A DNA stretch of 64,000 nt, taken from the NCBI RefSeq assembly GCF_035593345.1, contig NZ_CP141606.1, forward strand, positions 3,596,001 to 3,660,000, given 5' to 3'. The stretch is from Lelliottia sp. JS-SCA-14 (GTDB taxonomy: Bacteria > Pseudomonadota > Gammaproteobacteria > Enterobacterales > Enterobacteriaceae). The notes under the pieces were generated by a model. The model had not been told where the DNA came from. It worked only from the letters and a program-made list of their open reading frames with translations, and searched no databases. The position numbers and the translations under genes are program-made. Positions 1 through 64,000 of this stretch are shown here, in pieces (position 1 is the first letter of the stretch; every line of letters begins with the position of its first letter).

Positions 1-117
1 TCATACAGAACAACAAAAACGCCGTCAGACCGGTTTCAAAGTGGGGCAAGGTCTATTATCATCGGCATATAACATATGAGCCGCGTATTGCTCGGGCCCG
101 AAAAGGAATCAAATCAC

Positions 118-459
118 ATGCGCTGTAAAACGCTGACCGCTGTCGCAGCGGTTCTTCTGATGTTGACCGCAGGTTGTTCCACTCTGGAGCGAGTGGTTTA
201 CCGTCCTGACATCAACCAGGGGAACTACCTCACACCTAACGATGTGTCTAAAGTTCGTGTCGGCATGACACAACAGCAGGTCGCTTATGCACTGGGAACC
301 CCGATGATGTCCGATCCGTTCGGCACCAACACCTGGTTCTATGTTTTCCGCCAGCAGCCTGGCCATGAAGGCGTGACTCAGCAGACGCTGACCCTGACCT
401 TCAACAGCAGCGGTGTGTTAACTAACATCGATAACAAACCGGCGCTCACCAAAGAGTAA
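118..459 (+). CDS. bamE: Outer-membrane assembly lipoprotein BamE (SmpA)
   Basis: BamE is a small lipoprotein of the BAM complex, which inserts beta-barrel proteins into the outer membrane. The 113-residue product starts MRCKTLTAV and has a signal peptide with lipobox LTAGC, so the mature protein begins at the lipidated Cys. The body carries the SmpA/OmlA fold with the conserved stretch [16 protein letters not shown]. An upstream in-frame ATG at 76 would add 14 residues ahead of the signal peptide, so 118 is preferred. It stands at its usual place next to ratA/rnfH/smpB. It ends before a bidirectional terminator. Sequence is close to E. coli BamE. Confidence 0.95.
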
Positions 460-473
460 GGTTTCAGAAATGC

Positions 474-500
474 AAAAAGGTGCTCAGTGAGCACCTTTTT
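474..500. terminator. Bidirectional terminator between bamE and rnfH
   Basis: A perfect stem GGTGCTCA / TGAGCACC is flanked by A5 and T5-7 runs. It therefore works as an intrinsic terminator for both converging genes, bamE (+) and rnfH (-). Confidence 0.85.
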
Positions 501-521
501 TGTTTCTTACGCTGTTTCGTA

Positions 522-809
522 CTACTTCCCAGCTTTCTCCGCGCGCTGACGGCGCAGTTCTTTAGGATCGGCAATCAGCGGACGATAAATCTCAACGCGA
601 TCGCCATCGTTCAATACATCCGTCAATTTTACCGGACGGCTGTAGATCCCCACTTTATTCTTGCTCAGATCGATATCGCTGCGCAGTTCCAGCAAGCCAG
701 AGGCGCGAATCGCTTCTTCAACGGTGGCACCTTCTTCCAGCTTCACGCGCTGCAGATACTGCTTCTCCGGCAGTGCATACGCCACTTCCACCGCTATTTT
801 AGGCGACAC
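522..809 (-). CDS. rnfH: RnfH/RatB family ubiquitin-like fold protein
   Basis: This 95-residue protein belongs to the RnfH family (beta-grasp fold; also called RatB). Its cellular role is not settled. The body ([16 protein letters not shown], then [19 protein letters not shown]) is nearly identical to E. coli RnfH. The longer open frame reaching 881 is unlikely to be the gene. A GTG at 809 preceded by GAGG matches the family's usual N-terminus and overlaps the ratA stop by 11 bp, which suggests translational coupling with ratA. Confidence 0.9.
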
Positions 810-1275
810 TGTAAACCTCTTTGGCGCGGACCGTGAACGCCTGGACCATGTTCGAGGCCAGCTCTTTAAAGATGCGGCCAAATGCCAGTTCGATCAGCTT
901 ATTAGTGAACTCAAAGTCCAGATGGAACTCGATGCGGCAGGCATCTGCGCTCAGTGGCGTAAACTTCCAGCCCCCCATCAGCTTTTTGAATGGGCCGTCC
1001 ACCAGATGCATCAAAATGCTTTGATTATCGGTCAGCGTATTTCGGGTGGTAAACGTCTTACTGATCCCTGCTTTAGACACGTCCACCGCAGCAGTCATCT
1101 GCGTCGGGCCAGCGTCCAGCACCCGACTACCGGTACATCCCGGAATAAACTGCGGATAGGACTGAACGTCATTCACTAACTGGTACATTTGTTCCACACT
1201 GTAGGGGACAAGCGCAGTACGACTAATCTGAGGCATAGCATTTTCCATGGTCACACAACGGACAAATAATAACAT
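799..1275 (-). CDS. ratA: RatA, START-domain protein (ribosome association toxin / CoQ-binding family)
   Basis: RatA is a START/polyketide-cyclase-like protein. In E. coli it was described as binding 50S subunits and blocking 70S formation, and the family is related to coenzyme Q-binding COQ10. The 158-residue product contains [19 protein letters not shown] and the C-terminal [19 protein letters not shown]. The ATG at 1275 has an AGGGG Shine-Dalgarno 4 bases ahead. A shorter start at 1236 (MPQISRTA) is also used in annotations, so the N-terminus is uncertain. Gene order ratA-rnfH divergent from smpB is the standard enterobacterial arrangement. Confidence 0.9.
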
Positions 1276-1398
1276 TTATCCCCTGTTAAAAAAACGCTAA
1301 GGCTTATCTCGTGCTAAGATAGCGCGTTGGACCTCACAGGACGCAATCGCAATGAGGTTACTTTTTGAACTCAGATTACCTATGGCTTCACGACACTT

Positions 1399-1881
1399 AT
1401 GACGAAGAAAAAAGCACATAAACCTGGCTCGGCAACCATTGCGCTGAACAAGCGTGCCCGCCATGAGTATTTCATTGAAGAAGAATTCGAAGCTGGCCTT
1501 GCGTTGCAGGGCTGGGAAGTCAAATCCCTGCGTGCAGGGAAAGCCAACATCAGCGACAGCTATGTGATCATGATTGATGGCGAAGCCTTCCTGTTTGGTG
1601 CGAACTTTACGCCGCTGGCCGTCGCCTCTTCGCACTATGTTTGCGACCCAACGCGCACGCGTAAACTGCTGCTGAACCAGCGCGAACTGGCTTCACTCTT
1701 TGGCCGCATCAACCGCGAAGGCTACACCGTCGTCGCCCTGTCTCTGTACTGGAAGAACGCCTGGTGCAAAGTGAAAATTGGCGTAGCAAAAGGTAAGAAA
1801 CAGCACGACAAACGTGACGACGTGAAAGACCGTGAATGGCAGGTCGATAAAGCGCGTATCATGAAGCACGCAGGCCGTTAA
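1399..1881 (+). CDS. smpB: SsrA-binding protein SmpB
   Basis: SmpB binds tmRNA and delivers it to stalled ribosomes for trans-translation. The 160-residue product begins [20 protein letters not shown] and ends in the basic tail ARIMKHAGR, which enters the ribosomal mRNA channel. Length and sequence match E. coli SmpB. It lies directly upstream of its RNA partner ssrA. Confidence 0.97.
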
Positions 1882-1933
1882 TTTCTGCCTGAATTTTGTA
1901 CTTTTCAAAGTGATTTAAGAACTTATCGTTCCA

Positions 1934-1973
1934 CGCTGGCATCACCGATGCCAGTTCTGGTATACTGAGTTCA
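1934..1973 (+). promoter_or_regulatory. smpB terminator-like hairpin and ssrA promoter
   Basis: An inverted repeat CTGGCAT...ATGCCAG (1935-1953) follows smpB. A good -10 box TATACT sits at 1961-1966, about 8 bases before the expected precursor tmRNA start just upstream of 1981. No strong -35 box is evident. Confidence 0.55.
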
Positions 1974-1980
1974 ACACATT

Positions 1981-2344
1981 GGGGCTGATTCTGGATTCGA
2001 CGGGATTTGCGAAACCCAAGGTGCATGCCGAGGGGCGGTTTGCCTCGTAAAAAGCCGCAAAAAAATAGTCGCAAACGACGAAAACTACGCTTTAGCAGCT
2101 TAATAACCTGCTAAGAGCCCTCTCTCCCTAGCTTCCGCTCTTAAGACGGGGATCAAAGAGAGGTCAAACCCAAAAGAGATCGCACGGATGTCCTGCCTGG
2201 GGCTGAAGTGTTAAAACTAATCAGGCTAGTCTGGTAGTGGCGTGTCAATCCGCAGGTGCCAGGCGAATGTAAAGACTGACTAAGCATGTAGTACCGAGGA
2301 TGTAGGAATTTCGGACGGGGGTTCAAATCCCCCCAGCTCCACCA
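1981..2344 (+). ncRNA. ssrA: Transfer-messenger RNA (tmRNA)
   Basis: The molecule begins GGGGCTGATTCTGGATTCGA and ends with the tRNA-like T-arm (GGTTCAAATCC) and CCAGCTCCACCA; the 5' GGGGCTG pairs with CAGCTCC. The tag-reading frame at 2071-2100 encodes ANDENYALAA and stops at 2101, with the resume alanine codon just ahead. Length (364 nt) fits E. coli ssrA. The 3' end is the insertion site of the genomic island that follows, and the inserted copy keeps a functional-looking tRNA-like end. Confidence 0.97.
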
Positions 2345-2346
2345 AA
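2333..2346 (+). repeat. attL: left attachment site in ssrA 3' end
   Basis: The last bases of ssrA (CCAGCTCCACCAAA) recur with one base missing at 30282-30294. Phage P4-type integrases recombine in the 3' ends of tRNA/tmRNA genes, and the integrase gene begins 165 bp away. Confidence 0.7.
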
Positions 2347-2378
2347 TATTGATGTACTGAAGTTCAGTAAAGTCTACT

Positions 2379-2412
2379 AAGCCCGCACAGCACAAGCTCT
2401 GCGGGCTTTTTT
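2379..2412 (+). terminator. ssrA terminator supplied by the island
   Basis: Stem AAGCCCGCA / TGCGGGCTT followed by T6 closes the ssrA transcript. It lies inside the island, so the element brought a replacement for the native terminator that it displaced to about 30.34-31.83 kb. Confidence 0.8.
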
Positions 2413-2510
2413 ACGTCTATTGTAGTCTAGTGAGAATTGCTGAGAACTACGAGTTATGGCACCCTGAATGGGACCCACGAAGATGGGTCCTAAAATCGAG
2501 GGTCCCAAAC

Positions 2511-3740
2511 ATGGCCAAAATCGCTAAGAAGCTCACTGACACTGAAATCAAAAGCACCAAACCTGCCGAAAAAGAGGTTAACCTTTTTGACGGCGATGGT
2601 TTGCTGTTGCGAATCGCTCCCCTGGCGAAGGGAGGGAAGAAAAATTGGTATTTCAGATATGCAGTGCCTGTGACCAAAAAGCGAACTAAGGTGAGCTTAG
2701 GAACCTATCCTCACCTTACACTTGCGAAGGCACGAGCTTTACGTGATGAATACTTGTCGTTGCTTACAAATGGTATAGACCCCCAAGTTCATAACAACCA
2801 AAAAGCCAATGCACTGAAAGATGCCACGGAACATACATTTCAAGCAGTAGCCAAGAAGTGGCTTGATGAGAAAGTCAAAACGTCAGGCATCTCCCAAGAT
2901 CATGCTAACGACATCTGGCGAAGCCTAGAGAGAAATATCTTTTCCACATTGGGTGATACCCCAATTAAGGAGATTCGCCCTAAAATGCTTAAACAGCATT
3001 TAGAACCCATAGAAAAACGAGGTGTCCTTGAAACACTTCGCCGCATCATATCCCGCCTGAATGAAATTTTCCGCTATGCAGCAACAGAAGAACTCATAGA
3101 ATTCAACCCGGCAGACAACCTGGGGCAACGGTTCAGCAAGCCAAAAAAACAGAATATGCCAGCATTACCCCCTTCCGAACTCCCTCGCTTCTTGGTTGCT
3201 CTAAACAATGCTTCTATCCGTTTGGAAACAAGGCTACTGATTGAGTGGCAACTTCTCACATGGGTTCGCCCAGGTGAAGCTGTTCGCACAAGATGGTCAG
3301 ATATTGATATTGAAACTGGCATGTGGAACATCCCGGCGGAGTTTATGAAAATGAAGAAGCCTCACAAAGTTCCACTGAGCAAAGAAGCTTTGCGAGTTTT
3401 GGATTTAATGAAAGTCATCAGCGGGCATAGAGAGTGGGTGTTCCCCAGTATCAAAGCTCCACTCAATCACATGCATGAACAAACAGCTAATGCGGCCATA
3501 ATCCGTATGGGTTTCGGAGGTGAGCTTGTAGCTCACGGTATGCGATCCATTGCTAGAACGGCTGCTGAGGAGTCTGGCAAGTTTAGGACTGATGTCTTAG
3601 AAGCCGCCCTTGCCCACTCGAAGAAAGATGAAATAATTGCAGCCTACAATCGTGCAGAGTATCTCACTGAACGGGTGGTTCTCATGCAATGGTGGAGTGA
3701 CTATGTTTCGTCTCAAAAATGCAAAGTTATTGCCGCATAA
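2511..3740 (+). CDS. P4-family tyrosine integrase of the ssrA island
   Basis: This is a site-specific tyrosine recombinase that integrates and excises the island at ssrA, of the CP4-57/P4 type. The 409-residue protein has the N-terminal arm-binding DUF4102-like domain (MAKIAKKLTDTEIKSTKP, KKRTKVSLGTYPHLTLAKAR), a central core-binding domain, and the catalytic domain. That domain has Arg in TWVRPGE, the H-x-x-R box in AHGMRSIART, His in LAHSKKDE and a C-terminal Tyr in AYNRAEYL. The ATG at 2511, with GAGGG upstream, is preferred over the open frame from 2430. A GGGACCC/GGGTCC hairpin-forming sequence (2468-2507) lies just upstream and may be an integrase arm site or a regulatory structure. Confidence 0.93.
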   Translation: MAKIAKKLTDTEIKSTKPAEKEVNLFDGDGLLLRIAPLAKGGKKNWYFRYAVPVTKKRTKVSLGTYPHLTLAKARALRDEYLSLLTNGIDPQVHNNQKANALKDATEHTFQAVAKKWLDEKVKTSGISQDHANDIWRSLERNIFSTLGDTPIKEIRPKMLKQHLEPIEKRGVLETLRRIISRLNEIFRYAATEELIEFNPADNLGQRFSKPKKQNMPALPPSELPRFLVALNNASIRLETRLLIEWQLLTWVRPGEAVRTRWSDIDIETGMWNIPAEFMKMKKPHKVPLSKEALRVLDLMKVISGHREWVFPSIKAPLNHMHEQTANAAIIRMGFGGELVAHGMRSIARTAAEESGKFRTDVLEAALAHSKKDEIIAAYNRAEYLTERVVLMQWWSDYVSSQKCKVIAA

Positions 3741-4022
3741 CTCTCCCATGATGGATTAACTATCTTGATTTAGTTAAAGAATTAATAATCACACCATTAA
3801 CCTATGTGGACTAAGCATAGCCATTTACAAATGGGGACATTGAGTCCACATAACGAAAGCTGTCGGTCATATCAGCTAAATAATTCACATCTCTTCTCGA
3901 TTATCATACACCTCGAAGATCTACCAAATTCGCTCTAATCAATGATAAAACAGTTGAATTCGGTTAAAATTTGATCAATTTTATCCTCTACATTGTATTG
4001 AATCATCCATGAGGTTTCGTGC

Positions 4023-5579
4023 ATGGCTAGCGAAAATGACAAAAATCATAGAGTTAGGGTCGCGCAGTACTTGAGGATGTCTACCGACCATCAGCAATAT
4101 TCTTTACATAATCAGTCCGAATATATCAAAGATTATGCTGAAAAGAACAATATGGAAATCGCTTATACCTACGATGATGCAGGTAAGAGCGGAGTCAGTA
4201 TCGTAGGCAGGCATTCTTTGCAGCAGTTACTTAGCGATGTAGAACAAAAGAAAATAGATATACAGGCTGTATTATTTTATGATGTGAGCCGTTTTGGTCG
4301 TTTTCAAAATAGTGATGAAGCGGCATATTATTCCTTTCTATTTGAGAGAAATGGTGTAGATCTTATATATTGTTCCGAACCTATACCCACTAAAGATTTC
4401 CCTTTAGAGTCCTCTGTTATACTGAATATAAAAAGATCTAGTGCTGCATATCACAGCAGGAATTTATCTGAAAAGGTATTTATAGGGCAAGTAAATTTAA
4501 TAAAGCTTGGTTATCATCAAGGCGGTATGGCTGGTTATGGGCTGAGACGTCTTTTAGTAGACGAAAATGGCATAGCTAAAGAAATATTGAGTTTCCGCAA
4601 AAGAAAGAGTATTCAAACAGATAGGGTAATATTAATTCCGGGACCAAAAAATGAAATAAAAATTGTAAATAGAATATATGATCTCTTTATAGATAATAAC
4701 GTCCCAGAATTCATTATTGCTGAGAGATTAAATGAACAGAACATACCTGCAGAAAATGGAACATTATGGACTCGTGCAAAAATACATCAAATTTTGACAA
4801 ATGAAAAATATATTGGAAACAACATATATAACAAAACCTCATCTAAATTAAAAAGTAGGCTTGTAAAAAACCCCAAACATGAATGGGTTAGATGTGACAA
4901 GGCATATAAACCTATTATTTCAAAGAAAAAATACAATAAAGCTCAAGAAATAATTCAGCTCCGATCCATTCATTTGACTAATGAAGATCTATTAGAAAAA
5001 CTAAAACAAAAATTAGAATCTAATGGAAAACTATCAGGCTTTATCATTGATGAAGATGATACAGGCCCTTCATCTTCTGTTTATAGAACCCGATTTGGTG
5101 GTCTTTTAAGAGCATATACTTTGATTGGTTATAAGCCAGAACATGATTACAGCTATCTCAAAATAAATGAAGCACTAAGATCATTTTACTCAGAGATAAT
5201 TGAGGATTTTAAGGGTGAAATTTTAAAAAGTAACTGTCATATAGACGAGTATAAATATGCCCCAATGCTTTACATCAATGATGAGTTTTTAATTTCCGTC
5301 CTTGTTACTAAATGCATACATATGAAATCAGGTAAACTTAGATGGAAAGTCCGGTTTGATAACTCACAGAAAGCAGACATAACAATTGTTATACGAATGA
5401 ATTCACAAAATATTTCACCTCTTGATTTTTATATCATACCAAAGATTGAAAACGAATATAATAAAATGTGCATGACGGAAACAAACAACATTCGATTAGA
5501 TCTCTATAGATTTGATAATCTTGATAAACTTCTACAAATTATTACTCGCATGAAAGTGAGGGAACTATATGCTGCCTGA
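4023..5579 (+). CDS. Large serine recombinase
   Basis: This 518-residue protein has an N-terminal resolvase domain with the catalytic serine in YLRMSTDHQQYS and the helix motif VLFYDVSRFGR. A recombinase domain follows (GYGLRRLLVDENG, then IVNRIYDLFIDNNVPEFIIAERLN and W-T-x-x-K-I-H-Q-I-L-T-N-E-K-Y-I-G-N). A less conserved C-terminal part replaces the usual Zn-ribbon/coiled-coil; no CxxC pair is seen. It overlaps the next ParB-like gene by 11 bp, so the three genes form one translation-coupled operon. Start: ATG with GAGG 8 bases ahead. Large serine recombinases normally integrate or excise DNA, so this may be the motor of a second element nested in the ssrA island. Confidence 0.88.
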   Translation: MASENDKNHRVRVAQYLRMSTDHQQYSLHNQSEYIKDYAEKNNMEIAYTYDDAGKSGVSIVGRHSLQQLLSDVEQKKIDIQAVLFYDVSRFGRFQNSDEAAYYSFLFERNGVDLIYCSEPIPTKDFPLESSVILNIKRSSAAYHSRNLSEKVFIGQVNLIKLGYHQGGMAGYGLRRLLVDENGIAKEILSFRKRKSIQTDRVILIPGPKNEIKIVNRIYDLFIDNNVPEFIIAERLNEQNIPAENGTLWTRAKIHQILTNEKYIGNNIYNKTSSKLKSRLVKNPKHEWVRCDKAYKPIISKKKYNKAQEIIQLRSIHLTNEDLLEKLKQKLESNGKLSGFIIDEDDTGPSSSVYRTRFGGLLRAYTLIGYKPEHDYSYLKINEALRSFYSEIIEDFKGEILKSNCHIDEYKYAPMLYINDEFLISVLVTKCIHMKSGKLRWKVRFDNSQKADITIVIRMNSQNISPLDFYIIPKIENEYNKMCMTETNNIRLDLYRFDNLDKLLQIITRMKVRELYAA

Positions 5580-6465
5580 AAAAAATGAATTCCCAATAAT
5601 TCAAATTGAGATTGCAAAAATAAAATTTCTTAACCCACGAACAAGAAATAAGGTAGTGCATGAAGAAATAAAGGAAAGCATAAAAAAAAGAGGATTAAGC
5701 AAGCCTATAAGCGTAAGAGCTACTGATGAAGGCGATTTCAAATATGCTTTAATTTGTGGTCAAGGGAGAATAGAGGCTCTCGTTGCATTAGGTGAAACTA
5801 TTATTCCAGCAATTATAAGAGATGTATCAGAAGAAGATGCTTACGTTATGAGTTTAGTTGAAAACATTGCAAGGAGAAGACCACGTTCTAATGAGTTATT
5901 ACAGGTGATTAAAGACATGAAAATCAGAGGACTTTCAGACTCCGAAATAAGTGAGATTACTGGATATTCATCGAACTGGGTGAGCAGTATTAATATGCTA
6001 CTTGATAAGGGAGAGCATAAACTTCTCTCAGCAGTCGAACGGGGTAATTTGCCTCTGTATCTCGCAGTGCAATTTGCAAGATGTGAAACTGAGGAAGCAC
6101 AAGATATTCTTACCGAAGCATATGATAAAAAATTAATAAAAAGTCGGGACATTATAAAGATAAAACACATTCTAAATCAAAGAACAGTTGGGAATAAAGG
6201 TGCAAAAGCAGCCGGATTTTATTATCACAAACCATCAAAAAGGATGACTGCAGAGGAGTTGATTGAGCTTTATGAAAATAGTATCGCTGAACATAAATCT
6301 GTTTATAACAACTCAAAATTCATAAAAACCAACCTACTAATAGTAAATGAGATTTTTAACATCATAATGATGAATAAAAGCTTTCAACATATACTTGAAC
6401 AAGAGAATCTTTCAGAACTACCATCTCAGATATTAACCCCAGTAAACAAAGAGGTATTAAAATGA
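5569..6465 (+). CDS. ParB-like nuclease-fold/partition protein 1
   Basis: This 298-residue protein has a ParB N-terminal (ParB/Srx, CTP-binding) domain. Recognisable motifs are NPRTR, ICGQGRIEAL (GxxR box) and SLVENIARRRPRS (ENxxR box). A helix-turn-helix follows (GLSDSEISEITGYSSNWVSS). The C-terminal region resembles the RepB-type C-terminal domain found on plasmid partition proteins. No ParA partner is encoded nearby. It overlaps the recombinase upstream (11 bp) and the second ParB-like gene downstream (ATGA). The association suggests a role in target choice, regulation or stability of the element rather than ordinary partition; that is inference. Confidence 0.75.
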   Translation: MLPEKNEFPIIQIEIAKIKFLNPRTRNKVVHEEIKESIKKRGLSKPISVRATDEGDFKYALICGQGRIEALVALGETIIPAIIRDVSEEDAYVMSLVENIARRRPRSNELLQVIKDMKIRGLSDSEISEITGYSSNWVSSINMLLDKGEHKLLSAVERGNLPLYLAVQFARCETEEAQDILTEAYDKKLIKSRDIIKIKHILNQRTVGNKGAKAAGFYYHKPSKRMTAEELIELYENSIAEHKSVYNNSKFIKTNLLIVNEIFNIIMMNKSFQHILEQENLSELPSQILTPVNKEVLK

Positions 6466-7358
6466 TTCAGATACGTTTTGGCGATAATTTTATTTACCTG
6501 GAAACTAATAAGTTAATTCCATCTAAGGAATTATTAGAAAACGTAAAGCGAAGCCATAAATATCATCAAATAGTTACCTCTATCGAAAGCTTAGGTATTA
6601 TTGAACCAATAATAGTATTCTATGACAAAGATAAAGATGTCACTAAGATACTTGATGGCCATTTAAGGGTTGAGGCTTTAAAAGACTTAGGTATAGAAAA
6701 AGCTCCATGTATACTTTCGAGCATAGATGATGCTTTCACTCCTAACAAACAAGTGAATCATATAAATGTAGTTGAAGAACATAGAATGATAATTAAGTCT
6801 CTGGCAAAAGTATCAATTGAAAAACTTAGTGCTGCTTTGGGCATATCTGTTGATGCCATAAAAGATAAAGCGAATGTGATGAACGGCATAGATCCAAGTG
6901 TAATTGCGAAACTTTCTGATAAACCTATACCTAAGGCTACATTTGACGTTTTGAGGAAAATGAAGCCAATTCGCCAAATTGAAGCAGTCGGTACAATGAT
7001 TAATTTTGATAATTATAGTAAAAAATTTGCAATGAGCATCTTGGATGCAACACCGGCATCGATGATAGTAAATAAAGGGAAAAACACTCCCTATAAAAAG
7101 GACATAAAAAAAACCATACTTCGTCTGGAACAAGAAATGGCAACAACTTCGGAAGAAACGAAAAAGCTTCAAACCGAGTATGGTTCAGATATGTTGAAAT
7201 TCGTTATAATCCAGTCATATATTAATAAATTACTTGGCAATTCTAAAGTTCTTCATTGGTTCTTAGAAAACGAGGTTGATTATCTTAATGAGTTAAAAAG
7301 AATTTCTAGAATAAATTCTTTGGATGATAAGACTCTTACTGAAAACAGCAAGTCATAG
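6462..7358 (+). CDS. ParB-like protein 2 (RepB C-terminal type)
   Basis: This is a second 298-residue ParB-like protein directly coupled to the first by an ATGA overlap. It keeps the order of motifs: an N-terminal strand, ILDGHLRVEALKDLGI (GxxR box degenerate to GHLR), and VVEEHRMIIKSLAKVS in the ENxxR position. An HTH-like stretch follows (VSIEKLSAALGISVDAIKDKA). The C-terminal half has RepB-like features. The key acidic/Asn residues of the CTP pocket are less obvious than in its neighbour, so it may be a non-catalytic partner. The gene pair plus serine recombinase looks like a conserved module. Confidence 0.7.
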   Translation: MIQIRFGDNFIYLETNKLIPSKELLENVKRSHKYHQIVTSIESLGIIEPIIVFYDKDKDVTKILDGHLRVEALKDLGIEKAPCILSSIDDAFTPNKQVNHINVVEEHRMIIKSLAKVSIEKLSAALGISVDAIKDKANVMNGIDPSVIAKLSDKPIPKATFDVLRKMKPIRQIEAVGTMINFDNYSKKFAMSILDATPASMIVNKGKNTPYKKDIKKTILRLEQEMATTSEETKKLQTEYGSDMLKFVIIQSYINKLLGNSKVLHWFLENEVDYLNELKRISRINSLDDKTLTENSKS

Positions 7359-9093
7359 TCATGGTTTTATATAGCCTAAATAAACCAAGAAGTATACTTA
7401 CACAACGACCTTCACGCCGAAGAAGCTGTCAGATACGCCAGCAACCAAAGCATTACGTTTAAGTGTCAGTCATTGATACGAAGGGATAACTGCGTATCAG
7501 CAGCCGGACATTGAGTCGAATAAAGGCTGGTAGAGAGGGACAGTTCTGTGTCACCGGGAGATTCGTCAGAAACATCAGCGGCAGAACAGATGAACCAGCA
7601 ATTGGTAGTGCACAGAAAACTCTCCAGTATTTAATTATTCAACTTAACACTAAAAAAAATCACATATTTAATATCATAATTTTTCTTTGGTCTACGTATG
7701 CGAGAGATATTGTGGCTTTAACCGGGTATTAGGAGTCGTTTCAGATAAAAGATGTTCTTCGATTCGACTGGACTTGGTAATAGCAATAAGTAATCGTTAA
7801 TATTGAAGGACGAAAGGCTACTTCAAAACAAAGTAACCTTTCCAATATTCCCATCTATGGGACAAGTGGTACATTAACTGCACATAGTGCAGGATACATA
7901 TGACATAAAACTTTTTATTTATGGCATACATTATAAATAACTTGTATTTTATGAATGTCAATAGGTTCTTGTTTAATACTTTTAAAATAATTAATTGATT
8001 GTTTTTATTATAGCTTCGCTTGTACAAGCGAAGATCCTATTGTTCTTGAATGAATAATGCCAATTATAAGAGAAGCAAGGGCTAACTCTGCGAAGCCGCT
8101 GCGCTTGCTTCTCCGGTTTCCCCTTGCTTTTCTTCCCTTCGGTTAGAAAAGAAAAACCTGGTCTTTCTCTTTCAATGTCTGCACATTTACTACAACAGAT
8201 TAGACAATCGCAACTATTTATTTTATATGGAAAACTAGTGCTTAAATTGCAGCTCTCATTTTTATCAATCATTTTGCATAAGATAAATTTAAGTTTATAT
8301 ACCAAGGCATTCCGTTAGTTTTTACACGTAGGTAAACTAATAGTCAAAATCGAACTTTGAATTGTAGATTCTTTTAATTTAACTCTATCCATCCGGTTAG
8401 AGGTAAAGGGAGGTTCATTTCAAGATATCATTGAACACAGTTCCAGATTAATATTATCAAAGAATTGAAAAAGATAATTATTATTGCAATCCGTTAATGA
8501 GTCCACTTCAATTTTCCGTTCTTCTTACAGCGTTCTGAACAGTTAAACATATGATAGCTATTTAAAACCTTCGGTAATCTTATCCAATACGGACTTGTCT
8601 GGTTTGATAATTACCAGAATCACACTATGCTCTTCAGTCTAATTTGTCAGTGATAAGGAGATCCGACCTATCGAACTTGCGTCATTTCCTAAATTTAGTG
8701 ATTATAAATGTGGTTATCTATGGTCTTGTTGTGAAGATGTAGGCTGGAATTATCATGACGAACTGCAGCCTACATAAGCCGACAGTACGGCTTTGATCGA
8801 ATCATTAACTCTTTTATCATCTCAGGAACTGTGCAGACATTCCAGTTCAATTTTATAACGTTCAGTAAAAATTTAAAAAGGTGACAGCCCATGCTCTCAA
8901 TTGCAGACAATCAACCGTCTTTGATGATCATGGGTATATAAGTTTAACAAGATGTCTTCATCTCATGTGATTAAAATATATAACAACACTAATTTAAAAA
9001 TCGATTCTTAACTCTTCCAAAATATCACCCTTTATATTTCATTAAATTAATATCATAACTACACATACTAATTAGATAGTGTGTTAATTAAAT
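7359..9093. other. Gene-poor AT-rich segment
   Basis: About 1.7 kb lies between the ParB operon and the converging UvrA-like gene. Open frames here are short, lack Shine-Dalgarno sequences and look like no family I know. The composition changes around 8050-8150 (a GC-richer patch). I see no RNA gene or clear repeat. It probably holds decayed sequence from earlier insertions. Confidence 0.5.
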
Positions 9094-11220
9094 TCATCTA
9101 ACTGACTCAATGATCTTTTGTTCTATAACTCGCCCACCTTGCTTTCCAGACAAAGGACCAATTAGTACTTTAAAGTCGGCATAGTCATCTGCCTCAGGCC
9201 TATGCTCTATAATAACAATTGCATTGAATAATTTAGATTTTTGATATATAAAATTCAGCACCTTCGAAGCCGTCTCAGAATCAAGTCCAGCGACAGGTTC
9301 ATCAATAAACAATATTTTGTTTGTTTTTCTGGACTTAGATAGTATTTCACATAATTTTATTCTACGCATTTCACCACCTGACAGGGACTGCGTTTTTCTA
9401 TTAAGTTTCAAATGTGATATTCCAAGATAATGGATAGTTTCAAGAATAGTATTAATCTTAGTGTTATTAAAAAAAGAGCTTAACTCTTTCAACTCAGTAT
9501 CATATACATCTATTATATTCATACCATTAATCTGAGACTTTACTTCATCTATATTGTGGTCAAACAGTTTACCCTCACATTTATGACATGATATGTAGAT
9601 ATCCTTTTCAAAACCCCTTTCATATTTTATCACGCCCTTACCTTCACAAACTTTACATCCACCAAGTTTGTTTGGATGGAAATACTCTATATCTAATTTT
9701 GTTGTATCGGAGAAAAATTCTGCAATTAATTTATTCAAATCCGTGATAGTTGCGACAGTAGAACGTCCTGTATATGATGACAATTTTTGGCTTATATAAA
9801 TCGAATCGGTAAGACTACAAATGGCTTTAGCTAAAGATGATTTCCCCGATCCGGAGATTCCAGAAAAAACAGTAACACACTCTTTAGGGATACGTATATT
9901 TTGATTAATGATGTTATTTTTATTAAGCCCTTCAAAATAATAGTAATCAGATATATTATTTTTGGGATTGAGGTTCCTTTGCGGCTGAATTTTTTCTTTT
10001 TCACAAATTTCCCCACCAGAAGAACCAGCGTATTTACCAACATGGATTTGCTGATCAGCAAGATCTATGAAATACTGCGAGTGCTCTACTAAAATAACTG
10101 TGTTTTTTTCTGATAATTTTTTTAGCTTTTGAAAGATAACTTCAAAATCGACAGGGTTAATTTGGGATGATATTTCATCGATAACAATCAGAATACCTGT
10201 TGTATTAGATGTTAAAAGCCTGCTGAAAATAAGTTTTTGTATTTCCCCCCCAGAAAGACTGGGAATTGAACGAGACAAATTTAAATATCCCAATCCCATA
10301 TTATTTATTGAGGACAACACTCTAATTAATACTGAGTCACCTATAGTTTTTTTCAGGGTATTACATAATTCAGATATAGGAGATAGTAAAAATTCATCAA
10401 ATGTAAATCCTAAAACATCAAGTTGGGCTGTTTCTTGGTTAATTCTGCTTCCATTACAAAATGAGCAATTTTCTTCCTTTTTATACTTTGAATTGTTTTG
10501 GCTCCGTCCTATATTCGAATTAGCAAAAGACATTACGCCTTTATAAAAAGCTCTTCTTTGCTTCGTTTTTCCTTTGTGTTTAAATCTAAAAGATAATTTC
10601 TCAGCGCTTTCTCCATATAGTATTAGGTTTTTCTTTTCAAGTGATAGTGAATCAAAAGTATCATCTACTTTTATATTATTTTTATCACAATAGACCATAA
10701 GTAATTGGTGATAATAATCAGATAACTCACCAGTCCGCCAACATAAAAATGGTTTTTGATCTAGTCTACATTTTTCATTAATTAATTCAGATTCATCCAC
10801 ACTAACTATCTCGCCGAGGCCTAAGCAGTGAGGACATTCATTTCTATAATTGTTTATTTTTAATTTATCATAATTAGGTACTGCTACGTTTCTTTTGATT
10901 TTTAAAGATGACAAAGCTTGAGCTATATTCAGATATGAATATATAGTTGAACGAGGGTTGTTATTTGTGTTTCTTTGTGGTATCGCAACAGCGGGAATTA
11001 ACCCACTGAAATTTGCAACTTTATAATCACTTTCATTCAAATAACCGTTTTCTACAGCATCAAACTCATCTTTGCATAATTGATAAATTGATGAAAATGC
11101 TAAAGAACTTTTTCCTGCGCCCGAACGGCCATAAATAGCGGTTATTGTATTAAATGGTATAGTAACATCTAAATTTTTTAAATTATGGGTGGCTATTCCC
11201 TCAAAAATGATCTTATTCAT
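9094..11220 (-). CDS. UvrA-like tandem ABC ATPase, short form
   Basis: The 708-residue protein has the two ABC modules of UvrA. Module 1 has Walker A YGRSGAGKSSLAF, a zinc-finger start ECPHCLGLGE, signature LSGGEIQK and Walker B IVIDEIS. Module 2 has Walker A SGISGSGKSSLAK, CKVCEGKG and SCHKCEGK zinc pairs, signature LSGGEMRR and Walker B ILFIDEPVAGLD. At about 700 residues it is far shorter than UvrA (about 940). That fits the UvrA2/DrrC-like class without the UvrB-binding insert, a class known for self-resistance to DNA-binding antibiotics. It is the last gene of the operon and overlaps the E1-like gene by 8 bp (ATGAATAA), with GAGG upstream. Likely role: immunity or damage sensing linked to the peptide product; this is inference. 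Confidence 0.8.
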   Translation of the reverse strand: MNKIIFEGIATHNLKNLDVTIPFNTITAIYGRSGAGKSSLAFSSIYQLCKDEFDAVENGYLNESDYKVANFSGLIPAVAIPQRNTNNNPRSTIYSYLNIAQALSSLKIKRNVAVPNYDKLKINNYRNECPHCLGLGEIVSVDESELINEKCRLDQKPFLCWRTGELSDYYHQLLMVYCDKNNIKVDDTFDSLSLEKKNLILYGESAEKLSFRFKHKGKTKQRRAFYKGVMSFANSNIGRSQNNSKYKKEENCSFCNGSRINQETAQLDVLGFTFDEFLLSPISELCNTLKKTIGDSVLIRVLSSINNMGLGYLNLSRSIPSLSGGEIQKLIFSRLLTSNTTGILIVIDEISSQINPVDFEVIFQKLKKLSEKNTVILVEHSQYFIDLADQQIHVGKYAGSSGGEICEKEKIQPQRNLNPKNNISDYYYFEGLNKNNIINQNIRIPKECVTVFSGISGSGKSSLAKAICSLTDSIYISQKLSSYTGRSTVATITDLNKLIAEFFSDTTKLDIEYFHPNKLGGCKVCEGKGVIKYERGFEKDIYISCHKCEGKLFDHNIDEVKSQINGMNIIDVYDTELKELSSFFNNTKINTILETIHYLGISHLKLNRKTQSLSGGEMRRIKLCEILSKSRKTNKILFIDEPVAGLDSETASKVLNFIYQKSKLFNAIVIIEHRPEADDYADFKVLIGPLSGKQGGRVIEQKIIESVR

Positions 11221-12295
11221 ACTTTCCTCTACACCAATCACATTCAGGATCACGTGGAACATCTTGGACGTTAAAAGATAAACTTCTAAGACTAAATTCG
11301 ACTCTTTTATTTTCTTGTTGCAAGTGATCTACTTTCCCGGCAAGTAATTTTATAGCGTCCAAGCTTGCAAGGCTTGCAGCCAGACCTGATAGTGGTGAAA
11401 ATGAACCTAATTTTCGTTTTACCCGGTGCAATTTCTTCACATTAACAAGGTCTTTGCTATTTATTTTTCCTAAAAATAGGTTAAAACAATTAAAGCATGC
11501 TGACTTAAATGGAATAATTGTCTGACCGATAAGGGTTTGATGAAGATTATATCCCCCGCCAACTATATGTGGGATATTATGAATCATACTAAAGAGGGCG
11601 ATTATTTTACTGGTGTAATCCACATTAGGTTCATCAGCGCAGTTTATTATCAAATCTATATCAGAGGGTAGAATATTTCTTTTAAAAAAATCATCATCGA
11701 TAATGTCATTGATAATGTCAATCTTAATATCTGGAGATATCTTTTTCAAAGAGTTGAGTAACGCTATATTTTTATCAGAGTTAATTTCATCCTCGAAATA
11801 AAACTGACGATGTAAATTACTTATATCTACATTATCGTGATCTACAAATATTATCGAACCAACATTGCAATGAGCAAGATACGTTGCCACATTACTACCG
11901 ACTGCTCCAATACCTACAATCATTACTTTTGATTTTTTAAGATTAATTATACATTCTAAAACCTCACTGGTGGTATGACAGTAGTCTTCAAATGTATTGA
12001 TCATTCTATATTGTTCAGTGACAAGCTCTGCAGGGTATTGGCAATCTTGATCGATAATTATATTGTTTTCATTCAAAAACAAAGCTAATTTTTCAAGTTG
12101 TTGAATATCGATTCCTGAATAATTTGCTACAATTTCTTGAAGAGAAGTTTGCCCATCAAACATCTTTAAGAGTTCAACTATATTTGGAAAGTTGATTTTT
12201 ATTTTTATACTTTCTCTAATATTGGATTTAAAAAACTCTACAGTATCATCATTTACGACGATACCAATACTTTGTCGCAGTCTAAAATTATTCAT
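11213..12295 (-). CDS. E1-like (ThiF/MoeB/MccB-type) adenylyltransferase 2 with N-terminal RRE-like domain
   Basis: The 360-residue protein has two parts. Residues about 1-80 look like a PqqD/RRE-type winged helix (LLKMFDGQTSLQEIVANYSG, then LEKLALFLNENNII), which in RiPP enzymes grips the leader peptide. The rest is an E1-superfamily adenylation domain: Rossmann loop VGIGAVGSNVA, acidic end of strand 2 FVDHDNVD, Arg finger NLHRQ, lysine SDKNIALL, and the Asp of NCADEP. A zinc site is formed by CFNC and CDWC. It overlaps the upstream E1-like gene: ATG at 12295 (or GTG at 12313) lies inside the previous gene's end, so the two are made together and may form a heterodimer. Confidence 0.82.
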   Translation of the reverse strand: MNNFRLRQSIGIVVNDDTVEFFKSNIRESIKIKINFPNIVELLKMFDGQTSLQEIVANYSGIDIQQLEKLALFLNENNIIIDQDCQYPAELVTEQYRMINTFEDYCHTTSEVLECIINLKKSKVMIVGIGAVGSNVATYLAHCNVGSIIFVDHDNVDISNLHRQFYFEDEINSDKNIALLNSLKKISPDIKIDIINDIIDDDFFKRNILPSDIDLIINCADEPNVDYTSKIIALFSMIHNIPHIVGGGYNLHQTLIGQTIIPFKSACFNCFNLFLGKINSKDLVNVKKLHRVKRKLGSFSPLSGLAASLASLDAIKLLAGKVDHLQQENKRVEFSLRSLSFNVQDVPRDPECDWCRGKYE

Positions 12296-13412
12296 TACAG
12301 ATTTTGCATCCACTTTGTTTTACCAATTCAAAATTAGTCATTTTGCCTTCGTTTGGAAGGTATTCATACCGACTATTTACATATGAAAATGCTGAATCAT
12401 CCAACAGGAAGTGAATTAATTTCATGCAACTTAGATTAGCTGAAAAACCATTCATCATTGCTAATCCACCAGGCCCTCCTGGAATATAATTATCATAGAC
12501 AGATTTTGAAAGGTCCAGTTGAGGATTATTGACTATACTATATACAGGCTTCCATCCTTTTAATGCCTTTGAAAACGTATTTTGGGCACAATCTATACAG
12601 GGTGTATGTGGAGGGAATATTAATTCTCCTGAACTCATTAAGTGGGCGTCAAATCCACCTGATACATACAGCGGAATAGCTCTTGCTTGTGCATATCTAC
12701 CAAGTTTTAAAGAAGTATGACCTATATAAGGCTCATCACAAGTATTAATAATCAGATCTGTATCATCAGAAATGATAGAGGATAGATTAGTAGTAGGTAT
12801 AAGTTTTTCAAAATGTTTTGTTATTATTACTCGACTATCGATCCAACTCAAAAATTCTGACAGGACATCTACCTTTGGTTTTCCGATTTTCTTATAGTTA
12901 TAATAACAATGCCTTGCTGCATTTGACTTTGAAAGGGACTTATAATCAACCAAAACTATATTTTTAACACCTGCGCGGACAAGTATTTCTATAATTTTGG
13001 CTCCTACAGCTCCACACCCAAATAAAACAACCTTTTTGCTCTCCAAGATATGTTGAGTTTCTACACCAGGTCGTTCAAGGACAAAATCGTCCCAAAATGT
13101 AATTTGTCGTGAAAAACGAGGTTCAATATCGCAAATGTTATTTACATCATAAATAAAATGTTGATTTAGTAAAAAAGCAATTAGTTTATCGACATCTTTT
13201 GAGCGTAGGGACCCCATCTCAGTAACTATATCATTTATAGTTTTTATACCATCAAGGCTGGCAATAAATCGAGCGACATTTTTATTAGTTTTTATTTCTA
13301 ATCTATCACGCGTTGTCATCACATGAAATGTGAGTTTGACATTATCAGTATTATCTTCATTCGATATAAAAATATCCACAGTTTCTTTTATTTTATATTT
13401 TTTGGAGTCCAT
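12288..13412 (-). CDS. E1-like adenylyltransferase 1 with N-terminal RRE-like domain
   Basis: The 374-residue protein has the same architecture as its neighbour. An N-terminal winged-helix region (FIASLDGIKTINDIVTEMG, then VDKLIAFLLNQHFIYD) precedes an E1 domain with LFGCGAVGAKIIEI, LVDYKSL, the Arg finger in NAARH, lysines in GKPKVD, Asp in NTCDEP, and zinc pairs CIDC and CKIC. E1-like enzymes activate a carboxylate or amide as an adenylate. In MccB the substrate is the C-terminus of a short peptide, and in TOMM clusters the related C protein presents the precursor. It starts 48 bp after the small Cys-rich gene, beyond a hairpin, with GGGA before the ATG. Confidence 0.82.
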   Translation of the reverse strand: MDSKKYKIKETVDIFISNEDNTDNVKLTFHVMTTRDRLEIKTNKNVARFIASLDGIKTINDIVTEMGSLRSKDVDKLIAFLLNQHFIYDVNNICDIEPRFSRQITFWDDFVLERPGVETQHILESKKVVLFGCGAVGAKIIEILVRAGVKNIVLVDYKSLSKSNAARHCYYNYKKIGKPKVDVLSEFLSWIDSRVIITKHFEKLIPTTNLSSIISDDTDLIINTCDEPYIGHTSLKLGRYAQARAIPLYVSGGFDAHLMSSGELIFPPHTPCIDCAQNTFSKALKGWKPVYSIVNNPQLDLSKSVYDNYIPGGPGGLAMMNGFSANLSCMKLIHFLLDDSAFSYVNSRYEYLPNEGKMTNFELVKQSGCKICNE

Positions 13413-13426
13413 TGTATATTCCCAAT

Positions 13427-13451
13427 AAAATCGCCCATCAAGGGCGATTTT
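13427..13451 (-). terminator. Hairpin between precursor gene and E1-like gene (attenuator)
   Basis: A perfect 10-bp stem AAAATCGCCC / GGGCGATTTT with a 5-base loop lies in the 48-bp gap after the Cys-rich peptide gene. Such leaky terminators commonly let a RiPP precursor be made in excess over its modifying enzymes. Confidence 0.75.
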
Positions 13452-13460
13452 GAATTTAGA

Positions 13461-13661
13461 TTAATATTGGAGAACGCCGGCGTTAACCTCCAAGTATTTT
13501 TCCCAAGCATCTAAATTCGACGCTGAGTTTTGCTCGTCGTTACCAGCTCGCGTGCATACACGAGTACAACAGTCACTACGTTCTCCAGAGCAACCACCCG
13601 TATAGTTGGCGGTAGCATTGGTATTGCTGATGACTTCAAATGTTAAATCTAAACACTGCAT
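13461..13661 (-). CDS. Cys-rich peptide, putative RiPP/microcin precursor
   Basis: The 66-residue peptide begins MQCLDLTFEVIS and has a Cys-rich middle (CSGERSDCCTRVC, five Cys counting from GGC) flanked by T, S and N residues. It ends WEKYLEVNAGVLQY. The ATG at 13661 has an excellent AAAGGA Shine-Dalgarno, so the longer TTG frame to 13682 is rejected. There is no export signal or Gly-Gly leader site. The N-terminal LDLTFEV recalls the F-x-L-D type leader of some lanthipeptide/TOMM precursors; that resemblance is only suggestive. It is the first gene of the operon with the two RRE-bearing E1-like enzymes and the UvrA-like ATPase, so it is the obvious substrate candidate. Confidence 0.72.
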   Translation of the reverse strand: MQCLDLTFEVISNTNATANYTGGCSGERSDCCTRVCTRAGNDEQNSASNLDAWEKYLEVNAGVLQY

Positions 13662-13829
13662 ATCAGGTCCTTTGCAAGTCAATTGATTAGCAAGCTAAGC
13701 ATTCTCTTTGATATAGCTTAATTTTAAGAAAAAACTTACCCTTCATGATGATTAAATCACAAAACTTCTGTTCATGGGAATGGTAATTTTTTGTGCGGAT
13801 TCAATGCCAAATCTCATCAACAGATCGTC

Positions 13830-14048
13830 CTAAATAGATGCTCGGAATAGTAAAACAGTTTGAGGGAACTCAGCACGCACTGAGCGAAGCAGATCGTAGC
13901 ACTTCTTCTCCGTAGCGAACGATGCCCGATACATAAAACGCTTCATAAAACCCATGACAAGACCCACACCCGCAGATTGATCACCATGCTGATGTAGCAT
14001 CGTGGTGACCGTGGCAGAGACACTGCCAAAACGCTCAGCTATGCCCGT
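13830..14048 (-). pseudogene. Fragment of an unrecognised gene in the 13662-14315 intergenic region
   Basis: An open stretch of about 72 codons, without a start codon of its own, reads RFGSVSATVTTMLHQHGDQS and later ATEKKCYDLLRSVRAEFPQT before a TAG. Codon use and composition look like real, non-AT-rich coding sequence unlike the flanks. It is bounded by an in-frame TGA upstream, so it is probably the 3' part of a decayed gene. I do not recognise the family. The rest of the 650-bp gap holds the promoter region of the peptide operon (13690-13800) and nothing else I can support. Confidence 0.4.
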
Positions 14049-14315
14049 TCATCCACTGAGCGTTGGATAAACTGGTTTACAGTTTCGAGGATTGAAGACC
14101 AGAAATCGTTGCCTACCGGACACTCTCGTCGCTAGTCGTTAGAGCAAATTCATTCAACAATATAGGCTTACATAAATGCGAACTCGCGTAGTCATACCAT
14201 GAAGTTTAATGGCTATCTTGCAGATGCTAAATAACCAAGGTGGGGTTCCACTGAGAGTATGTACCTAGCTGAGTATTTTGTGGGATGATAGGCACATGAA
14301 AACGGGAGACTTTGA

Positions 14316-15455
14316 GTGAATATTATACCGATTCGGGGCGATGCCGAATGGACCGCTTTGGAATTCTTTGCTGGTATCGGCCTGGCGAGAGCTGGGATGG
14401 AGCAGGCGGGAATCAAGACTGTTTGGTCTAATGACTATGACCTGAACAAAAAATCGATGTATGAAGGCCATTGGAAAACTCACAAGCTTTTTCTGGCAGA
14501 CATTCATACCCTGAATAGCGAAGACCTGCCAACTGCAGATGTTGCTTGGGCCTCTTCTCCCTGCACTGATCTTAGTCTGGCGGGTAAGCGTGTCGGCCTG
14601 CGGGGAGGCAGGGAATCGTCCGCCTTCTTCGGATTTACTGATTTGCTTGCAGGGATGAATGAACGCAAGCCTGAAGTGATCGTCCTCGAAAATGTCACAG
14701 GCCTTGCCTCCTCCCATAACAGAGAAGATTTGAGAGCTGCGGTTAAAGAATTTAATGAGTTAGGTTATGCAGTCGACGCAATCACTCTGGACGCCCGACG
14801 TTTTGTGCCACAGTCCCGACCAAGGTTATTCCTGATAGGAGCAAAAAATCCTATTGATGGAGGCGAACAGGATTCGTGCCTGAGACCAGACTGGCTTTCC
14901 TGGCTGCATAAAGATGCTGAAGTACGCACCTTCATGATGCCTTTACCTAAAGCACCTGAGCTACTAAGCCAAGGGTTCACTCTTGAGATTGAGGCTATCC
15001 CAGACAGCGACCCTCGGTGGTGGAATGCTGATAAAGTTTCTCTTTTTAAAGAGTCCATGGCATCGGTACAGCGTGAAAGGTTAGAACATTTTGTCAATCT
15101 AGACTGTACAACTGCCCGCACAGCCTATCGTAGAACTCGTAATGGCATTCCCGTATGGGAAATGAGAGCAGAAGACATTTCAGGATGTTTACGCACAGCA
15201 CGTGGCGGTTCCTCCAAACAGGCGGTGGTGATCATGGGTAGGGGCGCACTCAAAATCAGGTGGATGACCGGACTTGAGTATGCACGTCTGATGGGGGCTG
15301 GCTGGTACACGCTGGAAAATTTGCGCGACTCACAAATTCAATATGGTTTTGGGGATGCCGTCGCTGTTCCTGTTGTTGGCTGGGTCGCCCGGCACATGAT
15401 CCTCCCTCACCTTGAGGCCGCAAAAAAAGCGCAAGGAATAAAAGTGAATGAATAA
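14316..15455 (+). CDS. DNA (cytosine-5) methyltransferase
   Basis: The 379-residue C5 methyltransferase carries motif I ALEFFAGIGLARAGME (AdoMet binding), motif IV SSPCTDLSLAGKR with the catalytic Cys, motif VI VIVLENVTG, motif VIII RFVPQSRPRLFLIG, a short target-recognition region, and C-terminal motifs IX-X (GRGALKIRWMTGLEYARLMG, GFGDAVAVPVV). The start is GTG at 14316 with GGGAG 8 bases ahead. It overlaps the next gene by 8 bp (ATGAATAA), typical of a linked restriction-modification pair. Its methylation protects host DNA from the partner enzyme. Confidence 0.92.
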   Translation: MNIIPIRGDAEWTALEFFAGIGLARAGMEQAGIKTVWSNDYDLNKKSMYEGHWKTHKLFLADIHTLNSEDLPTADVAWASSPCTDLSLAGKRVGLRGGRESSAFFGFTDLLAGMNERKPEVIVLENVTGLASSHNREDLRAAVKEFNELGYAVDAITLDARRFVPQSRPRLFLIGAKNPIDGGEQDSCLRPDWLSWLHKDAEVRTFMMPLPKAPELLSQGFTLEIEAIPDSDPRWWNADKVSLFKESMASVQRERLEHFVNLDCTTARTAYRRTRNGIPVWEMRAEDISGCLRTARGGSSKQAVVIMGRGALKIRWMTGLEYARLMGAGWYTLENLRDSQIQYGFGDAVAVPVVGWVARHMILPHLEAAKKAQGIKVNE

Positions 15456-16440
15456 GTTGAATTACTCCGAAGCGTATCTTGCAGCGGCGAAAGCCTGGTA
15501 CGAAGGTGAACGAGCCAAGAGTGGCGCGATAAATACCAATGTAATGAATGCAGGACTGATCGTCTCACGTATGATGGCTGATGGTATGCCTATTACTGAC
15601 GAACGTCTGTACAGCGAAGGAAAAAGCCAAGTACGAGGGCTCAGTGGTGCCACCATATCAAAGATTCTTGAACAACATGGCGAAACCCGCGTTTTTACCC
15701 GTGAAGGTGGGCGTACGTCCAGAGGGACTATTTTCCTTGCTGCTGCATTTCGGGATGTACTTAACAATACTCAAGTAAATGGAAATGAGCCTGTCGACAC
15801 AAAACTGGTTTCCAACCAGCTCGAAGCTTTCTTCACTCAATGCGTGCGTCTGGACTATTTTGACAAACAGAGAATAACAGTCGACCTAGATTACAACAAG
15901 CCAGTTGCATCTGTGGTAAGCGATATTCTTAAAGCGTCGGCGGAACGTTCAGACAAACCCACTGGAGCTGTGCTACAGCATCTTATTGGAGCCAAACTCC
16001 AATTGCGCTTTCCCAATGTTAAAATCGGCAGTGACAGAGCCAATGCAGCTGACTTACACACTGACCGTGAGGGTGATTTTCAGGTGGGTACTACTGCATT
16101 CCACGTGACCACCGCACCTATGGAGAAATTGATTTCGCGCTGTGTCGAAAACAAACGTGCAGGCTACAGGCCGGTCATCCTAACTCTTGAAAGCAAAGTC
16201 ATTGCAGCACGCCAGATGGCTGATAACGTTGGTATGTCTGAACAGATAGCCGTCCAGGCAGCCGAAACTTTCATCGGTAACAATATTGAAGAGATTGCTA
16301 TCTATGACGGCGATAAAATCCGTGAGGGTCTCGCAAGACTGATACGTACGTACAACGTCCGTATCAATACTATCGAGATAGATAAATCCCTTATGATTGA
16401 TGAGCCTCGTTGGATCGTTAACTTACTGACCGACTCCTGA
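15448..16440 (+). CDS. Putative restriction endonuclease, DUF4928-like
   Basis: The 330-residue protein is translationally coupled to the C5 methyltransferase. It resembles the DUF4928 proteins that accompany Dcm-like methylases, and they are thought to be the cognate type II restriction enzyme. Visible features are an N-terminal helical HTH-like part (GLSGATISKILEQHGETRVF). The C-terminal half contains HTDREGDFQVGTTAFHVTTAP and later LTLESKVIAARQM, a D/E...E-x-K arrangement that could form a PD-(D/E)XK nuclease site. Family assignment is from memory; the nuclease role rests mainly on context. Confidence 0.65.
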   Translation: MNKLNYSEAYLAAAKAWYEGERAKSGAINTNVMNAGLIVSRMMADGMPITDERLYSEGKSQVRGLSGATISKILEQHGETRVFTREGGRTSRGTIFLAAAFRDVLNNTQVNGNEPVDTKLVSNQLEAFFTQCVRLDYFDKQRITVDLDYNKPVASVVSDILKASAERSDKPTGAVLQHLIGAKLQLRFPNVKIGSDRANAADLHTDREGDFQVGTTAFHVTTAPMEKLISRCVENKRAGYRPVILTLESKVIAARQMADNVGMSEQIAVQAAETFIGNNIEEIAIYDGDKIREGLARLIRTYNVRINTIEIDKSLMIDEPRWIVNLLTDS

Positions 16441-16983
16441 AATACATAGAGATCAGCAAGCTTAACGAGTCGCTTTTTTCCACCATACCTAATCCCCAGA
16501 ACTAAAGCACTACGGCTTGGTTGGGCTGGCGTAAGTCTGCACACTGGGCCTTTTGCATTATGATTTACTCAGAATATATAACCAATATGTCGGAAAAGGT
16601 TTAAAGTGAATGATTCGTTTTGACGGGATACTTACGATTATCATAGCACCATCACATATTGTGTCTCAGACACAAAGTTGAAAATTAAACCTGGAGTAAA
16701 AGATATAACATTCCCCCGCTACAATAAGATTCGCCTCAAACATAAAATCTTTAATGAAACACATTTCCTCCTAAGCATTGGGAAACAAAAACCCACCAAT
16801 CAACCGCGAAATAAAAAAGCACTTTTTGCTAAATATAAATTTATTTATATAAAACATCGCATTAAATTAATCATATAAAAAGAAAACGTTTACTTATTTT
16901 TAATTATTAAAAATAAATTTGATTTTTAATTATTTAATAATATATATTCATTCCATCAAAAAAAATAATAAAGGAGAATAAAA
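16441..16983 (+). other. AT-rich intergenic region before the ankyrin operon
   Basis: About 540 bp with very low GC (16600-16980) and no credible gene; a 66-codon open frame at 16678 lacks a Shine-Dalgarno. It presumably holds the promoter for the following two genes. AT content this high is typical for H-NS-silenced acquired DNA, which is inference. Confidence 0.4.
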
Positions 16984-17424
16984 ATGAAAAAACAAAACCA
17001 CTCAACCCTGACAAGTTACCTCTCTAAAACAAAAAAGAATACAGACCTCTACCGCCTGTATAACCCGCACTTCTCAGTATTCTGTAAAAATAGCACTGAA
17101 GATCATGATTTTTATCTTAATTATTTTTCCAGACATATGGTGACGGAAAGAAACATTCTGACCATATTTGCTATCCATACCTTTTTCTCTTATGGCATGG
17201 ACAAAAAAGAGACCATAAAAGCCTTTACTCGTTTCCTTAAAGAGGAGAATAACGACGCTTTTTATCAGTCATTTTCTTTTCGTGGCTGCAATATCATTTA
17301 CACAAACAAAAAAAGAGAAGTGAAAGAGATCTCATGGTTTTCCTTCTCACGGATCTATGACGAGATCGTTAAGATAAAAGAATATGAATACAACAATAAT
17401 ACCTGGCACAAAATGGCCGCTTAA
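16984..17424 (+). CDS. Small protein of unknown function, upstream partner of ankyrin protein
   Basis: A 146-residue soluble protein beginning MKKQNHSTLTSYLSKTKK, rich in Asn, Lys and aromatic residues. I do not recognise a domain. It has no signal peptide or membrane segment. A strong AAGGAG precedes the ATG. The stop is 15 bp from the start of the ankyrin-repeat gene, so they form an operon and may act as a pair. Confidence 0.7.
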   Translation: MKKQNHSTLTSYLSKTKKNTDLYRLYNPHFSVFCKNSTEDHDFYLNYFSRHMVTERNILTIFAIHTFFSYGMDKKETIKAFTRFLKEENNDAFYQSFSFRGCNIIYTNKKREVKEISWFSFSRIYDEIVKIKEYEYNNNTWHKMAA

Positions 17425-17439
17425 AAAAGGAGCCCCCCC

Positions 17440-18393
17440 ATGAGTAACTATACAGAAGATAATTTATTTGACAGCATATCTAAAAAAGACGTCCAGAATT
17501 GCATTGCTGCAGGCATTGACATTAACACACTAAATGAACACGGTGAAAACGCCCTTTTCGGTTGCGACAGTATCGGGGCTTTAAAAGCCATGATTGAAGC
17601 AGGCATAGCGCTGAACCATACAGATTGTTATGGTAATAATGCCCTGTTTAGCAGAAAAAGCCCACGAGCACTGGGGCTATTGATAAAATCAGGTATTAAC
17701 GTTCATCACAAAAATAATAAAGGCCAGTCCTGTCTTCACTGGCAGCACTACGACATAGATTGTGCGGAACTCCTCATTAACGCGGGCGTTGATATCCACA
17801 GCACAGATAATGAAGGTCAAACGCTTCTTTACAACCTCCACGATCATGACGTCTTTGATTACTGGGTAAATAAAGGGTGTGACATAAACCACAGAGATTA
17901 TAATGGCAAAGCGGTGCTGGACCTTCCGACTGACGACGAGTGGTGGATATATGATTTCAGTATTAATGCCCTCAAACGCCATGTTGACAGAATAGACAGC
18001 ACACCAGTTTTATTTAAACATATTTCAACTGAGGCGTTGCCTCTGATTGCTTTGCTTCATGAAAAAGGGCGTAATATCCTTATCGCTGAACACTGTACCT
18101 TCGCATTATATGTCAAAAACATGAAGTCCTTCTTTACCTCACTGAAAAAATATACCGATATCAGTCATGTTCAGTTTTATAATTGTTATCATGACAGACA
18201 TATTGGTGTCTATACTGGTATTGAGACAGTAAAATGGTTTATTCGAAATGGTATCAGAGTGGACGACGATATACTGAGACAGCGTGCTGACTCTGATAAA
18301 ATTTTTGACTATATAAGCGGAAGAGAGAAAAAAGATTTTCTCAAAATCATGAAACCAGAAATCACCCATGCGCCGAAGAGAAAAAGAATGTGA
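17440..18393 (+). CDS. Ankyrin-repeat protein 1
   Basis: The 317-residue protein has about five degenerate ankyrin repeats in residues about 20-170. Signatures are DINTLNEHGENALFGCD, ALNHTDCYGNNALFS, NVHHKNNKGQSCLHW, DIHSTDNEGQTLLYNL and DINHRDYNGKAVLDL. A non-repeat C-terminal half ends in a basic tail PKRKRM. Ankyrin repeats mediate protein binding. It has no secretion signal. A paralogue with the same repeat and C-terminal pattern (VKWFIRNGIRVD versus VKWMIRNNLLVD) lies at 26539-27531. AAGGAG precedes the ATG. A role in defence, toxin neutralisation or effector function is possible but not shown. Confidence 0.8.
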   Translation: MSNYTEDNLFDSISKKDVQNCIAAGIDINTLNEHGENALFGCDSIGALKAMIEAGIALNHTDCYGNNALFSRKSPRALGLLIKSGINVHHKNNKGQSCLHWQHYDIDCAELLINAGVDIHSTDNEGQTLLYNLHDHDVFDYWVNKGCDINHRDYNGKAVLDLPTDDEWWIYDFSINALKRHVDRIDSTPVLFKHISTEALPLIALLHEKGRNILIAEHCTFALYVKNMKSFFTSLKKYTDISHVQFYNCYHDRHIGVYTGIETVKWFIRNGIRVDDDILRQRADSDKIFDYISGREKKDFLKIMKPEITHAPKRKRM

Positions 18394-18457
18394 TAATTTA
18401 GCCCTTTATTCAGCCTGAGCAGGTTTCATTTCATGATAACTGACCTGATAAATCCTG

Positions 18458-18490
18458 ATAAGTAAGCCATTCAGCCAATGGCTTACTTAT
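18458..18490 (+). terminator. Terminator of the ankyrin operon
   Basis: A perfect 14-bp stem ATAAGTAAGCCATT / AATGGCTTACTTAT with a 5-base loop is followed by TTTATTTT. Confidence 0.8.
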
Positions 18491-18590
18491 TTTATTTTCT
18501 CTGATTATATGCATTATATTTCACATGACGTATTGACTTATTTACATCATCCGTTATCTGTAGTAATAAACAAACAATACAAGGATAACT

Positions 18591-18980
18591 ATGAATAATG
18601 ACATAACAAGACTATCAAGGCGTGGAAAATTCCATACTGACAAACTTCCGCCTGATGAAAGACGAAGCCACTGCGTCAGTGTCAGATTAAATGAAGAAGA
18701 ATTAACTATTCTCGACAGTAAAAGAGGCCAGTATAAAAAAGGGGAATGGTTGAGAATGGCCTCCCTGAACAAACTCCCACCGGTTCTGCCCGAAATAAAT
18801 CGCGAAGCATGGATTAAACTCGGCAGCCTTTCCCAGGATTTAAATTACCTACTGAATCATCTTGACAAGAAAAGTACTGACAGCGAACTAACCCGTACAG
18901 AACTCTTTGCCCTGCGCAGACAAATCAAAACGCTTCGGGATCACCTTATTCCCTCAACATTTCTGGAGCAAGACCGATGA
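18591..18980 (+). CDS. MobC/NikA-like relaxosome accessory protein
   Basis: The 129-residue protein has a ribbon-helix-helix-like stretch, HCVSVRLNEEELTILDSKRG, and then GEWLRMASLNKLPPVLPEIN. This is the pattern of plasmid mobilisation MobC/NikA proteins that bind oriT and load the relaxase. It overlaps the relaxase gene by 4 bp (ATGA). AAGGA precedes the ATG. An oriT would be expected in or near 18394-18590; I could not identify a nic site. Confidence 0.8.
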   Translation: MNNDITRLSRRGKFHTDKLPPDERRSHCVSVRLNEEELTILDSKRGQYKKGEWLRMASLNKLPPVLPEINREAWIKLGSLSQDLNYLLNHLDKKSTDSELTRTELFALRRQIKTLRDHLIPSTFLEQDR

Positions 18981-20206
18981 AAGGCATGCAGAAAATAAAA
19001 AGGGGTAAACAGTTTGCAGGAGTGGTGCTTTACAGCCTCAAATCCGGTCCACACCACAACGTTATGCCTTATGTCATCGGTGGTAATATGATCGGAAGTT
19101 CGGTGGCTGAGCTTATCAGTGAGTTTGAAATTTCTAAACAATTGCGTCCCGATGTCGCCAAACCCGTCTGGCATAATTCACTTCGCCTGCCAAAGGGAGA
19201 AACACTGTCAGCCAGACAGTGGGCGGCATTCGCCGACGATTATATGACCCGGATGGGGTTCACTGAAACGCACCTTCGCTGTTATATCCTTCACGATGAT
19301 ACCGACGGGCAGCATATCCATATCATTGCAAGTCGCATTAACATGGCCGGTGGAAAGCTGTACCTGGGGAAAAATGAAAATCTCATCAGCACCCGCATTA
19401 TCAGCGAACTGGAGCGAATACACGGACTCACTGAAACAACACCTGCAACCAGCAGTCGCCCTCAGGCTAAAAGAAAACCCTCACGCAATGAGCTGATGAT
19501 GGCAGAACGAACAGCAGTTCCCTGCCCTAAGTCTCAGTTGCAGACCCTGATTGATAATGTCTTAACGCATCGTCCCGATTTACTGACTTTTATCGACATG
19601 CTGGAACAGAAAGGTGTGACCTGTAAACCCAATATCGCGTCGACCGGAAAAATGAATGGATTTTCATTTCAGTACCAGGGTATTGCCTTTAAAGCGTCTC
19701 AGCTTGGAAAAAAGTATGGCTGGTCTTCTCTGCAAACGCAGATTGATTTTACACCAGAGCACCTGGCCTTACTGAAAAAAGAGCAACAACAGACTGTACC
19801 AGTGCCAGTGCCAGTGCCAGTGCCAGTGCCAGTGCCAGTGCCAGTGCCATCATGCGAGCCTGAAGAACAGGTTGCAAACCGGGAAACGATTCTGGAGAAA
19901 ATCCTTCAGCTTGAAGAAAAAATTCGTCTGGAAAGACAACAGGAAACAGTGGGTGTCATTCAACTCAGGAGCAAACTGCACAATACAGCTCGTCAGATAC
20001 CCCGCCAGCGTCGTCTGCATTCGTGGCTTGTATTGCTCGGCCATATTGTGGCACTTCTCAGGCGCAGGGGCATGTCTCTGTTACATGCCACTGCACATCC
20101 TTTCCACCAAATCCTGCACCTGCATCTTCTGACACCCTGTCATTCCATGACAACAAATCCCATTAAAGAACAATTAGTTAAAAATAACCCCCATCCTGCA
20201 CCATAA
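18977..20206 (+). CDS. Relaxase (MobA/VirD2-type)
   Basis: This 409-residue protein nicks oriT and starts conjugative transfer. The N-terminal relaxase domain has the metal-binding triad in DGQHIHIIASRIN (HxH) and a candidate nucleophile tyrosine near the N-terminus (VVLYSLKSG). The middle portion (KGVTCKPNIASTGKMNGFSF, AFKASQLGKKYGW) is typical of MobA-like relaxases. A Pro-Val repeat then links to a helical C-terminal tail. No coupling ATPase or type IV secretion gene is in the window, so the module would be mobilised by a helper system. Confidence 0.88.
   Translation: MKGMQKIKRGKQFAGVVLYSLKSGPHHNVMPYVIGGNMIGSSVAELISEFEISKQLRPDVAKPVWHNSLRLPKGETLSARQWAAFADDYMTRMGFTETHLRCYILHDDTDGQHIHIIASRINMAGGKLYLGKNENLISTRIISELERIHGLTETTPATSSRPQAKRKPSRNELMMAERTAVPCPKSQLQTLIDNVLTHRPDLLTFIDMLEQKGVTCKPNIASTGKMNGFSFQYQGIAFKASQLGKKYGWSSLQTQIDFTPEHLALLKKEQQQTVPVPVPVPVPVPVPVPVPSCEPEEQVANRETILEKILQLEEKIRLERQQETVGVIQLRSKLHNTARQIPRQRRLHSWLVLLGHIVALLRRRGMSLLHATAHPFHQILHLHLLTPCHSMTTNPIKEQLVKNNPHPAP
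19799..19849 (+). repeat. Hexanucleotide CCAGTG tandem repeat in the relaxase gene
   Basis: About eight head-to-tail copies of a 6-base unit encode alternating Pro-Val. Copy-number change keeps the frame, so it alters linker length between the relaxase domain and the C-terminal tail rather than switching the gene off. Confidence 0.9.
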
Positions 20207-20394
20207 GTTAACTAATCCATATTTTAGTGATAGTCAATAAAATATTGATCGTTTATATAGATCGATAATCTTGTTATGATAGTTATAACCTATTAACATA
20301 GATCCATCGATCGGTACAAGCAATTTTACTAAAGCGGATCATTCATCGAAAATGTTCAAAAATACATCACCTTAAATCAGGCCACGGAGTCATG

Positions 20395-20667
20395 ATGGAT
20401 AATAAAACGATTAGCTGCCCCTTCTGCTTTACACAAAGCCCGCACGGCGTGCGGATTTGCAAAGGCTGCCATGCAAAAGTCGCCTACGGTGAGAGTCCGC
20501 TCAGTGTGGCATTCCTGTTTCAATTCGTGGCATTAGCTCTCGCCTGGTTAGTATTTTCATTGACCGGCAGCACTCCTGTCTCAGTCATTACGTTTTTTGC
20601 CAGCGTCATTATTCTTATCTGCATTATTAAAAAGAAATATGCAGACAGAGTTGTTTTTATACGGTGA
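20395..20667 (+). CDS. Small zinc-ribbon membrane protein
   Basis: A 90-residue protein with an N-terminal zinc ribbon (CPFC then CKGC) followed by two hydrophobic segments (VAFLFQFVALALAWLVFSL and VITFFASVIILICII) and a short basic end. It is likely an inner-membrane protein. Two adjacent ATGs occur; the second (20395) is better spaced from GGAG. It starts the group of envelope genes that follows the relaxase. I do not know its function. Confidence 0.7.
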   Translation: MDNKTISCPFCFTQSPHGVRICKGCHAKVAYGESPLSVAFLFQFVALALAWLVFSLTGSTPVSVITFFASVIILICIIKKKYADRVVFIR

Positions 20668-20716
20668 TATTAATTTCATACCACCGCAAACATAAAAAAT
20701 TAATATGAGAGAACTT

Positions 20717-21103
20717 ATGAACAGATTCATGATTTCTGTGTTTTTTATTTCTGCTTTCCTTATTTCTGGTTGTTCAACATCAGGCAACCAGCATCTAAAA
20801 AAAGAAACAGCACAAAGTCTGCAGTCGAAAATTATAAAAAATAAAACAACGAAATCAGAAATCATTACCGCATTAGGTGAGCCCGAAACCAAAACTACAC
20901 TTGATAGTGGCAATGAAGAATGGACTTATTCGATGGATAACAATCAGTTTGATGCCACCACATTCATTCCAGTGGTCGGGTTGCTGACAGGCGGTTCACA
21001 GACGCAGGCCAAAACGCTGGAAATCGAATTTAAAGGCGAAACGGTCAGTAAGTGGACGTTCTCTGAAAACAACAGCAAGATGAAAACCGGCCTTATTCAA
21101 TAA
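20717..21103 (+). CDS. BamE/SmpA-like lipoprotein
   Basis: The 128-residue lipoprotein has a signal peptide ending in lipobox LISGC. The body, KIIKNKTTKSEIITALGEPE then EEWTYSMDNNQ, is the SmpA/OmlA fold seen in BamE. It is distinct from the chromosomal bamE in this window. Such copies accompany plasmid and island envelope genes and may modify surface or exclusion properties; the role is unknown. Confidence 0.75.
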   Translation: MNRFMISVFFISAFLISGCSTSGNQHLKKETAQSLQSKIIKNKTTKSEIITALGEPETKTTLDSGNEEWTYSMDNNQFDATTFIPVVGLLTGGSQTQAKTLEIEFKGETVSKWTFSENNSKMKTGLIQ

Positions 21104-21129
21104 CGTACTCTACAGTCTGGGATTATTTT

Positions 21130-21450
21130 ATGAAAACATATGCATTTACCACACTCATTGCGTCCATTTTTTTGCTGAGTGGCTGTACCGGTGAACCGTC
21201 TGAGCAGGATATTTACACTGCGATGAATAAGGTCATGGAGCAGACGAATGCCATCGTTAAATCCATAGCAGGTAAAGATGTCCCGAAAGACGCACTGCGG
21301 GAATTAAAATCTGTCAAAAAGCATGACTGCGAAAAACTATCGGATAAAAGCTATAAATGCAATGTAACAGCTGTTGTCGATAACGAAAAACGCACAGCGG
21401 CTGTCACGCTGATCAAAACGGATGATGGCTGGCAGGTCATTGATAAGTAA
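21130..21450 (+). CDS. Small lipoprotein, unknown function
   Basis: A 106-residue lipoprotein with signal peptide and lipobox LLSGC. The mature part has two Cys (KKHDCEKL, SYKCNVTA) that could form a disulfide, and ends DDGWQVIDK, the wording of nuclear-transport-factor-2-like or DUF4878-like small lipoproteins. It lies 26 bp after the BamE-like gene and ends at a terminator. Confidence 0.65.
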   Translation: MKTYAFTTLIASIFLLSGCTGEPSEQDIYTAMNKVMEQTNAIVKSIAGKDVPKDALRELKSVKKHDCEKLSDKSYKCNVTAVVDNEKRTAAVTLIKTDDGWQVIDK

Positions 21451-21473
21451 GACCACAGTAAAACAATCCCGCC

Positions 21474-21510
21474 AGGCAGGACACCAGACCGGTGGCTCCT
21501 GCCTTTTTAA
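21474..21510 (+). terminator. Terminator after the lipoprotein genes
   Basis: Stem AGGCAGGA / TCCTGCCT with a GC-rich loop is followed by TTTTAA. It ends the mob-lipoprotein transcript. Confidence 0.7.
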
Positions 21511-21586
21511 TGCCCGGTAATGTCTTGCGGGAAACGACTGCTTTTATGTCACTCTGCCATCCCCTGTCCAGTACGTATCCGCTGCC

Positions 21587-22012
21587 TCACAGCCTTTTCC
21601 TGACCACGGATCCTGGTGGTGTATAAGCCAGAGAACGTGCAATGCGTTTCTTTTCATACTGTGCCAGTAAATCAGCATAAATGTGCTCTGCTTCATCCAG
21701 ATTGCCTGAAATATAATTCACGAGCGAATTCAGGCAATGCAGTAATGTGTCACTGTTTGCGAGTTGCCTGAGCAGAGGGGCCTTCAGGGTAGAAACGACA
21801 CCCATAAACATCTGCATGATATTATCAACGTGATAACACGAATTGCGATATTGCGCCCGTGAATAAAAATACTTCAGATGGTATCCAGCGAAAAGCACAT
21901 AAAGTTTTCTGTAAAAAATATTGTTATTAACACTGTCGCGATGGTGTGTTATATATTTATCAACAACAAATATAAACTTTTCTTCCTGAGAAGAAACACA
22001 AATATTACTCAT
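21587..22012 (-). CDS. Hypothetical protein on the mobilisable module
   Basis: A 141-residue protein starting MSNICVSSQEEKFIFVVDK, mostly alpha-helical and rich in Tyr and Leu, without signal peptide or known motif. AGGAG-like sequence lies before the ATG. Its position between the lipoproteins and the repeat region suggests a replication or copy-control role, but nothing in the sequence proves it. Confidence 0.55.
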   Translation of the reverse strand: MSNICVSSQEEKFIFVVDKYITHHRDSVNNNIFYRKLYVLFAGYHLKYFYSRAQYRNSCYHVDNIMQMFMGVVSTLKAPLLRQLANSDTLLHCLNSLVNYISGNLDEAEHIYADLLAQYEKKRIARSLAYTPPGSVVRKRL

Positions 22013-22254
22013 AACCCTCTCCTTTTTTGTTTTTATAATTAAGTACTATCAGCTTTAAAATTTAAATCAATACAAAATTGAAAATATTTTATTTTAAAAT
22101 GACAACTATTTATTCTTTTAATACTGGAAACAGCTTACGCTGTTGCAATGTTGAGTCCGATCGATTGCATTACCACTTCCTTTTTTCAAAAGCCAGGTAG
22201 TTTCCAGATTTCAGATAAAACCCCTTCAGGAATTTTTTTGAGAGAGTGCTACGC

Positions 22255-22411
22255 ACCGGCTCACGCCCCCGACGACAGATATATGTAGATTATTTTTACC
22301 CGTCAGATGAAAACCCAACGTTTAATCCCTCTTGCAGCGCCGCTGAGTGCCCACAGCACTCACTCGCTGAAGCAGAAAGGATTTTTCCGAAGGGGTTCCG
22401 GCGTGAGCCGT
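22255..22411. repeat. Separated inverted repeat in the putative origin region
   Basis: CGGCTCACGCC near 22258-22268 and its exact complement GGCGTGAGCCG near 22400-22410 are about 130 bp apart. The related strings AACCCCTTCAGGAA (about 22220) and the complement of GGATTTTTCCGAAGGGGTT (about 22380) extend the symmetry. The layout could form an extended structure, as in replication or transfer origins. This falls in a 1-kb gene-free gap (22013-23006) just ahead of the RepL-like gene. Confidence 0.55.
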
Positions 22412-22465
22412 ATTAAGTTAACGGGTAAATCATGTAGTCGGGTCCACTCTTTCGCTAAACTCAGC

Positions 22466-22558
22466 AGTCTGAATCTCTGCGCGAAGCGTATTTGTGCTGA
22501 GAGCTAAACCCAACTGTCTGAACTCCTGCGCGAAGCGTATTTCTACTGACAGTTAAAC
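22466..22558 (+). repeat. Two 44-bp direct repeats (iteron-like)
   Basis: Copies at 22466-22509 and 22515-22558 share CTGCGCGAAGCGTATTT within imperfect 44-bp units at a 49-bp period. With the inverted repeat upstream and the RepL-like gene downstream they are candidates for a replication origin or oriT. Confidence 0.65.
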
Positions 22559-23006
22559 ACTATAGCAATGTTCTGAAGCCCAGTGGCGCAACATACAGGT
22601 GCGCAGGCTTCACTTAAGGAATAATATTACGAAGGAAAATCAGCAATAGCAGTGTTTATCAAACTGTGTACAATGGAATTTTGTGTCAGTCTAAAGCTAA
22701 ATTTCGGTTTCTTGTTTCTTTATCACTCTTTTATCTTGCAAATACAAAAAGAAAATTAATCAATTACATCAACAAGTTAAGATAGAATATTGGTTGTATC
22801 TTTCAGAACCAAAAATTATTAATGACATAACGGGTGATGGTGAAATTTAGCACCCTTCGTAATAACTCTGACAACCCTTAATATTTCACTAAAAAAATAA
22901 TCACAGAGCAATAAATATAATATTTTAAAATTTTTATTACTAATAATATTGACAAACAAATTTAATATGCCATATCTGTTATCACAATAATAAAAAAGGA
23001 GCCATT

Positions 23007-23570
23007 ATGTCAAACACAAGTGTTATGTTAACTAAAGAACAAAAAGCAATCATTGCAGAAGCATTAGATGTTATGCCCGAAGATCTGGAAGAAATAAAAG
23101 TTAAAGCAAGTGCCTGTAAAAAGACATCCTTTCGTGACGATTTTTCGATGGTCTTTAAAGATAATACGGCCACACTCGCCCGAATGGATCTGACACCAAC
23201 GGCATTCAGAATTGTTCTTTATCTTTTCTCAGTCATTGATTATGGAAATATTATCCCTGACTTTTCACAGTCACGTACTGCCAGAGAGTTAGGACTGAAT
23301 AAATCGAATGTTTCACGTGCATTCAGAGAATTATTTGAGAGGAAAATACTGATCCGTAACGCTGAAGACGGTCAGGTTTACCTGAATTCTAATTTATGCG
23401 TAAAAGGTATTCCTCATCGTTTCAATGAAGATCTGATGGATAAATTCAGTAAATCCAGACTTGAGACTGAAGATTTTGCCACTTCATTCAACTTTTATCG
23501 CGCAGGGCGCAAAACAAAGCCTGTAAAAAAATCCAGAAACAGATATCCAACTGACGGCATTCCCTTTTAA
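23007..23570 (+). CDS. RepL-like replication/maintenance protein
   Basis: The 187-residue protein has a winged-helix core. It shows FSMVFKDNTATLARMDLTPT, then an HTH SRTARELGLNKSNVSRAFRE and wing KILIRNAEDGQVYLN. This is the pattern of the RepL family, which initiates plasmid replication, and of MarR-like regulators. AAGGAG precedes the ATG. Together with MobC, the relaxase and origin-like repeats it makes this part of the island look like an integrated mobilisable plasmid. Confidence 0.65.
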   Translation: MSNTSVMLTKEQKAIIAEALDVMPEDLEEIKVKASACKKTSFRDDFSMVFKDNTATLARMDLTPTAFRIVLYLFSVIDYGNIIPDFSQSRTARELGLNKSNVSRAFRELFERKILIRNAEDGQVYLNSNLCVKGIPHRFNEDLMDKFSKSRLETEDFATSFNFYRAGRKTKPVKKSRNRYPTDGIPF

Positions 23571-23639
23571 AAGACATAACAGCGCGGTGATTTTACGCCC
23601 CACACCAGCGAAAAACTTAATAAAACAAAGGATATCTTT

Positions 23640-23945
23640 ATGAAGCAAAGACTCCCTGCTTACCTTTACCAGAATAAATTATCAGATGAACAACGCAATC
23701 TGAACAATACTGCTCACTATGTGTTTTGGCTTCTCACATTAATCGCTTCATACACACCAGATAAAAACACTGTTTACCTGAACTTTCACCGTGCAACATC
23801 CATCGCACAGCAGGAAGATATACATATTACGCCAGCCCGATTTTATCGGGCCATCGATGAACTGATTGATACGAATGTTATTATACCTACTGAGTTCAAA
23901 TACCAGTATCGTTTAAACCCTGTATTTTTCAGTTATCTTAAATAA
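23640..23945 (+). CDS. Small winged-helix protein paired with RepL-like gene
   Basis: A 101-residue protein: YVFWLLTLIASYTPDKNTVYL, HITPARFYRAIDELIDTNVI and a C-terminal wing YRLNPVFFSYLK. This is a compact winged-helix fold like the C-terminal half of the preceding gene. AAGGA lies 7 bases ahead of the ATG. It follows the RepL-like gene by 69 bp and probably belongs to the same operon; function unknown. Confidence 0.65.
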   Translation: MKQRLPAYLYQNKLSDEQRNLNNTAHYVFWLLTLIASYTPDKNTVYLNFHRATSIAQQEDIHITPARFYRAIDELIDTNVIIPTEFKYQYRLNPVFFSYLK

Positions 23946-24117
23946 AACAAAGGGCAGAGAATGAAAGTTTAGGATATTCCTATCCTGCAATGCTTACTAT
24001 AGCAAAACCACATGACCGCTATCAAAAGCACATAATTTTATATATCATTACCAGTAGGATTAAAATAAGAAGGTACAGACTTGTGCTGTCTGTACCCATG
24101 ATAATTTATTACAGACT

Positions 24118-24393
24118 TTACACCTTTTTACCTGCGTTATTCTTTCTGATAATATTTTTTTCATTGACAAGGTGCTCAATACACATTCGTACTTCATCAT
24201 TAATGGTAACATCTGTAGCACCTTCGACCAGTATAGAACACAACAAATAAAGAAGGACGTGCTCAAACTCTATCTCTTCGACTGGATCTACATAATTACG
24301 ATAGGTTTCAATAGCCTCATACAAGCTATCCGGTGAAGTCACAAATGCACATACAAAATCTTTATCTTCCGGTACTCTGATTGAATTATTCAT
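24118..24393 (-). CDS. Small acidic hypothetical protein
   Basis: A 91-residue protein beginning MNNSIRVPEDKDFVCAFVTS. The centre is acidic and helical (VEEIEFEHVLLYLLCSILVE) and the tail basic. A clear AGGAG precedes the ATG. I do not recognise it. Confidence 0.6.
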   Translation of the reverse strand: MNNSIRVPEDKDFVCAFVTSPDSLYEAIETYRNYVDPVEEIEFEHVLLYLLCSILVEGATDVTINDEVRMCIEHLVNEKNIIRKNNAGKKV

Positions 24394-24597
24394 TTTAAAT
24401 CTCCTGTACTTATTAATTTATAATGTCACAGTAAAAATGCCATCATAATTTCCACCAATGACTATTGTTATTACTTCTTAATACCAAAGCCTAACCTAAT
24501 ACTACTTATAAAATATCAGGCGGCCCTCGGCTCATTGTTGAATAGCACCATTTATTTTTACACACCAAATTTAATACACTCATCATTAGCCCCGTAA

Positions 24598-24804
24598 TCA
24601 GGCTGCATTTTTACGTGAACGTTCAATTGCAGATGCGATCCATTCATCTACTTCGCTTTCGACAAATGCAATTGCACGCGAACCAATTTTTATTGGTTGT
24701 GGAAATAAACCTTCGTTGATTAGACGATAAATCCAGGCCTTGCCATAGCCGGTTCTGTTCATAACTTCTGGCAAGCGAATTAGGCGGGTATTTTGATTGT
24801 TCAT
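24598..24804 (-). CDS. AlpA-family excisionase/regulator
   Basis: The 68-residue MerR-like HTH protein starts MNNQNTRLIRLPEVMNRTGY and includes KAWIYRLINEGLFPQPIK and the acidic-tail motif VDEWIASAIE. AlpA proteins activate the P4-type integrase and promote excision of ssrA islands such as CP4-57. The start at 24804 (AGGGA 8 bases upstream) is preferred over the open frame to 24837. It supports the idea that the ssrA island is, or was, excisable. Confidence 0.9.
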   Translation of the reverse strand: MNNQNTRLIRLPEVMNRTGYGKAWIYRLINEGLFPQPIKIGSRAIAFVESEVDEWIASAIERSRKNAA

Positions 24805-24926
24805 TTTGTTTTCCCTTTGTCGTTGTGATGGGATCACTATACGAACAGTTGGGAAAAGAAAGGAGCGAGCTTCCTAACTGCAGGGTTACGGTCTGCCCTG
24901 CAGTAGTAGACTTCGGGAATTCGAGA

Positions 24927-25781
24927 TCAGTTAGAATCAGAGAGTTTCATCACATCTGAAACTCTCATGTTTTTCAGGTGGGGATTTCGGTTCATGAAAA
25001 AATTGAACTGCCTAATGAAGTCTATCGTTGCAGCTTTCATCGCAAGCGGACGATCTGAGTCTTTAATGTGATACCCTAAACGGGTAGTTGTTTCTTCATC
25101 TTCATCAGTATAAAGAAGCCGGGAGAGGCGATCATCTGAGATTCTTAGTTCTTTCCTTTTTGCCCAAAGTAAGATGTCCAGCATCGCAACCAACCTGTAA
25201 TTTATGATTTTTTTAATGGTTCCATAGCCGAAACGAACGATACCGGTTTCATTAACTTCCACTCCTTTTACCGATCTCCATTGTGGCAGGGCCGCTTTTA
25301 TCGATTCGGCTATTTCATCGTCAGTACCACTACCAAGATCGATTTCAAGCAACACCGTTTTCTCACATAAGGGGGACAAGAGTTGTGACACATAAGCTTC
25401 GTGATGAGGCGCATTAACACAATATTCATCGTTTCCTTCCTCCCAGGTGAAAAGATTCACACTAAGAGCCATCACACTAAGTTCAGCAAGCCTGGTGATA
25501 TCCGTGATAAAAATGTGTGGAGGACTGTAGAGAGTATCGTTAACTGTTGGATAATCGAGATGCTTCCCTTTGAAAAGATGGGGGTTCCCACTGAAAATTT
25601 CAGTCATGTACACCCATAGCCCTTTCTTTTCTTCGTCAGTAGGCCCAGGCTTGTACAGAAGTGCTCTTGCCCAAAGTTCGTGATACAAGGCATTTAAACT
25701 GATGTCTTCGAGCTTGCGATAGTTATCTATGTCAAGCCAAGCTTTGATTTCTTTAGTATGCTCTGGTGACCAGTTTTTCAA
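24927..25781 (-). CDS. DUF6387-like island protein
   Basis: The 284-residue soluble protein begins with LKNWSPEHTKEIKAWLDIDNY and contains FGYGTIKKIINYRLVAMLDI and FNFFMNRNPHLKNMRVSDVM. It resembles proteins annotated DUF6387 that sit beside AlpA and integrases in enterobacterial islands; function unknown. The start codon is an uncommon TTG at 25781 with AGGAG 9 bases before it; no ATG fits the N-terminus. Confidence 0.65.
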   Translation of the reverse strand: MKNWSPEHTKEIKAWLDIDNYRKLEDISLNALYHELWARALLYKPGPTDEEKKGLWVYMTEIFSGNPHLFKGKHLDYPTVNDTLYSPPHIFITDITRLAELSVMALSVNLFTWEEGNDEYCVNAPHHEAYVSQLLSPLCEKTVLLEIDLGSGTDDEIAESIKAALPQWRSVKGVEVNETGIVRFGYGTIKKIINYRLVAMLDILLWAKRKELRISDDRLSRLLYTDEDEETTTRLGYHIKDSDRPLAMKAATIDFIRQFNFFMNRNPHLKNMRVSDVMKLSDSN

Positions 25782-25925
25782 AATTCAAATCTCCTGCCTT
25801 CTTAAAGATTTAAGTCATACGAATAGAGTTCAGTTAGTTTGAAAAAACTACCGTATTCACTAATCGATGAAAAGCACTTCCTGCTTGCAAGTTAACCTAG
25901 CCAGAAGGAAGTTGAACTGAGAAAT

Positions 25926-26200
25926 TTGTTATCTTTTGATGCAACTTGCCAGGGTCTACGTCCTGTCAGGAAAGGAGAGGCAGGGACATGGACCGACTAC
26001 GCCCTGCCTCTTACTTTACTCTGGGCGTATCTTGTCGTTGTTCTCGACCTGTTCGCCAGAAAAACCGGAGGGGTGGGCAATGAAATTCAATTCTCACCTG
26101 ACAACAAACTTACCATCAGAGCACTGGAAATGGTTTGGGAGCGCCAGGGGTCAACAACGGGTAAAAAGTGATCCGCATACCGCCACCACCGACGGTCTAA
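25926..26200 (+). pseudogene. IS3-family transposase (OrfB) remnant
   Basis: Reading across frames gives WAYLVVVLDLFARK, then PEGWAMKF in another frame, then LTIRALEMVWERQG. These are the central catalytic-domain strings of IS3-group OrfB transposases. At least two frameshifts and the loss of both ends make it non-functional. The flanking gap 25782-26526 holds no other gene. Confidence 0.75.
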
Positions 26201-26219
26201 TGTTGATCCACCTTGTTTA

Positions 26220-26318
<99 letters not shown>

Positions 26319-26538
26319 TCAACATTGCCGATGTAATGGTAGCATCTCCCGCGAAGGTTTGGTCCTATAGTCCGGACGGCAGGTTACAGGCGTAAATTTA
26401 CTGCAGGTGTTTCTGATGTATCCACGGGTGGTTTGTGGAAATTTTTATTCCGCACATCATGAACACCTTTCCCCAGCTGTTGCATTTCACAGAATTTCTG
26501 ATATCTAATGACTTAAACATTTTTTCATGGGGGTGTTT

Positions 26539-27531
26539 ATGGAATTAGTCATATCCTTATTACAAAAGGGATTATTAGAAAAGGCATTAGACCTTGCCAT
26601 TTCTGAATCATTCTTCAATGCAAGATCACCTGATGATATAAAGAAAGCTTTAAAAATAGGCTATGACATTAATGCTGTTAACAGTAACGGCAACAATGCC
26701 ATTTTTGCCTGCAGAACCCTGGAAGCCATGGATTGCCTGCTCAGTTATGGAATTAATATACACCATATCAACGGACATGGGCAAAATGCGCTCTTTCATC
26801 AAAAAAATCCAGAAATACTGAAGAAACTGATTGAACTGGGTTTAGACACCTCGCATACGGATACTAATGGCTACACATGCATTTTTGAACATTACAGGAA
26901 TGCTGAAGGATTGACAGAATTAATTAATGCTGGTTGTGATATAAATCACATCGATAAAAAAGGAATGAATATTCTCTTCATGCCCCTTTCCCCGGAAGTT
27001 TTATCCGTAGCAATAGATGCTGGATGCAATGTCAATCAAATTGATCATTCAGGGAAAGGATTTATTGAAAATGTATATGATTATGAATTACATGATATCA
27101 TTCTCTCGCATATTGATAAATTTGACAGAAGAACGCTGCATGTAGATTTTTGTGATCTCGACTCAGCCTTTTTCTTGTATTACCTTTCTGAACATGGATT
27201 CAAAATAGAACTTAATAAAGACCATTTCACCATTAACAGTTACATTGGTGATTATAAAGAAATCTTATCCATACTTGATTTCATCAGTGAAATTCATGAT
27301 ATTCACTTCTATAAATATAAAGGCGGCCCTCTCTATAAAGATATCAACAAGCGAATTGTAAAGTGGATGATAAGAAATAATCTCTTGGTTGATTTATCAA
27401 AAATAGATAAACACAAGGATTATGAAGAAATTAATTCATACAAAATCCGTCGAGAACAGAAAGAAATCTCCAGGCATTTAAAACCTGCTAAAAGTATATC
27501 TGCAACAGTCAAAAACGGCGGAAGATTGTGA
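26539..27531 (+). CDS. Ankyrin-repeat protein 2
   Basis: This 330-residue paralogue of the protein at 17440-18393 shows repeats DINAVNSNGNNAIFACR, NIHHINGHGQNALFH, DTSHTDTNGYTCIFE, DINHIDKKGMNILFM and NVNQIDHSGKGFIEN. The C-terminal domain has IVKWMIRNNLLVD and a basic end. No secretion signal is seen. A GGGGG run just ahead favours the ATG at 26539 over 26527. Unlike its paralogue it has no 146-residue partner upstream; a decayed IS lies there instead. Confidence 0.8.
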   Translation: MELVISLLQKGLLEKALDLAISESFFNARSPDDIKKALKIGYDINAVNSNGNNAIFACRTLEAMDCLLSYGINIHHINGHGQNALFHQKNPEILKKLIELGLDTSHTDTNGYTCIFEHYRNAEGLTELINAGCDINHIDKKGMNILFMPLSPEVLSVAIDAGCNVNQIDHSGKGFIENVYDYELHDIILSHIDKFDRRTLHVDFCDLDSAFFLYYLSEHGFKIELNKDHFTINSYIGDYKEILSILDFISEIHDIHFYKYKGGPLYKDINKRIVKWMIRNNLLVDLSKIDKHKDYEEINSYKIRREQKEISRHLKPAKSISATVKNGGRL

Positions 27532-27580
27532 GAGCTTATATGTGTGATTCATTCTCATTGTTTCAATATACTGCCTCAAC

Positions 27581-27837
27581 ATGAACAAAGAAATTCAGCA
27601 TCAACTATATTGGGAATTACTCTATGAATCGTATGGTGCTAAGGGTCTGACGCCTCTGCCTGGTGATGTGGAAGCTGCAGGCAATTTTAAAATATCTGCT
27701 CGTTGTTTAGTGAACTTGTCAATCATTACCCAAGTGATATTGATTATCAGCACTCGTGCTGGATCACGGCACTTCTGGAAATAAAACTTAATGAGGTAAA
27801 TGATTGTCAGATGTATTCGAGAACTGCCCATCGCTGA
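27581..27837 (+). pseudogene. Frameshifted small gene
   Basis: A first frame, MNKEIQHQLYWELLYESYGA, is coding-like to about 27690. Beyond that, the plausible continuation is in another frame (LFSELVNHYPSDIDYQHSCW, then ITALLEIKLNEVNDCQ), which ends at a TGA near 27835. A single indel at about 27690 would explain this. I do not recognise the product. The remainder of 27838-28419 shows only short doubtful frames. Confidence 0.45.
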
Positions 27838-28419
27838 TAGCCAGTATCAATGTCAAATCAGGTTCTGATCTCCTAATCGTGCTCTCGCGATCAGTTTTCA
27901 TAGAAACAGTATCCTTTATGCTCGGAAAGGCATATACCCCTAAAGCAGCTCAGGTTTATCTGGCTGAGGCTATGACGCGAAACCATTAGGGAATCTAAAA
28001 AAAGTAAAGACTGTGTGATTTGTGAGCTTGATTGAATGCACTGAGAGCTCACGCCGCTGGCGATATTGCTTAAACACAACCGGCAAATAGATCGATAGTC
28101 CCCACGGAGGAACGAGGGCATATGCCAGCTTACGTTGTTCGGGAACTTCTGCTTAGTGCCAGGAGCGGACATTTTGTCTCTCGATTCAGGCGGCCAAATT
28201 CAGTAAACCACTTCATACTCACTGATCAGCCGCGATGTGTGCGCTGTGTTGCCGTTATTGCAATCACATCCTAAGAAGATTTCTGAGAAACGCAATTAAC
28301 TTCAATGATATTATATACAAAGGAAACGCTGGGAAACCGGGGTAAAGTTTGGGTGTCACAAAGCCCCGAACCGTTTCGCGGTGCATCACATAGCAATCAC
28401 CTATCCCTGAGGTAACTAT

Positions 28420-29772
28420 ATGGACTTTACGGAATATCAAGAAGAAATAATCGAAGATGTTAAATCTTGCCTTGAAAACTTACAAGTCCAACCCATTTTA
28501 TTCATGGGTGCAGGTATTTCACAACGATATATAAAAGCGCCTGACTGGGAAGGTCTATTAAAGCAACTAGCGGAAATATGCCCCTTGATCAAACGCCCTT
28601 ATGGTTACTACAGCCAAACAAAGGGTGATAACAAACCTTTGATTGCTAGCGATTTTTGTGACTTCTATGCTGAATGGGCTTGGGATGATGGCAAGGTTCG
28701 CTATCCAGAGACATACTTTGAAGGAACGACTCCAAAAGATATTTATATTAAGCATGAAATTGCATCCATTCTGAATGAATTATCAAACTCCGTTGATTTC
28801 TCGAACATGGAATATACAGAGGAAGTTCAGAAATTAAGGAAAGTAAAACCTCATGCAATAATCACAACAAATTATGACGACACATTAGAAAAAATATTTG
28901 ACAATTATCAGGCAATAGTTGGTCATAACGTTGTTAAAGTGAATTATTCATCTTATGGCGAAATCATGAAAATTCATGGTAGCAGTCATGAAGTTGAAAG
29001 TATTGTTATTACAAATGAAGATTATGTTGATTTCTATAAACGTAAGAAATATATCAGTGCTAAGTTGCTAACATATTTTGCTGAACACCCCTTGTTTTTC
29101 TTTGGGTACAGTATCAATGATGAAAACATAAAGGCAATTCTCTCTGATATAGATGAAATCATCGCTCCCAATAATGCATTGATTCCAAATATTTATCTTG
29201 TCTCCTTCAGTAAGGACTGCGAGGCCACTGGTTCTCATCAAAAGGAATTGCTAATCGGTGTTGGTGAGAATAAAAGCGTTCGAATCAAGGTGATATACGC
29301 AAATAATTTTGGTTGGATTTTTGATGCGTTATCATCTAATACACCGGAAATTAGCGTTAATCCAAAACTTGTGCGTGCATTTCTAGCCAGAACGTACACA
29401 TTCGCATCAGAATCCCTTGTTAAACAAGAACTTCCATACGATTTTGAGATGTTCCGCAATATTGCAGAGCATGATGATGCATTAGCAAAAATGTATGGTA
29501 TCGCTGAACTCAATAATGGGCAGGCACTAAATGCTAGTTTCCCATATACAATGTCTGATCTGGCAAGGATTCTCGACATGGGATCGTGGCACTATGTTAA
29601 TCAAGAATTCGAAAAATTAAGAAAACTAACCGACTTCAACATTAAAGCATCAGACAACAATTATCATGTTTTCATTAAATCTGGGAAAAGTGGTGTCGGA
29701 AAATACTCATCTGAGGCACTTGACTTATTGCGAAAATTAATAAACGGGGAACAGTTTGAGTTAAACCCATAA
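28420..29772 (+). CDS. SIR2-family protein, probable anti-phage NADase
   Basis: The 450-residue protein opens with a SIR2 domain. The NAD-binding loop LFMGAGISQRYIKAPDW, the ITTNYDDTLEKIF motif, a histidine in KIHGS, and LFFFGYSINDENIKAIL are all in the order seen in bacterial defence SIR2 proteins. Zinc-finger cysteines of true deacetylases are absent. The remaining roughly 190 residues are an unassigned C-terminal domain, perhaps a sensor. It stands alone, unlike Thoeris or the SIR2-HerA and SIR2-pAgo systems. GAGG precedes the ATG. Likely role: NAD depletion on phage infection, by analogy. Confidence 0.8.
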   Translation: MDFTEYQEEIIEDVKSCLENLQVQPILFMGAGISQRYIKAPDWEGLLKQLAEICPLIKRPYGYYSQTKGDNKPLIASDFCDFYAEWAWDDGKVRYPETYFEGTTPKDIYIKHEIASILNELSNSVDFSNMEYTEEVQKLRKVKPHAIITTNYDDTLEKIFDNYQAIVGHNVVKVNYSSYGEIMKIHGSSHEVESIVITNEDYVDFYKRKKYISAKLLTYFAEHPLFFFGYSINDENIKAILSDIDEIIAPNNALIPNIYLVSFSKDCEATGSHQKELLIGVGENKSVRIKVIYANNFGWIFDALSSNTPEISVNPKLVRAFLARTYTFASESLVKQELPYDFEMFRNIAEHDDALAKMYGIAELNNGQALNASFPYTMSDLARILDMGSWHYVNQEFEKLRKLTDFNIKASDNNYHVFIKSGKSGVGKYSSEALDLLRKLINGEQFELNP

Positions 29773-30281
29773 TTAAAGATGATGCACACAATGACGTTAT
29801 ATTAAAGAGGCCGCTGCGAGAGACTTTTTTGCAGCAGCCTTTTCAACATATGGGCATTTCTAACGAACCAGTGATTAGACATTTTCACTGAATCTTGACA
29901 TTTCTGCCTGAGTTAAATAGTTTTTTACAGTTGTTTTACGTCCGATCCTCGCTCATAGCAGACATGAATACTCTGCTAATTAGCCACTCCGGGCCTGAAC
30001 GGACGAGGTACACCATCGACTCAAGCGGACAAGTTTATGGGCCACTACAGTATTTGAGATAGAGCAGTTTTTATTGACCCTCTCAGTAATCAGACGCTAA
30101 ATATCCAGCCACACTTACATTTAGTTTGCCATAGAGCGTGTTATTTTGAAGTCGCTAGGCATGTTGGAACCATGCGAGGTTCTGTGGTTCTACTTTATGG
30201 TTCCTTTTTGGAACCCATAACGAAATTAATTTAAACAAAAATATTAAATATCAATACACTATAATTAAAAGCACAGGGACG
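29773..30281. other. Gene-free right end of the island
   Basis: About 500 bp without a gene. A near-palindrome TTATGGTTCC-T5-GGAACCCATAA at about 30196-30221 may be a terminator or the remains of an integrase-binding region close to attR. Confidence 0.4.
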
Positions 30282-30294
30282 CCAGCCCACCAAA
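30282..30294 (+). repeat. attR: right end of the ssrA island
   Basis: CCAGCCCACCAAA repeats the last bases of ssrA with one base deleted. What follows (AAATTCTTGG..., then a split GCCCGCA / TGCGGGC terminator) has the look of the sequence that normally follows ssrA in enterobacteria. The core chromosome therefore resumes here, about 27.9 kb from attL. The repeat is shorter than a usual P4-type att, so the element may be degenerate at this end. Confidence 0.6.
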
Positions 30295-30380
30295 AATTCT
30301 TGGTTGAAGGTCACCAGAGCCTGATACGAAGTCCTGAAAGCCCGCATGTGGACTGACCCCATAAAGTTGGACAGTTCATG

Positions 30381-31166
30381 TTAAGCGGCTATCGGGGTCT
30401 GGGTTCGGTATTCTACCGGACTCAGGCCTTTTAATTTCAGACTGATCCGCTCGTTGTTATAGTAATGGATATAGTCCTCTATCGCCTTCCTCAGTTCATT
30501 CAGATTGCTGAACCTGTTCAGGTAAAAACACTCCGATTTCAGTGTGCCGAAGAAGTTCTCCATTACCGCGTTATCCAGGCAGTTTCCCTTGCGTGACATG
30601 CTTTGTGTCATACCCTTCGCCTTTAACTTTGCCTGATAACCTGCCATTCGATATTGCCAGCCCTGATCCGTGTGCAGCAACGGTGCATCCTCCGGTTCGA
30701 GCACTGAGAATGCATCATGCAGCATCGTATTAACCATCTCCATCACCGGCCTTTCCGACAGGCTGTATGAGATGATTTCCCGGTTAAAAAGGTCCAGCAC
30801 CGGCGACAGGTACAGCTTTTTACCCTGCACCGAGAACTCGGTGACATCCGTGACCCATTTTTCATTGGCTTTCGATGCACCGAAGTTCCGGCCCAGGATA
30901 TTGGGTGCAGCCTTGCCCACCTCACCTTTCCAGGCACGATATTTCTTCACCCTTATCAGAGAGCGGAGCGACAGCTCTGCCATCAGCCGCTGCACTGTTT
31001 TATGGTTTACCAACAACCCTAGTTTTCTCAATGAGAGCGTGATCCTGCGGTAGCCATAACGCCCTTTGTGATAGTGGTAAATCTCTCTGATTTTGTCTTT
31101 CAGCCCGGCATGCCTGTCCACTCGCTTCAGCGCATTTATATTGTGATACCACGTACTGCGGGACAT
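30381..31166 (-). CDS. IS3-family transposase OrfB
   Basis: The 261-residue catalytic part carries the DDE triad. The first Asp is in KWVTDVTEFSV, the second in LLHTDQGWQY, and the Glu in NAVMENFFGTLKSE; HTH_21 residues lie at the N-terminus (HKGRYGYRRI). It is normally made as an OrfAB fusion by a -1 frameshift near the A-rich run about 31240. The gene looks intact. Confidence 0.92.
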   Translation of the reverse strand: MSRSTWYHNINALKRVDRHAGLKDKIREIYHYHKGRYGYRRITLSLRKLGLLVNHKTVQRLMAELSLRSLIRVKKYRAWKGEVGKAAPNILGRNFGASKANEKWVTDVTEFSVQGKKLYLSPVLDLFNREIISYSLSERPVMEMVNTMLHDAFSVLEPEDAPLLHTDQGWQYRMAGYQAKLKAKGMTQSMSRKGNCLDNAVMENFFGTLKSECFYLNRFSNLNELRKAIEDYIHYYNNERISLKLKGLSPVEYRTQTPIAA

Positions 31167-31219
31167 GCCCGCTGCACGCAGAAGATCACTGAGCGCATAC
31201 TTCAGCCTTAGCTCACTGA

Positions 31220-31744
31220 TTATTGCGGCTTTCTGCCGTTTTTCTCGCTTTGAACTAAGGCCTTCAGCTTTTTTAGGTAGGCATTCTCTGCGCGCAGGTA
31301 ACGAAGTTCAGCCCGCAACTCTTCGGGAGATAACTTTTCCAGCGCCGCATCGGTAAGTGGAGGTGTTTTTTTGGGTTTTGTCATGTCCTTGCTCCGGCCA
31401 GGTTTTATGCTCAGAAGTCCTTTTTCACCTGCGTCTTTGTAGACATTCACCCAGTGCCGGACAACGGTTTCAGTGGAGATATTAAACCGTGCGGCAGCTT
31501 CGCGCATCGAAAGTTCTTCAGCGAGAACAGTGCGTACGACAGCAATCCGGAACGCCGGAGAATGGCGGTCATTTTTCCAGGTAATGCCATCAATACCGTG
31601 GAGTTGCCAGGCTCTTACCCAGCGTCGCACTGATGTTCTTTCAACACCAAAACGTTCAGCGGTACGATGTGTTCCATCTTTTCCGGCAAGGTAGTGATTG
31701 ACGACAGCTAATCTGGTTTCGAGGGAATATTTTGGCTTTGCCAT
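31220..31744 (-). CDS. IS3-family transposase OrfA
   Basis: The 174-residue DNA-binding part begins MAKPKYSLETRLAVVNHYLA. It has two helix-turn-helix units (THRTAERFGVERTSVRRWVR and MREAAARFNISTETVVRHWV) and ends in a leucine-rich segment (LEKLSPEELRAELRYLRAEN). The start at 31744 is the standard one for the group; the upstream frame lies in the inverted repeat. Confidence 0.9.
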   Translation of the reverse strand: MAKPKYSLETRLAVVNHYLAGKDGTHRTAERFGVERTSVRRWVRAWQLHGIDGITWKNDRHSPAFRIAVVRTVLAEELSMREAAARFNISTETVVRHWVNVYKDAGEKGLLSIKPGRSKDMTKPKKTPPLTDAALEKLSPEELRAELRYLRAENAYLKKLKALVQSEKNGRKPQ

Positions 31745-31941
31745 AAAAAACTGCACCTTACTCAGTTGGGTGTCCAACTTTTAGGGTGCAGTCCAACGGT
31801 GCAAGCCTGGCCTGCGGGCTTTTTTGTGGCTAAAATCTGTCACGAGAGTTTTAAACCGAACCTCATCGCAACTCAGCCAGACACTTCATAGACCATTAAC
31901 GGTTATCTCAAATAACATCATCACCATTAATCAATTCATCA

Positions 31942-32487
31942 CTACAGGCGTAATATTTCGATCGTTAATGCGCTTTTCACTGTGCCTTGTGTTGGCGTTT
32001 GGCCGGATAATTTCACCAGACCCAGTCCAACAATCGTATTATAAAGATTGGCGCGGAAATAATCGGTGTTCACATTCACCACATTACCTTCCTGATCGTA
32101 AACACCGACGCCGACACCCTGAGCGGCCCCTTCGGTTGTGTCGGTATTTGCCAGAACTTTCCCGGTTGCTTCATCGGCAGTTCCGACAAATTTATAGGCA
32201 ATGCGGCTATCCAGCAGCAAATTGTGGCAACCCTGGTCACCGGTAACGGACAGTGAAACCCCTTCATCGGGTGTCGTTTTTACGCCCTGCTCGCGCAGGT
32301 TTGTCACATCAGTGCTAAGGTTAACCAGTGCTTTAGAGACATTCACCGTACACGATGCGCTGGTGTCAGGAGTCCCCGTGACATTACCGGCAATATCGAT
32401 GGTGGCAGATGTATCTATATCTTCAGCATGTGCCGTCGCCATCACAAACAGTGCTGAAATGGCTAAACCTAAAATACGTTTGTTCAT
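31942..32487 (-). CDS. Orphan FimA-like fimbrial subunit
   Basis: The 181-residue secreted protein has a signal peptide (MNKRILGLAISALFVMATAHA, cleaved before EDIDTS). The mature domain has paired cysteines (SASCTVNV and QGCHNLL) and a C-terminal beta strand SALTIEILRL as used in chaperone-usher donor-strand exchange. No chaperone or usher is adjacent, so it is either assembled by another fimbrial system or is a relic. Confidence 0.7.
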   Translation of the reverse strand: MNKRILGLAISALFVMATAHAEDIDTSATIDIAGNVTGTPDTSASCTVNVSKALVNLSTDVTNLREQGVKTTPDEGVSLSVTGDQGCHNLLLDSRIAYKFVGTADEATGKVLANTDTTEGAAQGVGVGVYDQEGNVVNVNTDYFRANLYNTIVGLGLVKLSGQTPTQGTVKSALTIEILRL

Positions 32488-32690
32488 ATACAGTCCTTAT
32501 ATATTTAATTTTTAAAAATAGGCGAAATACACTAACTCTTGATGCACAATGTATTTCCCTATTGAATTCAAAGGCGTTTACACCGAATCCGAGAATATAA
32601 TATTGCGGTTATTGTGTGTCTTACGAACGCGGGTATTTGATCCATTTCTGGATTAAATAAAGGGGAGATTATTCTGGGCTATAAAGTTAT

Positions 32691-32706
32691 TGCGCCCGAA
32701 CGGGCG
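32691..32706. terminator. Inverted repeat downstream of ygeV
   Basis: GCGCCCGAACGGGCGC is a near-perfect self-complementary hairpin 34-50 bp beyond the ygeV stop. The U-tract on the minus strand is weak, so efficiency is uncertain. Confidence 0.5.
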
Positions 32707-32739
32707 CTTGCGTTAAAAATCTCTGTACGAGAAGGTCTT

Positions 32740-34509
32740 CTACAAATTCGCCATCTCATACTTCTTAATCTTCCGATACAGCGTCGCAATCCCAATCCCC
32801 AGCTCATCTGCAGCCTGTTTTTTATTGCTGTTACGACTCAGCGCACCGCGGATCATCTGCCTCTCCATCTCCTCCAGCACTGTCACGCTCTCATCCTCGG
32901 AAGTCGTACTCGATCCAGGCAGTTGAGCTTCGGCCACTCTCCTGCTGCTCACCAGATTTGGCGGCAGTAATGAGATATCAATCACGCTGCCGGACGGCAC
33001 GACGTTCACCAGGTACTCGATCAAATTGCTCAATTCACGGATGTTGCCTGGCCACTGGTACTCTTTCAGAAAGGCGATAACGTCGGGTGCGACGCCGGGA
33101 TAGACCAGGTTAAGGCGACGGGTATGCAGATGCAGGAAATAGTGGATCAGCAGCTCGATATCCTCCTGCCGCTCACGCAGCGGCGGCAGATTAAGCGGAA
33201 TGACGTTCAGGCGGTAGTAAAGATCCTCGCGAAACTTCCCATTGCTAATGAGTTGCTCGAGATTCTGATTAGTGGCCGAAATAATGCGGATATCCACCGG
33301 CAGCGGATGGCTGGCCCCGACTGGCTGAATCTCCCGAGACTCAATAGTGCGCAGCAGTTTGGCCTGCAGCGACAGTTGCATATCGCCAATTTCATCGAGG
33401 AACAGCGTCCCATGATTTGCCGCCTGAATCAGTCCGGTTTTACCGTTCGCGAGCGCCCCAGTAAAGGCGCCCTTCACGTAGCCAAACAGTTCGCTCTCCA
33501 GCAGCTGTTCCGGGATAGCGGCGCAGTTGATGGCGATAAACGGCTGGTCCCGGCGGTCGCTCAGCTTATGAATCGCACGGGCGACCACCTCTTTACCAGT
33601 GCCACTCTCACCGGCAATCATTACGCTGGAAGGGCTCGGCGCTACGCGGCTCATGAGCGTTTTTAACTGTCGCATCGGCGGACACTCCCCCACCATCGCC
33701 TCAATCTGCGGCCCCTCCTGAACATGATTCAAATCAGTAGAAGAGTGAGACTGATGAAACGCCATCAAAAACAGCCACTGATCCTGCACCGCATGCAGCT
33801 GGCCGATAATCAGCTCCTTCTTATCCTCAATGGAGATGACGTGCTGCATGTGACCGTGTCTGAAGTTACCTTCAAAAGTCAGAGGGCTGAAATGGATGCT
33901 TTTTCCCATAATATTGTTGTGCGTGGCGCCCATGATCTTTAACGCCACCTGATTCGCACAGATGACTTTCTGATCGCGCCCCACCACCAGAACGCCTTGG
34001 TCCATATTTTCAATCATAGTGGTGAAAAGCTTCTGAATATTGTCGCTGCCCGCCTGATCTTGTAAAAGTCGTGCGACAAATATGGAAGAGATATGTCGAA
34101 CATAATCAGAAAACGCCTGAATATTGTCATTAATTCGCTCCTGCTGCTCGCAGGTCAGCGCCACCAGGCTAATGACTCCCACACATTGATCCTGGTATAT
34201 TACCGGCGTTCCCAAAAACGCCTTCTCTTTACAATTCTCTTTATGAGAGCAATCGGTACACAGGGGATCGAAACGCGAATGCGTCACCACCTTCTCTTTT
34301 TTTGTTTCTATTATGTAACATAATAACCGGGAGTTTTTGCTGAGTTTTCTCCCGAGAGATTTACCATACGCCCCCGTTCCGGCGACCCGACACAAAGTAT
34401 TATCAACAATCTCCACCTCAAGCTGCAGCACGCTTGAGAGCATCCTTGCAAACTGTTGAATCGTAGGCTGAATTTGCATAAGAATAGAGGGTGCATTAGA
34501 GGAAGTCAT
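32740..34509 (-). CDS. ygeV: Sigma-54-dependent transcriptional activator YgeV
   Basis: The 589-residue bacterial enhancer-binding protein begins MTSSNAPSILMQIQPTIQQF. An N-terminal GAF-like sensor has Cys-rich CTDCSHKENC (possible metal or cluster site), and a PAS-like region (MIENMDQGVLVVGRDQKVIC) follows. The AAA+ domain has Walker A GESGTGKEVV, the sigma-54 contact motif GAFTGA and Walker B TLFLDEIGD. A Fis-type HTH (KKQAADELGIGIATLYRKIK) closes the protein. It is close to E. coli YgeV. The start at 34509 (AAGG upstream) is chosen over 34533. It is divergent from ygeW and very probably controls the sigma-54 promoters described below. Confidence 0.93.
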   Translation of the reverse strand: MTSSNAPSILMQIQPTIQQFARMLSSVLQLEVEIVDNTLCRVAGTGAYGKSLGRKLSKNSRLLCYIIETKKEKVVTHSRFDPLCTDCSHKENCKEKAFLGTPVIYQDQCVGVISLVALTCEQQERINDNIQAFSDYVRHISSIFVARLLQDQAGSDNIQKLFTTMIENMDQGVLVVGRDQKVICANQVALKIMGATHNNIMGKSIHFSPLTFEGNFRHGHMQHVISIEDKKELIIGQLHAVQDQWLFLMAFHQSHSSTDLNHVQEGPQIEAMVGECPPMRQLKTLMSRVAPSPSSVMIAGESGTGKEVVARAIHKLSDRRDQPFIAINCAAIPEQLLESELFGYVKGAFTGALANGKTGLIQAANHGTLFLDEIGDMQLSLQAKLLRTIESREIQPVGASHPLPVDIRIISATNQNLEQLISNGKFREDLYYRLNVIPLNLPPLRERQEDIELLIHYFLHLHTRRLNLVYPGVAPDVIAFLKEYQWPGNIRELSNLIEYLVNVVPSGSVIDISLLPPNLVSSRRVAEAQLPGSSTTSEDESVTVLEEMERQMIRGALSRNSNKKQAADELGIGIATLYRKIKKYEMANL

Positions 34510-34666
34510 AATCAACCTTTTCATATTGTGCATCGGGCGACATATCCGAAAGCGTCATGCCACGTCTTTTCCACAATGATACTACGCTCTCTTTAGCAGG
34601 AATTGACATAGAGAGTTTTGTTTCCCGCTTCGTAGCCAAAAATATGCAGCCCTTATCACATTTTCA

Positions 34667-34679
34667 TATCATTATGATA
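34667..34679. promoter_or_regulatory. Palindrome TATCATTATGATA, candidate YgeV site (ygeV/ygeW)
   Basis: The 13-mer is perfectly palindromic apart from its centre base. It lies about 200 bp upstream of the ygeW sigma-54 promoter, in the 474-bp divergent gap. Near copies occur upstream of ygfK, uacT and xdh. Confidence 0.6.
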
Positions 34680-34871
34680 TTTAGCGTCGGCCTTTTATCA
34701 ATTTCGCGAAGAGACTCAGCCTAATTTCACTTGATCAATCCGGCCCCATTGCATTGCCATTAAACATCCTTCTGACTCTCTCGCCTGGTATTACATACGT
34801 CTCAAACAAATTCGTGATTAGCTTCGCAAAATCATCACCCTTTCACGCCTGACAGTTCTGCAATCTAGATC

Positions 34872-34887
34872 TGGCGCACTAATTGCT
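34872..34887 (+). promoter_or_regulatory. Sigma-54 promoter for ygeWXY-hyuA-yqeA
   Basis: TGGCGC-ACTAA-TTGC has the GG...GC spacing of 10 and a consensus -12 TTGC; -24 is one base from TGGCAC. The expected start is near 34898, about 86 bases before ygeW. Confidence 0.65.
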
Positions 34888-34983
34888 TGTTGTGCATCAG
34901 CGCTGGCTGTCGCTATTTCGGTACCCCCGCACATCCGACCGCACAGCAATCATTAAGCTCGTTACTTACAATCAGGATTGAAA

Positions 34984-36171
34984 ATGAAAACTGTCAACGA
35001 ATTGATTAAGGATATCAATCAGCTTAATTCTCACCTCCATGAGAAGGATTTCCTGCTGACGTGGGAGCAATCTCCGGATGAGCTGAAACAGGTGCTGGAT
35101 GTCGCCGCGGCGCTCAAAGGGCTGCGCGCCGAAAACATCGCCACCAAAGTGTTCAACAGCGGACTGGGGATTTCCGTTTTCCGCGATAACTCAACGCGCA
35201 CCCGCTTCTCCTACGCCTCGGCGTTAAACCTGTTAGGCCTTGCTCAGCAGGATCTCGACGAAGGGAAATCGCAAATCGCCCACGGGGAAACGGTTCGCGA
35301 AACGGCCAACATGATCTCCTTCTGCGCGGACGCCATCGGGATCCGTGATGACATGTATCTCGGCGCGGGTAACGCCTATATGCGTGAAGTCGGCGAAGCC
35401 CTGGACGACGGCCACCAGCAGGGCGTTCTTCCGCAACGTCCGGCGCTGATCAACCTGCAGTGTGATATCGACCACCCGACCCAATCGATGGCCGATCTGG
35501 CCTGGCTGCGCGAGCATTTCGGCTCGCTGGAAAACCTGAAAGGCAAAAAAATCGCCATGACCTGGGCCTACTCCCCAAGCTACGGCAAACCGCTGTCCGT
35601 GCCGCAGGGAATTATCGGTCTGATGACCCGCTTCGGTATGGACGTCACTCTCGCACATCCGGAAGGTTACGACCTGATCCCAGAAGTGCTCGAAGTGGCC
35701 GAAAGCAACGCCAAAGCCTCCGGGGGCAGCTTCCGTCAGGTGACGGATATGGCCGAAGCCTTCAAAGACGCAGACATTGTTTATCCGAAATCCTGGGCCC
35801 CTTACAAGGTCATGGAAAAACGCACCGAGCTGCTGCGTGCCAACGATCACGACGGTTTGAAAGCCCTGGAGAAAGCCTGCCTGGCGCAAAATGCTAAACA
35901 CAAAGACTGGCACTGCACCGAAGAGATGATGGCGAAAACCCACGAGGGCGATGCCCTGTACATGCACTGTTTGCCTGCGGATATCACCGGCGTTTCATGT
36001 GCCGAAGGTGAAGTGGCCGAAGCGGTCTTCGAAAAATACCGTATCGCCACCTACAAAGAGGCGAGCTGGAAGCCTTACATCATCGCCTCAATGATCCTGT
36101 GCCGTAAATACGCCAAACCTGGCCAGCTTCTGGCTGAGCTGCTCAGCGAAGGGCAGAAACGCATCAAATAA
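34984..36171 (+). CDS. ygeW: Carbamoyltransferase-like protein YgeW
   Basis: The 395-residue aspartate/ornithine carbamoyltransferase relative has the carbamoyl-phosphate loop FRDNSTRTRFSYAS and MHCLPADITG. E. coli YgeW showed no classical ATC/OTC activity; it is a family marker of the purine/selenium-associated cluster and is thought to act in degradation of a purine-derived ureido compound. The ATG at 34984 has AGGA 6 bases upstream. First gene of a five-gene operon. Confidence 0.93.
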   Translation: MKTVNELIKDINQLNSHLHEKDFLLTWEQSPDELKQVLDVAAALKGLRAENIATKVFNSGLGISVFRDNSTRTRFSYASALNLLGLAQQDLDEGKSQIAHGETVRETANMISFCADAIGIRDDMYLGAGNAYMREVGEALDDGHQQGVLPQRPALINLQCDIDHPTQSMADLAWLREHFGSLENLKGKKIAMTWAYSPSYGKPLSVPQGIIGLMTRFGMDVTLAHPEGYDLIPEVLEVAESNAKASGGSFRQVTDMAEAFKDADIVYPKSWAPYKVMEKRTELLRANDHDGLKALEKACLAQNAKHKDWHCTEEMMAKTHEGDALYMHCLPADITGVSCAEGEVAEAVFEKYRIATYKEASWKPYIIASMILCRKYAKPGQLLAELLSEGQKRIK

Positions 36172-36229
36172 TTCACCCGGCTGGCAGACCCGCCAGCCGT
36201 CTCTTTTACACCAGGGAGAAGGATCGCCT

Positions 36230-37429
36230 ATGTCTACTTTCTCAATGAAGATGGATATTGCCGACAACCATTTTTTTACCGGGGAACACTCGTCGCTGTT
36301 CTCTCGCCAGCAGGCGCAGCAGGCCCGTCAGTTCCATCAAAAAATAGCCGGTTACAGGCCAACCCCCCTGTATGCCCTGAATGACCTGGCCGCCCTGTTC
36401 GGTGTGCACAAAATTCTGGTCAAAGACGAATCTCAGCGCTTCGGCCTCAACGCCTTCAAAATGCTGGGTGGTTCGTACGCCATCGCCCAACTGCTGTGTG
36501 AAAAATACCAGTTAGATATCAACGCCCTCTCCTTCAATACGCTGAAAAACAGCATCAAAGAGAAGATGACCTTCGCCACGACTACCGATGGCAACCACGG
36601 GCGTGGCGTGGCCTGGGCGGCAAAACAGCTTGGGCAAAATGCGGTGATCTACATGCCGAAAGGCTCCGCGCAGGAGCGCGTTGACGCCATTCTTCGCCTC
36701 GGCGCGCAGTGCATCGTCACCGACATGAACTACGACGATACCGTCCGCTTCACACTACAGATGGCACAAAAAAACGGCTGGGAAGTGGTGCAGGACACCG
36801 CGTGGGAAGGCTACACCAAAATCCCGACCTGGATTATGCAGGGTTACGCGACCCTCGCCGACGAAGCGGCCGACCAGATGTCCTCTCTGGGGATTGCCCG
36901 CCCGACACACGTCCTCTTACAGGCCGGTGTTGGCGCGATGGCCGGCGGCGTGCTCGGTTATCTGACCAACGTCTACGGCGCACATGAGCTGACCTCAGTC
37001 ATTGTTGAGCCGGACCAGGCCGACTGCATTTATCGCTCCGGCGTGAAAGGCGACATCGTCAATGTTGGCGGCGATATGGCCACCATTATGGCGGGCCTCG
37101 CCTGCGGTGAACCCAATCCGCTGGGCTGGGAGATCCTGCGCAACTGCGCCAGCCATTTCGTCTCCTGCCAGGACAGCGTCGCGGCCCTGGGGATGCGGGT
37201 GCTGGGCAATCCTCTCGGCAACGACCCCGCCATTATCTCCGGTGAATCCGGTGCCGTCGGCGTGGGGCTACTTGCCGCCATTCACTGCCATCCCGATCGC
37301 GATGCGCTAATGCAAAAACTCGGGCTGGACAGCCACTCCGTGGTGCTGGCGATCAGTACCGAAGGCGACACAGACGCGAAGCACTACCGGGAAGTGGTCT
37401 GGGAAGGCAAACATCCGGCAGCGCGCTAA
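36230..37429 (+). CDS. ygeX: 2,3-Diaminopropionate ammonia-lyase YgeX (DpaL)
   Basis: This PLP-dependent fold-type II enzyme splits 2,3-diaminopropionate into pyruvate and ammonia. The 399-residue protein has the PLP lysine in LNAFKMLGGSYA, the TTDGNHGRG loop and a glycine-rich phosphate site AGVGAMAGGVLGY. It sits 58 bp after ygeW, with AAGGA before its ATG. In this cluster it fits the carbon-releasing step of purine/urate breakdown, yielding pyruvate. Confidence 0.94.
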   Translation: MSTFSMKMDIADNHFFTGEHSSLFSRQQAQQARQFHQKIAGYRPTPLYALNDLAALFGVHKILVKDESQRFGLNAFKMLGGSYAIAQLLCEKYQLDINALSFNTLKNSIKEKMTFATTTDGNHGRGVAWAAKQLGQNAVIYMPKGSAQERVDAILRLGAQCIVTDMNYDDTVRFTLQMAQKNGWEVVQDTAWEGYTKIPTWIMQGYATLADEAADQMSSLGIARPTHVLLQAGVGAMAGGVLGYLTNVYGAHELTSVIVEPDQADCIYRSGVKGDIVNVGGDMATIMAGLACGEPNPLGWEILRNCASHFVSCQDSVAALGMRVLGNPLGNDPAIISGESGAVGVGLLAAIHCHPDRDALMQKLGLDSHSVVLAISTEGDTDAKHYREVVWEGKHPAAR

Positions 37430-37483
37430 CGCATTTTCATTTCATCCCGAAACACGGGAAAACAAGGACTGGAGAACAACTCA

Positions 37484-38695
37484 ATGGCTAAGCAAATTCC
37501 TTTCAAACTGATTACCGAAAAAGCAAAACATTATCAGGACGATATGACACGTTTTCTGCGCGACATGATCGCCATCCCAAGCGAAAGCTGCGATGAAAAG
37601 CGCGTTGTGCATCGCATCAAAGAAGAGATGGAAAAAGTCGGGTTCGACAAAGTGGAAATCGACCCGATGGGCAACGTGCTCGGCTATATCGGCCACGGCC
37701 CGCGTCTGGTGGCGATGGATGCTCACATCGATACCGTCGGCATCGGCAACATCAAAAACTGGAACTTTGACCCGTATAAAGGCATGGAAACCGATGAACT
37801 GATCGGCGGGCGCGGCGCGTCCGATCAGGAAGGCGGCATGGCCTCCATGGTCTACGCCGGGAAAATCATCAAAGATCTGGGGCTGGAAGATGAGTACACC
37901 CTGCTGGTGACCGGCACCGTGCAGGAAGAGGACTGCGACGGCCTGTGCTGGCAATACATCATTGAGCAGTCCGGCATCCGTCCGGAGTTCGTGGTCAGCA
38001 CCGAGCCCACCGACTGCCAGATCTATCGCGGCCAGCGCGGACGCATGGAAATTCGCGTCGACGTTCAGGGCGTCAGCTGTCATGGCTCTGCGCCGGAACG
38101 CGGCGACAATGCCATCTTCAAAATGGGCCCAATCCTCAACGATCTGCAGGGGCTTTCGCACAACCTCGGCAATGATGAATTCCTCGGCAAAGGCACCCTC
38201 ACCGTCTCCGAAATCTTCTTCACCTCGCCAAGCCGCTGCGCGGTGGCGGACAGCTGCGCCGTCTCCATCGACCGCCGTCTGACCTGGGGCGAAACCTGGG
38301 AAGGCGCGCTGGAAGAGATCCGCGCCCTGCCAGCGGTCAAAAAAGTCGGTGCAGTCGTCTCCATGTACAACTACGACCGTCCTTCATGGACCGGTCTGGT
38401 CTACCCCACCGAGTGCTATTTCCCGACCTGGAAAGTGGAAGAGAATCACTTCACCGTCCGCGCCCTGAGCAACGCCTATGAAGGCCTGTTCGGCAAAGCG
38501 CCGGTCGTCGACAAGTGGACCTTCTCCACCAACGGCGTCTCGATCATGGGCCGTCACGGCATTCCGGTGATCGGCTTTGGTCCAGGCAAAGAGCCGGAAG
38601 CGCACGCGCCGAACGAGAAGACCTGGAAATCACACCTGGTTACCTGCGCCGCCATGTATGCCGCTATCCCGCTGAGCTGGCTGGCAACCGAATAA
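37484..38695 (+). CDS. ygeY: M20-family hydrolase YgeY
   Basis: The 403-residue metallopeptidase/deacylase relative is known as the 'selenium metabolism-linked' YgeY type. Metal ligands lie in MDAHIDTVG (HxD), [13 protein letters not shown] and TVQEEDCDG (EE), with a C-terminal His in PEAHAPNEK; a lid domain ([16 protein letters not shown] [11 protein letters not shown]) is present. The substrate is probably an N-carbamoyl or amide intermediate of the urate pathway; inference. It lies 54 bp after ygeX. Confidence 0.93.
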
Positions 38696-38748
38696 TCGCT
38701 TTTCGCATCACCTCCCGCCGCGTCCACGGCGGGAGTCTGGGGTTATCT

Positions 38749-40170
38749 ATGCGCCTGTTGATTAAAAATGGCCTTGTCGTCAACGCCGACGGACAGGCAA
38801 AGCAGGATCTGTTGATCGAAGGGGGTCGGGTTAAACGCCTTGCCCCACGCATTGAGGTTGAGCCGACCTGCGAGATTATTGACGCCGAGGGGTGCTACGT
38901 CATGCCCGGCGGAGTCGATGTTCATACCCACTTTAATATTGATACCGGTCTCGCACGCAGCTGCGATGATTTTTTCACCGGCACCCGCGCCGCCGCCTGT
39001 GGCGGGACGACCACCATTGTCGATCATATGGGCTTTGGCCCGTCGGGCTGTCGACTGCGTCATCAGCTTGAGGCCTACCAGGGCTACGCCGCCTACAAAG
39101 CAGTGATCGACTATAGTTTTCACGGCGTGATCCAGCACATCAACGCCGCCATTCTCGATGAGATTCCGATGATGGTTGAGGCGGGTATCAGCAGTTTTAA
39201 ACTCTATCTGACCTATCAGTACAAACTGAACGACGACGAGGTTTTACAGGCGCTGCACCATCTGCATCGCGCCCACGCGCTCGCCACCGTCCATCCGGAA
39301 AACGACGCGGCCATCAAGCAAAAGCGCGCCGAGTTTATCACCGCCGGGAAAACCGCCCCGCGCTACCACGCCCTGAGCCGTCCGGTGGAGTGTGAAGCCG
39401 AAGCCATCGCCAGGATGATCAATCTTGCCCAGCTCGCAGGTAACGCGCCGCTGTATATCGTGCACCTTTCCAACGGTTTGGGGCTGGACTATTTACGCCT
39501 TGCCCGCGCCCGCCATCAGCCGGTGTGGGTCGAAACCTGCCCGCAATATTTGCTGCTCGACGACCGCTGCTATGAACGCGACGACGCGCTGAAGTTTATT
39601 CTCAGCCCACCGCTGCGTAATGCCAGCAACAACGACGCCCTGTGGTGCGGCATTGCCGATGGTGGAATTGACGTGGTGGCGACCGATCACTGCACCTTCT
39701 CGATGGCCCAGCGCCAGCAGATCTCCGGTGGTGATTTCAGCCGCTGCCCGAACGGTCTTCCGGGTGTTGAAAACCGCCTGCTGCTGATGTTCTCCAACGG
39801 GGTGATGACCGGGCGTATCACGCCGGAGCGCTTCGTCGCCCTGACCAGCACCAACCCGGCAAAACTGTTTGGCATGTGGCCGCAGAAAGGGTTGCTCGCC
39901 CCCGAATCGGACGCCGACGTGGTGATCATCGATCCGAAAAGAACCACCACCATCCGCCACGAGATGCTGCACGACAATGCCGACTATTCGCCGTGGGAAG
40001 GCTTTATCTGCCAGGGCGCGATTCGCCAGACCCTCTCCCGAGGCCGGGTGATTTATCACAACGGTAAATTTACCGGCAGTGCCGGGCAGGGCCGCTTTAT
40101 CCGCCGTCAGCCTTTTTCCGCTAAGCACGCTCCCGCCACGGGAACATATTTCAATGAGAGGAATCAATGA
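38749..40170 (+). CDS. hyuA: Dihydropyrimidinase/hydantoinase HyuA (YgeZ)
   Basis: The 473-residue amidohydrolase opens cyclic amides such as hydantoins or dihydropyrimidines. Metal ligands are VDVHTHFN (HxH), the carbamylated Lys in SSFKLYLTYQYK, His in TVHPEND and VHLSN, and Asp in VATDHCTF. The ATG at 38749 begins MRLLIKNGLVV, the normal family start; the long frame back to 38515 is spurious. It overlaps yqeA by 4 bp. Confidence 0.93.
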   Translation: MRLLIKNGLVVNADGQAKQDLLIEGGRVKRLAPRIEVEPTCEIIDAEGCYVMPGGVDVHTHFNIDTGLARSCDDFFTGTRAAACGGTTTIVDHMGFGPSGCRLRHQLEAYQGYAAYKAVIDYSFHGVIQHINAAILDEIPMMVEAGISSFKLYLTYQYKLNDDEVLQALHHLHRAHALATVHPENDAAIKQKRAEFITAGKTAPRYHALSRPVECEAEAIARMINLAQLAGNAPLYIVHLSNGLGLDYLRLARARHQPVWVETCPQYLLLDDRCYERDDALKFILSPPLRNASNNDALWCGIADGGIDVVATDHCTFSMAQRQQISGGDFSRCPNGLPGVENRLLLMFSNGVMTGRITPERFVALTSTNPAKLFGMWPQKGLLAPESDADVVIIDPKRTTTIRHEMLHDNADYSPWEGFICQGAIRQTLSRGRVIYHNGKFTGSAGQGRFIRRQPFSAKHAPATGTYFNERNQ

Positions 40171-41099
40171 GTAAAAAAATTGTTCTCGCCCTGGGCGGGA
40201 ATGCCCTGGGCGACAATCTTGCCGGGCAAATGCAGGCTGTGAAGCAAACGGCGCAGGCGATTGTGGACCTGATCGCGCAGGGTCATCAGGTGGTGGTCAC
40301 CCACGGCAACGGTCCGCAGGTAGGGATGATCAATCTCGCCTTCGAAGCTGCCGCCAGAACCGAAGCCCACACCCCGATGCTGCCGATGTCCGTCTGCGTA
40401 GCCCTGAGTCAGGGTTACATTGGCTACGATCTGCAAAACGCCCTGCGCGAAGAGCTGCTCAGCCGCAACCTGCCCATTCCTGTCGCCACCTTGATTACTC
40501 AGGTGGAAGTGGATGCCAACGACGAGGCTTTCCGCAACCCGACAAAACCCATCGGATCCTTCTTCAGCAAAGACGAAGCCGACGCGCTCACCCGCCAGGG
40601 CTATACCATGAAAGAGGACGCCGGGCGCGGCTACCGCCGAGTTGTCGCCTCGCCGAAGCCACTGGATATTATCGAAAAAGAGACGGTGAAAGCGCTGATG
40701 CATGCCGGTCAGGTGGTGATCACCGCCGGTGGCGGCGGAATTCCGGTGATTCGTGAGGGCAACCATCTGCGCGGTGCCAGCGCGGTCATTGATAAAGACT
40801 GGGCCAGCGCGCGACTGGCGGCGATGATCGACGCCGATATGCTGATTATCCTCACCGCCGTGGAGAAGGTTGCCATCAACTTTGGCAAACCTGACGAACA
40901 GTGGTTAGAGAAGCTTTCGTTGAGTGATGCCGAGCGCTTCATTGCCGAAGGGCATTTCGCCAAAGGCTCCATGCTGCCCAAAGTGGAAGCGGCAGCCTCT
41001 TTCGCCCGTTCGCGTCCCGGTCGTCAGGCGCTCATTACTATGTTGAGCAAAGCCAAAGAGGGCATTGAAGGTAAGACCGGGACGATTATCGAAGGTTAA
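40167..41099 (+). CDS. yqeA: Carbamate kinase YqeA
   Basis: The 310-residue carbamate kinase makes ATP from carbamoyl phosphate. It begins MSKKIVLALGGNALGDNLAG and has the glycine-rich VITAGGGGIPVIREG and VIDKDWASARLA substrate loops. It is the energy-conserving last step expected after the ring-opening and carbamoyl-transfer enzymes of the operon. ATGA overlap with hyuA shows coupling. A terminator lies 22 bp downstream. Confidence 0.95.
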   Translation: MSKKIVLALGGNALGDNLAGQMQAVKQTAQAIVDLIAQGHQVVVTHGNGPQVGMINLAFEAAARTEAHTPMLPMSVCVALSQGYIGYDLQNALREELLSRNLPIPVATLITQVEVDANDEAFRNPTKPIGSFFSKDEADALTRQGYTMKEDAGRGYRRVVASPKPLDIIEKETVKALMHAGQVVITAGGGGIPVIREGNHLRGASAVIDKDWASARLAAMIDADMLIILTAVEKVAINFGKPDEQWLEKLSLSDAERFIAEGHFAKGSMLPKVEAAASFARSRPGRQALITMLSKAKEGIEGKTGTIIEG

Positions 41100-41896
41100 T
41101 CAGCAACCGCGTCTGCCATCATCAGGCCCCCAGGGGCCTGATTTTTTACCTGCAAAAGTTCCGCCAGCACGCTGATGGCAATTTCATTCGGCGTTTCGGC
41201 CCCAATGTCATACCCCACCGGAGCGCGCAGACGGGCGATATCCGCCTCAGGCACGCCGTTTTCCCGCATCTGGCGGACAAACACCTGCACCTTGCGCCGA
41301 CTGGCCAGCAGCCCAAGCCAGGCCACCGGCATCACAATCAGCTTATCCAGCGCCTCGCGATCCTGGTTATTGGTGGCGATCAGCACAAAGTTTTCCGGGC
41401 AAATCGCCAGTTGCTCAACGGCAGTCCCGAACGTGGGCGCATGCAGCAAGGTGGTCGATGGTGGAAAGTAGTCCGGGTTCAGGCTCTCTTCGTGAATATC
41501 CGCCACCGCAACGTCAAAACCCAACAACACAGCGCCATGCGCAATCGCCCGATTCACGTGACCGCCGCCGATCAAGACCAGACGCGGGCGCAGGCCATGC
41601 ACGCTGATGTAAACCGACATCGCCCCGCCGCAGTCAGACCCCACTGCGTCGCTGCCGTTGCGCGCCATGCGCCCGTGAAACATTCTCGAGGCCTTCTCCT
41701 GCATCGCCTCCAGCGCTTCGGTAATCACCTTCCGCTCCACCATTCCCCCGCCAATGGTCCCCAGGATAGAGCCATCATCGCGGACCAGCATCTGGGCGGA
41801 ATGTCTGGGAGTAGAGCCGCGGCTGTCGACGATTTGCGCCAGTGCAAACGCCCGGTTTTGCTCTTCAAGCCGTGCGGCTTCTGCGAAAATATTCAT
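41096..41896 (-). CDS. XdhC-like molybdenum hydroxylase maturation protein
   Basis: The 266-residue XdhC/CoxI family protein inserts or sulfurates the Mo cofactor of xanthine dehydrogenase-type enzymes. Motifs are RGSTPRHSAQMLVR, GTIGGGMVE, DCGGAMSVYI and a Rossmann fold LVLIGGGHVNRAIA, then ATNNQDREAL and RAPVGYDIGAETPNEIAIS. It starts at 41896 with GAGG ahead; the frame to 41941 adds an implausible N-terminus. It is about half the length of E. coli YqeB, so it is named by family only. It is convergent with yqeA. Confidence 0.85.
   Translation of the reverse strand: MNIFAEAARLEEQNRAFALAQIVDSRGSTPRHSAQMLVRDDGSILGTIGGGMVERKVITEALEAMQEKASRMFHGRMARNGSDAVGSDCGGAMSVYISVHGLRPRLVLIGGGHVNRAIAHGAVLLGFDVAVADIHEESLNPDYFPPSTTLLHAPTFGTAVEQLAICPENFVLIATNNQDREALDKLIVMPVAWLGLLASRRKVQVFVRQMRENGVPEADIARLRAPVGYDIGAETPNEIAISVLAELLQVKNQAPGGLMMADAVAD
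41121..41147 (+). terminator. yqeA operon terminator inside the converging XdhC-like gene
   Basis: A 10-bp stem ATCAGGCCCC / GGGGCCTGAT with a CA loop is followed by TTTTT on the plus strand. It lies within the last codons of the opposite gene (its GGLMM-x region), so both coding and termination use the same bases. Confidence 0.85.
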
Positions 41897-42054
41897 AACG
41901 ACCTCGATGATTATTCCTTTGATCTCAATCCTGTTTGCCATGCAAGGTTTATGCTGATTTCATCCCTGTCGTGCTAAAGCGTGAGCGTCGTCGGCTTATT
42001 TGCCTTTTCAGTCCCCTTTTCGTCCTGCCGCGATAATCCCTAGGTTCTCACTAT

Positions 42055-42067
42055 TATCATTCTGATA
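42055..42067. promoter_or_regulatory. Palindrome TATCATTCTGATA, candidate YgeV site (ygfK)
   Basis: Twelve of 13 bases match the site at 34667. It lies about 150 bp upstream of the ygfK sigma-54 promoter in the 405-bp gap between the XdhC-like gene and ygfK. Confidence 0.6.
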
Positions 42068-42215
42068 GCTCACTTCTGTTTTTGAGAAATAAAACTTCAC
42101 CTTAAAAAAGAGTGATTTTAATTCGCATCAGGCATCGGGGGATTATTTATCCTATTGCCTTCGACTTTCGATCTGGTTCACAAATTTATTCAATCCCTGG
42201 CCGTGAGCTAACAGG

Positions 42216-42231
42216 TGGTGTGATTATTGCT
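42216..42231 (+). promoter_or_regulatory. Sigma-54 promoter candidate for ygfK-ssnA
   Basis: TGGTGT-GATTA-TTGCT has correct 10-base spacing between GG and GC and a consensus -12; -24 is weaker. Start expected near 42242, about 60 bases ahead of ygfK. Confidence 0.55.
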
Positions 42232-42301
42232 CTCCTTCTCCTCATTCACTGGAATTATCACAACACGAGCAATGTCTTTCTGACAAATTAAGGAGAAGGT
42301 T

Positions 42302-45300
42302 ATGGGGGATATTATGCGTCCCGTTCCGTTTGAGGAACTCTTGACGCGCATTTTTGATGAATACCAGAGCCAGCATTCCATTTTTGGTATTCCGGAACAG
42401 CAGTTTTATCAGCAGAAAGCACCGCACAGCCTGAGCGTGTTTGGCGAAAACTGCACAACGCCCGTGGGCCCTGCCGCAGGGCCGCACACCCAGCTGGCGC
42501 AGAATATCATTACCTCCTGGCTGACCGGCGGGCGGTTTATCGAACTGAAAACCGTGCAAATACTCGACCGCCTGGAACTGGAAAAACCCTGTATCGATGC
42601 GGAAGACGAATGTTTTAACACCGAATGGTCAACGGAATTTACCCTTCTGAAAGCCTGGGATGAATATCTCAAGGCGTGGTTTATTCTGCATCTGCTGGAA
42701 GAACTCTTCCCTCTCACTCCCGTCGAAAATGGCAAATCCTTTATTTTTAATATGAGCGTCGGGTATAACCTCGAGGGAATTAAGCAGCCGCCGATGCAGC
42801 AGTTTATCGATAATATGATTGATGCCTCTGCCCAGCCTAAATTTGCCGAATATCGCAACACACTCACCCGCTGGTTGCAGGATGAGTCCTTTATTAATCG
42901 CGTCAATCCGGCAGCGAAGCGATATCACCTTGCGACGCTGGCCCAGCGCATTCCGGGCAAGTTAGTGCAGAGCATCACGTTGTCCACCATGCATGGCTGC
43001 CCGCCGGATGAAATCGAAGCCATCTGCCGCTACATGCTGGAAGAGAAAAACCTCAACACCTTCGTGAAGCTCAATCCGACGCTATTAGGCTACCCACGCG
43101 TGCGCGAAATTCTCGACGCCTGCGGCTTCGGGTATATCAAACTCAGCGAAGAATCTTTCGAGCACGATCTCAAAATTGACCGGGCGCTGGAGATGCTCAA
43201 CCGTCTGGTCTCCCTCGCCAAAACGCGCTCGCTGGGCTTCGGGGTGAAACTCACCAACACCCTCGGCACGCTCAACGACAAAGGCGCGCTGCCGGGCGGC
43301 GAAATGTACATGTCCGGGCGCGCGCTGTTCCCGCTGGCGATCAACGTTGCGGCGCTGCTGTCGCGCGAGTTCGACGGCAAGCTGCCCATCTCCTACTCCG
43401 GCGGGGCCAGCCAGGTTAATATCCGCGAGATCTTCGAAACCGGGATTCGCCCAATCACCATGGCGACGGATCTGCTCAAACCCGGCGGCTACCTGCGCCT
43501 GACCGCCTGCCTGCATGAGCTGGAGTCCTCCGACTGCTGGGAGATGCCGCAGATTGACGTCGCGCGCCTGAACGCGCTGGCCGAAAAAGCGACGACCATG
43601 GCCTATACCCAGAAAAGCTGGAAGCCGGAAGATCGCATTGAAGTCGCCGAACCGCTGCCAATGTTCGATTGCTACGTCGCCCCCTGCGTCACCGCCTGCG
43701 CCATCAAGCAGGACATTCCGGAATACATCAGCCTGCTGGGGCAGCAGCGATACGCCGACGCGCTTGAGCTTATCTACCAGCGCAACGCCCTGCCCGCTAT
43801 CACCGGCCATATCTGCGATCACCAGTGCCAGTACAACTGTACGCGCCTCGATTACGACAGCGCACTCAACATCCGCGAACTGAAAAAAATCGCCCTCGAA
43901 AAAGGCTGGGAGGAGTATCAGCGTCGCTGGCACAAACCGGCGGGTTCCGGTTCACTTCATCCGGTCGCCGTGATCGGCGCGGGTCCCGCGGGGCTGGCGG
44001 CGGGTTACTTCCTCGCTCGCGCCGGGCACCCGGTTACGCTGTTTGAACGCGAAGAGAACGCCGGTGGCGTGGTCAAAAACATCATTCCTCAGTTCCGCAT
44101 TCCCGGCGAACTCATCCAGCATGACATCGATTTTGTGGTCGACCACGGGGTGAAAATTGTCTACGGCTGCGACCCGCATTTGAGCGTGGAAAAACTCCAG
44201 CAGCAGGGCTTCCACTATGTGCTGGTCGGCACAGGAACCAACAAAAACAGCGGCGTGAAGCTGCGCGGCGATAACCCGAACGTGCGCAAGTCCCTCGATT
44301 TCCTGCGCGAATTCAACAGTGGCGATACTCTGCATCTCGGCAAACACGTGGCCATTGTCGGCGCGGGGAATACGGCGATGGACTGCGCCCGCGCGGCCTT
44401 GCGCGTACCGGGAGTAGAAAAAGCCACCATCGTCTATCGCCGCTCGCAGCAGGAGATGCCGGCCTGGCGGGAGGAGTATGAAGAGGCCCTGCATGATGGC
44501 GTCGCCTTCCAGTTCCTGAGCAATCCGGAGCAATTCAACGCCGATGGGACGCTTGTCGTGCGGGTGATGATGCTCGGCGATCCTGATGAAAAAGGCCGTC
44601 GCCGCCCGGTCGACACCGCTGAAACCCGCACCATGCAGGTCGATACGCTGATCACCGCCATCGGGGAACAGCAGGACACCGACGCGCTGGCCGCGATGGG
44701 TATTCCGCTGGATGCACAGGGTTGGCCAGAGGTCAATGCCGACGGGGAGACCCGCAAACCGGGCGTGTTCCTGATTGGCGATGTCCAGCGCGGTCCGTCT
44801 TCCATCGTCGCCGCCATCGGCAATGCCCGGCGGGCGACGGACGTGATCCTGGCGCGGGAAAACATCGCCAGTTCTCACGCCAACAAACACTGGAACAACG
44901 TCGATCCGGCGCAGGTTTATCAGCGCAAAGGGGCGATTGCCATCGCTGAAATCAGCAAAGACGACAGCGATGCGTTTGTTGCCCAGGAGGCTAGCCGTTG
45001 TCTCGAGTGCAACTATATCTGCAGTAAGTGCGTCGACGTCTGCCCGAACCGCGCCAACGTCTCCATCGCCGTACCTGGCTTCCAGAACCGCTATCAGACG
45101 CTGCATCTGGATGCGTACTGCAACGAGTGCGGGAACTGCGCGCAGTTCTGTCCGTGGCAGGGAAAACCGTACAAAGACAAAGTCACGGTGTTCAGCCTGA
45201 TGCAGGATTTTCTGCACAGCAGCAACCCCGGTTTCTTCATCGACAACCACAGCGTACACGTCCGGCAGAACGACCAAACCTGGCAGCTCGCGATCGGCCA

Positions 45301-45406
45301 GGACAGCCAGTTCACCGAGGTTCCACCGGAGCTGAACGCGCTCTGCCGCATCATCAGCCATGTCCATCAGCACCATAGCTATCTGCTGGGAGGCGTTGAA
45401 GTATGA
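42302..45406 (+). CDS. ygfK: YgfK, Fe-S/FAD oxidoreductase
   Basis: The 1034-residue protein begins MGDIMRPVPFEELLTRIFDE. A dihydropyrimidine/DHOD-like TIM-barrel part comes first (TLSTMHGCPPDEIEAICRYM, KLNPTLLGYPRVREIL). A GltD-like NADPH/FAD part follows (Fe-S cysteines CYVAPCVTACAIKQD and CDHQCQYNC; VIGAGPAGLAAG; IVGAGNTAMDCARAA). It ends with two ferredoxin clusters (CNYICSKCVDVCP, CNECGNCAQFCP). In E. coli it was called a putative selenate reductase subunit. In anaerobic urate degradation it fits a reductive step on the purine or its ring-opened product. It overlaps ssnA by 4 bp. Confidence 0.93.
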   Translation: MGDIMRPVPFEELLTRIFDEYQSQHSIFGIPEQQFYQQKAPHSLSVFGENCTTPVGPAAGPHTQLAQNIITSWLTGGRFIELKTVQILDRLELEKPCIDAEDECFNTEWSTEFTLLKAWDEYLKAWFILHLLEELFPLTPVENGKSFIFNMSVGYNLEGIKQPPMQQFIDNMIDASAQPKFAEYRNTLTRWLQDESFINRVNPAAKRYHLATLAQRIPGKLVQSITLSTMHGCPPDEIEAICRYMLEEKNLNTFVKLNPTLLGYPRVREILDACGFGYIKLSEESFEHDLKIDRALEMLNRLVSLAKTRSLGFGVKLTNTLGTLNDKGALPGGEMYMSGRALFPLAINVAALLSREFDGKLPISYSGGASQVNIREIFETGIRPITMATDLLKPGGYLRLTACLHELESSDCWEMPQIDVARLNALAEKATTMAYTQKSWKPEDRIEVAEPLPMFDCYVAPCVTACAIKQDIPEYISLLGQQRYADALELIYQRNALPAITGHICDHQCQYNCTRLDYDSALNIRELKKIALEKGWEEYQRRWHKPAGSGSLHPVAVIGAGPAGLAAGYFLARAGHPVTLFEREENAGGVVKNIIPQFRIPGELIQHDIDFVVDHGVKIVYGCDPHLSVEKLQQQGFHYVLVGTGTNKNSGVKLRGDNPNVRKSLDFLREFNSGDTLHLGKHVAIVGAGNTAMDCARAALRVPGVEKATIVYRRSQQEMPAWREEYEEALHDGVAFQFLSNPEQFNADGTLVVRVMMLGDPDEKGRRRPVDTAETRTMQVDTLITAIGEQQDTDALAAMGIPLDAQGWPEVNADGETRKPGVFLIGDVQRGPSSIVAAIGNARRATDVILARENIASSHANKHWNNVDPAQVYQRKGAIAIAEISKDDSDAFVAQEASRCLECNYICSKCVDVCPNRANVSIAVPGFQNRYQTLHLDAYCNECGNCAQFCPWQGKPYKDKVTVFSLMQDFLHSSNPGFFIDNHSVHVRQNDQTWQLAIGQDSQFTEVPPELNALCRIISHVHQHHSYLLGGVEV

Positions 45407-46737
45407 GTATTATCATTCTGAAAAATGCGACGGGCGTGCAGCTGCATCCGGCGAAAGTGTGGGAAAACGTCGATATCGCCATCGAAAACGACGTCATTCT
45501 GGAGGTCGGAACGTCGCTCGCCGCGCGCTATCCGCAGGCGAAAAGCAAAGAGATGAACGGGCGAATCGTCATGCCGGGGATGGTTTGCGCGCATAACCAC
45601 TTCTACTCAGGTCTGTCGCGCGGCATTCAGGCGACCATCCCTCCCTGCCCGGATTTTATCTCAACGCTAAAAAACCTGTGGTGGCGTCTCGATCGCGCGC
45701 TGGACGAAGAGTCGCTCTACTACAGCGGGCTGATTTGCGCGCTGGAGGCGGTGCGCAGCGGCTGTACCGCGGTGATTGATCACCACGCCTCGCCTGAGTA
45801 CATCGGCGGTTCACTCAGCCAGCTGCGCAACGCCTTCCTGAAAGTCGGCCTGCGCGGCATGACCTGTTTCGAAACCACCGATCGTAACGGCGGCACCAAA
45901 GAGCTGGTAGCCGGTGTCGAAGAGAACATTCGCTTCGCCGGGGAGATCGATGCGGCCCGGAAAAAAGGCGAGCAGCCGTATCTGGTTGAGGCGCACATTG
46001 GGGCTCACGCGCCCTTTACCGTGCCCGATGAAGGGCTGGGAATGCTGAAAGAAGCGCTCAAAATCACCGGGCGCGGCCTGCATATTCATGCCGCCGAAGA
46101 CGGGTATGACGTTTCGCACAGCCATCACCGCTACGGGAAAGATCTGCTGGTGCGCCTCGCCGAATTCGACCTGCTCGACAGCAAAACGCTGGTCGCCCAC
46201 GGCCTCTATCTTTCCGAAACGGATATTGCGCTGCTGAATGCCAGCGACGGTTTTCTGGTGCACAACGCCCGCTCCAATATGAACAACCACGTCGGGTATA
46301 ACCAACATTTACTGGAAATACGCAATCTGGCGCTAGGGACCGACGGCATTGGCTCCGATATGTTTGAGGAGATGAAGTTTGCCTTCTTCAAACACCGCGA
46401 CGCGGGCGGGCCGCTGTGGCCGGACAGCTTTGCCCGCGCATTGAGCAACGGCAACGAGCTACTGAACCGCAACTTCAACGCTCGTTTTGGCCGCCTTGAA
46501 GCGGGCTTCAAAGCGGATCTGACGGTGTGTGACTATCAACCTCCGACGCCGCTTATTGCCGAAAACATCGCCGGGCATATCGCCTTCGGCATGGGGTCTG
46601 CCAGCGTGTGTGGTGTTATGGTCAACGGCGTGATGATCTATGAAAACCGGCAGTTTACCTTCGACTGCGAACCGATCTTCGCCGAAGCACGAAGGGTGGC
46701 GAAGAAACTCTGGGCGCGGATGGATAACCTGTCCTGA
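45403..46737 (+). CDS. ssnA: SsnA amidohydrolase
   Basis: The 444-residue metal-dependent amidohydrolase has HxH in VCAHNHFYSGL, EAHIGAHAPF, HIHAAEDG and GTDGIGSDM. It is the 'SsnA' type that accompanies ygfK and is thought to deaminate or hydrolyse a purine catabolite. GGAGG lies 8 bases before its ATG within the end of ygfK. It ends at a bidirectional terminator. Confidence 0.93.
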   Translation: MSIIILKNATGVQLHPAKVWENVDIAIENDVILEVGTSLAARYPQAKSKEMNGRIVMPGMVCAHNHFYSGLSRGIQATIPPCPDFISTLKNLWWRLDRALDEESLYYSGLICALEAVRSGCTAVIDHHASPEYIGGSLSQLRNAFLKVGLRGMTCFETTDRNGGTKELVAGVEENIRFAGEIDAARKKGEQPYLVEAHIGAHAPFTVPDEGLGMLKEALKITGRGLHIHAAEDGYDVSHSHHRYGKDLLVRLAEFDLLDSKTLVAHGLYLSETDIALLNASDGFLVHNARSNMNNHVGYNQHLLEIRNLALGTDGIGSDMFEEMKFAFFKHRDAGGPLWPDSFARALSNGNELLNRNFNARFGRLEAGFKADLTVCDYQPPTPLIAENIAGHIAFGMGSASVCGVMVNGVMIYENRQFTFDCEPIFAEARRVAKKLWARMDNLS

Positions 46738-46741
46738 TAAA

Positions 46742-46775
46742 AAAATCCCCCCGGCGAGACGCTGCGGGGGGATTT
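46742..46775. terminator. Bidirectional terminator between ssnA and ygfS
   Basis: AAAATCCCCCC pairs with GGGGGGATTT, giving A/T tracts on both sides for converging transcripts. Confidence 0.85.
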
Positions 46776-46789
46776 GTTCGCGCCAGCCT

Positions 46790-47257
46790 TCACCAACTGA
46801 CGGTATCGGCCTGGCGCTTTTGTCGCAGCGCCACCAGCTGCTGTTCAGTCATGAGACTCAGCGCCGCCGTCGGGCAGGCTTCGACACAGGCCGGGCCGCG
46901 CTCCCTGCCAGCACACAGACTGCATTTCACCATCGCCGGTAATTCCCCAGCCTTAATCTCAATGGTGATCGCGCCAAACGGACAAACCACCGCACAGCGC
47001 TGGCAGCCGATACATTTTCCGGCATCGGCTTCAACCCGCTCTTTCCCCATCGATAACGCTCCGCTCGGACAGACCGCCACGCAGGGCGCGTTCTCGCACT
47101 GATGACACATCACCGGAACGCTCAGGGTATTCAGGCGCAGCACGGTAAGTCGCGGCTGAAGTTTGCCGCCCGGCGCGCCGTGCTCCAGCGCGCAGGCCAG
47201 TTCGCAGGTCCGACAGCCAATACAAGCTTCCGGGCTGGCAAAAATAAAACGCGTCAT
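46790..47257 (-). CDS. ygfS: Four-cluster ferredoxin-like protein YgfS
   Basis: The 155-residue iron-sulfur protein has repeated C-x2-C-x2-C-x3-C sets (CIGCRTCELAC, CHQCENAPCVAVCP, CIGCQRCAVVCP, CSLCAGRERGPACVEACP). It resembles the electron-transfer subunit partnered with YgfT. Its start overlaps the ygfT stop (ATGA), so the two are coupled. Confidence 0.9.
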   Translation of the reverse strand: MTRFIFASPEACIGCRTCELACALEHGAPGGKLQPRLTVLRLNTLSVPVMCHQCENAPCVAVCPSGALSMGKERVEADAGKCIGCQRCAVVCPFGAITIEIKAGELPAMVKCSLCAGRERGPACVEACPTAALSLMTEQQLVALRQKRQADTVSW

Positions 47258-49194
47258 GCTTCCTCCTTACGCTTAAACAGCGTCAGCATCTCCTGCGCCG
47301 CCTGCCGTCCGGCCACCATCGCCGTGACCACCAGATCCGCGCCGTGAACGGCGTCTCCGCCCGCAAAAACCTTGTCGTTGCTGGTTTGCGTCGTGCCGCG
47401 ATCTTTCCCTCCGGTGCAAATTTGCCCCCAGCGGTCGAGCGCGATCCCGTTCCCGCGCAGCCACGGCATATCGTGCGCCTGGAAACCAAAGGCCATGATC
47501 AGCACGTCGGCAGGCAGTTCAAATTCCGACCCGGCCACCGGCTGCGGACGGCGGCGTCCATCCGGGCCGGGCTCGCCCATTTCAGTGCGGATCAGCCCAA
47601 TGGCGCTCACCTGGCCTTTGCGGTTGGACTGAATAACGCGCGGCTGCACGTTGAACTGAAACTCCACGCCCTCTTCGCGTGCGTTACCGACCTCTTTCTT
47701 CGAGCCGGGCATACTTTGCTCATCGCGGCGATAGGCGCAGGTGACGCTGGCGGCCCCCCGACGGATGGCGGTGCGCAGGCAGTCCATTGCCGTATCACCG
47801 CCGCCGAGCACAACTACGCGTTTGCCCTTGATTTCGGTCAGCGGGTACTCCGCCACCTCTTCGAGGCCCATCACTTCGCGGGTACTGGCGATCAGGAAAG
47901 GCAGCGCCTGAATGACACCCGGCAGCGTTTCGCCCTCCAGCCCTGCGGCCATCAGGCCGTAGGTGCCCACGCCGAGGAACACAGCGTCATAGATGTCCAC
48001 CAGCTCATTGAAAGCGATATCGCGGCCCACCTCCTGATTAAGGTGAAAACGAATCCCCATTTCACTGAAAATTTCGCGCCGCACCGCAAGAATATTTTTA
48101 TCGAGTTTGAAAGGCGGAATGCCAAAGGTCAGCAGCCCGCCAATTTCCGGATGACGATCAAACACATCCACCTGCACACCCGCGCGCGCCAGAATATCGG
48201 CACAGCCCAGCCCCGCAGGCCCGGCCCCGATCACCGCCACCCGCTCTTTGCGCGGCACCACTTCGCCGATTGTTGGTCGCCAGCCCGTCGCCAGAGCGGT
48301 ATCGGTGATATAGCGCTCAAGATTGCCGATCGCCACCGATCCGCCTTCGTTTTTCAGCGTGCAGGCCCCTTCGCAGAGTCGGTCCTGCGGGCACACCCGG
48401 CCACAGATTTCCGGCAGCGAGCTGCTCTGATGGCACAGCTCGGCGGCCTCAATAATTTTGCCCTCATTCACCAGACGGATGAAATCCGGAATCGCGTTAT
48501 GCAGCGGACAGGTCCAGTTGCACCAGGCTTTTTGCGCGCAGCTCAGGCAGCGCTCGCTTTCATATCCGGCATCGCACTTTGCAAGCGGGCGGTAAATCTC
48601 GTCGAAATGCTGTTTGCGCTGTTCGGCATCGACCTTTTTCGCCCCGATGCGCGGCGGTTTGTTCAACATCTCCTGGCGTCGGATTCCGTGATGCGGCTCC
48701 TGCTGCTGCCCCAGCGCCGAGCGGATTTGCCGTTCGCGCCTGAGCTGGTTGAGCGCCTTTTCGTCTACCAGGCGCAGCGCCTGCGTCGGGCAGTTCGCCA
48801 CGCAGGCCTGTTGCCCGGAGGCATTTTCACTGCACAGATCGCATTTTTGCGCCAGCAGCGGCGATGACTCGTCGTTCGCCACCATCTCAATGGCCCCAAA
48901 CGGACAGGCGATGACGCAGTTTTTACAGCCGATGCACGCCTCCTGGCGGAACTGCACGCTGTCGTTGGCGAATAACAGCGCCTGGGTAGGGCAAACGGCG
49001 ACGCAGGGCGCGTCATTGCAATGATGGCAGGTGGTAGCGCTGCTGGCACCGCGCTTAAAAATGACATGAATGCGCGGAAGAAAATCACTTCGCTGCTGCG
49101 GCCAGCTATCCTGGTGATGGGAGAGAACGCAGGCGACTTCGCAGGCATGGCAGCCAATACAATTCGCCGCATCCGCGACAATAAATTTATTCAT
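47254..49194 (-). CDS. ygfT: YgfT/AegA-type Fe-S and FAD oxidoreductase
   Basis: The 646-residue protein begins MNKFIVADAANCIGCHACEV. An N-terminal four-cluster ferredoxin region (CHHCNDAPCVAVCP, CIGCKNCVIACP, CDLCSENASGQQACVANCP) leads into a GltD-like domain (CLSCAQKAWCNWTCPLHN, VIGAGPAGLGCAD, VLGGGDTAMDCLR, FAGGDAVHGADLV). In E. coli, YgfT and AegA support formate-dependent uric acid degradation. The start at 49194 with AAGGGA is preferred over 49239. It is divergent from uacT; a weak minus-strand sigma-54 match (GC-N10-CG) lies at 49236-49249. Confidence 0.92.
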   Translation of the reverse strand: MNKFIVADAANCIGCHACEVACVLSHHQDSWPQQRSDFLPRIHVIFKRGASSATTCHHCNDAPCVAVCPTQALLFANDSVQFRQEACIGCKNCVIACPFGAIEMVANDESSPLLAQKCDLCSENASGQQACVANCPTQALRLVDEKALNQLRRERQIRSALGQQQEPHHGIRRQEMLNKPPRIGAKKVDAEQRKQHFDEIYRPLAKCDAGYESERCLSCAQKAWCNWTCPLHNAIPDFIRLVNEGKIIEAAELCHQSSSLPEICGRVCPQDRLCEGACTLKNEGGSVAIGNLERYITDTALATGWRPTIGEVVPRKERVAVIGAGPAGLGCADILARAGVQVDVFDRHPEIGGLLTFGIPPFKLDKNILAVRREIFSEMGIRFHLNQEVGRDIAFNELVDIYDAVFLGVGTYGLMAAGLEGETLPGVIQALPFLIASTREVMGLEEVAEYPLTEIKGKRVVVLGGGDTAMDCLRTAIRRGAASVTCAYRRDEQSMPGSKKEVGNAREEGVEFQFNVQPRVIQSNRKGQVSAIGLIRTEMGEPGPDGRRRPQPVAGSEFELPADVLIMAFGFQAHDMPWLRGNGIALDRWGQICTGGKDRGTTQTSNDKVFAGGDAVHGADLVVTAMVAGRQAAQEMLTLFKRKEEA

Positions 49195-49369
49195 TTGCTT
49201 CCCTTTATTATTCTGAAATGACTCAGGGACGCTATGCAATTATCAGGCGATGTTTGGTTGAGGGATTTTTCGAAACGCCATTTTGCGAGCCATATCAAAA
49301 ACTCGCTCGGCAACCCGGATATTTAAAACGTTAACCTTTTGAAAATATGGACGCTATCTGCGATGACCA

Positions 49370-49382
49370 TACCATTATGAGA
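49370..49382. promoter_or_regulatory. Degenerate palindrome TACCATTATGAGA, candidate YgeV site (uacT/ygfT)
   Basis: It matches the 34667 site at 11 of 13 positions. It lies about 150 bp ahead of the uacT sigma-54 promoter and 176 bp from the ygfT start, in the divergent gap. Confidence 0.45.
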
Positions 49383-49524
49383 GATAATTCTTCTCAATGT
49401 GATATCGCCAGAGAGTGTGTATTGGAATTCGCCTCGCAAACTTATTTCAGGGCATTTCATTATTTCCGACGACGCGTGATTTAATTCACAGAATATATTC
49501 ATCACGGGTTTGCGCATTCATTTC

Positions 49525-49541
49525 TGGCACAGCTTACGCAT
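49525..49541 (+). promoter_or_regulatory. Sigma-54 promoter candidate for uacT
   Basis: TGGCAC-AGCTT-ACGCA has a perfect -24 element and correct spacing; -12 is ACGC rather than TTGC. The -24 half is nearly the same as in the xdh promoter. Start near 49552, about 114 bases before the gene. Confidence 0.55.
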
Positions 49542-49665
49542 AACACTCTCCGTGTGCGCAACATGCTGGTGATCTCATCAGCGCAGGGAGGCTAAGGCCT
49601 TCGAATCGTAACTTCAGCTTTCAACCCAATCGGTGTGCTGGGGTCGTACAGGAGACAACCTTTTT

Positions 49666-51138
49666 ATGAAAGACATGGCCATTCCGGCTCCACGAGCCAC
49701 AGGGTCAACCGCTCCGGTTGACGAAATTCTGCCCATAACTCAAATGATCCTCTACGGTCTGCAGCATGTGCTGGTGATGTACGCCGGTGCGGTGGCGGTG
49801 CCGCTCGTGGTGGGCAGCGCGGTGGGGCTTCCCCCCGAGCATATTATTCTACTGATCAGTGCCGATCTGTTTGTCTGCGGCATCGCCACCATCATTCAGT
49901 CCATGGGCGCGACCCAGTGGCTGGGCTGTAAACTGCCGCTGATTCAGGGGTGTACTTTTGCCGCACTGATCCCGATGGTACTGATCGGCAAGCAGTACGG
50001 CATCGGCGGGATTTCCGGCGCGGTGATTGTCTCGGGGGTTTTCATTCTCTGCTGCGCGCCCTGGATTAGCCGCCTGGTCCGCTTCTTCCCGAAAGTGGTG
50101 ATGGGCGGGATCGTTACGCTGATCGGCCTGTCGATTATGCCCGTGGCGGGAGGCTGGATTGGCGGTGGCTCAAGCGAAATGCCCGGATTCGGCAATCTGT
50201 TCTGCCTGCTGATGGGGGCCATCACCCTGGTGATTATCCTTAATATTTACACCTTCGCCTCGGGGGTAATTAAAAACACCTCCGTGCTGATCGGACTGGT
50301 AATTGGTACCGTGCTGTGGAGTTTCTTCAAGCCGCTTAATTTCAGCCTCGTCCATACCACCCCGTGGATCCACCTGCCGACGGTGATGCCCTTCGCGAAG
50401 CCTGAGTTTCACATTATCCCCGTCGCGCTGCTGTCGATGGTGATGGTGGTCGTGATGGTAGAAACCATGTCATCGATGATGGCGACGGGCGATATCGTGG
50501 GCAAAAAAGTGGATGCGGTGATGCTGCGCAATGGCCTTAACACCTGCGGGCTGGCGACCACCTTCTGCGGCTTCTTTAATCTGTTCCCCTACGCCGCCTT
50601 TGCGCAGAACGTCGGGCTGATCGGCCTGACGGGCGTTCGCAGCCGCTATGTGGTTTCCGTCTCGGGAATGATTCTGGTGCTGATGGGCATTTTCTCCAAA
50701 ATGGCGGCGCTGGTGGTGCTGATCCCGAAACCGGTGCTCGGCGGCGCGGGGATTGTGATGTTCGGGATGGTGGCCGTGTCCGGCATTCGCACGCTGGGAC
50801 AGGTGAACTACCGCAATAACAACAACGGGATGGTGGTGGCGTTGACCCTGGGCCTCGGCATGATGCCGGTACTGGTGCCTAATCTGTTTAGCCAGTTCCC
50901 GCCGATGGTTCAGCTGTTCCTGCACAGCGGGATCACCATCGGCACGCTGACGGCGATTGTCGCTAACCTGACGCTGAATGGAAGCGTGCCTTTCCGCGTC
51001 TCCCACGACGCACTGGTGCCAGACCCGCTCCCGCCCAGCTCGGCGGCGCGTAATATGGCGGTGAGAACCGTGCGGATGTGGCTCCTGCTGCGCAAAGTGC
51101 AAAAAGAGCAGCAGCTTCTGCAGCAGGAAGAGAAGTGA
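49666..51138 (+). CDS. uacT: NCS2-family purine permease, urate/xanthine type (UacT-like)
   Basis: This 490-residue proton-symporter of the nucleobase-ascorbate transporter family has about 14 membrane segments. The QH motif in the first segment (LYGLQHVLVMYAG) and the family signature QNVGLIGLTG are present. Its cytoplasmic C-terminus (VRTVRMWLLLRKVQKEQ) matches E. coli UacT. A neighbouring xanthine permease function cannot be excluded from motifs alone. ATG 49666 is chosen over 49633. Its stop overlaps the start of a tiny membrane-protein gene (TGATG). Confidence 0.85.
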   Translation: MKDMAIPAPRATGSTAPVDEILPITQMILYGLQHVLVMYAGAVAVPLVVGSAVGLPPEHIILLISADLFVCGIATIIQSMGATQWLGCKLPLIQGCTFAALIPMVLIGKQYGIGGISGAVIVSGVFILCCAPWISRLVRFFPKVVMGGIVTLIGLSIMPVAGGWIGGGSSEMPGFGNLFCLLMGAITLVIILNIYTFASGVIKNTSVLIGLVIGTVLWSFFKPLNFSLVHTTPWIHLPTVMPFAKPEFHIIPVALLSMVMVVVMVETMSSMMATGDIVGKKVDAVMLRNGLNTCGLATTFCGFFNLFPYAAFAQNVGLIGLTGVRSRYVVSVSGMILVLMGIFSKMAALVVLIPKPVLGGAGIVMFGMVAVSGIRTLGQVNYRNNNNGMVVALTLGLGMMPVLVPNLFSQFPPMVQLFLHSGITIGTLTAIVANLTLNGSVPFRVSHDALVPDPLPPSSAARNMAVRTVRMWLLLRKVQKEQQLLQQEEK

Positions 51139-51254
51139 TGGCAACCCGACTTTTGGTTGCGGCGATCATTCTGGCGCTGCTGGCGGTTCCCGCCGTTCAG
51201 CAGGCCATCGACCTGGGGCTGAGCAGCCGCTTCAGCTTCGGGTTACTCTTTTAA
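51138..51254 (+). CDS. 38-residue membrane peptide coupled to the permease gene
   Basis: An ATG overlapping the permease stop (TGATG) opens a 38-codon frame with one hydrophobic segment (LLVAAIILALLAVPAVQQAI) and a short polar end SSRFSFGLLF. It has no Shine-Dalgarno of its own, as expected for reinitiation by translational coupling. Small single-span proteins often modulate transporters; that role here is inference. Confidence 0.5.
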   Translation: MATRLLVAAIILALLAVPAVQQAIDLGLSSRFSFGLLF

Positions 51255-51260
51255 CGAGCC

Positions 51261-51295
51261 AAAAAAAACGCCCCGGCAGGCAGGCCACCGGGGCG
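51261..51295 (-). terminator. Terminator of the xdh-mocA operon
   Basis: Stem CGCCCCGG / CCGGGGCG is followed on the minus strand by T8, 14 bp after the mocA stop. Confidence 0.8.
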
Positions 51296-51308
51296 ATGCA
51301 GAAAAAGA

Positions 51309-51917
51309 TTACTTTGAAGTCATCGTGCAGGCTCGACCACTCCATTGCGCGACCTGCGAATACTGCGCTGGCGTATCAACATCCCAGTGAATGCCCTGCT
51401 CTTCCACACTCACCACGTGCGTTTCGATCTGATTGATTACATCTTTAAGCGTGGAGCCTTCCGGCGCGTGCGCGATCAGCGCTTTGGCTCGCTGAGGCAA
51501 CAAAATGGGATGTCCTTTCCCCCGGTTGTGTCCGGGGATCAAACAGACGTCCCGATCTCCGCCAGACCACAGGGTGCGATAAACGTCGGGAGTGACTTCC
51601 GGCATATCCCCTAGCGCGAGGAAAAAGCGTGCAGAGGTCACCGCAGCCACCCCGCACTGAACAGAGGAAAACATCCCCGCCTCGTAGTCAGGGTTCTGGA
51701 TAACGTCGATGCGCGGATGATCCTGGTAGTACAGCGCCAGCTCATTGCCACGATGTCCGGCCACCAGTATCACGCGATCGCAAAACGATAACGCGCTGGC
51801 AAGCGCGCTATCGAGGATGGTCCCGTCGCCCCAGGGCATCATCAGTTTCCACTTTCCCATCCGGCTGGAGAGACCTGCCGCCAGCATGACGCACTCTTTT
51901 GTTTGCCTGGTACTCAC
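51309..51917 (-). CDS. mocA: Molybdenum cofactor cytidylyltransferase MocA
   Basis: The 202-residue nucleotidyltransferase makes MCD from Mo-molybdopterin and CTP for xanthine-dehydrogenase-type enzymes. Motifs are MLAAGLSSRMGKWKLMMPWG, GDMPEVTPDVY, and KGHPILLP. The start is GTG at 51917 with GGAGG 8 bases upstream. It is the last gene of the xdh operon. A hairpin (ACACCGCCG / CGGCGGTGT, 51937-51959) lies between it and the Fe-S subunit gene. Confidence 0.92.
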   Translation of the reverse strand: MSTRQTKECVMLAAGLSSRMGKWKLMMPWGDGTILDSALASALSFCDRVILVAGHRGNELALYYQDHPRIDVIQNPDYEAGMFSSVQCGVAAVTSARFFLALGDMPEVTPDVYRTLWSGGDRDVCLIPGHNRGKGHPILLPQRAKALIAHAPEGSTLKDVINQIETHVVSVEEQGIHWDVDTPAQYSQVAQWSGRACTMTSK

Positions 51918-51968
51918 CCTTCTTCTCCTCCAGTTACACCGCCGCCTGCGCGGCGGTGTCGGTTCGAC

Positions 51969-52427
51969 TTACCCTTTCAGGACGGCTTTAATGGAGGTGA
52001 TGATCGGCTGATATCCGGTGCAGCGGCAGAGGTTGCCCTCCAGCGCCTCTTTCAGCTCGTCATCGTCAGGAGTGGGGTTCACGTCCAGCAGCGCTTTGGT
52101 GCTCATCAGCACACCCGGCGTGCAAAAGCCGCACTGCACGCCGCCGTGACGGACAAAGGCATTTTGCAGGCGCTTGCCGACCGGATCGCGATACAGCCCT
52201 TCGACGGTCTCAATCTCTGCCCCGTCGCACTGGGCGGCCAGCAGCAGGCATGAGCACGCCGATTTGCCATCGACAACAATCGTACAGGCCCCGCACTCCC
52301 CGACGGAGCACCCTTCTTTGGTGCCCGTCAGCTGCAGGTCGTCACGCAGAAAATCGATCAGACGCTGGTTATCTTCGACATCACGAGAAACGCGAATGCC
52401 ATTCACAATAAGCTCAATATGATTCAT
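51969..52427 (-). CDS. Xanthine dehydrogenase-type 2Fe-2S subunit
   Basis: The 152-residue iron-sulfur subunit has the plant-type cluster CSVGECGACTIVVDGKSAC and the second cluster CGFCTPG...CRCTGYQP. It passes electrons from the Mo centre to FAD. ATG 52427 has AAGGAG 8 bases ahead; 52433 is too close. It lies 12 bp after the fused Mo-FAD gene. In E. coli XdhD the same domain is fused to the Mo domain; here it is separate. Confidence 0.9.
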   Translation of the reverse strand: MNHIELIVNGIRVSRDVEDNQRLIDFLRDDLQLTGTKEGCSVGECGACTIVVDGKSACSCLLLAAQCDGAEIETVEGLYRDPVGKRLQNAFVRHGGVQCGFCTPGVLMSTKALLDVNPTPDDDELKEALEGNLCRCTGYQPIITSIKAVLKG

Positions 52428-52439
52428 GGTCATGGCTCC

Positions 52440-55400
52440 TTATTTGCTCTGCTCTGTCATCACTTCCAGCAGCATCTGCCGGAACATATCGATAAATACC
52501 GGAATCTTGTACGGGGCAGACCAGCGCCCGCCAATTGCGCCTTCGATCAGGGTATGAAGCACCTGCTCCGCATGCGCGATGGTGTCAGCCGTCAGACGTT
52601 TGCCCACCAGAGCCTGCTCGACGACCGTCAAACGCTGCGGCTTGCTCATCAGCGCCCCATCTACCAGCCGACAAACCTGAATGACCCCCGCCGCATCCAC
52701 GTGGAACTGGCCGGTTAAACTCTGGCGGGTGATGTTGAGGGCGTTTCGCCGTCCCAGCTGCAGATAACGCGTAGTCAGCGGCTGTTTCATCGGAGCCGGA
52801 AGATGGATATGTGTCACCAGTTCATCCGGTTCGAGGCAGGTGCGATACCCGCCGGTGACAAACTGGCTGACCGGCATGCGGCGCACGCCCCGCAGGCTGC
52901 GCAGCTCAACTTCAGCATCATAGATAATCAGCGGTGGCAGCGAATCAGCGCACGGCGCGGCGTTGACGATGTTGCCGCCAATAGTCGCGCGATTGCGCAG
53001 CTGCAGTGAGCCAACCGTGCGACAGGCCGTGACCAGCAGCGGATAGCGCGCCTGAATCAGCGGATGTTTGACCAGGTCGCTAAAGCAAACACCCGCCCCG
53101 ACCGACACGCCGCCGTTCACATCAGCTATCTCTTTTAGCTCCCGCAATGCCGCGATATTGACCAGCGGCACGCCTTCTGATTTCATGCGCGCCTGAACCA
53201 GCAAATCGGTACCACCCGCAATCGGCACAGCCTTAGTGTCAGCCAGCAGAGTGAGCGCCTCTTCCAGCGTGTGAGGGATTTTTAACGAAACAGAATTGAG
53301 CCGGTGGATCTGCTTTTTCTCTTCGGAGTCGAGCATCAACTCGCTCTGACGTTCCGGTTTTTTCAGGTTGTAGCCGAGTCTGACCTGCTCGAGCGTCAGC
53401 GGCAGAGTGCGGTTGTAGCGTTCAATGGCAAAACTCACCGCATTGTTTAACGCAGCTGCCCCCAGCTCCAGCACCGGCTCGCCGATCACTTTCGCTCCCA
53501 TCGGCCCGGCGTTGTCATGGTTCTCAACGGCGATAACGTCGATGTGCGGCATGTCCTTGATGGTCGGCAGCAGGTAGGTATCAAAGTTTTCCGACTTCAC
53601 CACGCCGTGCTCGGTGTTGAAATCTTCCAGCATGCCGTAGCCGATCATCCCCTGCAGGACGCCGCCATAAACCTGACCGACGAACCCGACCGGGTTGATG
53701 ACTTTGCCGACGTCGTGAGTCGCCACCACGTTGTTCACCGTCACTTTACCGGTGCGCGTGTCCACCGCCACGTCGGCGATTTGACAGCCATAAACCCAGG
53801 TAAAGTACGGGCTACCGCTCCCTTTTTCCTCGTCCCAGTGAATATCGGGAGCCACGTGCCAGCCGTAGGATGACAGATTCGCGCCGGTCGCTTTGGTCAT
53901 GTCGACCACCTGCTGGAAGCTCAGGCTGTGCTCAGGATGATGGCGATGGAACACGCGCCCTTCCCGCCAGACCAGATCCTCATCGCTACCGGCTTTCAGC
54001 GTCTCTTTGATCGCCGCCGCCATGCGTTTTTTGATCTTACTCGCCGCGCTCAGAATCGCCTGTCCGCCCATCAGCGTGCCGCGCGAGGCCACCGTAGAGC
54101 CGCCATCGGCAATCATCGCCGTCGCCGGTTCGCTGAACATCACCCGATCAAGCCCGATACCAAAGGCTTCGGCTGCCAGCAGCGACATGGTGGTTTGCAG
54201 CCCCTGCCCGTTCTCCGATACCGACGTAGAGATGTTAACGCTGCCGTCCGCATTCACCTGCATCAGCGCTGACGACGCATCCAGCCCTTCCGCCCCCAGC
54301 GAGCAGCCGCGATGGCTTAGGGCAAACCCGATGCCGTAGCGAATCGGGCCGCCCTGCGCATTGAGTTCCCGGTAGTGCGCCCGCTTCGCTTCAAACTCCG
54401 CCTTAATCAGCGATTTTTGCAGAACCTCTTCGGCGGAAACCTTGTGTTTATCGAAGACCTGCCCGGCCATGCTGGTATCACCCTGCTGCAACACGTTGCG
54501 CAGACGGAATTCCACCGGCGACAACCCGATGATCTCCGCCACTTCATCCATCAGGGATTCGTTGGCAAAAATCACCTGCGGTGCGCCGTAGCCGCGATAG
54601 GCCGAGGTGTAGTTATTGTTGGTGTAGACGCCCGTCACATCGACGCGCACTTTTGGAATGTTGTACGGGCCTGCCGCCTGGACCGAGCTGCGCCAGGTCA
54701 CAAACACCGTCTGCCCGGAGTAGCTACCGCCGTCGGCGATAATCTCGATTTTCATCGCCTGAATGTGGGCGTCGTCGTCGAGCCCGATGCGGTATTTCAT
54801 TTTATAGGGGTGGCGTTTATAGCTTTCCCGCATCGACTGTTCACGGTTGTAGGTAAACTTCACCGGACGTCCCGTCAGGTGAACCAGTAGCGCCGCGCGA
54901 CACGCCAGGTTATCAATGATGTCATCTTTGCCGCCAAACGAGCCGCCCAGTACCGAGCGTTTCACGTTCACTTTGGCCTGCGGGAGGTCGAGATATTTGG
55001 CCACGATGCCGCGAATACGGTGCGCATTCTGAATCGAGCCGGAAATGGTCATGATCTGCTCGTTATCATCCAGATACGCGGTGATCGATTCCGGTTCGAT
55101 ATAGCCATGTTCCTGGAATCCGACCTCATATTCACGTTCAAAAATGCGCGTGGAAGCGGCAAACCCGGCGTCAATATCGCCTTTCACCGTGTGATGGTGA
55201 TTAATGATGTTGCTGTCCAGCTCGCTGTGAATCAGCCGGGCTCCGGGCTTCATCGCCTCTTCGGGAGAGGTAATCGGTTCCCAGGGGGTGTAAGTTACCT
55301 TGATTTTGTCGACCGCAAGACAGGCGACTTCATAAGATTCGGCAGCCACCACGGCAATCACATCGCCGCGATAGGCGATTTCACGATCGATAATCGGGGG

Positions 55401-55655
55401 ATAGTCGGGAATAATCACGCCCAGGCTGCGTTGACCGGGAATATCTTTCCAGGTCGCGATTTTTATCACCCCAGGGACCTTCTCCGCCTCCGACAAATCC
55501 ACAGAATCAATTCGCCCGGCGGGGATATCGACATATCGACACGCGCCATACAGCATATTCTTCATTCTGATGTCATCGCCGTACACGGCCTTGCCATTCA
55601 CCTTCGCAAGCCCGTCTACCCGCGGCACCTCATTGCCAACCAGCAATGTTTCCAT
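52440..55655 (-). CDS. Fused molybdopterin and FAD subunit of a xanthine dehydrogenase-type hydroxylase
   Basis: The 1071-residue protein fuses two subunits. Residues about 1-770 are the Mo-binding subunit (PRVDGLAKVNGKAVYGDD, GGSFGGKDD, YRGYGAPQ, MGAKVIGEPVLELG with the catalytic Glu). Residues about 790-1071 are a CoxM-type FAD subunit (PIAGGTDLLVQARM, LRNRATIGGNIVNAAPCADS). In canonical xanthine dehydrogenases the order is Fe-S, FAD, Mo, and E. coli has separate ygfM and a Fe-S+Mo xdhD. A Mo-then-FAD order is therefore a rearrangement. Driven by a perfect sigma-54 promoter. Probably converts hypoxanthine/xanthine and urate-related purines. Confidence 0.9.
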   Translation of the reverse strand: METLLVGNEVPRVDGLAKVNGKAVYGDDIRMKNMLYGACRYVDIPAGRIDSVDLSEAEKVPGVIKIATWKDIPGQRSLGVIIPDYPPIIDREIAYRGDVIAVVAAESYEVACLAVDKIKVTYTPWEPITSPEEAMKPGARLIHSELDSNIINHHHTVKGDIDAGFAASTRIFEREYEVGFQEHGYIEPESITAYLDDNEQIMTISGSIQNAHRIRGIVAKYLDLPQAKVNVKRSVLGGSFGGKDDIIDNLACRAALLVHLTGRPVKFTYNREQSMRESYKRHPYKMKYRIGLDDDAHIQAMKIEIIADGGSYSGQTVFVTWRSSVQAAGPYNIPKVRVDVTGVYTNNNYTSAYRGYGAPQVIFANESLMDEVAEIIGLSPVEFRLRNVLQQGDTSMAGQVFDKHKVSAEEVLQKSLIKAEFEAKRAHYRELNAQGGPIRYGIGFALSHRGCSLGAEGLDASSALMQVNADGSVNISTSVSENGQGLQTTMSLLAAEAFGIGLDRVMFSEPATAMIADGGSTVASRGTLMGGQAILSAASKIKKRMAAAIKETLKAGSDEDLVWREGRVFHRHHPEHSLSFQQVVDMTKATGANLSSYGWHVAPDIHWDEEKGSGSPYFTWVYGCQIADVAVDTRTGKVTVNNVVATHDVGKVINPVGFVGQVYGGVLQGMIGYGMLEDFNTEHGVVKSENFDTYLLPTIKDMPHIDVIAVENHDNAGPMGAKVIGEPVLELGAAALNNAVSFAIERYNRTLPLTLEQVRLGYNLKKPERQSELMLDSEEKKQIHRLNSVSLKIPHTLEEALTLLADTKAVPIAGGTDLLVQARMKSEGVPLVNIAALRELKEIADVNGGVSVGAGVCFSDLVKHPLIQARYPLLVTACRTVGSLQLRNRATIGGNIVNAAPCADSLPPLIIYDAEVELRSLRGVRRMPVSQFVTGGYRTCLEPDELVTHIHLPAPMKQPLTTRYLQLGRRNALNITRQSLTGQFHVDAAGVIQVCRLVDGALMSKPQRLTVVEQALVGKRLTADTIAHAEQVLHTLIEGAIGGRWSAPYKIPVFIDMFRQMLLEVMTEQSK

Positions 55656-55697
55656 GTTGTTTCCTCTCCGCTAACAGAAAAAAGATAGGGTGATGAA

Positions 55698-55712
55698 GCA
55701 ATGGCTGTGCCA
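55698..55712 (-). promoter_or_regulatory. Consensus sigma-54 promoter of the xdh operon
   Basis: The minus strand reads TGGCAC-AGCCA-TTGC, a perfect sigma-54 match. Start is expected near 55686, about 30 bases before the xdh ATG. Confidence 0.88.
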
Positions 55713-55831
55713 TCTCTCGTGGCAGAGGGAATTTGAATAGCGTTCTGTGAAGTCAATTCAGAAAAAATCGTGCGAGGGGGTAACGTGGGATCGAGGGGCA
55801 CGACGCGCCCCTATCAAATGGAGAAAACGCG

Positions 55832-55844
55832 TATCACTATGATA
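55832..55844. promoter_or_regulatory. Palindrome TATCACTATGATA, candidate YgeV site (xdh)
   Basis: TATCA and TGATA arms with a 3-base centre, 12 of 13 identical to the ygeW site, 127 bp upstream of the xdh sigma-54 promoter. Confidence 0.6.
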
Positions 55845-55868
55845 AAACTATCTCTATCGGGAAGGAGG

Positions 55869-56114
55869 TTAGTTCTTTAAGATCTTATCAACCCAGGCAA
55901 TCACGCCAAACAGCACAATAAAAGCCAGCTGCGCCCGGCTTGCCACTATTCGCCCGTCCAGCAATCTCACGATTAACATGCAACAGACGACAATAGCGAG
56001 CCAGTAGGTCACACTGAGCACGCTGAGTTTTATCGGATGATTTCTGCGTAGGGTAATCAATCGGATAAGAATAATCAGCAGCGCGGTTATTTCATAGAGA
56101 GCGAGATAATCCAT
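55869..56114 (-). CDS. Holin-like small membrane protein (3-TM, phage type)
   Basis: The 81-residue protein has three hydrophobic segments (ALLIILIRLITL, VTYWLAIVVCCMLIV, AQLAFIVLFGVIAWVD) and the RLITLRRN spacing of PF05449-like putative holins. Such proteins form holes in the inner membrane during phage lysis. No endolysin is beside it. AAGGTG precedes the ATG. Last gene of the operon. Confidence 0.7.
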   Translation of the reverse strand: MDYLALYEITALLIILIRLITLRRNHPIKLSVLSVTYWLAIVVCCMLIVRLLDGRIVASRAQLAFIVLFGVIAWVDKILKN

Positions 56115-56124
56115 GATGACACCT

Positions 56125-56487
56125 TTATTTTTTGTCTGCTAAGCGTTTTAGTAAAATATCAATAATGGTATTAATCAGTCTGACGGCGATGGCTGCGGTT
56201 AATGCGGCGGTAAATGTTTTGTTCAGTTCCGGTGCCGGGCTGATAAATTTATCCATGCCTTTGTTTAACAGGTTGGTTGTGCTTTCGGCACAGCTGACGC
56301 CTAAAATAAAGGAGACCACGAAATAAGCGCTGCGCTGCCAAAAGCTCACATATTTGATATTGACGGTGTAGATAATGGCGCCGCAGGCCGCTCCGGCCAG
56401 TAAAGAAATACTTTCATATTGAGTCAATAATGTCATCGGCATCTCATTCCAAAAAGGAAGTGACGAAAGAGAAGTCAACAAATCCAT
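56125..56487 (-). CDS. Putative phage holin (PF16931-like)
   Basis: The 120-residue membrane protein resembles the larger putative holin that often pairs with the 3-TM type in proteobacterial prophages (LLAGAACGAIIYTVNIKYVS, SAYFVVSFILGVSCA, FTAALTAAIAVRLIN). It precedes the small holin by 10 bp. The two are coupled to large beta-rich genes instead of lysis genes. Confidence 0.7.
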   Translation of the reverse strand: MDLLTSLSSLPFWNEMPMTLLTQYESISLLAGAACGAIIYTVNIKYVSFWQRSAYFVVSFILGVSCAESTTNLLNKGMDKFISPAPELNKTFTAALTAAIAVRLINTIIDILLKRLADKK

Positions 56488-56511
56488 AGTAGTTCCCCTT
56501 TAAATGAGTCA

Positions 56512-56531
56512 GTCCCGGCCTAAGCCGGGAC
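56512..56531 (-). terminator. Hairpin between Ig-like gene and holin genes
   Basis: GTCCCGGC / GCCGGGAC with a 4-base loop lies in the 58-bp gap. The minus-strand U-tract is poor, so this may be an attenuator or processing site rather than a full stop. Confidence 0.6.
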
Positions 56532-56545
56532 GATGATTAGGGTGA

Positions 56546-57535
56546 TTATTGAGTGTCAACCAGGCAGGACAGTGTCTGAGAAAGCAGAACGCTGGTGCTC
56601 GCCGCAGGCTGAACGGTGTAATAGACTTCGGCGTAGCCTTTATAGCCGGCGCCATTTGGATAGAAGTACTGATTATCCACGGTGAAGACCACTTTGGTCT
56701 GTCCGTCGACAACCGCGGCGTTGCCCGTGGCTTCAGTCTGGGTGATCAGGCGGCCCTGCTCGTCAAAGCCTGACCAGAAGTAGGTGACGGAATCACCCGC
56801 CGCGATGCTTGAGTACTGAATTTCAACGTCAACGCCGTCGCCCGCGTCGCTGATGTTAATCCACGGATCGGCATCAGCCACCACCGGTTTAGCCAGACTT
56901 GGCATAACCTGACCGTCGTCGGAAACCACAACCGGCACCGGTGAAGAGTTCACCGTATTTCCGGACTGTGTAGTGGAACTGTAATAGACGCTATAAGTGC
57001 CATTTTTAAGGCAATCTGGCGACATTTCGTTGGTCACATCAATAATGAATGGCGGATGAACCGTGTCGGTAATAATAAATTCACGGCTGTCAGCCTCGCC
57101 CCAGTAGAAAGTGACAATCTGGTTGAGTTCAATATTGTCGTAAATTGGAATTTCAGCCTGCACACCAAATTGCAGATCGTAATGATCGAGGGTGAATAAA
57201 TCATCGGCGTTAGCATTGGTGATTGTCGGCGCAACATGCGGCGTATAGGTGTTGATGACGTATTTGCGGCCCACGAGATCATCCGCAGTGGTCGCCGTCA
57301 CGCTGACGGTGCTCGCACCAACGGTGGCGGTAACGTCGATCTTTGCGATACCTGATGCATCGGTTTTTGATGAAATGTCTGAAAGCGCCCCGCCTACAAT
57401 GGCCCAGTTCACAACGATATCCGCTACCGCAGGTTTACCATCGGTTAAGATGGTTGCAGAAACGGTAGAGACCTGAGAACCATCGTTAGCGATTGGGTTT
57501 GGGGTGGCGCTTAATTTTGAAACGGTGTTAGCCAT
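56546..57535 (-). CDS. Ig-like (Big_1) repeat protein without signal peptide
   Basis: The 329-residue beta-sandwich protein begins MANTVSKLSATPNPIANDGS. Residues about 1-95 form a Big_1 (invasin/intimin-type) Ig domain. Two further modules repeat the pattern D-x-Y-x-hydrophobic, WGEADSREF and YFWSGFDEQGR. The start at 57535 has AAGG 8 bases ahead; the open frame to 57598 lacks support. No Sec signal is visible, so it must be exported otherwise, possibly with help of the adjacent holins. Confidence 0.7.
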   Translation of the reverse strand: MANTVSKLSATPNPIANDGSQVSTVSATILTDGKPAVADIVVNWAIVGGALSDISSKTDASGIAKIDVTATVGASTVSVTATTADDLVGRKYVINTYTPHVAPTITNANADDLFTLDHYDLQFGVQAEIPIYDNIELNQIVTFYWGEADSREFIITDTVHPPFIIDVTNEMSPDCLKNGTYSVYYSSTTQSGNTVNSSPVPVVVSDDGQVMPSLAKPVVADADPWINISDAGDGVDVEIQYSSIAAGDSVTYFWSGFDEQGRLITQTEATGNAAVVDGQTKVVFTVDNQYFYPNGAGYKGYAEVYYTVQPAASTSVLLSQTLSCLVDTQ

Positions 57536-57668
57536 ACTATTTACCTTATTAATATAAACGATACCATCTGTATCGGGGTCCATAATAAACAGCCACACCG
57601 CACAGCGTTGCGCTTAATACAGTCACCCAACGGGCAATAAATAGTTTTCTGAACAGCGCGCAATAAAA

Positions 57669-57691
57669 AGCCGCTGATTAAAACAGCGGCT
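57669..57691 (-). terminator. Hairpin with U-tract inside the holin/Ig operon
   Basis: On the minus strand AGCCGCTG / CAGCGGCT is followed by TTTTATTG, in the 174-bp gap after the 344-residue gene. It would reduce expression of the next gene. Confidence 0.75.
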
Positions 57692-57709
57692 AAAGAAAGG
57701 CAGTCATAT

Positions 57710-58744
57710 TTAGAACGGATTATTACTCCAGCCGGTCGATGGGAAATAGCCCCCGTTTACCGATGAGAAAAACTCTGCCACGCTAAAATCATCCGCCGCC
57801 GTATTTGGCGTCACGGTTAATACGGTGGAAGAGCTGGTCGTTTTCACCGACAGACCATAGATAATATTATCCAGGCCGCGCTTCAGGGCGATATATTTCC
57901 CCGTGGTGAAGGATTTGGTCACACCGCCGGTAGTCAGATTCAGCGCATTCAGCACGTGCTTTTTATCCTCCTCGGTGACGTAAAATAGCGTGTTCCCGTC
58001 GACGGAAAAGGCGCTCTGGATAAATACGGTGCTCAAACCCGTCACTGATTCAGTCAGATGAACATCCAGCACGTTACCGGCGATGGTGAACTGACCGTAC
58101 ACCAGGCTGGCGTTATTCCGCTGGACAGCGATGTTGTTTTTGCTGATATCAATGCAGGTTGGGACGCCGCCACACGGCAGGAAGACCGCGCTGTGGCTGA
58201 CCACCTGGTTGTCTTTGCAATAGACATTCACTAGCTTGTACATGCCCTCTTTTTCAGCCACGTAGAACAGCCAGCAGCCGCCGTTGGCGGTATCACCCAC
58301 AATACTCAGCGGCGAATTGATCATCGCCTCGACGGGCAGTGCGATAATGGCCTTCGCGTCCACCGAGGAGTCATTCATAAGATTGCGCTTGATATGGGCG
58401 TAGTTCAGGCCAACGCTGTCGATGAAATACAGGTGGGCATCGTCCGCCGCGCTGGCATCGGGCGCAAAGGCGCAGTTAGCCACATTGGCAGGCAGACTAT
58501 CAAATAACCCGCTGGCATCGGCGACGGTTTTAAACGTCGAATCCATCAGGTATTTACCCAGAATATAATATCCTGTGCCGCCCGGCAGCGTGATGACATT
58601 ACCGAAGTTATCCGAATCCACCGGGACCAGCGGGAACCCCGGAGATTCTATTTGCATCACATCATTCGTGAAGTCAAAAATACTGCGGTGATTAGCGCTG
58701 CCAGGAAACCAATATTGCTGATACGTTTCAGAATTAAAAGTCAT
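57710..58744 (-). CDS. Beta-propeller-like protein
   Basis: A 344-residue protein of regularly repeated beta strands (for example AHLYFIDSVG, CWLFYVAEKEGMYKLVNVYC, NTLFYVTEEDKKHVLNALNL) with no signal peptide. The repeat spacing resembles six or seven beta-propeller blades of the YVTN/NHL kind; the family is not recognised. AGAGGATATT precedes the ATG. It seems to be a diverged paralogue of the upstream 375-residue gene. Confidence 0.55.
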   Translation of the reverse strand: MTFNSETYQQYWFPGSANHRSIFDFTNDVMQIESPGFPLVPVDSDNFGNVITLPGGTGYYILGKYLMDSTFKTVADASGLFDSLPANVANCAFAPDASAADDAHLYFIDSVGLNYAHIKRNLMNDSSVDAKAIIALPVEAMINSPLSIVGDTANGGCWLFYVAEKEGMYKLVNVYCKDNQVVSHSAVFLPCGGVPTCIDISKNNIAVQRNNASLVYGQFTIAGNVLDVHLTESVTGLSTVFIQSAFSVDGNTLFYVTEEDKKHVLNALNLTTGGVTKSFTTGKYIALKRGLDNIIYGLSVKTTSSSTVLTVTPNTAADDFSVAEFFSSVNGGYFPSTGWSNNPF

Positions 58745-58775
58745 AATATCCTCTCATTTCTACTGGAATGAAAAA

Positions 58776-58801
58776 TCACCCTTACCGAATGGCAAGGGTG
58801 A
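58776..58801 (-). terminator. Hairpin with U-tract between the two propeller-like genes
   Basis: On the minus strand TCACCCTT / AAGGGTGA is followed by TTTTTCATT, in the 63-bp gap. It is another attenuator-like element in the operon. Confidence 0.75.
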
Positions 58802-58807
58802 GGACGC

Positions 58808-59935
58808 TTATTTCAGGGCGTTGATCTGGTATTGAATATTGCCGAAGGTCGCGGAGCTGTTAATGTCCTGGTTCAGCATTTCCGTCACTTCAATTGCCCC
58901 TGTTTCAGGGATTTCGGTGATGGTTAATACCGGGTCGATGCTGGTAAACAGGTTCGTGCCGTAGACCGTGCCGTTTGGCGCCAGCTTCAGGGAGAGATAC
59001 TGATAGCCGTACACATAGCTGGAATCAGCAGAGTAAGAGGCCTGGCTGTCAATCTCATACACCCATACCTGGTTTTTCTTGGCGCTATCCAGCTTTTTCA
59101 GGAAATAGAGCTTGGTCGCGGAAGCGTTGAAATCAGGTGTCAGGGTGGCCGTTGAATTACTGACCAGCGCCTGATTGATGACCGAGAAACCGGTCGATAC
59201 TTTGAGTTCGCCCACCATGATCTGATTGTTGACGGTGACGGCAATCTTATTGCCAAAGGTCACAATCGAGCTGGTTTTGCAGTCCACGGCGGCCGTGATG
59301 CTGGAGAACGGCGAGAGCATGATATGCACCGGCGCGGTGGTGCTGACGCCGGTGGTATCGCACTTGTAAGCCACCATGGTGTTCGCATTGGCCAGGGTTA
59401 AGACCCAGAACTCATTCTCGTTCACACAGGCCAGGCCAAACGGCGTCGCCACGCCATTGTCATTATTCAACGACTGGGTTCCCACCCAGTTCGCTTTCCC
59501 GCCCAGGCCGAACGGGAAATTCACAATGGCATAGTTGAGATGCTTGGTTGAGCGATCCACATAGAAAACATAATAGGTGGGAATGGATTCCGAGCAGCTC
59601 GGCGCAATAATACTGGTCAGGTAAGTGTGATCCAGCGTATCGAGCTTATAATCCGGATTAACCAGATTATGGTAGCCATCATAGATATTATTGCCGTCGA
59701 AGAATAAAACCCATTTACCGGTTTGCGGGTCGCAAATAGTGGATTCCTGCTGAGCGGTATTGGCTTCAACGACGCCCGGCATAGCGCCCGGCTCACGGTT
59801 GAGCGTATTGTTGGCGTTGTTAAAGTTATACAGCATGCGTGCCGTGGAGGTTGAGCTGGTTTGCGGCGTACCCGCCATCCACTGCATCTGCGCCTGTAAA
59901 GAAGGGATCTTTGCGCTTGCTTTTAATTCATCCAT
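58808..59935 (-). CDS. Second beta-propeller-like protein
   Basis: A 375-residue protein, MDELKASAKIPSLQAQMQWM at the start. Repeat-like beta segments follow (GKWVLFFDGNNIYDG, PTYYVFYVDRSTKHLNYAIV, NEFWVLTLANANTMVAYKCD, QVWVYEID). No signal peptide or membrane segment is seen. It lies 18 bp after the large Ig gene and is related in pattern to the following 344-residue protein. Unknown function. Confidence 0.55.
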   Translation of the reverse strand: MDELKASAKIPSLQAQMQWMAGTPQTSSTSTARMLYNFNNANNTLNREPGAMPGVVEANTAQQESTICDPQTGKWVLFFDGNNIYDGYHNLVNPDYKLDTLDHTYLTSIIAPSCSESIPTYYVFYVDRSTKHLNYAIVNFPFGLGGKANWVGTQSLNNDNGVATPFGLACVNENEFWVLTLANANTMVAYKCDTTGVSTTAPVHIMLSPFSSITAAVDCKTSSIVTFGNKIAVTVNNQIMVGELKVSTGFSVINQALVSNSTATLTPDFNASATKLYFLKKLDSAKKNQVWVYEIDSQASYSADSSYVYGYQYLSLKLAPNGTVYGTNLFTSIDPVLTITEIPETGAIEVTEMLNQDINSSATFGNIQYQINALK

Positions 59936-59953
59936 TTTTATCTTCTCTTGAGA

Positions 59954-62011
59954 TTAGAAATAATAAGTGCAATAGCTGCCGTCGGAAGGATTCACCCGAG
60001 AGACGGTAATTGCTGTGTTGTTAAGATTATTTGCGGTAATACTGAATATCACCGGGCTGCTGACATTGACGTTCAGGTCGGTAACGAGACCTCCTTTATT
60101 CACTCCATCGATATAAATATCTGCGTTGTTATTGGTACTCAGGGTAAAGTTGCCCGCCTCTTCACTGACGGACAGCTTGAATTCGCGATTGCCGGTGCCA
60201 GGGATATAAGGTTCGCTGGTCAGGAGTGGGACGGTGATATCGTTGGTGCGCTCGGTTTCAAAGCCCACCGTGGAAGCAGGAATTGAGCTGCCGATAATCT
60301 GCGCGGTAATGGTGTTGTTCAGCGTGTCGCTCCCGGAGATATTGGTTTGCGCATACCCCTGGAAGTCGGTATTGATGGTGATGGTTTTGAGTTTGTTGTT
60401 GGTGAAATAGTTATTGCCGAACAGGCTGAACTCCACGGCGACATTGCGCAGCGGCACGCCGTTGTCCATCGCCAGATACTTCACGAAGCATCCCTGAATC
60501 ACGGTGTTATTCCACGGCGCGTAGCCGGTCGAGCCGCCGAGATAGCTTGATCCGGTGATGACATCGCCCTCGGTATCAATGTTAGCCACGCTGTCGTCGG
60601 AGTAACCAATCCCGCCGGAGTGGAAGTTCACCGTGTAGTTAACGACGGCATAACCTTTGCCCGTTGGGGTGATGTATTTCGAAGGCACCGTGAAGGTCAT
60701 TGTCTGCAGTCGGGCTTCATCCGCCGTGACGCTGCGGGTGGCGGAATAGACCGTGCCCGGCACCGGCGTGATGTCCGTGCCTGTATAGCAAGACCAGAAC
60801 AGACTGACGCTGTCCCCTTCCGCCATCGACGGATAGCTGACATCGACCGGCGTGCCGCCGTTGCTCATCGCATCCGTTTCCGTGATGACGCCGTCATCCA
60901 GGGCTTCCGGCACCGTCGGAGCCGGCAGTTCAAGACTATGGGTCACGTCGACGCCAATTTCGGCGGCGAGGGAACTGCCCTGCTCGCCGGAGGCAAACAG
61001 CACGTTGTAGTAGCAAATGCCGTACCCGATACCGACAGGCAGGATCTCCGCGGTCGGGATGTTAACCACAAAGCCGCCGCTGAGATCCGTCTCTTTCACC
61101 AGGGTAATAAACTGCCACTCCGTTCCGGCGACCGGATCGCCATTTTGCGAGTAGCCCTGCCAGTGGGTGGTGACCGTATCGCCCACGCTGATGGCCGGAT
61201 AAGCCGGGATCTGCACCGGCGTGCCGTTATCGCTGGCCGCTTCGTCCGCATCGATCCACTCATCGTCACCTTCAATAAAGACCGGCGGCGGCAGCGTGTT
61301 CCCGCTGGAGGTATTGATGTTGACGAAGCCGTTTTCCGAGCGCTCATTGCGGATGTCCGTGTGGGTCACGACATACCAGGCGCGCGCACTGTCCATATTT
61401 TCCGGAATGATAAACGCCGTGCTGATGGTGACGTTGAACCCGCCCAGTTCGCTCTCCTGAACCGTATGCGAAACGCTGGTGATGCTCTCCTGAATCACTT
61501 TTCCGTCGCGCGTCCCGACCCAGTACAGGGTGACGTTATCGTCCACGGCGATGCCCGGATAGTTAGGGATGGTGACCGGGGTGCCGCCGCCGCTCATGGC
61601 GTCGTCGTAGTCGAGGCTGTTATCGGCCCCCGCTTCCGGGAAGAGTGGCGGAGGCAGCGTGCCGGTGGAGGTTCTGTCGATAATCACTTTGCCGATGTTC
61701 GACCAGAAGCTGTTTTGCGCCGCGTCCACCAGGTTGTATTGCACCTTGTAGACTCCGTCGGGGAGCAACAGCGCGGCCTGCGGGTTGATCGCGGACGGCC
61801 ACGGGAAATATTGCCCCATCGGGCCTTCGCCAAGACCAATAGAGTCAATAGCCACGCTTTCAAACCACAGCTCGAGAAAATCACCCGGTGCCGCATTTTC
61901 ATACTCGGCAATATTAATAAGCACACCCGATGTAGAGAGTTCGGCCAGGTTGATCACGCCATCATTTTCCATTTGCGGAAATGATGGCGCATATAAAGTT
62001 TTTACAGGCAT
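59954..62011 (-). CDS. Large multi-Ig-domain protein without signal peptide
   Basis: The 685-residue protein (start MPVKTLYAPSFPQMENDG) has four or more tandem modules, each with a P-rich opening (LPPPLFPEAG, LPPPVFIEGD, LPAPTVPEAL), a DDAMSGGGTPV-like loop, YPxxAVDDNVTLYW-like strands and a final Cys pair in the later modules. The end is a distinct beta domain (NADIYIDGVNKGG). These are adhesin-like Ig modules, yet there is no Sec signal or anchor. First gene of the operon; a good AAGGG precedes the ATG. It is divergent from the IprA-like regulator. Confidence 0.65.
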   Translation of the reverse strand: MPVKTLYAPSFPQMENDGVINLAELSTSGVLINIAEYENAAPGDFLELWFESVAIDSIGLGEGPMGQYFPWPSAINPQAALLLPDGVYKVQYNLVDAAQNSFWSNIGKVIIDRTSTGTLPPPLFPEAGADNSLDYDDAMSGGGTPVTIPNYPGIAVDDNVTLYWVGTRDGKVIQESITSVSHTVQESELGGFNVTISTAFIIPENMDSARAWYVVTHTDIRNERSENGFVNINTSSGNTLPPPVFIEGDDEWIDADEAASDNGTPVQIPAYPAISVGDTVTTHWQGYSQNGDPVAGTEWQFITLVKETDLSGGFVVNIPTAEILPVGIGYGICYYNVLFASGEQGSSLAAEIGVDVTHSLELPAPTVPEALDDGVITETDAMSNGGTPVDVSYPSMAEGDSVSLFWSCYTGTDITPVPGTVYSATRSVTADEARLQTMTFTVPSKYITPTGKGYAVVNYTVNFHSGGIGYSDDSVANIDTEGDVITGSSYLGGSTGYAPWNNTVIQGCFVKYLAMDNGVPLRNVAVEFSLFGNNYFTNNKLKTITINTDFQGYAQTNISGSDTLNNTITAQIIGSSIPASTVGFETERTNDITVPLLTSEPYIPGTGNREFKLSVSEEAGNFTLSTNNNADIYIDGVNKGGLVTDLNVNVSSPVIFSITANNLNNTAITVSRVNPSDGSYCTYYF

Positions 62012-62262
62012 AAATATCCCTTTTAGGAAAATAATGAGTTCGTGACAGAGGCACTATAAGGATTCAGGAGGAGACGAATGGGGCAGAAATGAATAGCGAG
62101 AAATGCATTTTTTGCACAGCTACCGTTTCGATGAGTGTAAGAGTTGGCAATCTTTGTAATATTGACTTACATCTTAGCGGTTTTATCACATCGTGCTTTT
62201 TGTCGCTTTTCGGATTTTCTCCGATAGAATGTTTTCAAGGATACTCAACGACCGGAAGCCTG

Positions 62263-62877
62263 ATGAATATTCCCCGAAAGCATGTCAACGATATAATCAA
62301 CCACTTTATTAATAACACCCATCTGACGACAAAAATTAGCGTTTACAATCCAGGCGAAAACGACCGGACGCTGCTCGATGACGACTGCGTATTAATGGTT
62401 ATTGAAGGGTATATTTCACTGGTTCGCGAAAAAGATGGCATTATCATGGCTTCTTTTGAAGGCCCTTACATCATAAAAATCTGCTCCTCGGGCGTATTTA
62501 ATAAGATGCGTCTTAGTCAGGACAGTAACTTTTCCTATATCACCTGCAGACGTAGCGATTTTTATCAATACATCGGCGAGAAAGACCTTTGGTATAGCCT
62601 GGTCCAGATTCTGGAATACAGCACCTGGCAGCTTTACTCTAAAATAGAGATGATGACCCACGGCAGCGTCTATGACAGCGTGAAGTTCTATTTGGGAAAA
62701 CTAAACAGTCATCCCGCGCTATGTCAGAAAGAGAATGTTTGTCAATATATTGTTGTCAGAACGGGTTATGCAAAAAGCGGAGTGATGGCGATTCTGAATG
62801 AATTACGGAAAGGAGGCTATATCACGATTGTGCGCGGTAAGTTAACCGGGTGCACTAAATTGCCAAATAAATTCTAA
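62263..62877 (+). CDS. IprA/YaiV-like winged-helix regulator
   Basis: The 204-residue CRP-like protein has an N-terminal cyclic-nucleotide-fold region (LMVIEGYISLVREKDGIIMASF, IIKICSSGVFN) and a C-terminal winged helix (YIVVRTGYAKSGVMAILNEL, KGGYITIVRGKL), the layout of IprA/YaiV regulators. The ATG at 62263, with GGAAG close ahead, starts MNIPRKHVND; the frame to 62089 adds an implausible N-terminus. Its divergent position suggests it controls the large Ig operon. Confidence 0.75.
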   Translation: MNIPRKHVNDIINHFINNTHLTTKISVYNPGENDRTLLDDDCVLMVIEGYISLVREKDGIIMASFEGPYIIKICSSGVFNKMRLSQDSNFSYITCRRSDFYQYIGEKDLWYSLVQILEYSTWQLYSKIEMMTHGSVYDSVKFYLGKLNSHPALCQKENVCQYIVVRTGYAKSGVMAILNELRKGGYITIVRGKLTGCTKLPNKF

Positions 62878-62903
62878 ATTAACACGAGCGCTCGTGATCG
62901 TTA

Positions 62904-63767
62904 TTAGAACAATTTGCTAATGTGCTTGATGATATTGGTTAGTTCTTCGTTGTGCTTAGCGCTCCGGCGCGAATAAAAGTAGGTGGTTATTCTGATGTCA
63001 TCGAGCAAGATGGTATGACTGCGGTTGATGTTCATCATCTCACAGGTGGTGAGCGGCAACAGCATGTACCCCGTGCCGTTGGCTGACATCAGCAGGAAGT
63101 CAAGGATGGAGCCGTTGACGCCGCGGATCCGCGGGGTGAAATGCACCGCCTTCTCCAGCACCCCGGACAGACGCATCTGCGCGCTGGTCACCATATTTTC
63201 CCTGACCAGCAGCGGTATTTCTGCCAGTTTTTCCGGGTCGTTTTTGAGCTCGCTGTTGGTTATTAATAATAACGCGCTGCTGCTGTGGCTCTGGGCGACG
63301 ACGGTTTGCGGAACGGGAAAATGATGGTTACTGACGATCAACGTATTGTGGCCCAACTCTCCGGCATCAAAATCCTCTTGTGTAATTTTCCTGCGGCTCA
63401 GTTGATAAGGTAACAGGCTCTTTTTCAGGCTGGACTCAATAATATCTGCGGGGTTATCAGGGAACGAGCTGTCAAGGATAATCTGTGTGACATTCTTTTT
63501 CCGCGTGGTCCCCAGCCGGTCTTCAATATGCATTATCTTTCGATATAAAGGCTCGGTTTGCTCGTATATCTCGAGCGCATATTCCGTTGGCTTAAACAGT
63601 CCATGCTGGCGAATAAATAATTTTTCTCCAAAGAGTGTTTCGAGTTCGTTAATCGTTTTACCCAAAGGTGAACGTGTAATAAAAAGTTCTTCACAAGCTT
63701 TGTTTAGACATCGCTTCTCCATTACCGTCATGAAATATTTCAGTTTCTTTGTTAATAAGAAGTGCAT
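62904..63767 (-). CDS. LysR-type transcriptional regulator
   Basis: The 287-residue LysR protein has an N-terminal winged HTH (LKYFMTVMEKRCLNKACEEL, FITRSPLGKTINELETLFG, KLFIRQH). A substrate-binding domain of two Rossmann halves follows, with FTPRIRGVNGSILDFLLMSANGTGYMLLP in the second. AAGGGG precedes the ATG. It converges on the IprA-like gene and may share control of the neighbouring operon. Confidence 0.85.
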   Translation of the reverse strand: MHFLLTKKLKYFMTVMEKRCLNKACEELFITRSPLGKTINELETLFGEKLFIRQHGLFKPTEYALEIYEQTEPLYRKIMHIEDRLGTTRKKNVTQIILDSSFPDNPADIIESSLKKSLLPYQLSRRKITQEDFDAGELGHNTLIVSNHHFPVPQTVVAQSHSSSALLLITNSELKNDPEKLAEIPLLVRENMVTSAQMRLSGVLEKAVHFTPRIRGVNGSILDFLLMSANGTGYMLLPLTTCEMMNINRSHTILLDDIRITTYFYSRRSAKHNEELTNIIKHISKLF

Positions 63768-64000
63768 CAGTCTTTCCCCTTATCTACCCTAAAATTCATT
63801 GCAGTCCGCATCATCATATTGATGTGTGATGGAATAGCAAATGCTGTTTATTTTCTCTCTGTGCCTTTGATAAATGTAAATTATCATGTTAGTCCAGGTT
63901 ATATGAGCAACTTCTGCCCAAACCCGTGCAAGATTGGACCGGTCTAAGAATTTTCGGATATCGTTAATGTCACGCGGATTAACCTGGCTTCACGGAAATA
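63768..64000. other. Right edge, no gene seen
   Basis: 233 bp upstream of the LysR gene; AT-rich, no convincing open frame or RNA. It should contain the LysR promoter and perhaps that of a gene beyond the window. Confidence 0.4.

Follow-up and report, generated by a model that had tools for sequence, protein, structure and literature searches.

A mobile four-gene unit with two predicted RRE-bearing E1-like enzymes, a conserved cysteine-rich peptide and a UvrA-like ATPase: a candidate module of ribosomally encoded chemical immunity

Microcin C is the product of a pathway in which the precursor MccA, a heptapeptide, is processed by one E1 enzyme, MccB, while an exporter and immunity genes complete the set. 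Other enzymes of the RRE-ThiF type form macrocycles rather than attach nucleotides, according to excerpts of two recent papers (PMC12250964, PMC12150305). From a different field, UvrA-like proteins devoid of the UvrB-binding domain, such as Ecm16 and DrrC, are established or predicted self-resistance factors (PMC10192343, in part). Here we analyse a locus of Lelliottia sp. JS-SCA-14 in which elements of these systems occur side by side. Its gene set was not found in the full-text literature searched, and no paper with any of four sequence motifs of the unit appeared there; subscription papers, preprints and supplements lie outside that corpus, so that an earlier description is possible.

The window (the whole stretch of DNA analysed, 64,000 nucleotides) contains a four-gene unit at positions 9094-13661 of the minus strand, on which all four genes are encoded. 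The first gene (13461..13661; ATG at 13661, stop ending at 13461, AAAGGA upstream) encodes a Cys-rich peptide of 66 amino acids and is separated by a spacer hairpin (13426..13452, minus strand) from E1-A (12288..13412), a protein of 374 amino acids with an RRE-like and a ThiF/E1 domain and an atypical nucleotide site. E1-B (11213..12295; ATG at 12295, stop ending at 11213; 360 amino acids) has the same two domains and a canonical nucleotide site, and the last gene (9094..11220; ATG at 11220, stop ending at 9094) encodes a UvrA-like tandem ABC ATPase of 708 amino acids without a UvrB-binding domain. The E1-A/E1-B and E1-B/UvrA-like junctions are both formed by the 8-bp overlap ATGAATAA; note that a mechanical list of open reading frames gives more upstream starts for E1-B and the UvrA-like gene than those used here. 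Peptide, hairpin, enzyme genes and overlaps had all been reported by a first-pass annotation, made from the letters alone, and were verified in the window sequence. Its observation that YcaO, LanB/C, radical SAM and exporter genes are absent likewise agrees with a Pfam scan of 24 window proteins, the peptide included, among which none was found (the window has more open reading frames).

The window hairpin is genuine, with z = -3.7 relative to a set of 200 dinucleotide shuffles, its role being that of an attenuator/terminator or of an mRNA end. Hairpins with z <= -2.5 are present in 14 of 18 spacers (the window and 17 other loci), mostly with different sequences; that of L021 is weak (z -1.6), and by the same shuffle test L019, L020 and L026 have none. 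In the window and in these 17 loci, no SOS box of the form CTG-N10-CAG was found in the 300 bp ahead of the peptide gene.

On comparative sequence grounds the peptide is a real gene, since relative to one Pectobacterium locus 12 of the 15 codons of its core differ silently with no residue difference, and since QY forms the last two residues in 230 of the 232 peptides among the matches listed. The near-invariant core CSGERSDCCTRVCTR (residues 24-38; codons at 13548..13592, minus strand) contains four near-invariant cysteines in the pattern C-x6-CC-x3-C, and the conserved C-terminal block extends from W53 to Y66 (codons at 13464..13505, minus strand), ending in NAGVLQY in the window. W53 is kept in 232/232 and position 30 is Asp in 209/232 of the peptides among the matches listed, figures that are biased upward because these relatives are the best 120 of 234, of 477 and of 596 matches. 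The same core is found in Pseudomonadota, Bacteroidota and Fusobacteriota, and in Bacillota as peptide with source names only. Nineteen loci were fetched with E1-A as bait, and peptide, E1-A and E1-B are present in all of them, the peptide adjoining the enzymes and showing leader, core and C-terminal end, as expected of a RiPP of the RRE-ThiF kind. The gene set thus represents more than chance, being recurrent in the loci fetched (where the presence of E1-A is by construction). The first-pass annotation had staked its RiPP reading on conservation of the peptide in homologous operons, and conservation was found in 19/19 examined.

Both enzymes contain a ThiF domain (E = 9e-31 for E1-A and 5e-36 for E1-B), preceded in their AlphaFold2 models by strands followed by three helices, forming a predicted RRE-like domain at about residues 1-90 of E1-A (13143..13412, minus strand) and 1-82 of E1-B (12050..12295, minus strand). 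The predicted structure of E1-A aligns with MccB from residue 4, and that of E1-B gave a whole-length Foldseek match to the same protein; as modelled, both enzymes resemble MccB along the entire chain, the RRE among the matching parts. The RRE-like modules suggested in the first reading are thereby borne out by fold and by full-chain alignment with an RRE-bearing enzyme, on the basis of predicted structure and not of an RRE profile. The seven ATP/adenylate residues are intact in 17/17 E1-B proteins. In E1-A the site is only partly kept: D156, K180 and D226 are found in 34/34, the second Asp is not kept, and the Asn, Arg and Gln of the nucleotide site are kept in part or not at all. A pairwise MccB alignment had suggested that E1-B has no arginine finger and that E1-A supplies one; this idea was dropped because a profile alignment pairs R102 of E1-A with R97 of E1-B, invariant in 17/17. 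A heterodimer of E1-A and E1-B is only a proposal. In Pectobacterium CFBP8739 (L011), E1-B and the UvrA-like protein are fused into 1,096 amino acids; as this is one locus of 19 and the start of UvrA is partially duplicated in it, the fusion is weak evidence of physical coupling.

The UvrA-like protein scores 364 bits with TIGR00630, against a cut-off of 729.8. Its UvrB-binding domain is missing (residues 116 to 137, numbered in a 722-aa reading frame, bridge 127 to 288 of UvrA 2r6f), as is zinc module 1, whereas zinc modules 2 and 3 are present, with eight cysteines kept in 16/16, and a DNA-binding insertion domain is predicted (PF17755, E 2.6e-11), the two halves of zinc module 2 being separated by 119-125 residues. 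The view that this protein is too short to bind UvrB therefore held, and the layout of Ecm16 is kept, although in sequence the protein is distant from Ecm16 (199 bits), UvrA2 (224) and UvrA (286). The gene is present in 18/19 loci; in Zoogloea (L016) none lies by the unit, and UvrA-type matches in the draft genome reach at most 99 bits, so that either a guard is not strictly required or this copy has decayed. The protein could also be an effector instead of a guard.

The unit is carried by mobile DNA. It occurs on two mobilizable plasmids, and the window copy lies on an island at an ssrA site that also has a relaxase and recombinases and whose probable insertion end is marked by ssrA (tmRNA) followed by a phage-type integrase (1981..3740, plus strand); transposase, integrase or relaxase genes are also found near the unit in L010, L014, L015, L018, L019 and L024. 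Viral contigs contained no match to the E1-A alignment, a phage collection gave just two partial MoeB-type matches to E1-A, and a Bacillus-type peptide had no match in the phage collection or in plasmids. As to its neighbours, BREX, RADAR, Gabija, IetAS, TmtA or Hhe/MkoA-type genes lie within 2 kb in 7 of 16 loci (L011, L023 and L027 being left out as near copies; open reading frames of at least 200 aa only) and in 0 of 20 control regions. These were stretches of random chromosome from the host's relatives, not islands, and came from taxa other than those of the loci; each contributed four proteins (the first four; 80 of 212 open reading frames), where the test loci averaged 4.75. Two generic control matches (WYL and mad3) were not counted; the mad3 model matches the unit's UvrA-like protein too, and its control match is presumably an ordinary UvrA. 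Counted by protein, 12 or 13 of 76 neighbours were defence-positive against 2/80 in controls (Fisher 0.0022 with 13), the ambiguity coming from the family PDC-S13, which has no named protein attached to it; PDC-S01 in L026 did not enter the tally of named systems. In 9/16 loci the flank examined has no such system. The window copy itself is adjoined, outside the unit, by a type II restriction-modification pair (C5 methylase and DUF4928 nuclease; 14316..16440, plus strand). This context is no proof of defence, because defence genes are enriched beside lanthipeptide clusters too: excerpts of one survey give 136 defence systems at distances of up to about 10 kb from lanM in 1,412 clusters, and 6/200 for random regions (PMC12715929).

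RiPP-type maturation of the peptide is well supported by sequence and predicted structure, because the peptide is conserved, both E1s resemble MccB and the UvrA-like protein has the Ecm16 layout. We favour, at a probability of a little under one half, a self-contained and mobile four-gene module of chemical immunity over a secreted antibiotic. In such a module the leader of the 66-aa peptide would be bound by the two RRE-bearing E1-like proteins, a step for which sequence and predicted structure speak, and E1-B, with its full canonical site, would adenylate the carboxylate of Tyr66, the sole carboxylate common to nearly all peptides, E1-A with its altered site acting as partner. Side-chain activation at Asp30, by analogy with PaaA or GrcB, is possible since position 30 is so often Asp. 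A nucleophile, in the simplest case one belonging to the peptide itself (the thiol of a core Cys or the indole of Trp53), may then capture the activated end, yielding a macrocyclic Cys-rich product. This product would stay inside the cell and act on a target that hardly varies between phyla, DNA or another nucleic acid; the UvrA-like ATPase, built like Ecm16/DrrC, would clear it from the host DNA or otherwise guard the host, leaving incoming phage or plasmid DNA unprotected. Such a system would parallel, with a ribosomal product, the anthracycline type of chemical phage defence, and would include a UvrA-like guard. That chemical immunity of this ribosomally encoded sort forms a class of its own, new to science, in which a canonical and an altered E1, both equipped with an RRE, turn an ultraconserved Cys-rich peptide into an anti-phage agent inside the cell while the ATPase shields the host genome, is a suggestion we make tentatively and would not bet on at even odds.

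The first-pass annotation had proposed a RiPP or MccB-like nucleotide-peptide antibiotic acting on DNA, against which the UvrA-like protein would give the producer immunity. Its RiPP part stands, as does the precedent for a short UvrA in immunity, and MccB-like nucleotide attachment is possible. A secreted product, which unlinked host transporters would have to export, appears unlikely to us. RRE-E1 enzymes are indeed known from antibiotic pathways (MccB, PaaA; PMC12250964, in part), UvrA-like proteins without the UvrB-binding domain are self-resistance factors, established or predicted, as described above, defence genes are found near RiPP clusters too, and two single loci have a gene of the relevant kind in the flank, L013 for an HlyD-type protein at a distance of about 3 kb and L012 for an M20 peptidase. 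However, no recurrent exporter or peptidase occurs in the flanks examined (Pfam for 30 neighbours, all-against-all comparison for 76), the core barely varies from Pseudomonadota to Bacteroidota, unlike that of arms-race antibiotics, and 7/16 loci lie near defence genes; L016, moreover, has the peptide and both enzymes but no UvrA-like gene by the unit. The linked peptidase and transporter used elsewhere as a mining filter, not as a chemical requirement (PMC12150305, in part), do not recur in the flanks examined here.

The plasmids, the ssrA-site island and the mobility genes at six loci would also suit a stabiliser of the toxin-antitoxin kind: cells that lose the element would be poisoned by the matured peptide, to which the UvrA-like protein would be the antidote. 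This is improbable, as it explains the clustering with defence systems no better than defence itself does and its antidote gene is missing in L016. Less probable still is a house-keeping product, such as a redox or metal-binding cofactor made from the C-x6-CC-x3-C core, with the ATPase in DNA repair: four near-invariant cysteines in an almost fixed core suit a cofactor more than a weapon, but the unit is rare and patchy, a full-length E1-A relative being absent from 59 relatives of the host (35 of the same genus; only partial ThiF/MoeB-type matches) and E1-A being found at E <= 1e-40 in 1/369 genomes of the class, the host itself. Ubiquitin-like conjugation (as in CBASS Cap2 or Bil), with the peptide as a tag activated at its strict C-terminus by E1 enzymes and attached to target proteins, is hardly credible, given that no E2, E3 or JAB-type gene occurs in the units or recurrently beside them, that PADLOC E1-E2 models match over the E1 part only, that the 66-residue peptide has no Gly-Gly end and that RRE-like domains indicate peptide-leader binding.

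Should the immunity reading be correct, the same core across Pseudomonadota, Bacteroidota, Fusobacteriota and Bacillota (peptide only) would mean that one fixed molecule is kept against invading DNA, and raises the question of which target or property fixes about 15 residues while most codons change silently. The unit brings together three fields that seldom meet, namely E1-based RiPP chemistry, self-resistance through UvrA-like proteins and anti-phage islands; as four genes in 4.6 kb found in ordinary enterobacteria, it makes both the chemistry and phage protection directly testable. Mining of RRE-ThiF clusters through linked peptidase and transporter genes, as outlined in the accessible part of PMC12150305, may have missed such units.

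Among described systems, the closest to both E1s is MccB of microcin C (PDB 3h5n, 3h9g, 6om4), which shares with them the full-length fold, the N-terminal RRE, the ThiF/E1 adenylating domain, two CxxC pairs and a gene adjoining that of a small precursor peptide. Differently from microcin C, whose very short precursor ends in Asn and receives its nucleotide from MccB, the present unit has a pair of dissimilar E1s and a 66-aa peptide with Tyr as its last residue, and no exporter was seen. PaaA (pantocin A), GrcB, EnfB and IndF are likewise RRE-ThiF enzymes that activate a carboxylate of a ribosomal peptide, after which GrcB, EnfB and IndF close a ring (PMC12250964, PMC12150305). In the excerpts of these sources one ThiF-like enzyme is named per cluster, against two E1s here, and the GrcB, EnfB and IndF clusters have transporters, unlike our unit; PaaA works on glutamate side chains, while IndF links the carboxylate of a C-terminal Ile with the indole of a Trp, to which W53 and Y66 offer a possible analogy only. 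Ecm16, DrrC and UvrA2 (PDB 7sh1, 2vf7) resemble the UvrA-like protein in lacking the UvrB-binding domain and zinc module 1 and in keeping zinc modules 2 and 3 and the insertion domain. They are only distantly related to it by sequence, its length is 708 aa against 792 for Ecm16 and 764 for DrrC, and its partner genes are RRE-E1s where those of Ecm16/DrrC belong to an intercalator assembly line. Finally, the anti-phage lanthipeptides ('lanthiphages') are RiPP-type genes in defence islands with a reported anti-phage role; as far as the excerpts of their description go, they use LanBC chemistry, occur in Actinomycetota only and name no E1 or UvrA-like protein (PMC12715929), whereas the unit described here would rely on a pair of E1-like enzymes.

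Four minus-strand genes make up the unit in the window, read from right to left: a Cys-rich peptide of 66 aa (13661-13461), the RRE-ThiF enzymes E1-A (374 aa, 13412-12288) and E1-B (360 aa, 12295-11213), and a UvrA-like ATPase (708 aa, 11220-9094), the folds of these proteins being predicted. Both enzyme junctions (E1-A/E1-B and E1-B/UvrA-like) have the 8-bp overlap ATGAATAA in common. Between the peptide and E1-A lies a hairpin (13452-13426, minus strand) with a z of -3.7 against shuffled sequence. Including the window, 14 of the 18 spacers checked hold a hairpin at z <= -2.5, mostly of unlike sequence; it is weak in homologous locus L021 (z -1.6) and absent from L019, L020 and L026. By analogy with many peptide-product operons, the hairpin could raise peptide output over that of the enzyme.

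Among 19 loci collected with E1-A as bait, which include near copies (L011/L012 and L022/L023/L027), the peptide, E1-A and E1-B are present in all, and the UvrA-like gene in 18. The lowest identities to the window are those of Phocaeicola (E1-A 33%, E1-B 41%, UvrA-like 32%). The UvrA-like gene is found upstream and divergent in four Pseudomonas loci, and in one Pectobacterium (L011:9103-12393) it is fused to E1-B in a single open frame of 1,096 aa, with the UvrA start partly duplicated. It is absent from the Zoogloea unit (L016), where UvrA-type matches in the draft genome reach at most 99 bits. A frame of 1,934 aa in Zoogloea oleivorans (genome pieces L051-L054), with two sets of UvrA-type matches, is a double-length UvrA relative. 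Outside the unit, the neighbours common to the loci are transposases, integrases, the helicases of L015 and L024, and a few weak matches; two Pseudomonas loci that were compared also share neighbour genes, one of them without a solved relative.

Peptide searches returned 477 and 596 relatives at E <= 0.01 (the best 120 of each listed), with source names including Vibrio, Dickeya, Neisseria, Capnocytophaga and Myroides, and also Bacillus paramycoides, Brevibacillus, Alkaliphilus and Natronincola. The peptide has no match to a Pfam or NCBIfam model at E <= 1. Residues F8, C24, C31, C36 and W53 occur in all 232 peptides, the window included, C32, G62 and Q65 in 231, and S29 and Y66 in 230; the peptide ends in QY in 230/232. 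The cysteine pattern is found once in 230 of the 232, twice in one, and is lost in one. Identity between the window and Phocaeicola peptides is 0.89 in the core (residues 20-38), 0.64 in the C-terminal block, 0.11 in the leader and 0 in the linker. In the core, 12 of 15 codons are silently changed relative to Pectobacterium (L012) with no residue changed, and 10 silently relative to Phocaeicola with one residue changed. Such silent changes with residues kept show the peptide to be a translated product with a strongly constrained core. Multi-core precursors are a habit of RiPPs, and in peptide P0150 two copies of the core block share a single leader and a single C-terminal block, where its relative P0313 has one copy; this single case could be an assembly effect.

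ThiF-type RiPP enzymes are described as activating a carboxylate (PMC12250964, PMC12150305). No acidic side chain is universal in the 232 peptides: position 30 is D/E in 216 and position 58 in 198, and the acid at position 30 is missing from the L010, L013, L014, L016, L018 and L024 peptides. The final two positions hardly vary and the C-terminal carboxylate is always present; we therefore infer from these sequences that activation would take place at the peptide C-terminus. Capture of the activated end by a core cysteine, comparable to the GrcB thiolactone, could follow; Trp53 would be another possible nucleophile (compare the IndF indolylamide), and the alternative would be nucleotide addition, as MccB does.

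The UvrA-like protein aligns to UvrA in blocks, with both Walker A motifs and both LSGGE signatures present and the UvrB-binding part missing. All 16 of the 16 UvrA-like sequences keep the eight cysteines of zinc modules 2 and 3, with an insertion domain of 119-125 residues between the halves of zinc module 2. This layout is the same as that of Ecm16, which is reported to bind DNA via its insertion domain and to give E. coli echinomycin resistance with no need of UvrB; its homologue DrrC is reported there to confer daunorubicin resistance (PMC10192343). The shared layout, together with these resistance roles, supports an action of the unit's UvrA-like protein on DNA, where by analogy it would most likely be protective.

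The window unit sits on accessory DNA. ssrA (tmRNA, 1981-2344) is followed directly by a phage-type integrase (2430), and the two probably mark an island end (1981-3740); the island may extend as far as about 31 kb, a transposase (30381-31166) being followed there by genes of chromosomal type, a fimbrial gene first. The accessory DNA also carries a MobA relaxase (18977), two ankyrin-repeat proteins (17440-18393 and 26527-27531) and a SIR2-like (SIR2_2) protein of 450 aa (28420-29772), SIR2 being a domain common among anti-phage effectors. Two overlapping ParB/RepB-like genes lie behind a serine recombinase (5569-7358), and no ParA was seen among the window proteins scanned. A type II restriction-modification pair (14316-16440), in which a C5 cytosine methylase overlaps a DUF4928 protein called a type II restriction enzyme by PADLOC (E 6e-178), stands 655 bp from the unit.

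The unit is sparsely distributed among relatives. Across 59 genomes of relatives, of which 35 belong to the same genus, E1-A has at best partial matches, at E 3e-10 or weaker and mostly 23-34% identity, as expected of ThiF/MoeB proteins, and at E <= 1e-40 the host itself is the only match among 369 genomes of its class. A pattern scan of the genome collection gave 17 loci. Matches occur in 44 plasmid records; among the 20 listed, two align at at least 50% identity, both carrying the whole unit, and the others at no more than 33%. E. coli holds one remnant in 5,426 genomes: 919 bp from the end of the UvrA-like gene (window 9094-10012, 99.7% identity), flanked by an IS1 transposase immediately in front and an IS3 transposase behind. 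Farther beyond this remnant (L028:11987-12919, E. coli 23AR0998) lie satellite-type genes (primase-helicase, polarity suppression).

A PADLOC scan (E <= 1e-50) of 76 neighbours of at least 200 aa from 16 loci gave 12 or 13 positives, against 2 (WYL, mad3) among 80 control proteins drawn from 20 randomly chosen regions in genomes of relatives. By locus, the defence genes beside the unit are BREX PglZ and BrxL (L009), RADAR RdrA and RdrB (L012), Gabija GajA and GajB (L018), TmtA (L019), Hhe/PDC-S37 (L024), MkoA and PDC-S37 (L015), and IetS with IetA (L025). Distances from the unit to the nearest defence gene range from 86 to 1,830 bp over these loci; the farthest gene is 3,979 bp away. The restriction-modification pair next to the window copy comes on top of these. 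With the WYL and mad3 control matches left out, defence loci number 7/16 against 0/20 controls (p = 0.0014). The mad3 model (PDLC04135) hits one protein of the random control set, probably UvrA, at 8e-58 and the unit's own UvrA-like protein at 3e-44, so that mad3 calls alone may mislead. For lanthipeptide clusters, a survey with a different tool reports that 136 defence systems lie no farther than about 10 kb from lanM across 1,412 clusters, and that 200 regions taken at random hold 6 (PMC12715929). The link between the unit and defence genes is thus strong, but partly common to RiPP clusters, and it is measured against random regions, not islands.

In the literature searched, no report combined two E1 enzymes with a UvrA-like protein, a Cys-rich peptide that is near-invariant and a location in defence islands, and there is a fair chance that the unit represents a new class of immunity. 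Its chemistry would be of a known kind, RRE-ThiF peptide maturation. What the analysis shows is the gene set with its conservation, domains and context; modification of the peptide and the site of it, the target, the guard role and protection from phages are inferred. Anthracyclines, including daunorubicin, are reported to inhibit DNA phages, and a greater exposure of phage DNA compared with host DNA is suspected (PMC12360287). Producers of such DNA-binding compounds are described as guarded by UvrA-like proteins (PMC10192343). In a mechanism of this type for the unit, the small molecule would be replaced by a matured form of the Cys-rich peptide, and the part of guard would fall to the UvrA-like ATPase.
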